A stretch of DNA of 37,911 nt, taken from positions 1 through 37,911 of IMG/VR virus record IMGVR_UViG_3300020192_000032; one strand, given 5' to 3'. This DNA comes from a virus. Below the pieces are notes generated by a model, which searched no databases, was not told the origin of the DNA, and saw only the letters and a list, made by a program, of their open reading frames with translations. Both the position numbers and the translations under genes were made by a program. Position 1 is the first letter of the stretch; each line of letters opens with the position of its first letter. Shown here piece after piece: positions 1-37,911 of the stretch.

Positions 1-1266
1 AAACTGATTGAGGCACAAAGTGGATGGAGGTCGATGTTATCAGGAAAACAACATCAAGATGCAATCGATAAAGATGTTGCAGGAAAAATCCAACAACTAA
101 GAAACATGAGGGACGAAGCGGAAAAGCTAGCTAGAAGTGCCACTGAAGCTAAAATCAAGAAAATGATGGACGACGACAAATCCCTTATCACCTTAAAAAG
201 GGAACTGGATGATCTAGTAGCCAAGGCAATCGAAATAAAAATAGATCCAGATGGTCTGAGCAAATTGGAAGAATTGTTCAAAAAATTGGAACAAAGTGAA
301 TTTTTCCGAAAATTGAATTCTATGTCTTCATACGATGAGACTACTAATAAAATCAAACATATCGGTTGGGTTCTTTCTAATCCAGAAGCCAGACAAGCTT
401 TATCGAAAGAAGAACTTAATAAAAAAGAATTATTTAAGCTTATTTATCCAGGACTGGATGATAAACAACTTGGCCTCAAGATGATGGAGGAAATGGATAT
501 TGCATTAAATGACACGATGAAGGAGAGAGTCTTACTTAAAGCTAAATTCAAGGACGACCCGTTGTCTATTGAAATTTTTAAATCCCTACAACCATTAATT
601 TCCGACCTACTGAATGGAGTAATGAAGGCTCAAGGACTTTCGTTCGTCCTGGAGAAGAAGTTCAACACCATGACCGAGAAGTACACTCTTCTGCCAGACA
701 CCAAGTCCTATGCAGCGGACATGGCTCAGAAACACATGCGGGGGGTTGGGGAGGAGACGGACAAGTACAAGTTATTCCATGACCGTCTGGGTATGATCCG
801 ACAAGCCGAGAGTGGGATGACATCTGGATTGAGGGAACAGTACGACGACTCTGGCCCTCTGATGAAATTCCTAATTTCATCGGCTGCCAAACCCCACGTA
901 GCCTTGAATCCTGCAGAGGCAGACTACTCCAAGATGGTGGAGTTCGACAAACTCAAGAAGTTCGTAGGAGAGAGTAAGGGTAGTGGGACCAGAGTAATGA
1001 TGGAAGGAAGTTCCGAGGCCCAGGAAACGATCAATCGGTCCAAAGATCAGAACATGCCAGTTCTGGATGAGATCAGGAACATTATTGAGCAGGCTCGGCT
1101 GATCGAGGAGCAACAGAACGAGTACCAGAAGCAGGCAGTGAAATACCTGAACCAGATTGCTAACGGTAGCAGAATGTCGGTCGCTCCGATGCCACGGGCA
1201 TCGGATATGTTCACCGCCCCGATGCCTCGCCCGGTAGGGTTCGGGGTCGTAGACCCTCCGGGGTGA
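1..1266 (+). CDS. 3' part of a long helical virion-like protein (possible tape measure end)
   Basis: The frame is open from the first base of the window and ends at a TGA at 1264-1266, so the gene very probably starts upstream; the first internal ATG is at 34, where an SD-like GGAGG lies only 3 bases away. The visible part (about 421 residues) is rich in Lys, Glu, Leu and Met and looks mostly helical, with coiled-coil-like stretches over the first 120 residues. The tail is rich in Pro and Met and ends in DPPG. I recognise no enzyme motif. A helical protein just upstream of two virion-like genes on the same strand suggests the end of a tape measure or another internal virion protein, but this is inference from context. 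The next gene follows after 7 bases. Confidence 0.6.
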   Translation, partial: KLIEAQSGWRSMLSGKQHQDAIDKDVAGKIQQLRNMRDEAEKLARSATEAKIKKMMDDDKSLITLKRELDDLVAKAIEIKIDPDGLSKLEELFKKLEQSEFFRKLNSMSSYDETTNKIKHIGWVLSNPEARQALSKEELNKKELFKLIYPGLDDKQLGLKMMEEMDIALNDTMKERVLLKAKFKDDPLSIEIFKSLQPLISDLLNGVMKAQGLSFVLEKKFNTMTEKYTLLPDTKSYAADMAQKHMRGVGEETDKYKLFHDRLGMIRQAESGMTSGLREQYDDSGPLMKFLISSAAKPHVALNPAEADYSKMVEFDKLKKFVGESKGSGTRVMMEGSSEAQETINRSKDQNMPVLDEIRNIIEQARLIEEQQNEYQKQAVKYLNQIANGSRMSVAPMPRASDMFTAPMPRPVGFGVVDPPG

Positions 1267-1273
1267 GGAAACT

Positions 1274-2284
1274 ATGTCACGATTATGTGGAGAGTCGGAG
1301 TCGTTGCAGGGCATCCTGTCGGTATGCGAGATCATGGACACCAGGACGGGGGTGGCCTTCGGCCCACGCGGGGCCAGATCCGCCATCCGACGTTTCCGTG
1401 TTATCACGGACGTTGGAGACTTCGGCCAGAACGAGATTTGTAGTGCAATTGGAATTCCTCGCCCGTGGGAAGGTTACATCGCCGGTAACACGTTGGACAT
1501 CACCATCGTGGCGGCGAAGATATCCGCAAGTTTGGACCCTCAGAGTCAGGACGACAACCGTAAGATATGGATCGTCACTGTCGAGTACACGGACGACGTT
1601 CCGGACGAGGGATTGCCAGCCGCTGGATTCGGCAATACGGCCGGGAGTCAAACGACTCCGTGGCTAGAACCGCCGATGATCCGGTACGATAGTGAAGTCA
1701 TCCAGAGATCGGAACCGAATGATCTGCTAGGTTCCCCATATACTAACTCCGCTAACCAGCCGTTCACCCCACCGTTCACCATCGAGCGGGCGAGGCGGAT
1801 ACTTGTCCTAACCCGGAACCAGGCGAATTTTAACTTCGACACGGTGGATGGATATAGTTTTGCCTACAACTCCGACAACTTCACGCCGCCGGGGGCAGTG
1901 AACGATATAGCTCCCGGTGGGTGTCAGTGCTTCCCCATCCAGGCCGAACACGCCCAACGTGGGGCGGTTGGATTCTGGCGGGTGTCGTACCGGATACGAA
2001 TCGGGGCGATGATCGGGGTGGTCGGGACGGGAACGAGTTTGGAACGAGAATCATTCATGAACGTTCGGGTTCTGGACGCCGGTATGATGCAGTTGCAAAA
2101 AGATCCGTCCAGACCCGACACTGGTTCCGCTGTTCCTATCTTCAGGTCGTGGGGACGGATATCCCAACCCGTCCTGCTCGACGGGACTGGCACGGCGTCA
2201 AATACCAACGTCCCCAAGTATCGGACTTTCCGCCCATACCAGGGCAGACCGTTCACCCCAATCCTGACAATTGGAGTCGGGTGA
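1274..2284 (+). CDS. Putative virion (tail or baseplate) structural protein
   Basis: The product is 336 residues. The ATG at 1274 is preceded by GAGG about 5 bases upstream. The protein is beta-rich with no transmembrane segment or enzyme motif, and has many Asp, Asn, Pro and Gly turns of the kind seen in phage tail and baseplate proteins. A stretch near residues 210-245 (CQCFPIQAEH, then FWRVSYRIRIG) resembles a conserved beta-strand core. It lies between the helical protein and a cysteine-rich virion-like protein, with gaps of 7 and 3 bases, so all are probably co-transcribed. The exact role cannot be told from sequence; a distal tail or baseplate protein is the best guess. Confidence 0.55.
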   Translation: MSRLCGESESLQGILSVCEIMDTRTGVAFGPRGARSAIRRFRVITDVGDFGQNEICSAIGIPRPWEGYIAGNTLDITIVAAKISASLDPQSQDDNRKIWIVTVEYTDDVPDEGLPAAGFGNTAGSQTTPWLEPPMIRYDSEVIQRSEPNDLLGSPYTNSANQPFTPPFTIERARRILVLTRNQANFNFDTVDGYSFAYNSDNFTPPGAVNDIAPGGCQCFPIQAEHAQRGAVGFWRVSYRIRIGAMIGVVGTGTSLERESFMNVRVLDAGMMQLQKDPSRPDTGSAVPIFRSWGRISQPVLLDGTGTASNTNVPKYRTFRPYQGRPFTPILTIGVG

Positions 2285-2287
2285 GTT

Positions 2288-4312
2288 ATGATTCGTAGAG
2301 AAGACATAGCCCGGTTAATCCATGACGCTCGGACGACGGAAAAGCTGGCCCAGGTAAATTCCGCCGCGTTTGGCTACCCACCTTACGGTGGGGCTGGAGA
2401 CTCCCCATCCTCTGTCACTATTGAAGTTACGGAGAGTCGGAGTTCTGACGAATACTACACCGGGAAGTTCGTATTCTTCAACTACGACAATGTGAATCCG
2501 GTGTGGTATTCCTTGACCGACTTGGACGGTCAGGACTACAATTGCAAGATCATCCCTCTGGACAACTCAATAAATCTGACAGTTGGAAAGAGATATCACG
2601 GGAAGTTCGAGGGGGTCGGGGGAGAGGACATCGTCACGTCCATGTCCCCGTACCCTGGTTGGCCTATCGTGTCGGTGGGGGGCGGAGACGCCCTGGACAT
2701 AAGGTTCCCGGCCGAACTCTTCAGCACCTACGACGACGTTACCGGCTACTCCTGGACCCGCCTCGGGCTGGACATTACCGTCCCGGGATTCAACAGCGTT
2801 TCACCGATCCCGGTGCCGGTCCCCCAGTCCGGCACCTACGCCTTCGAGGTCGGGGACAACCAGCAACTCGTGCCTGGGACGCGGGTGCTGATGTGGAAGA
2901 GTCTGTCCCCCAAACACAGTCCCACTGATGGGGACGGGTACGAGTTCCAACTGGTCAAAACCGGGTGTGGGATCATCAACACCCCGGAAACCGGGTACTC
3001 GGTGGATGTCGCGACACTTGCCGGCACGCACTTGACGACCGAGATTATCCCCGACGAGGAGCAGGACGATTCCGACAGCACGGACGGTCCGTGTCTGCGT
3101 CTGGCGGTGGACCTGACGTATGTGCCGGGGTGCAACCTCAAGCTCCAGCCCGGCGACCCGGAGGCCTTACCCCCGATCCCCGACAAGCTGGCGGTGGACG
3201 TGCCATCCCTCGTCGGCAACGGGCTGATCCTGCAACCCGACCCGGATCCGAGCGACAACATCGACATCTGCGACAAGATCGGCTTCCCTCTGGACGCAGT
3301 GTCCGAGATCACAATTGGTCCCTTTGTCACCGGGGTTACCCTGTCCCGCGATGGATGTCTCGTTGAACTTGGAACCCTTTCGCAGACGTTCACGCTGTAT
3401 CGGAATCAGGACGGCGTTCTCGTATCGGCCGTGCAGGGACCATCGGCCCCGATCTCAACCGTGGTCGGAATAATCGACTTGCGGGACGCCTGCGAGTGCT
3501 GCCCGGAAATCCCCAGCGAATCGAACTGGAAATGCAACGAGTTCGGGACTTGTACAGAAGATGCGACTGGACAATTCGCGACGGAGGCCCAGTGTCTCGC
3601 CGAATGCGTTGACGAATGGAACCCTGCAAACTGTAATTGCGATTGCCACTGCGACACCTATACCGTCACCGATCCTGTGACCGGCGTATCCGAGGTACTG
3701 ACCAGGGTCTGTTGCTGTGCTGACTGTACGGACGAGGGTGGGGCAGCGGTCTGGAAGTCCATAAACTACTACCTCTATTACAACGGCAACGGTTGGGGAC
3801 TGGTGTCCCCGTACACTCTCGACGACAATGGATGTCTGTCAGGAATTGGTGTAGGGGGGTGCAACTGGAGGTACGACGATCCCATAGATTCTGGTTGTGC
3901 GACATTCACGGTCACGACCGCCTGTCCCGCCGGATTTTGGGATACCCGTCTGGTGTGTTGCGGGAGCGAACCGCCACCGGGCTGTGCCGCTTTACCAATC
4001 ACGGTCTACGCGACGATCTCCTGCGTGGCTTGTGTGTGTTCCAGTGTTTCAGTCGCTTTGGTCAAAGACATAGGTTCAAATCCGCTGACGTGGACGAGTG
4101 CGCAATTCAACACCTGTGGCACCAACAATATGATGACCCTGACCTGTGTGGACGGGGTGTTCTCGCTCGATTTCGCTACCGGATTTTGCCACGTCTGTGA
4201 CAGAACGTTCGTGTCGTCCAATGATCCTCCACTCCAAATCGTCTTCACCGCCGGCAGTTGCTGCTTCTGCGACACGCCGGGCGGAACCTGCACAGTCACC
4301 ATCACGGAGTGA
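2288..4312 (+). CDS. Virion-like protein with cysteine-rich C-terminal domains
   Basis: The product is 674 residues, starting at ATG 2288, 3 bases after the previous stop. The first ~380 residues are beta-rich with long Asp/Pro/Gly-rich loops, as in tail fibre or baseplate proteins. From about residue 395 the protein becomes very rich in cysteine. One unit reads WKCNEFGTC...ATEAQCLAEC, a W-x-C...C...C...C pattern I have seen in secreted-looking proteins of environmental phages and planctomycetes. Clusters such as CNCDCHC and CCCADC follow, and the end is CTVTITE. The cysteines could form disulfides or bind metal in a virion exposed outside the cell. The function is inferred: surface appendage or host-binding protein. 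Its TGA overlaps the next ATG (ATGA at 4312). Confidence 0.6.
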   Translation: MIRREDIARLIHDARTTEKLAQVNSAAFGYPPYGGAGDSPSSVTIEVTESRSSDEYYTGKFVFFNYDNVNPVWYSLTDLDGQDYNCKIIPLDNSINLTVGKRYHGKFEGVGGEDIVTSMSPYPGWPIVSVGGGDALDIRFPAELFSTYDDVTGYSWTRLGLDITVPGFNSVSPIPVPVPQSGTYAFEVGDNQQLVPGTRVLMWKSLSPKHSPTDGDGYEFQLVKTGCGIINTPETGYSVDVATLAGTHLTTEIIPDEEQDDSDSTDGPCLRLAVDLTYVPGCNLKLQPGDPEALPPIPDKLAVDVPSLVGNGLILQPDPDPSDNIDICDKIGFPLDAVSEITIGPFVTGVTLSRDGCLVELGTLSQTFTLYRNQDGVLVSAVQGPSAPISTVVGIIDLRDACECCPEIPSESNWKCNEFGTCTEDATGQFATEAQCLAECVDEWNPANCNCDCHCDTYTVTDPVTGVSEVLTRVCCCADCTDEGGAAVWKSINYYLYYNGNGWGLVSPYTLDDNGCLSGIGVGGCNWRYDDPIDSGCATFTVTTACPAGFWDTRLVCCGSEPPPGCAALPITVYATISCVACVCSSVSVALVKDIGSNPLTWTSAQFNTCGTNNMMTLTCVDGVFSLDFATGFCHVCDRTFVSSNDPPLQIVFTAGSCCFCDTPGGTCTVTITE

Positions 4313-4635
4313 TGAAAATGCGTCCGTGCCTCTGCGACAGTGACGGGTGCCGCCTGTGCTTTTTATTCCACAACGATAGCCGCTACCGGGATAAGTGGGA
4401 CGAGAAGATTACCCCCGCCCCCACTTCCAAAGCCCAGGTCCGGAAACCGCCGGGCGTGGAGAAGGTGTCACTGAGGACACTCCCATGCGTCTACCTGAGT
4501 CCTAGGGTTTTGTTCCGGGCGAGGTGTCAGTGCCCGAGGGAAGACGTACACAGATGTGACTGCAAGGACGTTGGTGGTGAGACAACCCAGAACGGGAGGT
4601 GTGAAACCTGCACCTCCTACGTTCCAGACGGTTGA
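4312..4635 (+). CDS. Small cysteine-rich protein, function unknown
   Basis: The product is 107 residues. I place the start at ATG 4312, which overlaps the previous stop as ATGA, rather than at the in-frame ATG at 4258 inside the upstream gene. The N-terminus is PCLCDSDGCRLC followed by FLFHNDSRYRDKW. The C-terminal half has more cysteines (CVYLSP, CQCPRE, CDCKDV, CETC). Paired C-x1-2-C motifs suggest metal binding or disulfides. The C...CxCP...CxC...CxxC arrangement recalls small zinc-ribbon-like segments common in environmental phage and planctomycete proteins; that is from memory and unverified. It is the last plus-strand gene, and its TGA abuts the stop of the first minus-strand gene with no base between. 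Confidence 0.6.
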   Translation: MKMRPCLCDSDGCRLCFLFHNDSRYRDKWDEKITPAPTSKAQVRKPPGVEKVSLRTLPCVYLSPRVLFRARCQCPREDVHRCDCKDVGGETTQNGRCETCTSYVPDG

Positions 4636-5211
4636 TTACGACAGGTCGATCACCTTTCCACAGGTAATCCCACGTTGGTGGGTAACCATAAGAATTTGGA
4701 GGTCGAACCTCCCCGACAACTCCAACAGCATGTCTTTCACGGCTTCCTGATAGCGTTCAGATACATTTTTGAACGGCTCATCCAGAACCAGTAGCTTTCG
4801 CGGAGCGGGACGTTTTAACACAAGACAAACCACCCGTAACGCGAAGGCTGCCACGTCCAAGACCCCGCCACCAACTGCGTCGGCGGGGTCTAATTCATTC
4901 CCGTTCCGCACAAACACTGGTTTCGCTTCTGTCTTACCCCTCTTCTTGAGGAAGAGAATGTCGAACTTGTAGGAGTTTTCTCCAAATACGGCAGCTAGGC
5001 AGTGGGACACTACACCTGCTACTCGTCCATGAACTTTCTGCTGGACGGCGTGGGCTACGTCCTGCAATATGGACAAAGCAGAGGTGACTACTCTGGCTTC
5101 ACCTTCTGCGGTGGTAAGGTCTTTTTTAGTCCACTTGATCTTTTCCTTGGCTTCTTTGGCGGCGGTGATGTGGCTTCCGAGAACTCTTCGGAAAGTGGAG
5201 ACTTCGTCCAC
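4636..5211 (-). CDS. C-terminal ATPase half of a split Rad50/SbcC-type SMC protein
   Basis: The product is 191 residues from a GTG at 5211. Residues 1-60 are a charged, coiled-coil-like helix. An ABC signature-like GGGVLDVAAFALR (about 113-125) follows, then Walker B KLLVLDEPFKNVS (about 138-150) and an H-loop MVTH (about 174-177). These are the elements of the C-terminal half of Rad50, SbcC or T4 gp46, which must pair with a separate Walker A half; that half is encoded at 6683-7723. Together with the Mre11-like nuclease at 5754-6758 it should process DNA ends for recombination. It overlaps the 5088-5492 gene by 124 bases in another frame, so the true start is uncertain. It is the last gene of the minus-strand block. 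Confidence 0.85.
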   Translation of the reverse strand: MDEVSTFRRVLGSHITAAKEAKEKIKWTKKDLTTAEGEARVVTSALSILQDVAHAVQQKVHGRVAGVVSHCLAAVFGENSYKFDILFLKKRGKTEAKPVFVRNGNELDPADAVGGGVLDVAAFALRVVCLVLKRPAPRKLLVLDEPFKNVSERYQEAVKDMLLELSGRFDLQILMVTHQRGITCGKVIDLS

Positions 5212-5492
5212 GACTCTAACTCCAAGAATTGGACCTTAATGATTGGCATTTCCATCATCAGATGCAAAAACTCTTCCTTACATCCAACAGCCTCAGCATA
5301 TTTGATTGCCTTTTCTGCCACGTCCGCATTAAACGCGACTACAACGGCCATCGAGTCCACACCGTGTTTATTCTTCCGACACTTATCTCCCTTCACAGAG
5401 TAGGCTTTCTGTCTAAAGGCTTTCCAAAGAATCAATGCGAGTGACAACTCCTGATTTTTAGTCAGTTTGGATTCGTACTCGTACTGGTACAC
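5088..5492 (-). CDS. Hypothetical protein inside the split Rad50/Mre11 cluster
   Basis: The product is 134 residues from a GTG at 5492 with AAAAGGA about 6 bases upstream, a good ribosome site. The first ~90 residues are helical and charged (for example KLTKNQELSLALILWKAFRQ). The last ~40 residues, which overlap the following ATPase-half gene, are rich in Lys, Pro and Ser and look like out-of-frame coding. I see no catalytic motif. Because it sits between the coiled-coil gene and the ATPase half, it may stand for part of the returning coiled coil or an accessory subunit of the complex. A frameshift linking it to the next gene is also possible, since the neighbouring frame is open from about 5220. 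Confidence 0.55.
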   Translation of the reverse strand: MYQYEYESKLTKNQELSLALILWKAFRQKAYSVKGDKCRKNKHGVDSMAVVVAFNADVAEKAIKYAEAVGCKEEFLHLMMEMPIIKVQFLELESWTKSPLSEEFSEATSPPPKKPRKRSSGLKKTLPPQKVKPE

Positions 5493-5511
5493 AGACGATC
5501 CTTTTTAGAAA

Positions 5512-5757
5512 TTAGTCCAGTTTTCCTTTGACCGCGTTCTCGAATTCCCGTTTTGCCTTGGTGTAGGCTATGGATTCCTTCCGTTCTTTTTCTTCCAACT
5601 CAACAAGTAGAGCTTTAGCTTCCTTTATTGTGGATACACCAAACTCGGATTTTATTCTAGACATAACTTGAGAAAGTGCCCCGTCTGCACGATCTTTCTC
5701 CTGCTGCTTGTTGAACACTTTTCTTTTCAACTCCTCCAGATCGTCAATGGTAATCAC
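5512..5757 (-). CDS. Small coiled-coil protein, likely part of the split Rad50 complex
   Basis: The product is 81 residues. The GTG at 5757 overlaps the Mre11-like gene's stop (GTGA), with CAGGA about 9 bases upstream. Nearly the whole protein is a charged heptad-like helix (for example DDLEELKRKVFNKQQEKD, later ELEEKERKESIAYTKAKREF) with few prolines or glycines. There is no cysteine and no zinc-hook motif. Its location between the Mre11-like gene and the ATPase half suggests it supplies coiled-coil material missing from the short C-terminal Rad50 half. That role is inference; a free-standing coiled-coil adaptor would look the same. Confidence 0.65.
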   Translation of the reverse strand: MITIDDLEELKRKVFNKQQEKDRADGALSQVMSRIKSEFGVSTIKEAKALLVELEEKERKESIAYTKAKREFENAVKGKLD

Positions 5758-6758
5758 TTGATTAGTCCTGGTGATTCGAGGAATGATAGGACCATTCGCT
5801 GCACATCATCAGGAATCTTCTTGGCTCTCATATACCTTCGGCACGCTTCAGGATAGTCACCAGTAACTTTCCCTAATCCCTCCAGAATGTCCATGAACTC
5901 ATGGACCGTTCTAGTCATAGAAGTGAGTTTCCCAGCAGGGATGGTATCCAGAGTAAAATCTTCCTCAATGTTCAGCGAGATAGTATGGAATTTTGCGTTT
6001 CTATCCAATAAGTAAACGGCCGGTTTATAATTGAATTCATCGGAATTACGGCAGGTAAACCCTCCACAATTCACCAGACGCCCTTGAACGAATCCTTTGT
6101 GGTTGTCTCCAAATGCGAGAGCGTGAAAACCGCAAAAGTTGTCCTTATGTTTTTTCCAGTTCTTCGACTGATCGGCATTTGGATAAGTGTGCCCCTCGGC
6201 CCAACAGTAATCGTGAACCACTGCAAGGTGAATTCCAGAGAAATTCTGCATATCCACATCTAGAAGTGGTTCTGGTTCTGATCCCCACGGGAAGCCGTGG
6301 AGGTTCAGGATCGCGTTACTCATAGGATGGTAGACCATCTTGATGGTTTCCCGAGTTAAGTCCTCAATTACCCCAGCCTCTACCAGCGTCCAGTACGCCG
6401 ACTTCCTTACATCCTCGTACCTGTGGTGGGGAAGGTCGTGCTGGCCAGGAACGGCGTACACTCCGCGTGGCATCTTCAGATTCTTGATCGTCCAGTTGAT
6501 TAACTCCGGCGGGGAATTCCACTTGTCGAATAAGTCCCCGGCGACCACGAACGGGCACTCGTAATCCACACACAACTTCCTCACTTGTCTCAAGTACCCC
6601 AATTGTGTGGCGTACCAGTCCGGTTCTGGACTGCGGTAAACTGGTGGTGTGTGGGATAAGTGGAGATCACTAGCCACGACGGCTAGGACATTGGACGACG
6701 ACAGGTCGGACACACCACATCCTTCGACTCCTTCTTGAGTCGGGTTTTGAGTCGGCAT
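5754..6758 (-). CDS. Mre11/SbcD-type metallophosphoesterase nuclease
   Basis: The product is 334 residues. The phosphoesterase motifs appear in order: SDLHLS (about 31-36), GDLFD (about 74-78), PGQHDLPHHR (about 104-113), AVVHDY (about 179-184) and AFGDNHKG (about 215-222). These are the two-metal ligands of the Mre11, SbcD and T4 gp47 family, which cut DNA ends in partnership with a Rad50-type ATPase. The gene lies between the two halves of such an ATPase. The ATG at 6758 has GGAAG upstream but overlaps the previous gene by 76 bases; a GTG at 6713 with AAGGA about 6 bases upstream is a fair alternative that trims 15 residues before the first motif. The family call is secure. Confidence 0.9.
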   Translation of the reverse strand: MPTQNPTQEGVEGCGVSDLSSSNVLAVVASDLHLSHTPPVYRSPEPDWYATQLGYLRQVRKLCVDYECPFVVAGDLFDKWNSPPELINWTIKNLKMPRGVYAVPGQHDLPHHRYEDVRKSAYWTLVEAGVIEDLTRETIKMVYHPMSNAILNLHGFPWGSEPEPLLDVDMQNFSGIHLAVVHDYCWAEGHTYPNADQSKNWKKHKDNFCGFHALAFGDNHKGFVQGRLVNCGGFTCRNSDEFNYKPAVYLLDRNAKFHTISLNIEEDFTLDTIPAGKLTSMTRTVHEFMDILEGLGKVTGDYPEACRRYMRAKKIPDDVQRMVLSFLESPGLIK

Positions 6759-7723
6759 AATTCTTCTTCCAGTTCGATTGAGTATTTCCTAGCCACCTTT
6801 TCATCCGACAATAAATGGTCCAACGACCGACGGCTTTCGGCCGTCGCGTCCGCCTTGGTCCTGACGTTCAGGAGTGGTTTGATATTAGGAACCACTATAC
6901 CAGACGATTCACGGAGTCTGATAGCCTCCTGAACAAGATTTTTCATCGCCTTCACACGCCCGGCCGAATTCAACGCCCGCTCACCAAACAACACCGCTTT
7001 TCCAGCCTCTGGCAAGCCCTCTGAGGCACGAACGCCATCAACCCGTGCGTTCACTGCCGTTTCAATCAAACGCCCCGTATACGCGATTCTATCGCGTATT
7101 TTCTTCAGACGTTCGTTTTTCTTTTCGAGATTTGATAATAGGTCGTGGGCGACTTCCGCCCACTGGAGAGATTTGTATTCCGAACGGGCCTCCTGAAGTC
7201 TCTCTTGAGAGAGACTTACTTTCACTTTGGATACCCTGGACGACTTAATAGCCGTCACCAGGACACGGTCCATAATTTCAAGGTTGACGATCTGATTCAG
7301 GTTTTTGGCGAACTGGGAGTTGCTATCCGATAGCCAAAACTGGGCGTCCATCTGGCGTTGGAAGTTCTCCGGACCGACCTTCAGTAATTCGGCTATCGGG
7401 TCCGGCACCCCCTTCCTCATTACCCCGTCAAAGACGTACTTCTTGTCGTCCAGGCGGTAGTAGTTTCCTCCTTTTTTCCTGTTTCTGGCTCGGACCAATC
7501 GCTTGCCATCCACAACACCAGAAACCCGACAGGTAGACTTGTCCCATGTGATGTAGGAGTCTGGTGATCCGACTAACTTATTCAACAGAAGGAATCTCAA
7601 TGCTCGGAATACAGCAGACTTTCCCCCATCCGTAGGTCCGACCAGGACGGTGATGGTCGGGTCAAGGTCCAGAACTAGACGTTCGTGCTTCTGAAAGTTC
7701 TTCAGGACGAGTCTCTCGATCAT
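6683..7723 (-). CDS. N-terminal ATPase half of a split Rad50/SbcC-type SMC protein
   Basis: The product is 346 residues from ATG 7723, chosen over 7735 because it overlaps the previous stop as ATGA and has GGGGG just upstream. Residues 1-40 carry the SMC start (IERLVLKNFQKHERLVLDL) and Walker A (VGPTDGGKSAVFRALR). A Q-loop-like segment (RQMDAQFWLSDS) lies near 120-135. A long coiled coil fills about 160-330, and the protein ends in VCPTCRRPMS, a CxxC zinc-hook half. No Walker B, signature or H-loop is present; those are in 4636-5211. The reading frame therefore ends just after the hook, where an intact Rad50 would turn back. Short ATPases with a similar start are known in other phages, but the function here is inferred from T4 gp46. 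Confidence 0.88.
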   Translation of the reverse strand: MIERLVLKNFQKHERLVLDLDPTITVLVGPTDGGKSAVFRALRFLLLNKLVGSPDSYITWDKSTCRVSGVVDGKRLVRARNRKKGGNYYRLDDKKYVFDGVMRKGVPDPIAELLKVGPENFQRQMDAQFWLSDSNSQFAKNLNQIVNLEIMDRVLVTAIKSSRVSKVKVSLSQERLQEARSEYKSLQWAEVAHDLLSNLEKKNERLKKIRDRIAYTGRLIETAVNARVDGVRASEGLPEAGKAVLFGERALNSAGRVKAMKNLVQEAIRLRESSGIVVPNIKPLLNVRTKADATAESRRSLDHLLSDEKVARKYSIELEEELCRLKTRLKKESKDVVCPTCRRPMS

Positions 7724-8298
7724 TCGTCCCCCCATTCCTTATACATGAGTTTCAAGCGGTCAGGACTTACCACTGCCAAAAAAGGTTTCAGTGGCATTCC
7801 GGTAAACCGGATTACCGGTCCGTTTTTGAGCATGATCCGAAAATTAGCAGTGTAGGTCCATTTGAAATCATTTCCAAAATCTTTGACCAACTGAGTTGGG
7901 AAATAACACATGGGCTGACGCTTGTCCCGTTTATGAATTATCAGCCAGTATTTGGACCCTGACCGACTCCTGGCAGCCTCGGCTTGACACAGGAACTTGT
8001 CGAATTTTTGTTGGGCCATTCCGTCGGCCCAATCCAGACAGTGGATAGGATCGGAATCGTTATACCCACGTTTCAGTTCCATCGTGAAGAGTTTGGTCAT
8101 GACGAACCCGGACGGGTCAGTGGCCGCGATGTCCCCTTCCTGGCCTCGGGTTTTCTTTCCACTTTTGGCCCGAGTCGTGGCTCGACCACCAGATTGGGAC
8201 GTCCGCCAGAACACGTCGTCGTTCTCGCCTTCGGACCACCACAGGGACAGTTGACGACACACGTCCCGCTCGAACTGTGACCCCTTACCGCTCGCCAT
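7720..8298 (-). CDS. PD-(D/E)XK-family nuclease (resolvase-like)
   Basis: The product is 192 residues. ATG 8298 has GGAGGG about 6 bases upstream. The N-terminus GKGSQFERDVCRQLSLWW matches the first helix and catalytic Glu of archaeal Holliday-junction-resolvase-like and RecB-like nucleases. EGDIAATD (about 54-61) supplies the Asp, and FTMELKRGY (about 71-79) the E-x-K pair. Length fits a small single-domain nuclease. Set between the FEN-like exonuclease and the Rad50/Mre11 genes, it probably resolves or trims recombination intermediates, or acts as an endonuclease in DNA processing. Which of these cannot be decided from sequence. Its TGA overlaps the ATG of the Walker A half. Confidence 0.75.
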   Translation of the reverse strand: MASGKGSQFERDVCRQLSLWWSEGENDDVFWRTSQSGGRATTRAKSGKKTRGQEGDIAATDPSGFVMTKLFTMELKRGYNDSDPIHCLDWADGMAQQKFDKFLCQAEAARSRSGSKYWLIIHKRDKRQPMCYFPTQLVKDFGNDFKWTYTANFRIMLKNGPVIRFTGMPLKPFLAVVSPDRLKLMYKEWGDE

Positions 8299-8310
8299 AC
8301 TATCCCTCCA

Positions 8311-8610
8311 TTAAATTGGGGTTAGTGGTTCGTTGTCCTTGTCATCCTTTCTCCTTTTCAGTTCTGCCTTAACGTCCTTGTCAAACTGCTTATCCCGCAT
8401 CTTATCGTACAATCGGATGTACTTCGCCCCGTTACCACGGAAAGTGACAGACGACACCACATTGGAGTTGCTCGGCTGCCTCATGACCACCACGCTCAAC
8501 TCCCCAGCCTTCAGAATGGCCGTGAAAGTCCACCCCGATGCCACCATGTGGATGAGAAAGTCGTAGTCGGGCGGCTCGTGTGCCCAGGAGTTTTCCACCT
8601 TACCCCCCAT
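8311..8610 (-). CDS. Conserved-looking hypothetical protein
   Basis: The product is 99 residues from ATG 8610, with AAAGGGA directly upstream, and overlaps the end of the preceding exonuclease gene by 11 bases. The N-terminal two thirds look like mixed beta strands and helix (FLIHMVASGWTFTAILKAG, then LSVVVMRQPSNSN), and the C-terminus is a highly charged helix (LKRRKDDKDNEPLTPI). I recognise no motif, membrane segment or metal site. Context among DNA-end-processing genes suggests a role in the same pathway, but nothing in the protein shows it. Confidence 0.6.
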   Translation of the reverse strand: MGGKVENSWAHEPPDYDFLIHMVASGWTFTAILKAGELSVVVMRQPSNSNVVSSVTFRGNGAKYIRLYDKMRDKQFDKDVKAELKRRKDDKDNEPLTPI

Positions 8611-9478
8611 TCCCTTTGTTCAAGAAACCACGGGACAAGTTGGCCTCGGACATGGTGACGAACTGGAACTCCTGCATTACCCCGTCCCACGCTTGGGCAT
8701 CTACACCCAAACCCTCCTCTAGTTTTGGCCGAGGCGTGCCGGGCCACGGGAGAAGGGTGAGTTGAAGGTTCCGGTCTATAACGCTTTTGGCATCCACTAT
8801 TCTCTGGTGTTTCACCTTGGACAAGATGTCGATTTTCTTCGCCAAGTAGACGCACGCCGTTTTTTCTCCCACCTGCCCGCCGATGCCTGGGATGTTATCG
8901 GACTTGCATCCGGCGATGGCCTTGACGTGCGACCACAGAGATGGGTCGATCTGGTACTCCTCGCAGAATTTCTTCCAGTCCATAATCTTCTTCTGGGCGG
9001 GATGGTAAACCACACACCTTTTTCCGATACACTGGTACAAGTCCTGATCCCCGGATACGATAACCGCCCGGTGGTGATTCGGGAGTCCATAGACGACGGA
9101 TGCAATCAGGTCGTCCGCTTCGTACCCGGACTTATACACCACGTTCCCCAGGCCAATTCGATCAACCAAGGAATTACGAATGAGGTCGATCTGCTCCAGA
9201 CATCCTTCGCGGGCCAATTCCTCCTCTTCTGTCCTCTTCTTGGTTCGCCTCGACTCCTTGTACCAAGGATATTTCTGACTCCGAAGAGACTTACCGTGAT
9301 CGAAGCAGAATACACAGTCGGACGTGGCCCACCGCTGCATGGACATTCTGAGTTCACGCAGAAACCCGTATATCACTCCGGTCGGCTTGTCCTCATGTGA
9401 CAGGTGTCCAGTAGTGTACTGTGCCCTCCAGGCCAAGTTGTTCACGTCGAACACGAGCCACGTCCGCTTGGTTGTCAT
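8600..9478 (-). CDS. 5'-3' exonuclease / flap endonuclease (FEN family)
   Basis: The product is 292 residues. I choose ATG 9478, which shares a base with the previous stop (TAATG), over the ATG-like start 27 bases upstream. Motifs of the FEN/PolI 5'-nuclease family: LVFDVNNLAWRAQY (about 8-21), CFDHG (about 56-60), YEADDLIASVVYGL (about 120-133), VIVSGDQDLYQCI (about 141-153) and CKSDNIPGIGGQVGEKTA (about 192-209, the helix-hairpin-helix). Acidic metal ligands are present in each. It should remove RNA primers and flaps from lagging strands, a role T4 RNase H or T5 D15 plays. It stands alone rather than fused to the polymerase, consistent with the separate polymerase genes in this window. Confidence 0.9.
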   Translation of the reverse strand: MTTKRTWLVFDVNNLAWRAQYTTGHLSHEDKPTGVIYGFLRELRMSMQRWATSDCVFCFDHGKSLRSQKYPWYKESRRTKKRTEEEELAREGCLEQIDLIRNSLVDRIGLGNVVYKSGYEADDLIASVVYGLPNHHRAVIVSGDQDLYQCIGKRCVVYHPAQKKIMDWKKFCEEYQIDPSLWSHVKAIAGCKSDNIPGIGGQVGEKTACVYLAKKIDILSKVKHQRIVDAKSVIDRNLQLTLLPWPGTPRPKLEEGLGVDAQAWDGVMQEFQFVTMSEANLSRGFLNKGNGG

Positions 9479-9756
9479 TATTGTTTCCCGTTGGGGTTGT
9501 CGCAACTGTTGTTGTTTCCAAAAACCTGTGGCGTCTTTTCCAAGTTTAGTTTATTCTCCTCCAGTTCGATTAACTTCTCGACGTAATGGAGTGCCTTCTT
9601 CAAGTCCTCGATCCCTCCCTTTTCCCGCCACCGGCAGAGGTACTTAATGGCGTTGCCTTCGAGGAAGGGGATGTCGTTTGCAGCAATGAAGTCCCACGGC
9701 TGGATACTTTTGTTTTTGTAGTGGACGCCACCGGGCTGTCGGTCGTTTACACTCAT
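9478..9756 (-). CDS. DUF3310 protein (T7 gp1.7-like)
   Basis: The product is 92 residues. ATG 9756 with AAGGAG about 8 bases upstream is a better start than the GTG at 9765. The core has SIQPWDFIAANDIPFLEGN followed by AIKYLCRWREKGGIEDLKKA, which is the DUF3310 pattern (aromatic/Pro, then GNAIKY, then a W/R-rich turn and a paired helix). The family includes T7 gp1.7, reported as a nucleotide kinase affecting dideoxynucleotide sensitivity. A role in nucleotide metabolism would suit this cluster, but activity cannot be read from such a short sequence. The last 25 residues are Asn/Gln-rich and probably disordered. Confidence 0.8.
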   Translation of the reverse strand: MSVNDRQPGGVHYKNKSIQPWDFIAANDIPFLEGNAIKYLCRWREKGGIEDLKKALHYVEKLIELEENKLNLEKTPQVFGNNNSCDNPNGKQ

Positions 9757-9798
9757 CAATTTCACTCCTTGTCCAAAAGTTCTTGTTCAGTGGTCGGC

Positions 9799-10872
9799 TT
9801 ACTTGTCATACTTACTCGTCCTCTCGACCCTTGTCGCTTCCGCAACCACCTTCCAGTGGGCAAAAGTGGTCTTTCGGAGGCGAACTTGGTATTTTGGGGT
9901 GTTGGAAATTTCCTGACACAACTGCTCGATGGTTCCGACGAACCCGAACTCGGGGGCGACCAACTTCGACTTATCACCTTTCCAGTGCTTCCACTCCACC
10001 AACCACCGGATACAGGACTCGATGTCATCTAGACCTGTGGAGTGATATATAGGAAACTCAACGTCCCATTCCTGTCCGGTGAACCGAGTTCTCTTTACTT
10101 TGGCCTGAGTGATTCCTCCGACCTGTACGTCCTTCCCTTTAAATGATTTGTCCAAGGTTTGCTTCCTCTTTAGCCAGATTTGGACCTGGGCGTAGAATGC
10201 CAACGCCTTTCCACCGCTCCGTGTCTCCGGGTTGAACATGGCCCCGAATCCAATATTGTCTCGGGTCTGGGATATGATTACCAATATGCTCCCAGACCCG
10301 GTGACCAAGAGATTGGCGACACGAAGACGGGAAGAGTTGATCTTGGCCTTCGCTGTGCCGTAGCTGCCGGTAACTTCCTTTCCACCTTCCCGTCCCTTAC
10401 GCTCCTTGGCGACTTGCTCCTCTTCGTCCTTTGGCATGAGGGCATCCATACTGTCCAGGACGTACACCGTTGGCCCGGACTTGGCCGTGTCCTCAAAGTG
10501 ATCGTAGAACTCTTCGGGACTAGAACTAGCTCCATTTCCTGGAGTAAGAAGTTGCAGACGATCTGCCATATTTGGACCAAAGCACTTGTGTACATCCATG
10601 ATGGCCCCGTTCTCAGGACCGTTGTAAATCAAGCTGTGAGAATCGAACTCTGGATTGATGGACACCTCTGCCATCATCGTGAGAGCCAGGAAGGTTTTCC
10701 CACTGTTGCTCCCCCCGACCAGAAGGCAATACGTCCCCTGCTCCAGTCCGTGCCGGGGGTTTCCGGTGACCCCGAGATTCAGGAGGGTAGATCCAAAGGA
10801 CGCGAACACACCCTTTGACATCGGAGTCTCTTTCGGTTGGCGGAGAGCTTTAGCCACGTCGTCGGTAGTCAT
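9799..10872 (-). CDS. RecA/UvsX-like recombinase
   Basis: The product is 357 residues from ATG 10872. It has Walker A VGGSNSGKT (about 52-60), Walker B TVYVLDSMDAL (about 134-144), and an ISQTRDNIGFG segment (about 195-205) where RecA has the loop-2 region after its conserved Gln. The C-terminal 100 residues contain an aromatic-rich unit (RWLVEWKHWKG) absent from classical RecA. The protein should form filaments on ssDNA for strand exchange and recombination-dependent replication. It follows the ssDNA-binding protein gene, with a strong terminator-like hairpin between them, so its expression is probably lower than that of SSB. The ribosome site is weak (TTGGA), again fitting lower expression. 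Confidence 0.88.
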   Translation of the reverse strand: MTTDDVAKALRQPKETPMSKGVFASFGSTLLNLGVTGNPRHGLEQGTYCLLVGGSNSGKTFLALTMMAEVSINPEFDSHSLIYNGPENGAIMDVHKCFGPNMADRLQLLTPGNGASSSPEEFYDHFEDTAKSGPTVYVLDSMDALMPKDEEEQVAKERKGREGGKEVTGSYGTAKAKINSSRLRVANLLVTGSGSILVIISQTRDNIGFGAMFNPETRSGGKALAFYAQVQIWLKRKQTLDKSFKGKDVQVGGITQAKVKRTRFTGQEWDVEFPIYHSTGLDDIESCIRWLVEWKHWKGDKSKLVAPEFGFVGTIEQLCQEISNTPKYQVRLRKTTFAHWKVVAEATRVERTSKYDK

Positions 10873-10887
10873 AATGATTCCAACAAA

Positions 10888-10925
10888 AGTGGAAGGGGTG
10901 TGGTAAATACCACACCCCTTCCACT
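10888..10925 (-). terminator. Strong intrinsic terminator or attenuator between ssb and recA
   Basis: A perfect 17-bp inverted repeat (10888-10904 and 10909-10925) with a 4-base loop is followed on the minus strand by TTTTGTT. The plus-strand side has no T-run. It lies in the 62-base gap after the SSB gene, directly before the recombinase start, so it would stop or weaken transcription from the SSB gene into the recombinase. Confidence 0.8.
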
Positions 10926-10934
10926 CACCTAGGA

Positions 10935-12248
10935 TTAGAAATCGAAGTCGTCATCGTCCGAGTCATCGTCTTCGTCGGAGTCCGTGGCCAGTGGCTTCTT
11001 CGGCTTAACGGTCGTAGAGGAAGGCTTCGTGGTTGGTTTCTTTCCACTTCCTTTCTTCTTCGGTGAAACGTCCTCCTGATCGTCTTCCTGATCGGGTTCT
11101 GGGAGCTTGGTCTTGGTCTTGGCCTTCTTGACTGGCTTCTCTTCCTCTTCTTCCACTTCGAGCGGGGTCAGAGCATCAAGCGGCTTCCAGAATCCTTCTG
11201 GGGTAAGCTTGTTCTTCAGGAAGGCTTTTTCGTCCTTCACCTTCACCACCTTGGCCTTCTTCCTCACCCCTTTGGAAAGGTAGGTAACGACATCCCCGAC
11301 GCTTGGGACTACCTCATCATCATCTTCTGCATAATCGTCGTTGGACTCTTCCTCAGTCTCCTCCTCATCTTCATCAATAGACTCGGACGAGTCAGTGGTG
11401 TGGTCCTCGTCATCATCGTCCCTTTCCTCGGTGTTGATGGTTTCTTCCTCTTCTTCGTCTTCATCTACCGGAGGGTGAATCATCTTCTTTAGTTCGGCGT
11501 ACTTGGTCTTCCGGACCAGATCGTCGAGGCAGATTTCCTTGGCCGTGGTCAGGATATCCTTGGAGACGGCCTTTTCGAGCTTGTGGAACTCGATGTCGGC
11601 CATCTTGACGAAGCTCCCGCTCCCCGCCGACTCACTGGTAGTACCCACTTGGAGGTAATACCCGTTCTGGGGGAAGTAGAACTGACGCATCTCATCCCGC
11701 TTGCTGATTGCAACCCGGCCGAGCTTGGCGTCCAGGTGCTTGCCGAACGCGAAGTGGGAGATTTCGAGCATCTGGATGCCCTTCCCTGTCTCGTCCAGGT
11801 CAAGTACAAGGAACGCCTGTCGTTCCTTGTACTTGACCGACCCGGCCTCGTCCTTCTGTGCTTGGGTCCAGCTATCGTAGCGTGGAGGAAACTTCTGGCA
11901 GATCATGGAGTATTCATCGCACGCCGCACATGTCTCCTTGAGGTTCTTGGCGTTGCAGAACACACAGTCCTTGTTCGGTCCCATCCGTGGGTGGGTGTAG
12001 TACGTTCGCTCGTAGTACATCACTCCAGGTGGGGCGTAGGGGTTGTTCTTGCCAGTCCGGAAGGCCAGGAAGGCCAGCCGGTAGGTCTTATCCTTCTCGT
12101 ACTTGAACAGGGTCACCCCGTCGGGCACCCGGATGGCAAGGCGGTCCCCGCCGGTGGAGTGTTCCGCAAGCCGCCGTTCGGCAGAGTAATAAACATCCCC
12201 TCCGGTCGCCTTTGCCTTACGCTCGTCCCGCTTGTCACGATTTGACAT
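10935..12248 (-). CDS. ssDNA-binding protein, gp32-like, with long acidic C-terminus
   Basis: The product is 437 residues. ATG 12248 has GAGG about 8 bases upstream. The N-terminal ~250 residues form a probable OB-fold domain with a zinc site, CVFCNAKNLKETCAAC (C-x2-C-x8-C-x2-C, about 95-110), as in T4 gp32-type proteins. The next ~185 residues are extremely acidic with Lys-rich patches and contain an SH3/KOW-like island, SVGDVVTYLSKGVRKKAKVV (about 318-337). The protein ends in DSDDDDFDF, the acidic-aromatic tip by which SSBs recruit partners. It is far longer than gp32 because of the acidic insert. It should coat ssDNA at the replication fork and interact with polymerase, helicase and recombinase. 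Confidence 0.8.
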   Translation of the reverse strand: MSNRDKRDERKAKATGGDVYYSAERRLAEHSTGGDRLAIRVPDGVTLFKYEKDKTYRLAFLAFRTGKNNPYAPPGVMYYERTYYTHPRMGPNKDCVFCNAKNLKETCAACDEYSMICQKFPPRYDSWTQAQKDEAGSVKYKERQAFLVLDLDETGKGIQMLEISHFAFGKHLDAKLGRVAISKRDEMRQFYFPQNGYYLQVGTTSESAGSGSFVKMADIEFHKLEKAVSKDILTTAKEICLDDLVRKTKYAELKKMIHPPVDEDEEEEETINTEERDDDDEDHTTDSSESIDEDEEETEEESNDDYAEDDDEVVPSVGDVVTYLSKGVRKKAKVVKVKDEKAFLKNKLTPEGFWKPLDALTPLEVEEEEEKPVKKAKTKTKLPEPDQEDDQEDVSPKKKGSGKKPTTKPSSTTVKPKKPLATDSDEDDDSDDDDFDF

Positions 12249-12402
12249 TATCCAGTCCTCGTTTGGGTGGGTTGTTGGAATCGAAATTCAACTCGGCCTT
12301 CAGGTAACTCATCCGGCAGAAGTATATCAGGATTGGTATGGTGCAGAAAATACACAGTCCGACAACCATCCCGATCATGGTGTAGATCAGGAAGTCTATC
12401 AC
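12235..12402 (-). CDS. Tiny single-pass membrane protein
   Basis: The product is 55 residues. The GTG at 12402 overlaps the upstream stop (GTGA) and has GGAGGG 4 bases upstream; the gene ends 14 bases inside the SSB gene. Residues 4-25 form a clear membrane helix (FLIYTMIGMVVGLCIFCTIP), followed by a basic-polar tail. The role is unknown. Its translational coupling to replication genes, and two similar tiny membrane ORFs at 20846-20944 and 22139-22252, argue that it is real. A membrane anchor for replication, or a toxin- or holin-like protein, are both speculative. Confidence 0.65.
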   Translation of the reverse strand: MIDFLIYTMIGMVVGLCIFCTIPILIYFCRMSYLKAELNFDSNNPPKRGLDNVKS

Positions 12403-12905
12403 TCGACCCTCCGTTTCTTTTTGCGAAGAGGAGGTTCCTCTTCCATTGACACCCTCACTGTCTTCCTTGAAATCTCGATTACTCCTTCCTGCACGCCTTT
12501 GGGGAGTCGTGGGCCGGAGAAATAGTCTCTACCCTGTAATTCACACAGTTTCTCGATCATCCGTTTCCGGTGGTCGATGGCCTCTGTTCCAGCCTTGGCA
12601 ATCCCAACTGCGTGTTTCGCGGCGTTGTAAGCTCGAAGGGCAGTTTGATATCGTTTGGACACTTTTACCGTAGCAGAGATCAGTGTTTCCGTGATTTTCA
12701 CTTTCGGATTGGGTACAAACTTCTCAGGTTCATTCCTGACCGCCAACTCCACTTCCGCCTCGGTCAACTCCATGTCTGCTTTGGCAGTAGCGAGGCGATC
12801 TTCCTCGTCAGCCAGTAGGACATTCAACTGGTGACAAAGCAAGGACTGGTTCTCGCACTCTACGTCCAGTCTGTCCCTGTCGATCTCAAATGGCGACTTG
12901 CTCAT
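12399..12905 (-). CDS. Conserved-looking helical phage protein, function unknown
   Basis: The product is 168 residues. ATG 12905 has AAGGGGGTG about 5 bases upstream. The protein is almost all helical: heptad-like to about residue 60 (LLADEEDRLATAKADMELTE), then a second helical region ending in HRKRMIEKLCELQGRDYFSG. This last block (basic helix, then YFS) resembles segments I have seen in small recombination- or SSB-associated phage proteins, but I cannot name a family. The C-terminus is basic (LRKKKRRVE). Its place between the clamp loader and SSB genes suggests an accessory replication or recombination factor. Confidence 0.6.
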   Translation of the reverse strand: MSKSPFEIDRDRLDVECENQSLLCHQLNVLLADEEDRLATAKADMELTEAEVELAVRNEPEKFVPNPKVKITETLISATVKVSKRYQTALRAYNAAKHAVGIAKAGTEAIDHRKRMIEKLCELQGRDYFSGPRLPKGVQEGVIEISRKTVRVSMEEEPPLRKKKRRVE

Positions 12906-12919
12906 TGCAGCACCCCCTT

Positions 12920-12943
12920 ACCCACCGAATAGTATCGGTGGGT
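12920..12943 (-). other. Intergenic hairpin in front of a ribosome binding site
   Basis: Inverted repeat 12920-12928/12935-12943 (9-bp arms including an A-T closing pair, 6-base loop) between the clamp loader gene and the 168-residue protein gene. On minus it is followed by AAGGGGGTG, the next gene's ribosome site, not by a T-run. On plus it is followed by a T-rich stretch. It may stabilise or insulate mRNA on minus. Confidence 0.5.
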
Positions 12944-12953
12944 TGTATTTTGT

Positions 12954-13907
12954 TTACTTCTTAGATTTAGACTTGTGCGTTGTAACCTCATAACAGTTTG
13001 CCACCAACCCGGCTTTCCCACAGTCGTAGTAATGGTCCCGAAACACTTCCAGTATGTAGGCAGCTAGTGGAACCAATGGACTGTTCCCCAACGCGACTGC
13101 GGTGAAGTATCCTAGGATCATCCGCCGTAGTTTCTCTGGTTCTTCTTCCACCCCCTTTAGGATTTTAGCCACGTCCACCCACTTGGACCGTGGGCTACAC
13201 AACTCCCGGCACAACCTAATGGACTCGACCTCCGAGTCGGCCCTGGAAAGGAAATCCAGCCTAGCATCCTGGCCCACCACCCCGGCGATCTGGTCCAGTA
13301 ACTTCAGGGCATCCCGCCCGCTGCCGGAAGCAACCTCCGCGATCTTTGTGGCCACGACCGCCTCAACTACAAACTCCTCGCTCGCTGCCACTTCCGTGAC
13401 CAGCCCGACCAAATCCTTGTGGGGAATTGGCTTCAGGACGACCCTGGTGCATCTGGACTGAATGGCTTTCAGTAGGTGATGTGGTTCCGACGAGCATAGG
13501 AAAAAGTACACGCCGGTCGGGGGTTCCTCAATAGTCTTGAGCATGGCAGTCTGGGCGTCCCCACCCTGCCGCTTGGACAACTGGTGGGCCTCGTCGAACA
13601 CCCACACCCTGGAAGTCGAGTCCGGCTCAAACGTTCCTTGAGAACACTTGAGTTGAATCTCCCGGATGTGGTCGATGCCTCGGGACGAGGCAGCATTGAC
13701 CTCGACCAAGTCCGACCCGGTGGCCCCCACCAATCCGGCCATGATCCTGGCCGCTGTGGTCTTGCCCGTCCCAGGTGGACCCTCGAACAGAAGGGCGTGT
13801 GGGACTGCCTTCCTTTTCACGAACTGTTGAAGCATCTTCACGGCGGAAGGTTGACCGACGATTTCCTTTAGAGTCGTCGGCCGGTACTTGCGTTGGAACT
13901 CGTGCAT
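12954..13907 (-). CDS. Clamp loader AAA+ ATPase (RFC/gp44/DnaX-like)
   Basis: The product is 317 residues. ATG 13907 has AGGAAG about 7 bases upstream, so it is preferred over a start 63 bases upstream inside the reductase gene. The start HEFQRKYRPTTLKEIVGQ is the typical clamp-loader beginning. Walker A is EGPPGTGKTTAAR (about 42-54), Walker B VFDEAHQLSK (about 99-108), sensor 1 lies at FFLCSSEP, and the SRC motif with arginine finger is QSRCTRVV. A sensor 2 region is at GSGRDALKLL. No small subunit (gp62-like) is visible, so this may form a homo-oligomer or use an unrecognised partner. It should load the DnaN-like clamp encoded at 22242-23363. Confidence 0.9.
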   Translation of the reverse strand: MHEFQRKYRPTTLKEIVGQPSAVKMLQQFVKRKAVPHALLFEGPPGTGKTTAARIMAGLVGATGSDLVEVNAASSRGIDHIREIQLKCSQGTFEPDSTSRVWVFDEAHQLSKRQGGDAQTAMLKTIEEPPTGVYFFLCSSEPHHLLKAIQSRCTRVVLKPIPHKDLVGLVTEVAASEEFVVEAVVATKIAEVASGSGRDALKLLDQIAGVVGQDARLDFLSRADSEVESIRLCRELCSPRSKWVDVAKILKGVEEEPEKLRRMILGYFTAVALGNSPLVPLAAYILEVFRDHYYDCGKAGLVANCYEVTTHKSKSKK

Positions 13908-13932
13908 GAAAAACTTCCTGATTGTATGGTGA

Positions 13933-16158
13933 CTATTGACACGACCCTCCGACACATGCCATCGTGGCACTCGCCGCCGTTTGGTCCTCGTCCTCGTACC
14001 GGGTCAGCTTGGCCCAATTGATGGTCGGGAAATTCTTCACCATCTCGACATACTGCAACTCGGTCAATTCCTCGTTTGGGGCGTAAGAGTAAATTCCGTT
14101 GTCTTTGGGCAAAAAGGAAATCCCGTTGATCTTTGAGAAGTTCCGATACACCCATGCCCCCACGTCCAACCACTCGTGGTCGTCCACGTAGATGGTACAA
14201 GACACGTTATGTTCCGTGTAGTTCTCCTTCCACTCCATCCAGTTCTCCAACTGCTGGATGGCATTATGGTCGTTACGGGTCGTTGTCCCGGCCGGGGCAC
14301 ATTTCGGGAATCCAAACACGGCCAACTCGCCCGGTCGCTCCGGGGCGTCGGCCGTCGGAACTCCTGATTCCCGCAAGAACTTGGCGATAGGGGTGTCCTT
14401 TGGCTCCCTAACCCAACGGACCTGCTTGGCGGCGTACCTGTCTGATACCCCGGACGCACAGTCGAAGAACACAGACGAATCCCCTCCCGGCTTGACAGTC
14501 GTATTCGCGGCCGACAGACTAACCCCCCACCGCTCGGACAACATGATGTCAACCTTATGGACTTCTTCTTTGAAATCACGAAGAAGTTGTGCCCTTCCTG
14601 GTGCCCCGAACCGTAGGTGAGGACAATCGGCGTGGCCGGTCACATCCACACCCAGGAGCCGTTCCTCCTCACAGTTCTTCCTCCAGTCGTTGCGAATGTA
14701 GTTGAATCTGGTGGCCATTGATTGGATCTTACCGAAGTATGCAGCGGTCCTCACTTTCCTTTTTAAACTCTCCGGGGTATCCCACGACCGAGCCACGGCA
14801 ATACTGAGGTTACAAAATTCAAAGGGCCGTAGGATGATCTCGCCACACGGATTACACCCGAATTTCCACGGCAGGCGTCGGGCCGGTTTGGTGGCATTCG
14901 CTGCCGTCCGGTTGAAAATCCCCCTTTCCCCCGACTTGGATCGGATCAAGGACGCCCATTCCTCCACGAACACCTCGACCGGGGGTCGATCCTCGTACTC
15001 GTAGACTGCGGAGTTGTTAGACATTGTACGGTGGACACTGTGGGCGTACCAGTTACCGCTTTTGGCGTTCCTCATCAAGAGACTCGTCTGGTCGGACAAA
15101 GAAATCTCAGCGGCCCGTCGGACACCCCCAACTTGGACGATGGTCCCAATCTTGCACGACATATCGTGTACGTCGATATCTTCCAAGAACTTTCCCTGCC
15201 GAGATTTAAACAGCGATCTGGAGAAGTCGAGCAGTTCGACCAAAGGATCAGGACCACTAGAACGCCCGCCTTTGGTTCTGAGGCGGGCGTTATTCTTCCG
15301 GACCTTAGACACGTCCACTTTTGTGTCCCATCCGTCCCAAAGCAGGTTCAGGTGACGATGGAAAGTGTCACACCAATCCTCGGTCGTGTCCTCAACCACC
15401 AGGGTCTCGGACTTTCCGTTCTGTCGTTTGATTCGTGGAAGTTGTGAGACGTACTCGTCCTCACAAGAGAAACCCATTCCGGTTCCTTGCATGAGGATGT
15501 ACAACAACTCTGCGAATGCGAACGGGTCGGACATCGGGGCGTAGGCACAGTTGTAGGCTCCGACGTTGCACCGATCCAGTGCCGGCCCAGCCATCTGTAC
15601 TACCCGCATGGCAGGTGACGCTTCCAGCGTATACATGGAGGTCTGGAGTCCCGTCTTCTCCTCATTAGTTAAGAGTACCCCAGGGAGAGTAAATAGCCAC
15701 GGGGTGATCCGCTCGTACACGGCCTCTTTCCATGTTTCCCGTCGGCCGTCGGTTTCCCTCCATCTGGCGAATTTGGACATGAACTGGTAAATCTGGAGGT
15801 CGGTTGGGAAGTGCGTTTGCATTTCCACAAAACGGTCCTGAACTTCCTGTGAAACTGGAAGTAGGCACCTTGCCCTGTTTTTCTCCTCGCGATAGTTCTG
15901 GTAGTGTTCCGCTTGGGCAAACAAACCGGCCGTCCAGAGTTGCTGTATGACCAGACGTTGAACGTCCTCCACATCGGGAATGGTAATATTTTTGGCTTTC
16001 AGGGAATTGATCACCCCCCTGACGATTGTTTCTGTCCATAAAACGACCCGATCCGTAAAGTCGGTGGACTTAAAGCACAGGCCCAACGCTTTCCGGATTT
16101 TGTCGGCGTCGAACGTGACGACCCGACCGTCCCTCTTCTTGCATGACAGTTCGGACAA
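13933..16158 (-). CDS. nrdJ: Class II (adenosylcobalamin-dependent) ribonucleotide reductase, monomeric type
   Basis: The product is 741 residues from a TTG at 16158 with a strong AAGGAG 7 bases upstream. Residues 1-95 are an ATP-cone-like region (KKRDGRVVTFDADKIRKAL). The catalytic barrel follows: NCAYAPMSDP near 205-215, GTGMGFS about 228-234, GGRSSGPDPL about 308-317, FGCNPCGEI (about 446-454, with active-site Cys and Glu) and PGGDSSVFFDCASG (about 563-576). The C-terminus CVGGSCQ supplies the mobile cysteine pair that regenerates the enzyme. Length and layout fit the single-chain Lactobacillus-type triphosphate reductase. It makes dNTPs without oxygen, provided the host supplies B12. With Dcd, ThyX and DUF3310 genes it gives the phage its own dNTP supply. 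Confidence 0.88.
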   Translation of the reverse strand: MSELSCKKRDGRVVTFDADKIRKALGLCFKSTDFTDRVVLWTETIVRGVINSLKAKNITIPDVEDVQRLVIQQLWTAGLFAQAEHYQNYREEKNRARCLLPVSQEVQDRFVEMQTHFPTDLQIYQFMSKFARWRETDGRRETWKEAVYERITPWLFTLPGVLLTNEEKTGLQTSMYTLEASPAMRVVQMAGPALDRCNVGAYNCAYAPMSDPFAFAELLYILMQGTGMGFSCEDEYVSQLPRIKRQNGKSETLVVEDTTEDWCDTFHRHLNLLWDGWDTKVDVSKVRKNNARLRTKGGRSSGPDPLVELLDFSRSLFKSRQGKFLEDIDVHDMSCKIGTIVQVGGVRRAAEISLSDQTSLLMRNAKSGNWYAHSVHRTMSNNSAVYEYEDRPPVEVFVEEWASLIRSKSGERGIFNRTAANATKPARRLPWKFGCNPCGEIILRPFEFCNLSIAVARSWDTPESLKRKVRTAAYFGKIQSMATRFNYIRNDWRKNCEEERLLGVDVTGHADCPHLRFGAPGRAQLLRDFKEEVHKVDIMLSERWGVSLSAANTTVKPGGDSSVFFDCASGVSDRYAAKQVRWVREPKDTPIAKFLRESGVPTADAPERPGELAVFGFPKCAPAGTTTRNDHNAIQQLENWMEWKENYTEHNVSCTIYVDDHEWLDVGAWVYRNFSKINGISFLPKDNGIYSYAPNEELTELQYVEMVKNFPTINWAKLTRYEDEDQTAASATMACVGGSCQ

Positions 16159-16159
16159 T

Positions 16160-16216
16160 TTAAATCTCCTTGATGGAAGTCCGTTTTAAAGTTAAACCTT
16201 CACGCTTGTACACCAT
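16160..16216 (-). CDS. Possible 18-codon leader ORF upstream of the reductase
   Basis: ATG 16216 lies in the 30-base repeat (16211-16240) with GGGGG about 8 bases upstream. The frame gives MVYKREGLTLKRTSIKEI and stops at 16160-16162, one base before the reductase TTG, so the reductase ribosome site is inside this ORF. It may couple or attenuate reductase translation. An ORF this short can arise by chance, so support is weak. Confidence 0.3.
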   Translation of the reverse strand: MVYKREGLTLKRTSIKEI

Positions 16217-16240
16217 GATTTAAACCCCCAAAAACAGCCC
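16211..16240. repeat. 30-base direct repeat, copy 1
   Basis: An exact 30-base match to 26396-26425, both lying in intergenic DNA upstream of minus-strand genes. On minus it reads GGGCTGTTTTTGGGGGTTT, then AAATCATGGTG. The first part looks like the tail of an intrinsic terminator (GC then T5), the second like an SD-start pair. The copy here lacks the long opposing stem arm that the second copy has. Confidence 0.8.
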
Positions 16241-16320
16241 CTAGAATCGACAACCGTGGGTAACCCGTAATTGGCCTCAGATTCGACCCGTGTACCTCAC
16301 CGCGATACCTATTCAGTGGT

Positions 16321-16791
16321 TTAAATCACGTTCTTAACTCGCACAACGTGTAACCGTTGTGGCGGGTTCAATTTCAAGAACTCCTCGATCATGTTCTTCG
16401 TACCAGGACTCTTACCATCCCAAAAACAAATACACCTTCCTTTCACTTGGGCGGCGTGTGTCGCCATCTCTCGGTTCCGCTTCGGCCCGGCATTTTTACC
16501 ATTTTTGTCCCATGCTGCGTGGAAAACCATTTTCAAGAGCCAGTTTTTGGCGGCATAGTCATTGGCGTAGGAATCAGCTCCTCGCCAAATCCATTGTCCA
16601 TTACGTTCAGTTTTGTGACCTTCCGATCCGACGCAGATTAGAACTGGGTCCAGCCAGTACAGATAGTCGTCCATGACCCTGATGAACTTCTTATCTCCTT
16701 CCCAATCTCTTGATCCACAGACGATCACATGGTTCGACTTATCGACTGGAGGGGCTTGTTGAGCCTTCCACGGGTAAGGATGAGTCTTCAT
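16321..16791 (-). CDS. DUF2493 / SLOG-family nucleotide-binding-like protein
   Basis: The product is 156 residues. ATG 16791 overlaps the polymerase stop (ATGA) with GGGGAG about 8 bases upstream. The sequence shows HVIVCGSRDWEGDKKFI (about 20-36), then GADSYANDYAAKNW near 72-85 and CICFWDGKSPGTKNMIEEF near 121-139. G-S-R-x-W with GADxxA and a WDGxSxGTxxM motif is the DUF2493 (YspA-like SLOG) pattern. SLOG proteins bind nucleotide-derived ligands and are often linked to signalling or defence, so a role in counter-defence or nucleotide sensing is possible. It sits between the polymerase and the reductase genes, which would fit nucleotide metabolism. The biochemical role is not known from sequence. 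Confidence 0.75.
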   Translation of the reverse strand: MKTHPYPWKAQQAPPVDKSNHVIVCGSRDWEGDKKFIRVMDDYLYWLDPVLICVGSEGHKTERNGQWIWRGADSYANDYAAKNWLLKMVFHAAWDKNGKNAGPKRNREMATHAAQVKGRCICFWDGKSPGTKNMIEEFLKLNPPQRLHVVRVKNVI

Positions 16792-18215
16792 GCCTTTGCT
16801 CCCCAAATTCCACCTTTTTCCAACCACTGCTCACACTTGGTCCAATCTCCATTTACTGGTCCCACATCTGATTCGGTGTCCAGTGGGATATTGATCCATG
16901 ACCATGCTTTTGGGAGGTCTTTCGTCATGATCTTGTATGTTTCATGTAAGAAGTCTTGCAACTCGGAAGGGTGTACGCTAAACTGACCGGCGTCGTGGAT
17001 CTCTCCGATGATCCTAGTTTTCATTTTATACTTCCTGATCCATTTGTCTATTTGGATCAGACACCACAAGAGACAATGGAAGCTACTACCTTGGATGGGG
17101 TAGTTGGCTACGTCCCGCCGACCAAACACCCCATTAACGGCAAACCCTGATAGCATCCGAAAACCACCGGCCTTGAGATAATCCTCGTAAAAAGATTTCT
17201 TCCAAGATGTGTAAATGGAGAATCTCTTGAACCACATCTTCCGTTCGACTTCACGAAGATGAGACTCAAAAGTCCCAGGTCTGGGATCACTCCCCTGCAC
17301 ACATTCCCCACGTTCCATAATCCCCTTGGAAGCCAAATGCTCGAACATGGTTTTTTCACCGACCATAAACTTTCTCTGCCGTATCGACTTCCATATGAAC
17401 TTGCAGCAGTTCACATAATTGGACCCATAAAATTGGGGAAAGACAAATTGGTTCTTAGCTGAGTCCCTGGCGGTCTTCTTGTCTACTTCCTCTTTCTTGA
17501 GGAAGAACATTTCCATAGCCGTGTCACCGTGCATATCCGTTCCAGGGTCCATGATGTACTTAATCATGACTGGATCTTTATGGTAAGGACATCCAATTCG
17601 TACTTCCAGTTGACTGAAGTCTACCTCTACAAAGTGATGTCCATAATTCGGTAGGAAAAGAGGGCGAATACGTTTTGCCATGTCCGGGTTACGCTTCGGC
17701 ACGTTCTGGAAGTTGATCGCCCGACACCCAGATCGGAAGGTTGAAATGGTAGCGAGGTTGTAGGAGGGGTGGACCCACCAGTACCCGTCCCGCTCGACCA
17801 TTTCCCGTTCGACCCCATCCAAATAAGTGTTGATGGACTTCTTTAGATTCTGGGCGATCAGAAAATTCTGGACGTATGGCTCCTCAATCTCATCCAGTTG
17901 GTCCTTACCGGCAGCAATCTTGCCGGTCGCCGTGTGACCTCGGACTTCGTATGCCAGGTAATCCTTACCGAATACTATCTCTACTAATTGGTCATGGGAG
18001 CCAGTGTTAGCCTTATCTCCGAACCTTTTCTGGATCATCTCGTACACGGGATCGGACCTCATCTTAACTTCCAGATCGTCAAGTTGGACCTTAGTCCGCT
18101 CCTTCGTACCTAATAGGTATTTGAGGTTCACCCTCACTCCGTTGTGTTCCATCCTCGATAGAACCATCTGACCCTCGTGGAAGAGTCTCATCGCGTCCAC
18201 GGTCACTGGGATCAT
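16788..18215 (-). CDS. Family A DNA polymerase core (thumb, palm, fingers; no exonuclease domain)
   Basis: The product is 475 residues. The start is most likely ATG 18215; upstream residues in the frame look like shadow of the DUF1653-like gene. An inter-domain helix (VLSRMEHNGVRVN, about 19-31) matches the PolI region before the thumb. Motif A is VDFSQLEVRIG, motif B RDSAKNQFVFPQFYG (Arg and Lys kept, with an altered spacing before FYG), motif C GEIHDAGQFSV (HD kept, the usual Glu replaced by Ala). Both catalytic Asp residues are present. No 3'-5' or 5'-3' exonuclease domain is attached; these are encoded at 19611-20849 and 8600-9478. The pieces may assemble into one working polymerase. The ribosome site is unclear and the 125-base overlap with the previous gene is unusual. 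Confidence 0.88.
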   Translation of the reverse strand: MIPVTVDAMRLFHEGQMVLSRMEHNGVRVNLKYLLGTKERTKVQLDDLEVKMRSDPVYEMIQKRFGDKANTGSHDQLVEIVFGKDYLAYEVRGHTATGKIAAGKDQLDEIEEPYVQNFLIAQNLKKSINTYLDGVEREMVERDGYWWVHPSYNLATISTFRSGCRAINFQNVPKRNPDMAKRIRPLFLPNYGHHFVEVDFSQLEVRIGCPYHKDPVMIKYIMDPGTDMHGDTAMEMFFLKKEEVDKKTARDSAKNQFVFPQFYGSNYVNCCKFIWKSIRQRKFMVGEKTMFEHLASKGIMERGECVQGSDPRPGTFESHLREVERKMWFKRFSIYTSWKKSFYEDYLKAGGFRMLSGFAVNGVFGRRDVANYPIQGSSFHCLLWCLIQIDKWIRKYKMKTRIIGEIHDAGQFSVHPSELQDFLHETYKIMTKDLPKAWSWINIPLDTESDVGPVNGDWTKCEQWLEKGGIWGAKA

Positions 18216-18423
18216 AATTCGACTCGCTGTTGACTTCCAGAACGTAGCGGCCGTCGATGAATTCCAAAACCGGAAGCACCCAACAAATACCGGAACTAAT
18301 CCCCTCGTACACCACCGCCCATACACAACCCTTTTCGATATTCGCCAAGCCCCTGACGACGTACATGGTACCATTCCTGTGCCGCCACACCGAACCGACC
18401 AAGATTTTAGGAGTGTCTGTCAC
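18091..18423 (-). CDS. DUF1653-like small protein
   Basis: The product is 110 residues. GTG 18423 overlaps the ThyX stop (GTGA) with AGGAG about 8 bases upstream. The first ~65 residues (GSVWRHRNGTMYVVRGLAN, then CWVLPVLEFIDGRYVLE) form an SH3-like beta unit similar to DUF1653 proteins. The rest is polar and overlaps the polymerase start by 125 bases, so it may be read-through of an open frame with little constraint. DUF1653 has no settled function. Here it stands between thymidylate synthase and the polymerase core. Confidence 0.65.
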   Translation of the reverse strand: MTDTPKILVGSVWRHRNGTMYVVRGLANIEKGCVWAVVYEGISSGICWVLPVLEFIDGRYVLEVNSESNYDPSDRGRDETLPRGSDGSIEDGTQRSEGEPQIPIRYEGAD

Positions 18424-19331
18424 TTTGGAGTCTCCTCATATGGATTCTTCTTCATACTATATATCTCCAATAACCCTTCATGATCCCGCGTCTTGTGGCC
18501 GTGAAGCAACAGAGGCCATCGGGACATGATGGCGTGATATACTTGATTGAACACCAATCGAATCTCCCATTCAGCGTGTTTAGCTGTCCGCAGCATCAGG
18601 ATATGTCGAATGGCATTCACGTTGCAAGTGAACCCGATCTCATTGGATTGACCATTAGGAGCGATGCGGCGGATGGCACTTGTGATCTTTTTTCGCCGCT
18701 CGAAGTCGAACGTGTCGTCCGGCACCCACTTGGATCTGGTGAATCCTCCAAACTCGTTCTCGTCCGTGGTCAGGCATCTATTCGGCGGGGCGTCGGGGTC
18801 CGACGCCGGGGGTTTGCGGAGGCCGAGTTTGCATTCGGCTAGGTAAACCGCGATCTCGGTCTTCTCCAGATGTTTCTTGAAAATGTCCCCCACTGGCTCC
18901 AGGATCGGGTCCAACACCAGGTCGATATTATCCAAGCGACAATACCTTCCGCTTGTTTGGGAAAACGCAGTTCCTACACGGTGTCGAACTAACTCGTGGG
19001 TAAACACTCGGGAGCAGTTGGTAATCAAGAAGTTAATGGACATATGCTCGAACACACTTCCATGTCCTGTGTCGAAGCACCCTTCAATGTTCTTCCGAAC
19101 CGACCTAGTCTTTTGGACGTTGGCGTTCTTGCCGACGACCAAGGACTTGTAGCACAATTTGGCAAACAGGGAGATAATAATCTCCCCTGTCGTCAACTCT
19201 GTGTCCTTGGCTTCGTTGATGTCGTCAATAAAGTCCGTTTGGTCAGTTTCTTTCAGGTATTGAATGATGGCGTCCAAATCGCCATGAGTGTATCCGATGA
19301 TATGAACAACTGGAGTTACGAAGTTTGCCAT
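18420..19331 (-). CDS. thyX: Flavin-dependent thymidylate synthase
   Basis: The product is 303 residues from ATG 19331 with GAGG about 8 bases upstream. The ThyX signature appears as ELVRHRVGTAFSQTSGRYC (about 113-131), matching the RHR-x7-S motif for FAD and dUMP binding. Other ThyX segments include GHGSVFEHMSINF (about 89-101) and RHILMLRTAKHAEWEIR (about 244-260), the latter holding the conserved Arg and His residues near the C-terminus. It makes dTMP from dUMP with methylene-folate and FAD. A dCTP deaminase gene in the same block (33342-34049) could supply dUMP via dUTP, so the two together favour a phage-run thymidylate route. Confidence 0.92.
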   Translation of the reverse strand: MANFVTPVVHIIGYTHGDLDAIIQYLKETDQTDFIDDINEAKDTELTTGEIIISLFAKLCYKSLVVGKNANVQKTRSVRKNIEGCFDTGHGSVFEHMSINFLITNCSRVFTHELVRHRVGTAFSQTSGRYCRLDNIDLVLDPILEPVGDIFKKHLEKTEIAVYLAECKLGLRKPPASDPDAPPNRCLTTDENEFGGFTRSKWVPDDTFDFERRKKITSAIRRIAPNGQSNEIGFTCNVNAIRHILMLRTAKHAEWEIRLVFNQVYHAIMSRWPLLLHGHKTRDHEGLLEIYSMKKNPYEETPK

Positions 19332-19341
19332 AACTTTTTCC

Positions 19342-19626
19342 TCAAGTTTTTAATTTTGGAAACCGAAAAATCTTGTACTTGTGTAGTGCGTCTCGGATCT
19401 GGTTAGAACTTGTCCCGAATACAGTAGCAATGTTCGGGATCGACACTCGTTCGGTAGTCCTCATCCACCGCAGAGTGGAAATCATTTTTCTACTCCATTT
19501 CAATATTATTCGGTTTGGCTTTTTATCGAACCGGCGTCGTATCTCTGTTCTCCGATAGCATCGGTAACACAATCCCCTTCCGCCCTTTGGATAATCTGTT
19601 AGTCCACAATTCAAACATTCCCACAC
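19342..19626 (-). CDS. Zinc-ribbon plus helix-turn-helix small DNA-binding protein
   Basis: The product is 94 residues from GTG 19626 with GAGGGGG upstream, overlapping the end of the previous gene by 16 bases. The N-terminus has CLNCGLTDYPKGGRGLCYRC, a CxxC...CxxC zinc ribbon. The C-terminal half has a helix-turn-helix-like stretch (VSIPNIATVFGTSSNQIRD) and a basic end. Such proteins are common phage regulators or homing-nuclease remnants; here the lack of a nuclease motif favours a simple DNA-binding factor. It lies between the two polymerase-related genes. Confidence 0.65.
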   Translation of the reverse strand: MWECLNCGLTDYPKGGRGLCYRCYRRTEIRRRFDKKPNRIILKWSRKMISTLRWMRTTERVSIPNIATVFGTSSNQIRDALHKYKIFRFPKLKT

Positions 19627-20849
19627 GATACCCCCTCTTTCAGCCGCCTCATTTGGAGGTTGGCGATTAGGAATTCGTACAAGGAATCGTAGGCATTGTA
19701 CCTTAGGAGTGATTGTAAATCTACCTCGTCGATTCGGTTCTTGGCGTTACCCTGCTTCTCTCCTCTATCCTTTTCACTCTCCAGATACGGACCGACGACA
19801 ATATCCCACTCTGGGACACCAAGGTGAACAAAGGCTTGGAATTTAACTGAGGCAATGTGTCGCACTTTGGTATTGTTATCTAGGATGTGGGCAGCAAGAA
19901 CAGTGTCCCACAACCATCCCTTGATATCAATCCCGAGAATACGACGGGTCCATCTATCCTCGAACTTGGCGTTGGCTGCTATCTTCTTGACTTTGGGATT
20001 TCTCAGGATATTTTTTGTGGCCTCGATTGCCAAGCCGTGCCACGGATAGGCAACGGAGACTTCACCGTCGGATATTGCACAGGAAACAATCTTGGCGTGA
20101 GGACCATCCGGCTTGAGAGTCGTAGTCTCGTAGTCGAATGAGATCATTCGACTATCCTGAAAATTCTCTGATATAAACTTAGCGGCGAGTTTGGGACTCG
20201 TGTATACTCGAATACGGGAAGAGTAGTCAGGAACTTTTGTGTATGGGCGTCCCCTGAGTTTGGAAATGGCCTCGACGTGTTGCGAGAACAGGACTTTTGA
20301 CACCTCGTTCATCCCATCTGTCTTGGCTCGGTGGGGATGAAAGGTGGGACATACCCAGGTGTTCAACGCGACGCTCGGGATGAGATATCCAGCCAGCCGA
20401 TCTTCCGCCCCGGTACTGGACGTGGATAGGTCGCCGACCAGGGACTTGTGGGCCTCCGGCCCGAGAAGGATAATTACCTCCGGTTTAAGTTTGTCGATGG
20501 TATTTAGAAGATTGGCCCGACAGTATTCAACTGCATTGGAGGTCGGAGGACCATTGCAAATGGTAGCGGACGTGGCCCAGCAGTCCTCCCGTAATTCAAT
20601 CCCGTATTTACGGAAGACTTCAGATACATCCCGACCGTACTGGCCAGCGAGATGGCAGTTAAAATTTTCTTCATCTCCACGAACTCGATCCGTAACTACC
20701 AGAATTTTCCTCTTTCCCGAACCAGACGGGGGCATCATCGGACGACGACATTGAACCTTCAGACCACACTTTCCACAGTCAGGGGTTCGTGAACTTTCCT
20801 TCTTCTCGCCAGTCAGGAGGGTAAGGGGCATGAACGGCTCACGGCTCAT
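19611..20849 (-). CDS. UDG-like domain fused to 3'-5' exonuclease (detached N-terminal part of a polymerase)
   Basis: The product is 412 residues from ATG 20849 (ATGA overlap with a tiny gene). Residues about 25-200 resemble a family 4-type uracil-DNA glycosylase fold: CGKCGLKVQCRRP, then KILVVTDRVRGDEENF, VIILLGPEAHKSLVG and TFHPHRA. The usual catalytic residues are not evident, so this part may bind rather than cut. Residues about 230-400 are a DnaQ/PolI-type proofreading exonuclease: MISFDYETTTLK (Exo I), ANAKFEDRWTRR (Exo II) and YNAYDSLYEFL (Exo III), with all catalytic Asp and Glu present. In SPO1-like phages UDG, exonuclease and polymerase are one chain; here the polymerase is a separate gene at 16788-18215. 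Confidence 0.82.
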   Translation of the reverse strand: MSREPFMPLTLLTGEKKESSRTPDCGKCGLKVQCRRPMMPPSGSGKRKILVVTDRVRGDEENFNCHLAGQYGRDVSEVFRKYGIELREDCWATSATICNGPPTSNAVEYCRANLLNTIDKLKPEVIILLGPEAHKSLVGDLSTSSTGAEDRLAGYLIPSVALNTWVCPTFHPHRAKTDGMNEVSKVLFSQHVEAISKLRGRPYTKVPDYSSRIRVYTSPKLAAKFISENFQDSRMISFDYETTTLKPDGPHAKIVSCAISDGEVSVAYPWHGLAIEATKNILRNPKVKKIAANAKFEDRWTRRILGIDIKGWLWDTVLAAHILDNNTKVRHIASVKFQAFVHLGVPEWDIVVGPYLESEKDRGEKQGNAKNRIDEVDLQSLLRYNAYDSLYEFLIANLQMRRLKEGVSCGNV

Positions 20850-20944
20850 CTCTTCCTCGACTTAGAGGGTGATCCGATCAACATGAACGCGGTGAAAATC
20901 ACCATAGAGATGGTCACGGCGATTATCAGGTCCAAGTTACTCAC
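20846..20944 (-). CDS. Tiny single-pass membrane protein (32 residues)
   Basis: GTG 20944 overlaps the stop of the upstream gene (GTGA) with AAAGGAG about 8 bases upstream, and its TGA overlaps the next ATG (ATGA). The product is a short polar start, one membrane helix (LIIAVTISMVIFTAFMLIG), and a basic tail, SPSKSRKR. This is too short for many gene callers, but the double coupling and good ribosome site support it. Function unknown. Confidence 0.65.
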   Translation of the reverse strand: MSNLDLIIAVTISMVIFTAFMLIGSPSKSRKR

Positions 20945-22107
20945 TTCTTGTACTCCTTTGGGATGACTCCTTCTCTCCACTTATCCTGGTCCTTGCCAGG
21001 ATGAAGATTCTTACGCCAGCACTTGTGGATGAACTTCTTGTCGGCCTCGGATACGATGGTTACCCCAGACCGCTCCTGAATCTCCAGCAACCGCCCGAAC
21101 AAATCTTTCCTCACTGCCACCCGCATCGGCCCGTATTGGATTTTTTGTTTCTTATCGTTCCAACACCACATCCGATTGTGCTTCAGTCTGGCTTCGCCCC
21201 ACAGAACGTAGATAGCCCGGAGAGCAGAAATACTTGGATCTTCCCTTTCCATAGCTTTAACGACTTTATCTTGCATCAATGCAGGACATCCAATACATCC
21301 GAATCTCATAAAGTGAACCTTGCGTGGAAAAATACCCAATCCTTCTTCACCTACTTTGGTATGGTAGACGGTAAGAAGGCGTTTGGACACCGTCCGCAAA
21401 TCCTCCATCATCGGGTTGGTCTTCTCGGCCTCGTCGGTGCCGGACAGCCACTTGACAACGTGGACATCATGCCACGTTATAATTGGACCAAACACTTCTT
21501 CTGATCCCTTCTTGAGTTGTGGGAGGCCACATTCCCCTCCGGCACTACACCCGGAAGATTGGGATTCTCGGTCCTTATCTTGTCGGGCTTTAAGTTTTAC
21601 ATCACGGTGCCTGGATTCTCCCCACCTGACTCCAGTTAGAGATACTAATCCTTTGTCTGTCATCTCCTTCTTGTAAATGTCCATAGGGCCGATTTTAGTC
21701 TGGCGAGTACACCACCGCATTCCCTTGAATGCGGGGTTGATAGGAGTTTGGCCCAGACCGAAAATGGAGTTGTACAGTTTCTTCGATTGGTGAGGTCGGA
21801 CAATAGTGCAGTCCCATCCCACTGATCGGAGGGTTGAAATCATCATCTCGACAACTTCGGTCAGGAAAGGGTATTCAGCCTCCGTGTCACTCTGAATAAG
21901 ACGGGGTTGTGGAGCTTTTATCAGCCCGGTGCGACGGAGCCATTCTATCCATGTCACCAGACTGGTGCTGTCCTTACCTCCCGAGTAAGAGGCAATCCAA
22001 GGTTTGTTGTTTAATACGTTTAGGGTATGTCGATCTGGCAGGTAAAAAGGATTCTGTCGAATCGGTTTGTATTCCTCAAAGACTGGAAGAGGGACTTTCT
22101 CGGACAC
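20941..22107 (-). CDS. PAPS-reductase / DndC-like sulfur-transfer-type protein
   Basis: The product is 388 residues. GTG 22107 has AGGAG about 8 bases upstream. The N-terminal PP-loop is ASYSGGKDSTSLVTWIEWLR (about 39-58). Further family features are LIQSDTEAEYP (about 70-80), RWCTRQTKIGPMDIY (about 131-145) and LTGVRWGESRHRD (about 157-169). C-terminal cysteines (GCIGCPAL and KCWRKNLHPGKD) could hold an Fe-S cluster as in DndC or CysH relatives. PP-loop enzymes activate a target with ATP before sulfur transfer or reduction. In this replication cluster, DNA or nucleotide thio-modification is an attractive idea, but no DndB, DndD or DndE partners are visible, and phage PAPS-reductase-like proteins are widespread with unknown roles. 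Confidence 0.75.
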   Translation of the reverse strand: MSEKVPLPVFEEYKPIRQNPFYLPDRHTLNVLNNKPWIASYSGGKDSTSLVTWIEWLRRTGLIKAPQPRLIQSDTEAEYPFLTEVVEMMISTLRSVGWDCTIVRPHQSKKLYNSIFGLGQTPINPAFKGMRWCTRQTKIGPMDIYKKEMTDKGLVSLTGVRWGESRHRDVKLKARQDKDRESQSSGCSAGGECGLPQLKKGSEEVFGPIITWHDVHVVKWLSGTDEAEKTNPMMEDLRTVSKRLLTVYHTKVGEEGLGIFPRKVHFMRFGCIGCPALMQDKVVKAMEREDPSISALRAIYVLWGEARLKHNRMWCWNDKKQKIQYGPMRVAVRKDLFGRLLEIQERSGVTIVSEADKKFIHKCWRKNLHPGKDQDKWREGVIPKEYKK

Positions 22108-22138
22108 GATTTGTCTCCTATGTTAGAAGTCATTGAAT

Positions 22139-22252
22139 TTACAATGACACTATAATAATCGACAGGATGGTTATTAAAACCATGAACATCATGGTTATGA
22201 ATTCTTGTTTGGTCGGTCTGCATTCATCAGGATATTCATCGTCAGGAAACAT
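22139..22252 (-). CDS. Tiny single-pass membrane protein (37 residues)
   Basis: ATG 22252 has GAGGAAAC about 9 bases upstream and lies 11 bases inside the end of the clamp gene. The product has an acidic polar start (MFPDDEYPDECRPTKQE) and one membrane helix (MMFMVLITILSIIIVSL) running to the C-terminus. It is the third such tiny membrane ORF in the replication block. Function unknown. Confidence 0.6.
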   Translation of the reverse strand: MFPDDEYPDECRPTKQEFITMMFMVLITILSIIIVSL

Positions 22253-23363
22253 CTTCAGTTTCCTCAGGTTCAGGTAAGGATTCCTGAACCTTGGGTTTCT
22301 TTTCGGTTACAGGTGTCATGGACTCAGGATTGCCAAGAGTCGTAACGTATTGCCATTTCCCGCCCTCCACCTTCAACCGCTTGGGAGTTAGAATACAATC
22401 CGAGTGCTTGGTGGCAATGTGGGCCAAGATTTCGGGCGGGATGGTGAACGCCATTGGCAGTCCTGTATAATGGATATCATACAGTTTGGAGTAGTCCCCA
22501 CTGGTTCCAATCCCGGTCACCATCATCTTACCCATCTTCTCCTTTCCGGTCGGGGGCCGGATGTTCAGAATGAGTAAGTTACTGTCTGGGTTCTCCTTCG
22601 AGAAGATACTGGCCACGGACACGGCTTGAGCCAATCCTTTCGGCAGAGCGGCTGGCTCTCCCGACACCTTCAAATTCGCCTTCAAGTCTGGAAAGGGATC
22701 GGTGTGTCGCTTGACGGACATTGTTACCCCGGCCGGGTTTCGGAAGTGTACCCACCGATCCGTCTCGCAGATTTTCGTCACGTCCAGAGGTACGACGTGC
22801 TTGAGCGAGTCCTTCTTAACCAGGACAGGTACAGCCAGACCTGTGTCCACATTATATCGGGCAAGTTGGAAACCGTCAGTTGCCTCCACCCACTTCGGGG
22901 TCATATGGACGCACATACCGATAAACTGACTGGTATCTTTACCTGCTACTGCGGATACGATCCCAACTGCATCGTTGAACTCTTCGTGAACAGGACGCCA
23001 CTGTTGTTTAGTTGGGCGTTCCAGACCTGATAGTGGTAGGGTCATCTCTCCATCCATCCTGAGTCTAACCCTGTCTGTCTTGCCCCCACGAATGATTAGT
23101 TGAGATGCCTCCACGCTCAACTCCAACGTCTCAAACTCCATCTTCTTGAGAAGTTCCAGAAACGCCTTGGCTTTTACTGCTCCCACGAAGTCCTTTGGTA
23201 AGCCGGACTTAACTCGACAGGCCACATCCGTGTTATAGGTGATTACCATTCCACCACTGAACACAAATGACCCGGACTGACTTACTACCTCCCCTGGAGA
23301 TATACCTGGCTGTACGGCTTCCAGTAGGTGAAGGAAGCCCCCTCTGTCGATTGTTGCCTTCAT
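22242..23363 (-). CDS. DnaN-like sliding clamp (beta clamp)
   Basis: The product is 373 residues from ATG 23363. Length matches the bacterial beta clamp, about 370. The recognisable part is the middle and third domain: VEATDGFQLARYNVD (about 169-183), which is the beta-clamp 'ATDG-x-RL' segment, and a late PMAFTIPPEILAHIA region. The last 30 residues are a Pro/Glu-rich tail that host clamps lack. It should encircle DNA and hold the polymerase, loaded by the AAA+ protein at 12954-13907. That loader is closer to RFC/gp44 in style while this clamp is bacterial in style; mixed origins are common in phages. Sequence similarity is clear only in parts, so the family call carries some doubt. Confidence 0.75.
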   Translation of the reverse strand: MKATIDRGGFLHLLEAVQPGISPGEVVSQSGSFVFSGGMVITYNTDVACRVKSGLPKDFVGAVKAKAFLELLKKMEFETLELSVEASQLIIRGGKTDRVRLRMDGEMTLPLSGLERPTKQQWRPVHEEFNDAVGIVSAVAGKDTSQFIGMCVHMTPKWVEATDGFQLARYNVDTGLAVPVLVKKDSLKHVVPLDVTKICETDRWVHFRNPAGVTMSVKRHTDPFPDLKANLKVSGEPAALPKGLAQAVSVASIFSKENPDSNLLILNIRPPTGKEKMGKMMVTGIGTSGDYSKLYDIHYTGLPMAFTIPPEILAHIATKHSDCILTPKRLKVEGGKWQYVTTLGNPESMTPVTEKKPKVQESLPEPEETEDVS

Positions 23364-23370
23364 TTATTCC

Positions 23371-23586
23371 TCAGTTAGAAAACAACTCTTTTTGTATTCT
23401 GGCAATATCCCAATCTTCAAACATGGCCCGTAGGGCCAAGGCCGGACGGGTGGACAGCATCAACGCCGTCAATATGAACTCACTGAATTCGTTGTGATCC
23501 TTAGCGTAATTTTTCATTTCCCCAATCTGACGATTTTTCCTCATTTTATTTAACCAATCCATCATATTCGATGCCTTGTTGTCCAT
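23371..23586 (-). CDS. Small helical hypothetical protein
   Basis: The product is 71 residues. ATG 23586 with GGAG about 7 bases upstream is preferred over a start 48 bases further up. It is helical and charged (MMDWLNKMRKNRQIGEMKNY), with a more hydrophobic second half (FSEFILTALMLSTRPALALR) that is not clearly a membrane helix. It overlaps the next upstream gene by 41 bases and ends 7 bases before the clamp gene. No family recognised. Confidence 0.6.
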   Translation of the reverse strand: MDNKASNMMDWLNKMRKNRQIGEMKNYAKDHNEFSEFILTALMLSTRPALALRAMFEDWDIARIQKELFSN

Positions 23587-23995
23587 CACTTTTCTCCAGA
23601 AAAGGGTAGGGACTGATCCACACGGTGTCATCACCGAAGTCCACTAATGCCGATTTTTGTTTCAATTTCTCGACAAGTAGAAATGCGATGTCGAAGGCAT
23701 GTTTCCTGATTTGCTCGCGTGTCTTGGGGAAACGTGGGTAGTTGACCAGTCCGATCTTGTACCCATACTCCTCCCCGTCTTTGTGAAGGAAATCCACGTT
23801 AGTTTGGAGGGTGACGCACAGGCCAACATCGTCCGGCCCGTTGGTGGTGCAGGTCCGGCAGTAGTCGGCCAGAACTTTCTTAACCTCGTAATACCAAATT
23901 CCGCCGTATGCCGTGCAGTTTCCCGGTATGGCGATCCAGATCGTACACGAGTAGGGCTGTACGGACTTGAAGAAGCGAGGAGTTCGAGTTGCCAT
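23546..23995 (-). CDS. Hypothetical protein
   Basis: The product is 149 residues. ATG 23995 with GAGG 5 bases upstream is the better start; an ATG at 24010 overlaps the upstream stop. The sequence is mixed beta and alpha, with IWIAIPGNCTAYGGIWYYEV near the start and a cysteine group (YCRTCTTNGPDDVGLC) near 45-62 that may bind metal. The middle (KIGLVNYPRFPKTREQIRKH) and an acidic-aromatic end follow. The fold resembles small phage head- or tail-completion proteins in length and style, but the neighbours are replication genes and I cannot place it in a family. Confidence 0.55.
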   Translation of the reverse strand: MATRTPRFFKSVQPYSCTIWIAIPGNCTAYGGIWYYEVKKVLADYCRTCTTNGPDDVGLCVTLQTNVDFLHKDGEEYGYKIGLVNYPRFPKTREQIRKHAFDIAFLLVEKLKQKSALVDFGDDTVWISPYPFLEKSDGQQGIEYDGLVK

Positions 23996-24006
23996 AGCTA
24001 CCTCAT

Positions 24007-24270
24007 TCATGGACAGGGGGTAGAATCGTAGAACTGGATGGTGATCGTGCGAACTGCCGAGTTGGAAGCTGGATTCACCAGAAGAGTGATATCGGTAACA
24101 TCACCATTAGAATCCAAAATTTGTCCAGACGAAAGATACTCATTAGTTCCGTCGATTGGTTTTTTGTGCCATCCCCAAAAGGCTGGCGGTCCCGCCTCCA
24201 AGAGGGCTTTCATGCGGAGTAGGCATAGAATGGCCTCGTCAATGGATTCCGGAAAAGTTGGACAAGCCAT
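24007..24270 (-). CDS. Hypothetical protein
   Basis: The product is 87 residues. ATG 24270 has AAGGGG about 8 bases upstream and is preferred over a start 102 bases upstream in a poorly composed extension. The N-terminal half is helical (PESIDEAILCLLRMKALLEA), and the rest is beta-like and polar (ILDSNGDVTDITLLVNPAS). It ends with STPCP. No known motif. Its stop overlaps the upstream candidate start of the next gene. Confidence 0.55.
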   Translation of the reverse strand: MACPTFPESIDEAILCLLRMKALLEAGPPAFWGWHKKPIDGTNEYLSSGQILDSNGDVTDITLLVNPASNSAVRTITIQFYDSTPCP

Positions 24271-24274
24271 GATC

Positions 24275-24451
24275 TTACCCCTTAATTTGAGATACAGGGA
24301 TTTTACAATTTGGACATTGGAAACGATTTGCAATCGTTTCGGTCTTTTCAAAGACTTTCCTACACCGGGCACACTTGTAACGCTGATACTTATTCTTGTG
24401 ATCGGAGTACGATGGTTTGCCTACAGTTGGGAGGTATTTTCTGAATCCCAT
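24275..24451 (-). CDS. Small zinc-ribbon protein
   Basis: The product is 58 residues from ATG 24451. The protein is one zinc ribbon: YKCARCRKVFEKTE, then FQCPNCKIPV (two CxxC pairs about 16 residues apart), with a basic N-terminus. Such minimal ribbons bind nucleic acid or a protein partner; the partner is unknown here. It follows the large hairpin at 24471-24531, so its mRNA probably starts below that hairpin or arises by read-through. Confidence 0.65.
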   Translation of the reverse strand: MGFRKYLPTVGKPSYSDHKNKYQRYKCARCRKVFEKTETIANRFQCPNCKIPVSQIKG

Positions 24452-24470
24452 AAATTTATCCAATAAAATT

Positions 24471-24531
24471 GGACGAGGGATTTGGATTCTGGCTGATCTT
24501 GGTGAGCAGCCAGAATCCAAATCCCTCGTCC
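24471..24531 (-). terminator. 25-bp perfect hairpin downstream of the tRNA gene
   Basis: Arms 24471-24495 and 24507-24531 are perfectly complementary over 25 bp, with an 11-base loop. On minus the stem is followed by AATTTTATT, a weak T-rich tail. It lies 22 bases after the tRNA 3' end on minus, so it fits a terminator or a double-strand RNase processing site. The stem is longer than a typical intrinsic terminator, which leaves processing as a real alternative. Confidence 0.7.
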
Positions 24532-24553
24532 TTAAATCCAGTTATATAGTCTG

Positions 24554-24625
24554 TGGGTCTGGTCGGAGTCGAACCGACTTCCTAGACGTTATGAGCATCC
24601 AGCTCTACCGTTGAGCTTCAGACCC
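24554..24625 (-). tRNA. tRNA with CAT anticodon (Met or lysidine-type Ile)
   Basis: The minus strand folds as a cloverleaf of 72 bases: acceptor GGGTCTG/CAGACCC (7 bp), D arm GCTC-AACGGTA-GAGC, anticodon arm GGATG-CTCATAA-CGTCT (5 bp with two G-T pairs) with anticodon CAT, variable AGGAA, T arm GTCGG-TTCGACT-CCGAC, discriminator A. CCA is not encoded. A CAT anticodon is either Met, or Ile when the C is changed to lysidine; the sequence alone does not settle which. Confidence 0.9.
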
Positions 24626-24716
24626 ATGTTGCCCCGATTTCCACACCGCTCGGGACCACACGGCGATTCAGGGACTGCAACCTTCTTGTTTAGGTGCAGT
24701 CCCACGGTGGGCGGAG
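24626..24716. other. Intergenic stretch with a 9-bp hairpin, between acidic protein gene and tRNA
   Basis: This 91-base gap contains an inverted repeat, 24671-24679/24695-24703 (GGGACTGCA arms, 15-base loop). No T-run follows on minus. It may help release or process the tRNA transcript. I looked for a second tRNA here and found no clean cloverleaf. Confidence 0.4.
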
Positions 24717-25931
24717 TTATTTCTTGTTCTTGCTCTTGGGCTTAATCCAATAGCCGTGTTCGTTCTTCTTGATGTCCAAGTTGCGAGCCGTCCTCAACTT
24801 GGTAGGAATGTTCTGCCCAACGGTCGATTCGATAGCCGAAACTTCCTTGTCAGGGAATCGCTTCTTAATCATGGACACGATCTGGGGCTTGGACAGCGGT
24901 TTTTGTTCGTTGGCCTTCTCCAAGAACTCGACGATGGAGTCGATTACTCCTGGCTTACCTGCCCCACCAGCCCCTTGGAAATTGGGGGCTTTCTTCCCTG
25001 GGGCGACGTTTCCGGGCTTGGCTTTTGCCGGTACGGACTTCTCGCCCTTGCTCTTGGACTTCAACTTGGACTTAGTCTCCATCTCTTCATCCTCCTCATC
25101 ATCGGACTCATCGTCCGAATCGGTTGTGTCTTCGTCGTCGTCATCCTCTTCCGACGAGTCAGAATCGTCGTCATCCTCTTCCGAGTCATCTTCGTCCTCG
25201 GATTCGTCTTCATCAACGGGCTTCGTTTTCCCCTTTGCCACAACCGGAGTCGGCTTGGCGGACGGGGATTTCTTGGTCGGAGCTGCCGTCAGGTCTTCCG
25301 GCCGGCAGTGGTGAGTCTTGAACTCGGACTTGATCGTCACCAGTCCAGTCGCCGGACTGGTCTTGACCACCGTCCCGGTCACGATCTTCTTCCGGTCGGT
25401 GAAGGTTACTTTGTCGCCCTTGTCCCAGATGGGAGTATCATCGTCATCACCGTCGCCGTCTTCGTCCACGTCCACATCGCCATCCTCTTCCCCTTCATCC
25501 TCATCCTCGACATCCTCATCACCATCTTCCGTTTCGTCCTCGTCAGTGTCATCATCTTCCTCGTCAGTATACGCATCTTCGGTTTCATCATCGTCGCCCA
25601 TGTCTTCCTCTTCTTCATCATCATCCTCCGGTTCCGATTTGACCTTTCCCTTGACGGGAGTCTTGGTCACTGGGGCGGAAGTCGTAGTGACTGCCCCTTT
25701 CTTTTCTGCGACTACGACCACATCTTCCTCTTCGTCCGCAGCAGTCATCACGTCTGCGAACAGTTTGCCCAGAATTTTGTCCTTCGGCTTCTTCTCGATC
25801 CCAACGTGGTCGCTCAACTTGGACAGCTTGGCTGCCAGCCGCTCGACCGTCCACTCGTTCACGATTTTGTCGTTGAACCCAACTGCCTTCAGGAGCAAGC
25901 GAGCATCGGACTCTTTCACCTTGACGGACAT
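24717..25931 (-). CDS. Highly acidic protein with winged-helix-like ends
   Basis: The product is 404 residues. ATG 25931 has AAGGAG about 8 bases upstream and is preferred over a start 60 bases up. The N-terminus is a small helical domain (SDARLLLKAVGFNDKIVNEW). An acidic run of about 100 residues follows, then an SH3/KOW-like island (KGDKVTFTDRKKIVTGTVVK) and a second acidic stretch. Residues about 330-400 form a likely winged helix (VIDSIVEFLEKANEQKPLSK, later RTARNLDIKKNEHGYWIKPK). A winged helix plus acidic tail recalls the bacterial RNA polymerase delta subunit (HARE-HTH), which lets me propose an effect on transcription; DNA mimicry is another option. This is inference. Confidence 0.7.
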   Translation of the reverse strand: MSVKVKESDARLLLKAVGFNDKIVNEWTVERLAAKLSKLSDHVGIEKKPKDKILGKLFADVMTAADEEEDVVVVAEKKGAVTTTSAPVTKTPVKGKVKSEPEDDDEEEEDMGDDDETEDAYTDEEDDDTDEDETEDGDEDVEDEDEGEEDGDVDVDEDGDGDDDDTPIWDKGDKVTFTDRKKIVTGTVVKTSPATGLVTIKSEFKTHHCRPEDLTAAPTKKSPSAKPTPVVAKGKTKPVDEDESEDEDDSEEDDDDSDSSEEDDDDEDTTDSDDESDDEEDEEMETKSKLKSKSKGEKSVPAKAKPGNVAPGKKAPNFQGAGGAGKPGVIDSIVEFLEKANEQKPLSKPQIVSMIKKRFPDKEVSAIESTVGQNIPTKLRTARNLDIKKNEHGYWIKPKSKNKK

Positions 25932-26040
25932 TCTAAGACTCCTTGGTGCGGACCAAACCGAACACTTGAAACCGACACATAAGGGCAACAACTCGCCCCT
26001 ACCCGGTGAGTAGTGCAGTGGGGGCGAATTTTGCCTAGTT
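25932..26040. other. Intergenic region with a GC-rich inverted repeat
   Basis: The 109-base gap between two minus genes holds tCGCCCC (25993-25999) and its complement (26021-26027), separated by about 21 bases. On minus it is followed by AGTTGTTG, not a clear T-run, so a terminator is only possible. The ribosome site of the downstream gene lies at 25939-25944. Confidence 0.35.
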
Positions 26041-26367
26041 CTATTTTTTCGTTAGTGGCGTTGCTCGTAGCAACGCCGTAGCGGCGTCTAATTGTGCCCA
26101 ATTGGTGTAAAAATGTTCACCACTATCGACAGTGGTATACATTTGATCAGCCCCTGGGATCGGAGACCTATCACGAGACGGGACCAATACCATGTCCTTA
26201 GTTCTGTCCGAGACAGACAAGACGTACCACTCTTGTTGGCACACCTCCCAGAACTGGGTATCCTCGTACTGTGAACTCCAAAACCCTCTGACGGTGTGGA
26301 GTATTTGTCCGACATGGTATCTGTCAGAGGCTGTCTCTGGGACAAAGAAAATTGGCCAATCTTTCAT
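26041..26367 (-). CDS. Hypothetical protein
   Basis: The product is 108 residues. ATG 26367 has AAGGGGG about 6 bases upstream. The protein is rich in aromatic residues and beta-like (DRYHVGQILHTVRGFWSSQY, then FWEVCQQEWYVLSVSDRT), with an Ala/Leu-rich end (DAATALLRATPLTKK). I recognise no family. Gene order places it just after the terminator below the helicase gene, so it probably heads a new transcript with the 30-base repeat as its upstream element. Confidence 0.6.
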   Translation of the reverse strand: MKDWPIFFVPETASDRYHVGQILHTVRGFWSSQYEDTQFWEVCQQEWYVLSVSDRTKDMVLVPSRDRSPIPGADQMYTTVDSGEHFYTNWAQLDAATALLRATPLTKK

Positions 26368-26395
26368 AAAATCCCCCTTTTAGTGAACAAACCAA

Positions 26396-26425
26396 CACCA
26401 TGATTTAAACCCCCAAAAACAGCCC
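26396..26425. repeat. 30-base direct repeat, copy 2
   Basis: Identical to 16211-16240. Here most of the repeat (26409-26425) forms one end of a long hairpin (26409-26504), and the remainder runs into the region before the 26367 start. Two exact copies 10 kb apart in intergenic DNA, both upstream of minus genes, suggest a shared control element. Confidence 0.8.
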
Positions 26426-26504
26426 GTAAAGGGCCAAACCCCTGAAACCCGATAGAAACCTCGGGCAACAGGGGTTTGGCCCTTTACGGGCTGTTTTTAG
26501 GGGT
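26409..26504. terminator. Large, probably bidirectional intrinsic terminator after dnaB
   Basis: Arms 26409-26444 and 26469-26504 pair over 36 positions with a single mismatch, enclosing a 24-base apical region with its own small stem (CCCGA/TCGGG). GGGCTGTTTTT ends the stem on both strands, so RNA of either direction would end in a stem followed by U-runs. It follows the helicase gene's stop (26520) on minus and closes that transcript. Confidence 0.85.
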
Positions 26505-26519
26505 AAAAACGGCACGCAG

Positions 26520-27947
26520 TTAAAACGTGCTGAAGACACACGGGTTGGCCACGGCGAGACAACCCGCCGTAAACAGGCACTTCCGCTTGTCGTACTGCCC
26601 GGTCCTGGCAACGATTGGGTTGAGGCGGTAGACCCCTTCCTCCTTCTCCGGGTCGGTTTGGTTAATCCCAATGCTGAACGTAACATGGGACCGCTTTCGC
26701 TTGTCTTCGGCCGCATGTTCCATGTCGATGGTCTTGGCGTCGTAACTTCCTCGGTTGGTTTGGGTGGCGGTTAGGACTAGACTGTTGGAGGACATCGAAA
26801 GGGATCGGAGCATGGCCCAGGTATGATTGATCTGGTCCCGAGTGTCGGCGGTTCCGTGCATAGGGGCAATGATATCGGCGTAGTCCACTACGATCACGTC
26901 CGGCACCCAAAAGTATTTACTCCTTTGTCGAGCGAGAATGGTTTGAATGCCAGCAACGGACAAAGTCTTGGTTGGGTGGCAGGATACCTTGAACTTATCA
27001 ATTCCGTATTTGGCCGTCTGCTTGGCGAAACTGATCTTGGCCTCGGACGAAGTCATCCTTACCTTTACCAGTCGATCTTCCAACTGCACTTCACACTTCT
27101 CCCTCCCGCCGGCCGGCTCCAACATCAGGGGGTATCGGTATCGGCCCTTAGGATCACTCGCCATCTCTTCTGGGTCCACTGGCTTGCCGGTACTCCTGGC
27201 GGCGAGTCGCATAATCACGTCTTCTTTGGAAAGGTCACCCATCTCGAAGTATGCCACCCGCCTTCCTTGTTCCAGTGCCCTCCATGCCACATCCATCAGC
27301 CAGAAACTTTTGCCCTTTTTTTCCATTGCTTCAAAAGAGACGAATGCCCGGCGGCGGAGTCGGTTCCCGAAAAATACCCCCGCTGCCCCAGGGTAGACCA
27401 CCAACGGCTCGAACGTGGACTCGAAGGCGGATGTGATAGCAGCCGTATCGGTGAAGATGTCCGTCATATCCTCCTGTGTCATCTCCACCCTGTCTACTTT
27501 TTGGAGTACCGCCACTGCCTCATCGAGTTTTCCGTTTGCAGCCAAATCCTTGGCCTCGGCCGCTGCGGCGGCGACCCGGACACCAGTGAACAGGTCGGTA
27601 GCCACCTGGATGACGTAGTCCGACTGAATGGTCTTTCTCTCTCGTCGGATGTACTCTTCAGACAGGCTGGATAGAAGTCCTTGTATAGCCTGGGACTCTT
27701 CATCCGGACGATTCTTGGCCTCGGCCCACCGCCGGTGGTAGGACGCGATCTGGGCACCGGGTGCTTTCCCGTATTTGTTGAAATGCCTGATGCACCACCC
27801 GCCGATTCGGTCCAGATGGGCGGAACCGAATAATCCATCGGGGGTCCACTTCTGGGCTACGGCAGCCAGGACACGGGACGATACGACCATGCCAGTGATA
27901 ACCAGCCGCCCGTCGTTTCCACTTTTGGAGTAGTTCGTCACCCGCAT
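26520..27947 (-). CDS. DnaB-like replicative helicase
   Basis: The product is 475 residues from ATG 27947, overlapping the upstream gene's end by 10 bases. The N-terminal ~170 residues are helical. The RecA-like core has a Walker A AMEKKGKSFW (A-x4-GKS, about 203-212), Walker B DVIVVDYADII (about 341-351), and later VLTATQTNRGS (about 380-390), the strand and Gln sensor seen in DnaB and gp4 helicases. The first position of the P-loop is Ala instead of the common Gly, still allowed by the consensus. It should unwind DNA at the fork as a hexamer. The gene follows a candidate initiator/loader gene and precedes a strong terminator. Confidence 0.85.
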   Translation of the reverse strand: MRVTNYSKSGNDGRLVITGMVVSSRVLAAVAQKWTPDGLFGSAHLDRIGGWCIRHFNKYGKAPGAQIASYHRRWAEAKNRPDEESQAIQGLLSSLSEEYIRRERKTIQSDYVIQVATDLFTGVRVAAAAAEAKDLAANGKLDEAVAVLQKVDRVEMTQEDMTDIFTDTAAITSAFESTFEPLVVYPGAAGVFFGNRLRRRAFVSFEAMEKKGKSFWLMDVAWRALEQGRRVAYFEMGDLSKEDVIMRLAARSTGKPVDPEEMASDPKGRYRYPLMLEPAGGREKCEVQLEDRLVKVRMTSSEAKISFAKQTAKYGIDKFKVSCHPTKTLSVAGIQTILARQRSKYFWVPDVIVVDYADIIAPMHGTADTRDQINHTWAMLRSLSMSSNSLVLTATQTNRGSYDAKTIDMEHAAEDKRKRSHVTFSIGINQTDPEKEEGVYRLNPIVARTGQYDKRKCLFTAGCLAVANPCVFSTF

Positions 27948-29413
27948 TTGATTTCTTTCATTAGTTCATTCCACAAGTCCATACTACCAGCATAGGAGGT
28001 AGATTGGTTTGCCCCCCACGATTGGAACTTCTCCGACTCGAACGCGAATCCCGTCATCCCAATAAACGATTTCTTGCTCCCCGACCACGCTTTCCAATTC
28101 TTGATATTGTTTCTTAACTCCTTTGCTGCATCCCCCACCCACGCTTCTGCTGATCCCATGCTTGGGAGGACGACGTTGTGTACGAACCGGCGGAGGCGGT
28201 CCATAGTTGGCCTACCTTTGACGACCAAACGAATCTTGTCACGGAACTCGACATAACTGGAGTAGCCGATATTGACGGCGTCGTCCACGAACGTCTCGGA
28301 CCCTTTTGGCCAGTTGTAGTCCCGTTTCAGGTTTTTGGCGAGCCGGACCATTTCCGTGGGCAATTCCAATTGGGGGCTGGGGGCGGTTTTTTTCATTTCG
28401 CCTTCAATCCAGTTGAAGGCGGACTTGAACTGTTTGCCGTCCCAGCAGTCAGGCAACTTATACCCTGGCTTTCCGAAGTTGGTCAAATAGAATTCCAAAG
28501 CGGCACGAATTCTATTCCCTGCGTCTTCAGAATTCGGCGGAGCCGACAACTGCTCACGGAGGACGGCGAACTGTATGGCCCATTTGGTTTTGTCCGACGA
28601 AACAAACTTACCACGGGATTGTACCAACTTACGTAAGAGTACGGCACTTGCTCTGTCCATAGGCGACGGAGTCGCCTTGGTGGGAGTTTTTGTTTGGGGG
28701 AGAAAACTGTCGCGTTCCGTTGATACGGGAAGGGTTGTGTTTGTTGTTGTGTTAGTCACCAGGGTGATTTCAGAGTCTTCAGAAGGAGGGTCGATGGTGC
28801 CAGACGAGCGAAGCGAGTTGGGTCCAGCGGCCTCCTTTGTTTCTATCTTTCTGTTTCTAATACCTATAGGGATTTTTGAGTTCCTCGAAGAACTATATTT
28901 GAGTTTCTTGAATATAGTTCTTCGAGGAACTTGATTATTGAGATTCGTAGGGGTTTTTGGTGCTTCCTTAATCGGGGCGATATCCATATCAGACGTTTTG
29001 CCTGATATGGATATTTGAGCAGTTTTGCCGGAAGTATTGACCAACCCGGCCAGTTTTTCGATCACTCCGTTGTGAATGCAAAAATACCTTCGTGGTGGTA
29101 GGCCACGAACTTGCATCGAGATGGCTCCGATTTTTAGCAGTTTTGTGATTATATGAGATTGAACGTAATTGGAGAAAGTTGTCTTATCCTCGGCGTCTTT
29201 GATGGTCGAGTAGAACCACTTTCCGTCTATCAGTTTGCCGAGATTCCTATAGAAGATTTTTGTGCTGTTCAGGTATTGAAGGAACCCTGCCTCTTGGAAG
29301 CCGACCACTTTAGCCCAGGAGTGGTATACCGGGATGAAATCTCCAGGGTTGCGGAAATCCGCGAGGTTGTCCTCATCGCAGAAGTAGATCGGTTTTGAGT
29401 TTGGAAGTTTCAT
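27938..29413 (-). CDS. Candidate replication initiator / helicase loader
   Basis: The product is 491 residues. ATG 29413 has GAGG 6 bases upstream. Residues 1-130 look like a winged-helix DNA-binding domain of the phage replisome-organiser type (FIPVYHSWAKVVGFQEAGFL, then YVQSHIITKLLKIGAISM). Residues about 135-265 are a low-complexity Thr/Ser/Pro/Lys linker. The C-terminal ~220 residues are helical (for example AIQFAVLREQL, RAALEFYLTNFGKPGYKLP). The gene sits directly before dnaB, as lambda O-P and DnaD/DnaB-loader pairs do. DNA encoding the linker holds two perfect inverted repeats (28879-29014), which is where lambda's origin lies within gene O. The role is inferred from layout and the N-terminal fold; no AAA+ loader motif is seen. 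Confidence 0.65.
   Translation of the reverse strand: MKLPNSKPIYFCDEDNLADFRNPGDFIPVYHSWAKVVGFQEAGFLQYLNSTKIFYRNLGKLIDGKWFYSTIKDAEDKTTFSNYVQSHIITKLLKIGAISMQVRGLPPRRYFCIHNGVIEKLAGLVNTSGKTAQISISGKTSDMDIAPIKEAPKTPTNLNNQVPRRTIFKKLKYSSSRNSKIPIGIRNRKIETKEAAGPNSLRSSGTIDPPSEDSEITLVTNTTTNTTLPVSTERDSFLPQTKTPTKATPSPMDRASAVLLRKLVQSRGKFVSSDKTKWAIQFAVLREQLSAPPNSEDAGNRIRAALEFYLTNFGKPGYKLPDCWDGKQFKSAFNWIEGEMKKTAPSPQLELPTEMVRLAKNLKRDYNWPKGSETFVDDAVNIGYSSYVEFRDKIRLVVKGRPTMDRLRRFVHNVVLPSMGSAEAWVGDAAKELRNNIKNWKAWSGSKKSFIGMTGFAFESEKFQSWGANQSTSYAGSMDLWNELMKEIKCG
28879..28931. repeat. Perfect 21-bp inverted repeat inside the initiator gene
   Basis: Arms 28879-28899 and 28911-28931 match perfectly with an 11-base spacer. 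Neither strand has a T-run after the stem, so it is not a terminator. Each arm is itself nearly palindromic (TTCCTCGAAGAA). It is located within the linker-coding part of the candidate initiator gene. Confidence 0.85.
28980..29014. repeat. Perfect 13-bp inverted repeat inside the initiator gene
   Basis: Arms 28980-28992 (ATATCCATATCAG) and 29002-29014 with a 9-base spacer, about 50 bases from the 21-bp repeat. The arms are AT-rich. Together the two repeats make a candidate replication origin region or binding-site array. Confidence 0.8.
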
Positions 29414-29620
29414 GTAATCCTCGTAGCGGCCGTTCGTTCTTCAGAATATTGCCCCGTCAATGGTGGCGGAAGATACTCGCCTGCCGTCTTTTTGGAGCCT
29501 TCGACTGGCGTCGAAGGGCAAAACCTAAATCCTTTCACTTTTTCCTAGTGAGTTCAAAATAAGTTTTGTAAAGAAGTTGAGTTTTACAAGGATTTCCAGG
29601 GGATGGAGATGTTCTGATTA
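29414..29620. promoter_or_regulatory. 207-base intergenic region upstream of the initiator gene, with two inverted repeats
   Basis: The longest non-coding gap in the minus block. It has IR1 (29498-29517, 8-bp arms CCTTCGAC/GTCGAAGG, 4-base loop) and IR2 (29566-29589, 7-bp arms TTGTAAA/TTTACAA). Neither is followed by a T-run on minus. The region is AT-rich near IR2. I saw no clear promoter pair, but an operator, promoter or second origin element would fit its place before the initiator and helicase genes. Confidence 0.4.
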
Positions 29621-30112
29621 CTATAAGATTTTCACCCACGACGCTTCGGGGTAGATTTTCCGAATTTTTTCCTTAGTCTTCTCCGGAAGAAGACTCCAGG
29701 CCAGAGCTGCTGCGTCCTCGGATCCTCGTCTGGTCAGAAAATCCTTCGACAAGCACACCATGATCTTGGACGATTTTCCTTCCACTTCCCGAGTCTTCTG
29801 TTCGCTGTAGGTGTGTTTGGACTCGATAAGGTCAAACCATTCTTGCGGGATGGCTCCGATTAAATTCTCCTCGTAATTTCTTGTTAGTTCCGTTTGGCAC
29901 CACCACGACCAACACCCGAGCGGGTTGTTGATGTTGCATCCGGCGCACATGGTAGGATTGTGCTCTGGAAGAAGTTTCATCCCACCTATCACCATATACC
30001 CTTCTGCCCTGGCGTCGCCCATCTCCTCTAGCCAATCCGATAACACCATCCTGGTGAGACAGTCGTCTGGGTTCTCGTCCAGAATTTTGTGAAATTCTTC
30101 TTCCTGATTCAC
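29621..30112 (-). CDS. TIGR02996-type domain protein
   Basis: The product is 163 residues. GTG 30112 overlaps the primase stop (GTGA) with AGGAG about 10 bases upstream. Residues 5-42 read EEFHKILDENPDDCLTRMVL, then SDWLEEMGDARAEGYM, the TIGR02996 pattern (an E/F-x2-I helix, N/HPDD, L-x-YADWLEE-x-GD). I know this domain as abundant in Gemmata-like planctomycetes and some myxobacteria. A cysteine group (MCAGCNINNPLGCWSWWC, about 55-72) may bind metal. The rest is helical. Function is unknown; its value is as a pointer to the host group, probably acquired from it. Confidence 0.75.
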   Translation of the reverse strand: MNQEEEFHKILDENPDDCLTRMVLSDWLEEMGDARAEGYMVIGGMKLLPEHNPTMCAGCNINNPLGCWSWWCQTELTRNYEENLIGAIPQEWFDLIESKHTYSEQKTREVEGKSSKIMVCLSKDFLTRRGSEDAAALAWSLLPEKTKEKIRKIYPEASWVKIL

Positions 30113-30981
30113 TTTAGGAATCTCCTTTTGAGTTTTTCGATCTCAGACTTTGGACTCCTGCTGGCGTCTTTTCCAGACAGGCACACGTTGAATGTCTCGC
30201 CTGGAAATGGAGCCAATTCCAGGCACACTTCCTCGGCTCTTCGCTGGGCTTTTTCCTCGTTGTCGAAACAAACCACCCGGACGGGGTAGGCAGCCAACGC
30301 GACGACCTGGAGGGCTGTAATCCCAAGGCCACACGTTGCCACCCCGCCCGGTCCTATAGCCCAGGCGTCCAGTGGCCCCTCGCAGCACACGACGGCATGG
30401 GAGCATAAGTCTCCGCCGTATAGGATGCTCTTGATCGGAACCCTCTCGGACTCGGCGGGGGCAGAGTCGTATCTCTTTTCCATCCCTACACCTCTGGTCG
30501 TCCACGACACCACCTCGCCCCCAAGTAAAGCTGGAATGAATAAGGACCAGGCGTACCTCCCTCCCGTCTGTCCGATGCCTTGAACTTTCCATACCTCCTC
30601 TATTTTGGTGGGGGTGAATCCTCTAGAACGTAAAAATTGCCGGTGAGCCGATTCAAGCTGGCCAATACCCGGCGGCAGAATCGTTTTTAATGCCCCTAGC
30701 GTGCGTTCTACGGGCCGTTCGGCCCGTAGCGTGCCCAATACCTCAGATACCCGATGAAAGGGCACCTTAGTGGCAATTTTCAGGGTAGAAAACAGACGGT
30801 GTTTGCCACACTTCCAGCAGGTGCAGGCCAGACTGGAAGTGTTTATCCCCATCCCATAGTTGTTGGTCCCTCCTCCGCAGTGGGGGCAGATTATCCCAAC
30901 CCAACCGTGGTTGACGTGTTTGGACTCTCCTGGGGATTTGTATTTGATCCCGAGTTCCTCCAGAACTCGGAGGAGGTTCAT
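30109..30981 (-). CDS. DnaG-like primase
   Basis: The product is 290 residues. ATG 30981 overlaps the upstream stop (ATGA) with AGGAGG upstream, so it is preferred over a start 273 bases up. Residues 1-60 hold a CHC2-like zinc finger (CPHCGGG...CTCWKCG). A TOPRIM domain follows with VVCCEGPLDAWAIG (about 201-214, catalytic Glu) and VVCFDNEEKAQRR (about 238-250, the D-x-E/D-like acidic pair). It should synthesise primers for lagging-strand and possibly leading-strand start. It is short compared with bacterial DnaG, lacking a clear helicase-binding C-terminal domain, so contact with the DnaB-like helicase may be through another protein. Family call is good; activity is inferred. Confidence 0.82.
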   Translation of the reverse strand: MNLLRVLEELGIKYKSPGESKHVNHGWVGIICPHCGGGTNNYGMGINTSSLACTCWKCGKHRLFSTLKIATKVPFHRVSEVLGTLRAERPVERTLGALKTILPPGIGQLESAHRQFLRSRGFTPTKIEEVWKVQGIGQTGGRYAWSLFIPALLGGEVVSWTTRGVGMEKRYDSAPAESERVPIKSILYGGDLCSHAVVCCEGPLDAWAIGPGGVATCGLGITALQVVALAAYPVRVVCFDNEEKAQRRAEEVCLELAPFPGETFNVCLSGKDASRSPKSEIEKLKRRFLK

Positions 30982-31220
30982 GACATCTCCCGGATGATTC
31001 TCTCGAGTTTTTGGATTGTCTTCCTGAAGTAATTTGGCCCCCACGCCCCGCCGGGCTGAACGTGTTGCCACTCCACTTCGATGATGTCCTGCATCCACCC
31101 GTACCCCACTTCGCCGGCCTTGGCTTTCCTCACGGCCTCGACGAACTGGAGTTCTTCCGGAGTGACTTGGAAGCTCGGGTGCTGGGACATCCACTTCTGG
31201 AGGTATTCTTCGACGGTCAT
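30978..31220 (-). CDS. Small hypothetical protein upstream of primase
   Basis: The product is 80 residues. ATG 31220 overlaps the previous stop (ATGA) and its own stop overlaps the primase start. It is helical with an amphipathic start (VEEYLQKWMSQHP) and a Trp/Gln-rich middle (YGWMQDIIEVEWQHVQPGG). The end is a charged helix (FRKTIQKLERIIREMS). The tight coupling suggests a primase partner, but no motif supports a specific function. Confidence 0.6.
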   Translation of the reverse strand: MTVEEYLQKWMSQHPSFQVTPEELQFVEAVRKAKAGEVGYGWMQDIIEVEWQHVQPGGAWGPNYFRKTIQKLERIIREMS

Positions 31221-31399
31221 TTCCTCTTCTCCGTGATTCTGGGGTTTTCCACATAGGCGGACATTAGCTTCTGGATGACCTTGCTCATGTCCTCACCACG
31301 ACGGGCACACGTTGCCTTGAACAAGGACTTGACCGGGGTCGGGATGCCACGGACGTACAGAACGCCTTTGGTGGGGCGGGTTGGGACTCGGATTGTCAT
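31217..31399 (-). CDS. Small ribbon-helix-helix-like protein
   Basis: The product is 60 residues. ATG 31399 shares a base with the helicase stop (TAATG). A beta strand (KGVLYVRGIP) is followed by two helices (TPVKSLFKATCARRGEDM, then SKVIQKLMSAYVENP), the layout of ribbon-helix-helix DNA-binding proteins such as Arc or CopG. The last residues are basic. It could be a repressor acting on phage or host promoters, with the target unknown. Confidence 0.6.
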   Translation of the reverse strand: MTIRVPTRPTKGVLYVRGIPTPVKSLFKATCARRGEDMSKVIQKLMSAYVENPRITEKRK

Positions 31400-32790
31400 T
31401 ATTGTTTCCTTATTAGGGATTGGGCTAGTTTTTCCATCAGGTCGAATCCGCTCGCCCCGGCCGAGCCGTCCATAGTTTGATCCAGAGTCAATTGCTTTTG
31501 GGCGAGAAGTTCGATCAGTTTCTCCTCGATAGTCCCCCCCGCTACAAGGTTGTAGAAGGTGGCTGGTTCCCCCGTCCCACGGCCGATGCCGTGGATGCGG
31601 TCTTCGGCCTGGATCATCTCCCCTGGCGTCCAGGGGAATTCAACGAACGCCGTGGTGCTGGCCGAGGTGCAACTCCACCCCACCCCGGCGGCTTGGACGT
31701 TGCCTAGGAATAACCTCCTCTTTGGATTCTGGTTGAATCCGTCTATTGACGCCTGTCGGGCCGGGCCGGTGACGGACCCGTCCACCAGTACGGATATTTT
31801 TTTGAACTTCTCCTGTAGGCTCTTCAGGACGATTCTGTGTACGCCAAATACGATCAACTTATCGTCGGACTCTTCTAAGAAGTTTTGAATCCAATCCACC
31901 ACGGACGGAAGTTTCAACTCGGCGGCAAGACGTTTCAGGTAGCCCATCTGGACTAACTTCTCTGCCTTCATGGCACGATCTGCCTTGGTCTTGGAATATT
32001 TTCTCAACCATTTGATGAAGTCTGTTTCCGCTTTGAGATATTCTTTCGGTCGGGAGATTTTCATAGGGACTACGGACCGGGTCTTGGTCGGTAGGTCCCT
32101 CAGAACATCTTCCTTTAGCCTTCGGATCATACACGTCTCGTTCAGAATATCGTGCAACTCTTCCAGATTGGCGGCACCGTTGTACACCCACCCCCACGGC
32201 GTCCGTCTAGGATTGCAATATCTGGACCCGAACGAATAAAACGAGTCGAACGTTTCGGGGTGGAGGATGTTCAACGCCGGCCATAGCTCCGCTGGCCGGT
32301 TGGTCATCGGGGTGCCTGAGATCAGGACAACGTGCTTGACCCCATCGCACAGATGTCGGAACGATTTAGTTCTCAAAGCATCCTTTGATTTTACATAATG
32401 GACCTCATCTCCGATTACGAGGCGGGGTTGGACCTTCTTCAAGTAGTTGCACCATGAGTCCGGGTCGTCTGGTTTGCCCAGGATGTCATAGTTGACGATG
32501 TAAATCCGGTCTGGACTAACTCGAAGGCCAGACGGGGGAGGCTTTCTCCCTTCCAGAACCTTAACGGACATATCTAGGTCCATGTCCGCAATTTCCCTCC
32601 TCCAAACTTCTTTAATCGTGGAGGGGGTGACGATTACTACTGGCCCTCGTCCAAGATACCATTTCAACCAAAGCAGGGCTTGGAGTGTTTTCCCAAGCCC
32701 CATAGCATCCGCTAACAACGCCCTACCGTGGAACTTCTGGATTTTTCTTGCCCCAATCCTTTGAAATGGGTAGGGCGTCTTCTTAGTCAC
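31399..32790 (-). CDS. SNF2/SWI2-family DNA translocase
   Basis: The product is 463 residues. GTG 32790 has TAGGAG about 7 bases upstream. Motif I is LADAMGLGKTLQALLWL (about 26-42), Ia VVIVTPSTIKEVWRRE, motif II GDEVH (about 124-128), motif III LISGTPMTNR (about 152-161), and a C-terminal RecA-like domain with motif V/VI-like QAEDRIHGIGRGT (about 395-407). These define SNF2 enzymes such as SMARCAL1/ZRANB3-type annealing translocases, though phage versions lack their extra domains. Motif II is DEVH rather than DEAH or DEGH. Probable roles are fork remodelling, branch migration or stripping proteins from DNA, like T4 UvsW in purpose but of another family. Confidence 0.88.
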   Translation of the reverse strand: MTKKTPYPFQRIGARKIQKFHGRALLADAMGLGKTLQALLWLKWYLGRGPVVIVTPSTIKEVWRREIADMDLDMSVKVLEGRKPPPSGLRVSPDRIYIVNYDILGKPDDPDSWCNYLKKVQPRLVIGDEVHYVKSKDALRTKSFRHLCDGVKHVVLISGTPMTNRPAELWPALNILHPETFDSFYSFGSRYCNPRRTPWGWVYNGAANLEELHDILNETCMIRRLKEDVLRDLPTKTRSVVPMKISRPKEYLKAETDFIKWLRKYSKTKADRAMKAEKLVQMGYLKRLAAELKLPSVVDWIQNFLEESDDKLIVFGVHRIVLKSLQEKFKKISVLVDGSVTGPARQASIDGFNQNPKRRLFLGNVQAAGVGWSCTSASTTAFVEFPWTPGEMIQAEDRIHGIGRGTGEPATFYNLVAGGTIEEKLIELLAQKQLTLDQTMDGSAGASGFDLMEKLAQSLIRKQ

Positions 32791-32799
32791 TACTAACTC

Positions 32800-33345
32800 C
32801 TATAGGATGTTATGGATTTCTTTTATCAGAAAGTTACCATGAATGATGGCCTCCAGGCAAGGTTCGTAGTAGCAGTCCAATTTAATCTCATCCGGCCTGG
32901 ACCAGATTGCCATCGGTGGGGCACAGGACAATTCCAGTCCTTTTTCACGAGCCAAGTCTGGAACGTACTTTGTGGTCAGGTCCACGATCAGTCCATTTCC
33001 ATTACTGTCGTCCTGAGGGGCGACTGCTGCCCAGAAGTGGATTTCTCCAAGGTCAATTGAATCCTCGGGGTCGGTGTAGACGTAGGAGTAGTGAGTTGGT
33101 GATGCCCCGTCGTCCAGGCTATCGAGGACTATTCGCCAACCCGCACTCCCTCCCTGAAGTTGGAGGTTTTGCAACCCGCCCCGAATCAATTTTCCTGCTT
33201 GGATGGTGGCCCATGCCCACAACAGACAGGATTTCCTGATGTCGTAGTTCTTGTATTTGGGATGGCCTAAAACCGCCTCCATCAACTTCTCAGTCCGCCA
33301 GATCAGGCTGCGTTTCAGCCTTTTGTCGTCCAGGGTAAGTTTCAT
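32800..33345 (-). CDS. Hypothetical protein
   Basis: The product is 181 residues. ATG 33345 lies in ATGA overlap with the dcd stop and has AAGGAG just upstream. A basic helical start (LDDKRLKRSLIWRTEKLMEA) is followed by a beta-rich, acidic middle (SYVYTDPEDSIDLGEIHFWA) and a segment of short strands ending in IHGNFLIKEIHNIL. There is no catalytic motif that I recognise, and no membrane segment. Located between the deaminase and SNF2 genes. It may be a single-domain protein of unknown fold specific to this phage group. Confidence 0.6.
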   Translation of the reverse strand: MKLTLDDKRLKRSLIWRTEKLMEAVLGHPKYKNYDIRKSCLLWAWATIQAGKLIRGGLQNLQLQGGSAGWRIVLDSLDDGASPTHYSYVYTDPEDSIDLGEIHFWAAVAPQDDSNGNGLIVDLTTKYVPDLAREKGLELSCAPPMAIWSRPDEIKLDCYYEPCLEAIIHGNFLIKEIHNIL

Positions 33346-34049
33346 TTGTTCTCCTTTTTGGTGACACTGGGATTGGTTATTCCGTCTTGGTTCTGGTACT
33401 TCCCTTTCTTGTCGGCGTAGGACGTCCGGCAGGTGACGTCCTCGTGTAACATGTTGTATAGTTCATGGTTGTCGTATCCTCCGGATAGAACGAGATTAAG
33501 GATGGATTGTGTCCTCTCGTCACGCCCGTCCGCCCTGAAGAATAGGCACTGCATGATCCCTTCCCCGCAGTAAACTTTGATCGGGATGGGGGTGGTGTTG
33601 GACAGTTCAATGGTCCACTTACCAGTCCACTCAGGTTCCCCAGGCGTTACGTTGCAAACCAATCCACACCTCGCGTATGTACTCTTGCCGACAACCACGC
33701 ACAGGACATCACGCGGGATGGTAAACGTTTCGATTGTTTCCGCTAGAACGAACGAGTGGGGTGGGATCAGGATGTGGTCCGGAATGGTAGTGAACTTTGA
33801 CTGAACTCCGTCCTCGTGGTTGGTGGGGGTCAGGTCCACTTCTTCGAGCATCCTGGTGTCGAAGTTTTTCGGGTCGATGACGGTACATGGGTAGGGCTTG
33901 AACACCCGGAACTTGTACCCCACACGGGCATCGTATCCGTAACTCCCACACCCCCAACTCACCTTTCCGGTTTGCTTTTCTTTGTTGTATAACTCAAATG
34001 GGGTGATTTTAATGTCCCGTTCGATTTGCCAGTCAGAAAGGATTCCCAT
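33342..34049 (-). CDS. dcd: dCTP deaminase
   Basis: The product is 235 residues. ATG 34049 has GAGGAG about 9 bases upstream. The protein shows the trimeric dUTPase/Dcd fold motifs: CGSYGYDARVG (about 34-44), LAETIETFTIPRDVLCVVVG (about 101-120), GKSTYARCGLVCNVTPGE (about 120-137) and WTIELSNTTPIPIKVYCGEG (about 143-162). The GKS-x2-AR motif and the TPGEPEW...ELSN segment are Dcd-like. It deaminates dCTP to dUTP, or dUMP if bifunctional. A dUTPase is not visible, so a bifunctional enzyme or a host dUTPase would be needed to feed ThyX. The C-terminal 40 residues are basic and probably flexible. Confidence 0.88.
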   Translation of the reverse strand: MGILSDWQIERDIKITPFELYNKEKQTGKVSWGCGSYGYDARVGYKFRVFKPYPCTVIDPKNFDTRMLEEVDLTPTNHEDGVQSKFTTIPDHILIPPHSFVLAETIETFTIPRDVLCVVVGKSTYARCGLVCNVTPGEPEWTGKWTIELSNTTPIPIKVYCGEGIMQCLFFRADGRDERTQSILNLVLSGGYDNHELYNMLHEDVTCRTSYADKKGKYQNQDGITNPSVTKKENK

Positions 34050-34060
34050 TCTAATTCTCC

Positions 34061-34585
34061 TCAGGCGTTAATGTTTCGGATCTCTTCGTAAACGTTTTCC
34101 AACCGTCGTCGGGACCACCCAAGTTTGGACTTCAGGTGGTTGGACAGGGCGACCCTACACTTGGTAGGAGATGACTGGTTCAGGAAGTCCCCGGCGAACA
34201 GGGTGGAAATAACCCGGACCACGTCGTCCTGTAGGTTGAGGACCGCCCTGGCCGCGTATTCCTTCACTGAGAACTCCTGAACCCTGGTCCTGTCAGGAAC
34301 GGCTGACATATCAGCCGCTCGAACTCGGAGTTTTGCCCGGTTACACTCCTCGATTAATTTCCGACTCACGCACATGGAAATATAATCTAAAAGGTCTGGA
34401 GTTATAGACGAGTCGAACGAACGGTAGGCGTCCACGAACGACAGGTCAACTATACTCCTCAACTCGTCGGCGTCTTTGTACTCCCGGTTCATCTTCAACA
34501 CTCCGGCCACGAGTCTAGGGACTCGTGGCCGAAAGGCGTTGTACGCACGCTCCAATAACATCTTGCGAACAGGGCGGATGGACAT
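34061..34585 (-). CDS. Sigma-factor-like protein
   Basis: The product is 174 residues from ATG 34585. An upstream GTG in the frame (34630) overlaps the -10 region of a promoter (34621-34649) and is therefore less likely. Residues about 30-75 (DADELRSIVDLSFVDAYRSF, then DSSITPDLLDYISMCVSRKL) resemble sigma region 2 (the L-x-QEG...FD...F-x-Y-x2-x-IR pattern). The C-terminal part (ALSNHLKSKLGWSRRRLENV) is helix-turn-helix-like, as in region 4. A phage sigma factor could redirect host RNA polymerase to later genes. Similarity is weak and length is like small ECF factors, so confidence is moderate. Confidence 0.5.
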   Translation of the reverse strand: MSIRPVRKMLLERAYNAFRPRVPRLVAGVLKMNREYKDADELRSIVDLSFVDAYRSFDSSITPDLLDYISMCVSRKLIEECNRAKLRVRAADMSAVPDRTRVQEFSVKEYAARAVLNLQDDVVRVISTLFAGDFLNQSSPTKCRVALSNHLKSKLGWSRRRLENVYEEIRNINA

Positions 34586-34620
34586 AAGCGGGTCCGGTGT
34601 GAGGGAGAGCGATGTTATAC

Positions 34621-34649
34621 AGTTTAACACCTTGAGCCGGGATAGTCAA
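34621..34649 (-). promoter_or_regulatory. Sigma-70-type promoter in front of the sigma-like gene
   Basis: On minus, TTGACT (34644-34649) and TAAACT (34621-34626) are separated by 17 bases, five of six and four of six matches to consensus. It overlaps the stop of the upstream gene and lies about 36 bases from the ATG at 34585. A 7-bp hairpin (34651-34657/34665-34671, loop 7) lies directly upstream on minus and could end or slow transcription from the preceding gene. Confidence 0.6.
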
Positions 34650-35023
34650 GTCGGGGGGTCAAATCCCCCGACGGAGAGCAATTTTCGTAGTGCCTCAGCG
34701 TGGGTACACTTTTCCTTGTACACCCCGGCCGGGCAGTCGCAGGAGTCCTCCCGAGGGTCCAAGGCGAGGTTAATGCGGTATAACTCCTTGCCCCCTGACT
34801 TGGTACACTTCACCGACAAACTGGACCCGGTGGCCGGGCCGGTCCATTCGAGAGCGACGGCGTACCTGCGGCGGCGGATGGTCTTCTCGTCTTTGTGGTG
34901 GTCCACCACGGTCATGATTCCAATCACTGGTGGGCCGACCCCCAAAAATTGGAATTCGGCCCGACGGAATGGGTAGTCACCAATAGCGTCGAGACGGACT
35001 TCTTTGATTCCGATGGTACTCAC
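34646..35023 (-). CDS. SWIM-type zinc-finger-like small protein
   Basis: The product is 125 residues from GTG 35023. The longer frame begins at a TTG at 35056 with no ribosome site, so the GTG is preferred although its own site is weak. The C-terminus has SCDCPAGVYKEKCTHAEAL, a C-x-C...C-x-H SWIM zinc pattern used in binding DNA or protein. The remainder is beta-rich (FRRAEFQFLGVGPPVIGIM). SWIM modules are known in transposase-derived and SNF2-associated proteins, and the present one could act with the SNF2 helicase in this block; that link is speculative. Its stop overlaps the promoter at 34621-34649. Confidence 0.65.
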   Translation of the reverse strand: MSTIGIKEVRLDAIGDYPFRRAEFQFLGVGPPVIGIMTVVDHHKDEKTIRRRRYAVALEWTGPATGSSLSVKCTKSGGKELYRINLALDPREDSCDCPAGVYKEKCTHAEALRKLLSVGGFDPPT

Positions 35024-35034
35024 TTGATCTTCTT

Positions 35035-35748
35035 TCAGATTTTGGATTTGGAACAAATATGGGTTATCTTCGACACTACTAGCTCACGGAGGGCATACAG
35101 GTTGTCCAGTTGCTTGGGGCCGGACGTCAGTCCAATAACTTTGGTCACGGACCGGTGGAAGTCCCAGAAGGACTTAATCTTCACCCTGTTCGTGCCGTGG
35201 TCGGCTTTACCGATCTTCGACCACGGCAGGATGCCTCGACGCCCGACCTCCATCATGGTCGAATCATAGTCTGGACTTGGGATACGGGTGGAGATCATTG
35301 TATCGTGATCTTCTACGGCGTTAGCCAAGTCTCCACTGAGGATGTCAATGGCTCTTTGCGCTTCCAAATCCACGTCGAACGCGGTCGTGTACTTCCCTCC
35401 AGTGAAGCAGTTGGTGATTAGGTAGGAGTCCTCCATCTCGATCCCAGAGTAGAACTTCAGGACACGACTTCGGTCGTTCGAGGCGGAAACCCCCAACCAT
35501 AGGGGGATTTTGGACGTCTTGTCCAGTATGGTGAATTTCAGAGAAGCGTCCATTCTCAGATTGCCGTACCAGATCAGGACTCGATTGTCCGTTAGGGTGA
35601 AACCGGATTTCTTCGCGTTGAGGATCAGACTCGTAATCAGGTCCGAATGCTTGAGTGGCTTCCAGTACGCCCCGGCGGTTTTGGACTCGGGGATTTTGAT
35701 ATGGGGGAGATCATTTAACTGCGTGGTGCAGGAGGCAAGAGAAATCAT
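35035..35748 (-). CDS. DUF932-like protein
   Basis: The product is 237 residues. ATG 35748 overlaps the upstream stop (ATGA) with AAGGAAA about 7 bases upstream. A conserved block reads LWLGVSASNDRSRVLKFYSG (about 83-102), then LITNCFTGGKYT (about 109-120). In DUF932-type phage/plasmid proteins a similar 'LGxRNSxDKSxA...VCDNLxFSG' block occurs, so I assign the family loosely. The rest is mixed alpha/beta with no catalytic signature. Function of DUF932 is not settled; several phages carry it near early genes, as here. Confidence 0.55.
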   Translation of the reverse strand: MISLASCTTQLNDLPHIKIPESKTAGAYWKPLKHSDLITSLILNAKKSGFTLTDNRVLIWYGNLRMDASLKFTILDKTSKIPLWLGVSASNDRSRVLKFYSGIEMEDSYLITNCFTGGKYTTAFDVDLEAQRAIDILSGDLANAVEDHDTMISTRIPSPDYDSTMMEVGRRGILPWSKIGKADHGTNRVKIKSFWDFHRSVTKVIGLTSGPKQLDNLYALRELVVSKITHICSKSKI

Positions 35749-36008
35749 TTCTTTTTCCTTTTCTTGTCGGCCGTAATTTCAGCCGGGGTTTTTGGAATCA
35801 AAACTCCACATAACGTGAGAAACAAATCCACGTCTAAGTCTTTGTTGATGTTGGATAATTTATCTGCGATGGCAACTGCCACCAATGTGAGAATAACATC
35901 TGGAGTAGTAATCTGATCCATAGATGGATTATATTTTTTGAATTCTTTTTTAGCTAGTTCTTTATATTGGCGGATTGTTTCCGCCACAGCTTTGTGAGTA
36001 TTTTTCAC
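35745..36008 (-). CDS. Small helical hypothetical protein
   Basis: The product is 87 residues from GTG 36008, which overlaps the NusG-like stop (GTGA) with AAAGGA about 9 bases upstream; a longer frame to 36143 would run back into the NusG-like gene. The protein is helical (HKAVAETIRQYKELAKKEFK, later TPDVILTLVAVAIADKL) and ends in a basic run (ADKKRKKK). No family found. The middle helix is hydrophobic but has charged flanks, so a membrane segment is unlikely. Confidence 0.65.
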   Translation of the reverse strand: MKNTHKAVAETIRQYKELAKKEFKKYNPSMDQITTPDVILTLVAVAIADKLSNINKDLDVDLFLTLCGVLIPKTPAEITADKKRKKK

Positions 36009-36976
36009 TTGATGATTCCTTTCACTAGGATCAGACTTGGGATTTCCAAGGCCACCAGGACACCCATGACGCTCAGGTTGACCAACACCTTTCCGTCTAC
36101 TGTGTCGGGTAAACGAATCACTGTTCCTGAGTTTTTCTTCCACGTTCCATCCATGACGGTAATTACGTCACCGACTGCGAATATCTCGCCCATCTTATTA
36201 TCCTCAGTAATGGATTCCTTATTCTTCGGGCGGGTGATAGTCGCCTGCTCTAGCAATAGTAGGGCGGCTTCTTCGTTGTCCATTGCTGTAGGAGTGTCGT
36301 TAGACATAAGGATGCAATGAATTAGTTTGTCCCCGGTGATAGCGTGAAATACGTTTGCCGTCAGGTTCATCTGGACGATTAAGTAACCTGGGAACTTTTT
36401 TCGTTTCTTCATTACCGGCAACGATTCCTCATTCCCCTCCTTGATGACTCTCCACGACCATAGCTGGTTGGGAGGTTTATGAGACGGATATACTTGGATT
36501 CGATACCCGTCTGGGCAAATGTGGGGTAAACTCCCTCTGGCTTCTGAGTGTTGCCAGGCTCTCAGGGTTCCTACTTCTTTGGCCTCATGTCTGGACATAT
36601 TATGTCCAGACGCGACCACTTCCCCCTTTTTGGGTGGGATGACTTCCGCCATGTGGGTCGGGGAGTAAACCTTCCCAATGTCTTTGTGGAGATCGTACAT
36701 TTTCCTGGCTTTGCGGATGTGCTTGGTGGCACGATCCTCGACCCCCATTTCGACCGAAATGACGTACCACTTTCTTGGGTCGGTTTTCGGACGGCGGGGT
36801 TTATTGGACTTCGCTTTCTGTATCACCTTGGAGTGGGGTTTTGGTTTGGTTGTTGGTGCCTTTAATTTTGTGTTGGTCGTTCGTACCAGCTCGTCCACGG
36901 CGGCTTGGAAGCTTCGGAGGGTTGCAGCCAGATCGGCAATCATTTTTTCGATGTTTGGTGGGGACTTTTTCTTCAC
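36005..36976 (-). CDS. NusG-like transcription elongation factor
   Basis: The product is 323 residues. GTG 36976 has AGGAG about 10 bases upstream. Residues 1-65 are a basic extension. An NGN-like domain starts at KWYVISVEMGVEDRATKHIR (about 69-88) and resumes after a long insertion at KKRKKFPGYLIVQMNL (about 191-206), the NusG 'FPGYv-x-V' motif. A KOW domain follows near 270-320 (FAVGDVITVMDGTWKKNSGT). Length and insertion exceed normal NusG (about 180). It should bind host RNA polymerase and alter pausing or termination, with an RfaH/Spt5-like antitermination role possible. It is the third gene from the head of the minus block, which fits early control of this very long operon. Confidence 0.8.
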   Translation of the reverse strand: MKKKSPPNIEKMIADLAATLRSFQAAVDELVRTTNTKLKAPTTKPKPHSKVIQKAKSNKPRRPKTDPRKWYVISVEMGVEDRATKHIRKARKMYDLHKDIGKVYSPTHMAEVIPPKKGEVVASGHNMSRHEAKEVGTLRAWQHSEARGSLPHICPDGYRIQVYPSHKPPNQLWSWRVIKEGNEESLPVMKKRKKFPGYLIVQMNLTANVFHAITGDKLIHCILMSNDTPTAMDNEEAALLLLEQATITRPKNKESITEDNKMGEIFAVGDVITVMDGTWKKNSGTVIRLPDTVDGKVLVNLSVMGVLVALEIPSLILVKGIIK

Positions 36977-37235
36977 GAGATATTACTCCTGATAGGATGT
37001 CATCCTTGTCTTGAAATTCAACCCAAATCTTTTTCCTACACCTGCGGCAGAACAGGATAATCAATGGGTCGATATTCCCGATTTCTTCCGCTGGGCATAG
37101 GCAGGAAGGGCAGGGAGGAATTTCTTCTCCCCATCCATTTAGTCTTTTGTCCTCTCGGGTCTTACACACGGCGTGATTTATTTTCCTTTGTCGCTCCCTC
37201 TCTCTGATTCTTTTTAGTGCGATCTTTTTTTCCAT
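36801..37235 (-). CDS. Zinc-ribbon hypothetical protein
   Basis: The product is 144 residues from ATG 37235. The N-terminus is a basic helix (ALKRIRERERQRKINHAVCK). A zinc ribbon lies at CPSCLCPAEEIGN...FCRRC (about 42-66). The last ~60 residues overlap the NusG-like gene by 176 bases and are rich in Lys, Arg and Asn, probably unconstrained. It may bind nucleic acid. The overlap makes the real C-terminus uncertain, and its ribosome site is poor, so expression could depend on coupling with the upstream gene. Confidence 0.6.
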   Translation of the reverse strand: MEKKIALKRIRERERQRKINHAVCKTREDKRLNGWGEEIPPCPSCLCPAEEIGNIDPLIILFCRRCRKKIWVEFQDKDDILSGVISREEKVPTKHRKNDCRSGCNPPKLPSRRGRAGTNDQHKIKGTNNQTKTPLQGDTESEVQ

Positions 37236-37597
37236 GAATCTGACTCTGGGTGGGAAACGATAGTAAAAGGATCACACTGGAAGCCGCACCATGCGGCAAA
37301 TGTAACTTCTATCCAACCTGATGCCTTGCCTTTGGACACTTTTTTGTTGTGTTGGTTGCAGAATGATTTGAGGGTCAGGAACGTCCCCTCGGTCACCTCA
37401 CGAATGAGTTGAGCTGTGATCCATTTACGGCTTACTCCGGCCGTGTCTATTATGTTCGGGTTGAAGGCAACAATTTTTGGATGATATCCACTTATTTCCA
37501 CGATCTGGTCGAACCAGTCGTACAAATTTCCGTTGAACTTAGGAACCCAGGACGGGTCGAACACGACACACTTCCTGTGTCGTGATTTAAATTTCAT
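37214..37597 (-). CDS. Hypothetical protein, first gene of the minus-strand block
   Basis: The product is 127 residues from ATG 37597 with AGAAGG about 9 bases upstream. The sequence is mixed and soluble (RKCVVFDPSWVPKFNGNLYD, then IIDTAGVSRKWITAQLIREV), with WIEVTFAAWCGFQC near the end. I recognise no family. It follows the low-complexity repeat (37616-37911) directly, so it may head the operon, or an upstream gene may lie beyond the window. Confidence 0.55.
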   Translation of the reverse strand: MKFKSRHRKCVVFDPSWVPKFNGNLYDWFDQIVEISGYHPKIVAFNPNIIDTAGVSRKWITAQLIREVTEGTFLTLKSFCNQHNKKVSKGKASGWIEVTFAAWCGFQCDPFTIVSHPESDSWKKRSH

Positions 37598-37615
37598 TTT
37601 AAATTCCCTTCTGGT

Positions 37616-37911
37616 TTAATCATTCCCACTATTCTCAAACCGTCCCTCCTCATTCCCATCCATTTCCATCACCACCACCATCCCCAAACCCATCACCATT
37701 TCCATCACCATCACCATCACCATCACCATCACCATCACCATTCCCATCCCCATTCCCATTCCCATTCCCATTCCCATTCCCATACCCATTCCCATTCCCA
37801 TTCAAATACCCATGACCATGACCATGACCATTCCCATGACCACTACCAAACCCATTCCCATGACCACTACCATACCCATCTCCATACCCATCTCCAAACC
37901 CATCTCCAAAC
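37616..37911. repeat. Hexanucleotide low-complexity repeat at the window end
   Basis: About 300 bases of CCATTC- and CCATCA-type hexamers. The cleanest part is (CCCATT)n over 37743-37803, preceded by (CATCAC)n over about 37703-37740, then degenerate units to the window end. The minus strand is G-rich, with GGG runs every six bases. A short frame on minus would encode Met-Gly and Met-Val repeats; I do not count it as a gene. The region runs off the window, so its full length is not seen. Confidence 0.9.

Follow-up and report, generated by a model that had tools for sequence, protein, structure and literature searches.

Organization of the locus

The window analyzed here, a 37,911-nt stretch of viral DNA (IMG/VR record IMGVR_UViG_3300020192_000032), encodes the parts of a family A DNA polymerase in two genes on the minus strand, where all the other features described below also lie. 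One gene (19611..20849) encodes a 412-aa protein, the proposed proofreading subunit, with a family-4-UDG/UdgX-like domain (20244..20801, approximately residues 17-202) and a DnaQ-fold 3'-5' exonuclease domain (19626..20228, approximately residues 208-408). The other (16788..18215) encodes a 475-aa stand-alone polymerase core comprising thumb, palm and fingers. Both reading frames are open and have their own starts, and 1395 nt separate the exonuclease stop from the polymerase start, giving two polypeptides, unlike the single chain of SPO1-type polymerases. Pfam searches identified DNA_pol_A_exo1 (PF01612, 2.1e-9) and UDG (PF03167, 1.8e-6) in the 412-aa protein, whereas DNA_pol_A (PF00476, 2.7e-40) was the sole domain of the polymerase protein, in which no exonuclease domain was found. 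The UDG, exonuclease and family A polymerase domains are thus all present and homologous to the single-chain polymerase of phrog_17 ("DNA polymerase", 1445 positions), of which the exonuclease protein covers positions 479-830 and the polymerase protein positions 834-1235, so that essentially no sequence has been lost at the cut. A first-pass annotation of this DNA had read the exonuclease and the polymerase as separate proteins, and the open frames, the Pfam domains and the matches of both proteins to adjoining stretches of this UDG-exo-pol fusion family agree with it.

Three reading frames lie between the two halves. The same annotation had named them as a zinc-HTH protein, ThyX and a DUF1653-like gene, of which the flavin-dependent thymidylate synthase ThyX (18420..19331) was upheld by a match to PF02511 (2.2e-33). 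In the small HTH-like ORF (19342..19626), which overlaps the exonuclease stop by 16 nt, the CxxC pairs are visible by eye, but no family match was obtained in Pfam or PHROG. The DUF1653 assignment of the small ORF at 18091..18423 did not hold, since this ORF had no Pfam or PHROG match. Its 3' 125 nt overlap the start of the polymerase gene and, judged by a codon-position GC that tracks the polymerase frame, do not look coding in their own frame.

The surrounding genes include those of a replication module. Upstream of the UDG-exonuclease gene lies a sliding clamp (DNA polymerase processivity factor; 22242..23363, phrog_947, 1.7e-18), with a PAPS-reductase-like gene (20941..22107, PF01507, phrog_12882) between them, and the module further includes a clamp loader subunit (12954..13970, phrog_5846, 1.7e-62). 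The window also encodes a DnaB-like replicative helicase (26520..27947, phrog_19, 2.1e-21) and a DNA primase (30109..31254, phrog_47, 4.9e-17).

Predicted structures and catalytic residues

Single-chain AlphaFold2 models were obtained with a pLDDT of 89.3 for the exonuclease protein and 94.0 for the polymerase protein. The exonuclease model matches residues 324-518 of the Klenow fragment of E. coli Pol I (Z 20.9) and the polymerase model residues 519-928 (Z 32), in line with the domains assigned in the first-pass annotation. As modeled, the two proteins tile the Klenow fragment exactly, and the cut at 518/519 falls where the exonuclease domain naturally gives way to the thumb; the junction helix forms the end of the exonuclease protein, and the polymerase begins with the next structural element. 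Klenow itself is one chain, lacks a UDG domain and does not serve as the replicase. The UDG part of the exonuclease model matches a family-4 UDG (4zbx, Z 21.5), and the top Foldseek match of this model is the phiLo polymerase structure 9qhs, with diDNase and NrnC also among its structural matches.

In the polymerase, motif A (D199/E204), the O-helix (R250/K254, with FVFPQFYG) and motif C (H407/D408) are conserved, and the palm Asp residues reported earlier, D199 and D408, are indeed intact. Among the matches listed, the aligned split polymerases keep the motif A D/E in 58/58 and the motif C D in 57/58, the remaining sequence having a gap. The exonuclease fold and the PF01612 family match are clear, and the window protein carries ExoI (DxE, D239/E241), ExoII (E297) and ExoIII (YxxxD, Y384/D388). 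The ExoI D/E and the ExoIII D are invariant in 58/58 aligned split exonucleases among the matches listed, while at the ExoII metal-ligand position Glu replaces Asp in 57/58 split sequences, the window included, and in 23/23 fused members of the group. The earlier description of the exonuclease motifs as intact therefore stands for ExoI and ExoIII but not for ExoII, and, apart from this clade-wide Glu, the catalytic residues of both halves are intact.

The UDG-like N-terminus noted before is borne out by its fold and by four retained cysteines (C25, C28, C98, and C110), which are likely Fe-S ligands, but its catalytic motif is degenerate: motif 1 reads TDRVRGDEE as compared to GEAPGxxED, and motif 2 reads TFHPHR (HPHR in place of HPS). 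In most split relatives, unlike the window, GEAPGxxED and HPSY are retained, unchanged or in similar form.

Split and fused relatives in uncultured phages

Relatives were collected from IMG/VR by a scan seeded with the motif FVFP[QE]FYG, and since the sample is non-exhaustive the counts given here are lower bounds. Pattern scans with the window exonuclease or polymerase singly returned no relatives from IMG/VR, these patterns being over-specific, and a DNA-level search with the 4-kb region found no match in 50,697 phage records. The motif-seeded scan gave at least 54 non-redundant split loci with the same cut, always in the order exonuclease then polymerase, among which the listed polymerases share a mean identity of 44% (maximum 69%). 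Polymerase ORF lengths in the IMG/VR loci are bimodal, with at least 60 split polymerases for which the exonuclease was seen and at least 24 fused ones within the group. Inteins are present in several relatives. In 14 records the exonuclease lay outside the fetched locus, and it was found elsewhere in eight of them; six of these eight read as linear, and in all six the exonuclease precedes the polymerase. In one 18.6-kb record (L094), where 7 kb lie upstream of the polymerase, no exonuclease was found.

The gap between the halves ranges from -38 to 3025 nt in the split loci listed, and 26 of the 54 have their halves at most 60 nt apart, nine with a 4-nt overlap. The genes within the gap differ among relatives and include methyltransferases, MazG, a KilA-N protein, or no gene at all. 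Since the gap holds other genes or none in the remaining split phages examined, ThyX between the halves is incidental, and on this comparison of gene content the gap genes, including the HTH-like ORF of the window, are interchangeable cargo; a linkage to ThyX was accordingly rejected as the point of the finding.

Among the matches listed, evolutionary distances of exonuclease and polymerase are correlated to a similar extent in split (0.78) and fused (0.72) loci; correlated distances are also expected from the co-inheritance of neighbouring genes. Grouping the fused members into one clade was rejected (AU p 3.6e-50, matches listed), and the tree places the fused loci L014, L030, L114, and L121 inside a split clade, making it likely, as far as the phylogeny indicates, that the halves were re-fused in some lines. 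The deep branches are weakly supported, so that neither how often splits and fusions took place nor in which direction is certain.

A proposed two-subunit replicase of family A

We propose, with a probability of roughly two in three, that the replicase of these phages is a two-subunit enzyme of family A, its polymerase core and a dedicated UDG-exonuclease proofreading subunit being encoded together with their clamp. The replicative polymerase would be made as two proteins that most likely bind each other and thereby rebuild a Klenow-like enzyme, with the phage sliding clamp, whose gene lies just upstream, as its partner. When mispaired, the 3' end would leave the palm of the polymerase core and enter the exonuclease site of the proofreader, so that proofreading would occur in trans, by a primer-end transfer resembling that between alpha and epsilon of bacterial Pol III. 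Behind this proposal stand the two intact frames, the exact tiling of Klenow, the conserved catalytic residues, the cut and gene order common to at least 54 diverse loci, fused relatives that fall outside a single clade, and the linkage to a clamp gene. The clamp was found in 40/50 records among the matches listed, and its gene lies upstream of the exonuclease in 37 of the 38 listed split loci with room for it, the window included, within 400 nt in 31 of them, which lends support to the possibility, raised in the first-pass annotation, of an assembly of the pieces on the clamp. That annotation had also suggested that the split may uncouple proofreading from synthesis, which we find less likely, since the halves stay in one gene cluster, co-vary like fused halves (0.78 vs 0.72) and have apparently been re-fused in some lines.

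A different reading would make the UDG-exonuclease an enzyme of its own, active in repair or degradation, and leave the phage to replicate with an exonuclease-free polymerase. Stand-alone DnaQ-fold exonucleases with other jobs do exist (diDNase, NrnC), a UDG domain suits base repair, and L094 lacks the exonuclease. However, linkage to the polymerase and gene order are fixed in nearly all records, the cut is identical everywhere, fused forms are nested within split clades, and the UDG catalytic motif of the window is itself degraded, so that we regard an independent enzyme as rather unlikely.

We judge it unlikely, too, that exonuclease and polymerase tether separately to the sliding clamp, with no direct pairing, and that proofreading proceeds by exchange on the clamp. 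The position of the clamp gene directly upstream in most split loci would fit separate tethering. Distances of both proteins also correlate with those of the clamp in the listed split loci (0.67 for the exonuclease, 0.65 for the polymerase), but the exonuclease-polymerase correlation exceeds either value. Moreover, neither window protein was seen to end in a recognised clamp-binding peptide, and the exonuclease end and polymerase start flank the junction as if the original interface had been kept.

Tentatively, at less than even odds, the UDG-exonuclease of this large uncultured clade may be a dedicated but exchangeable proofreading subunit of a two-part replicase, acting in trans on the clamp, with an SSB-like C-terminal [LI]PF docking tail in one subclade, in a lineage that has split and re-fused the enzyme more than once. 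The LPF tails were also considered as clamp-binding peptides, which was set aside because the C-terminal tip of SSB, DDDIPF (PMC5872125), fits better; the window exonuclease has no such tail.

A recent break by a mobile cassette (ThyX and its neighbours) that left two fragments would accord with the three unrelated genes between the halves of the window and with the diverse gap genes of its relatives, but is very improbable, since each frame has its own start and an intact active site, and since the close spacing of the halves in nearly half of the listed split loci (26/54), together with the high divergence of the split polymerases, indicates that the split predates the cargo. Finally, phage polymerases often contain introns and inteins, and inteins occur among these relatives. 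It is nonetheless very improbable that the split is an artefact of sequencing or assembly, or that one chain is restored through an intron, an intein or trans-splicing, as at least 54 non-redundant loci share the split, an Rfam search of the window and 13 split loci gave no intron match, and the window proteins carry no added intein-like sequence at the cut.

Comparison with known polymerases

The proposed two-subunit enzyme has its closest known counterparts in the SPO1-like (Herelleviridae) phrog_17 polymerases, PaBG gp205 (PMC7412058) and the phiLo polymerase (9qhs), which have the same order of UDG, exonuclease and polymerase where known. The SPO1-like enzymes are one chain, as the first-pass annotation held and as seen in phi18 (925 aa), LysYB1, Goe16 and vB_EalM-132, whereas the window clade has two proteins, and the O-helix KNxFVFPxFYG and the ExoII Glu are features of the window clade. 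In MEP401-type marine phages a family A polymerase is also encoded by two ORFs (PMC10580990), but in these it is the polymerase domain itself that is broken, the exonuclease staying with its N-terminal part, while in the window the break lies between exonuclease and thumb. Caudoviricetes sp. ctLwi270 (MW202554.1) has a separate UDG-exonuclease (419 aa) and polymerase (408 aa) with the same boundary; its polymerase lacks FVFPxFYG and has its nearest relatives on other branches, which makes an independent split probable. A UDG fold likewise serves as a replication accessory in poxviruses, where the D4 UDG is part of the polymerase holoenzyme (PMC10253040, PMC10115419), but that polymerase system is unrelated and D4 is not joined to an exonuclease.

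Bacterial Pol III combines a polymerase with a separate DnaQ-fold proofreader (DnaE-DnaQ, alpha-epsilon) and a sliding clamp. It would work alike, but its family C polymerase is non-homologous to the polymerase part described here, and epsilon carries no UDG domain.

No description of the cut between UDG-exonuclease and polymerase was found in the literature searched, mostly outside subscription journals. No cultured member of the clade was found, and among the phage-collection matches listed the polymerases of the window and L126 and the fused polymerase of L127 reach at most about 29% identity.

In family A polymerases that proofread, a single chain normally carries out both synthesis and proofreading. 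Across widespread phages, this enzyme has been cut at a domain boundary with both active sites kept, and apparently rejoined in some lines. It offers a natural and direct test of whether a covalent link is required for proofreading, of how the primer end passes between subunits, and of the forces behind the fission and fusion of replicase genes. Annotation may list both genes of such a pair simply as "DNA polymerase", as it does in MW202554.1, or the pair may be mistaken for an exonuclease-deficient polymerase, and fidelity may consequently be misjudged.

Results

The first-pass annotation had proposed that a family A DNA polymerase is divided in the window between a UDG-exonuclease (19611-20849, 412 aa) and a polymerase (16788-18215, 475 aa), and this was borne out by all three lines of analysis. 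Pfam found both exonuclease and UDG domains in the former and only a polymerase domain, with no exonuclease, in the latter; the PHROG family phrog_17 was matched at positions 479-830 by the exonuclease and then at 834-1235 by the polymerase; and confident AlphaFold2 models (pLDDT 89.3 and 94.0, respectively) matched the two parts of the Klenow fragment of E. coli Pol I. Structure alignment of the models placed exonuclease residues 25-202 on family-4 UDG (Z 21.5) and 208-405 on Klenow 324-518 (Z 20.9, rmsd 2.8), while polymerase residues 2-462 corresponded to Klenow 519-928 (Z 32). The top Foldseek match of the exonuclease model was the phage family A polymerase of phiLo (9qhs, 1122 residues; 436 columns aligned). 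The UDG-exonuclease and the polymerase are two parts of one known enzyme.

The accompanying claim of intact active sites held for the catalytic residues of both proteins, with the ExoII metal position as the sole departure. A glutamate (E297 in the window) occupies this position in 57 of 58 split sequences and in all 23 fused sequences of the clade sharing the FVFPxFYG motif, indicating that the Asp to Glu change, common to nearly every member of the clade whether split or fused, is a clade trait and not decay. In the UDG domain, the window and nearly all relatives have preserved the four cysteines of iron-sulphur UDGs. Most split relatives retain GEAPGxxED and HPSY; the window motifs deviate (TDRVRGDEE and HPHR), as a minority of other relatives also lack the canonical motifs, and the window domain is probably a structural or binding module.

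The polymerase of the window has an unusual O-helix (KNQFVFPQFYG), and a scan of IMG/VR with the core motif of this helix returned at least 119 loci. Polymerase ORF lengths were bimodal among the loci listed. In a profile search, at least 60 loci among the matches listed, the window included, carried a separate UDG-exonuclease ORF on the same strand ahead of the polymerase, and at least 24 clade loci listed were fused; in the remaining loci listed, the polymerase was cut by the contig or locus end, or the exonuclease hidden by it. Of 14 records without an exonuclease on the fetched locus, eight carried it elsewhere and five were short records with a truncated upstream end. The remaining one, L094 (18.6 kb), had a stand-alone polymerase preceded by 7 kb of sequence, and no exonuclease was found in it. 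Among the matches listed, the exonuclease ended and the polymerase started at the same place in intact split loci. Removal of copies left 54 split loci listed, with a mean polymerase identity of 44% (maximum 69%) and a distance from exonuclease stop to polymerase start of -38 to 3025 nt. The halves lay within 60 nt in 26 of these 54, nine having an exact 4-nt overlap, as in translational coupling. The split characterises a clade and is no accident.

The window itself is a fragment of an uncultured virus record (37,911 bases) with its replication module on the minus strand, where the order in the 5' to 3' direction is sliding clamp (22242-23363, phrog_947), PAPS-reductase-like gene (20941-22107), UDG-exonuclease, small zinc/HTH ORF (19342-19626), ThyX (18420-19331), a small ORF (18091-18423) and polymerase, followed by a SLOG-like protein, ribonucleotide reductase, clamp loader and UvsX-like recombinase. 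Further upstream are genes for a DnaB-like helicase and a primase, and a dCTP deaminase (phrog_1663) is encoded besides ThyX. A tRNA-Met(CAT) gene is found at 24553-24625 on the minus strand, and a protein at 10935-12248, which had no PHROG match, has a very acidic C-terminus ending in DDDDFDF and resembling phage SSB tails. The DUF1653-like label once given to the small ORF was not confirmed; its final 125 nt overlap the polymerase start, and codon-position GC there fits the polymerase frame (0.54, 0.32, 0.72) and does not follow its own. At 18215, a TGA in a third frame overlaps the polymerase ATG (ATGA), and the polymerase lacks the strong ribosome-binding site of neighbouring genes, making a one-base slip or translational coupling possible.

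Among the split loci listed with 1.5 kb or more of room, a sliding clamp lay upstream of the UDG-exonuclease in 37 of 38 (31 within 400 nt), so that clamp, proofreader and polymerase form the conserved unit. The clamp was upstream in 17 of 24 fused loci listed and present in 40 of 50 whole records among the matches listed. The genes between the halves vary (C5 methyltransferase, radical-SAM, N6/N4 methyltransferases, KilA-N, MazG, PAPS-reductase-like, or none), and among the split loci examined the window was the only one with a recognised ThyX in this position.

An [LI]PF motif at the extreme C-terminus, resembling the bacterial SSB tip DDDIPF (PMC5872125), was found in 21 of 60 split exonucleases listed, three being copies of one (L024, L032, L042, L045, L051, L053, L059, L067, L070, L072, L074, L086, L090, L092, L097, L111, L113, L120 and others), compared to 3 of 2,916 other ORFs of at least 90 aa in the same loci. 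The fused L121 ends its entire chain in YFDLPF, and the window exonuclease lacks the tail, which may serve for docking in one subclade. Split polymerases carry inteins or homing-endonuclease inserts in the exonuclease as well as the polymerase half, and one fused polymerase has such an insertion too: inteins in the polymerases of L059, L118, L122 and L091, an intein with LAGLIDADG in the exonuclease of L072, and an insert with LAGLIDADG in the polymerase of L120.

In a tree of exonuclease and polymerase, with the root placed on SPO1-like phages and similar fused ones, a long branch with full support set the clade apart. Its fused forms required five changes in all (six in the polymerase-only tree), and their grouping as one clade was rejected (AU p = 3.6e-50), the groups being named by architecture and not taken from the tree. 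The fused L014, L030, L114 and L121 are nested within a split clade that is itself well supported, a position suggestive of re-fusion; with weak deep branches, the deepest change may have gone in either direction. MW202554.1 (ctLwi270) is split at the same boundary (1727-4364), the halves being separated by a reading frame for an NrdR-like zinc ribbon. Since its polymerase lacks FVFPxFYG and is closest to other branches, this split looks independent, and the cut is likely to have arisen two or more times. Exonuclease and polymerase distances correlated at 0.78 in split loci listed versus 0.72 inside fused chains, exceeding the correlation of either with the clamp; this would be expected of two parts of one machine, and co-travelling neighbour genes would give it too.

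Discussion

Both the domains themselves and the fused enzyme are already known. The published split family A polymerases of the MEP401 type are cut at another place than the boundary seen here (PMC10580990), and other phage polymerases without an exonuclease fall into different groups (PMC7824862, PMC11348598). No description of a cut between UDG-exonuclease and polymerase was found in our literature search, nor any cultured phage of the clade among the matches listed from the phage collection searched.

The two proteins tile Klenow, are conserved and are linked as genes. Most likely they work as a two-protein replicase with a docked proofreader and a clamp, for which we infer that the proofreader docks and that the primer end is handed over: the polymerase would extend the primer, the UDG-exonuclease, docked as in Klenow, would remove mispaired 3' ends, and the phage clamp from the same gene cluster would keep both on DNA. 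As rivals, both proteins could be tethered through the clamp alone, or the UDG-exonuclease could be an independent repair enzyme. The split is too widespread and too old to fit either a gene broken by a recent cassette insertion or an artefact, including the sequencing error considered in the first-pass annotation. The proposed two-protein replicase would have the same arrangement as Pol III alpha-epsilon, but with a polymerase of family A.
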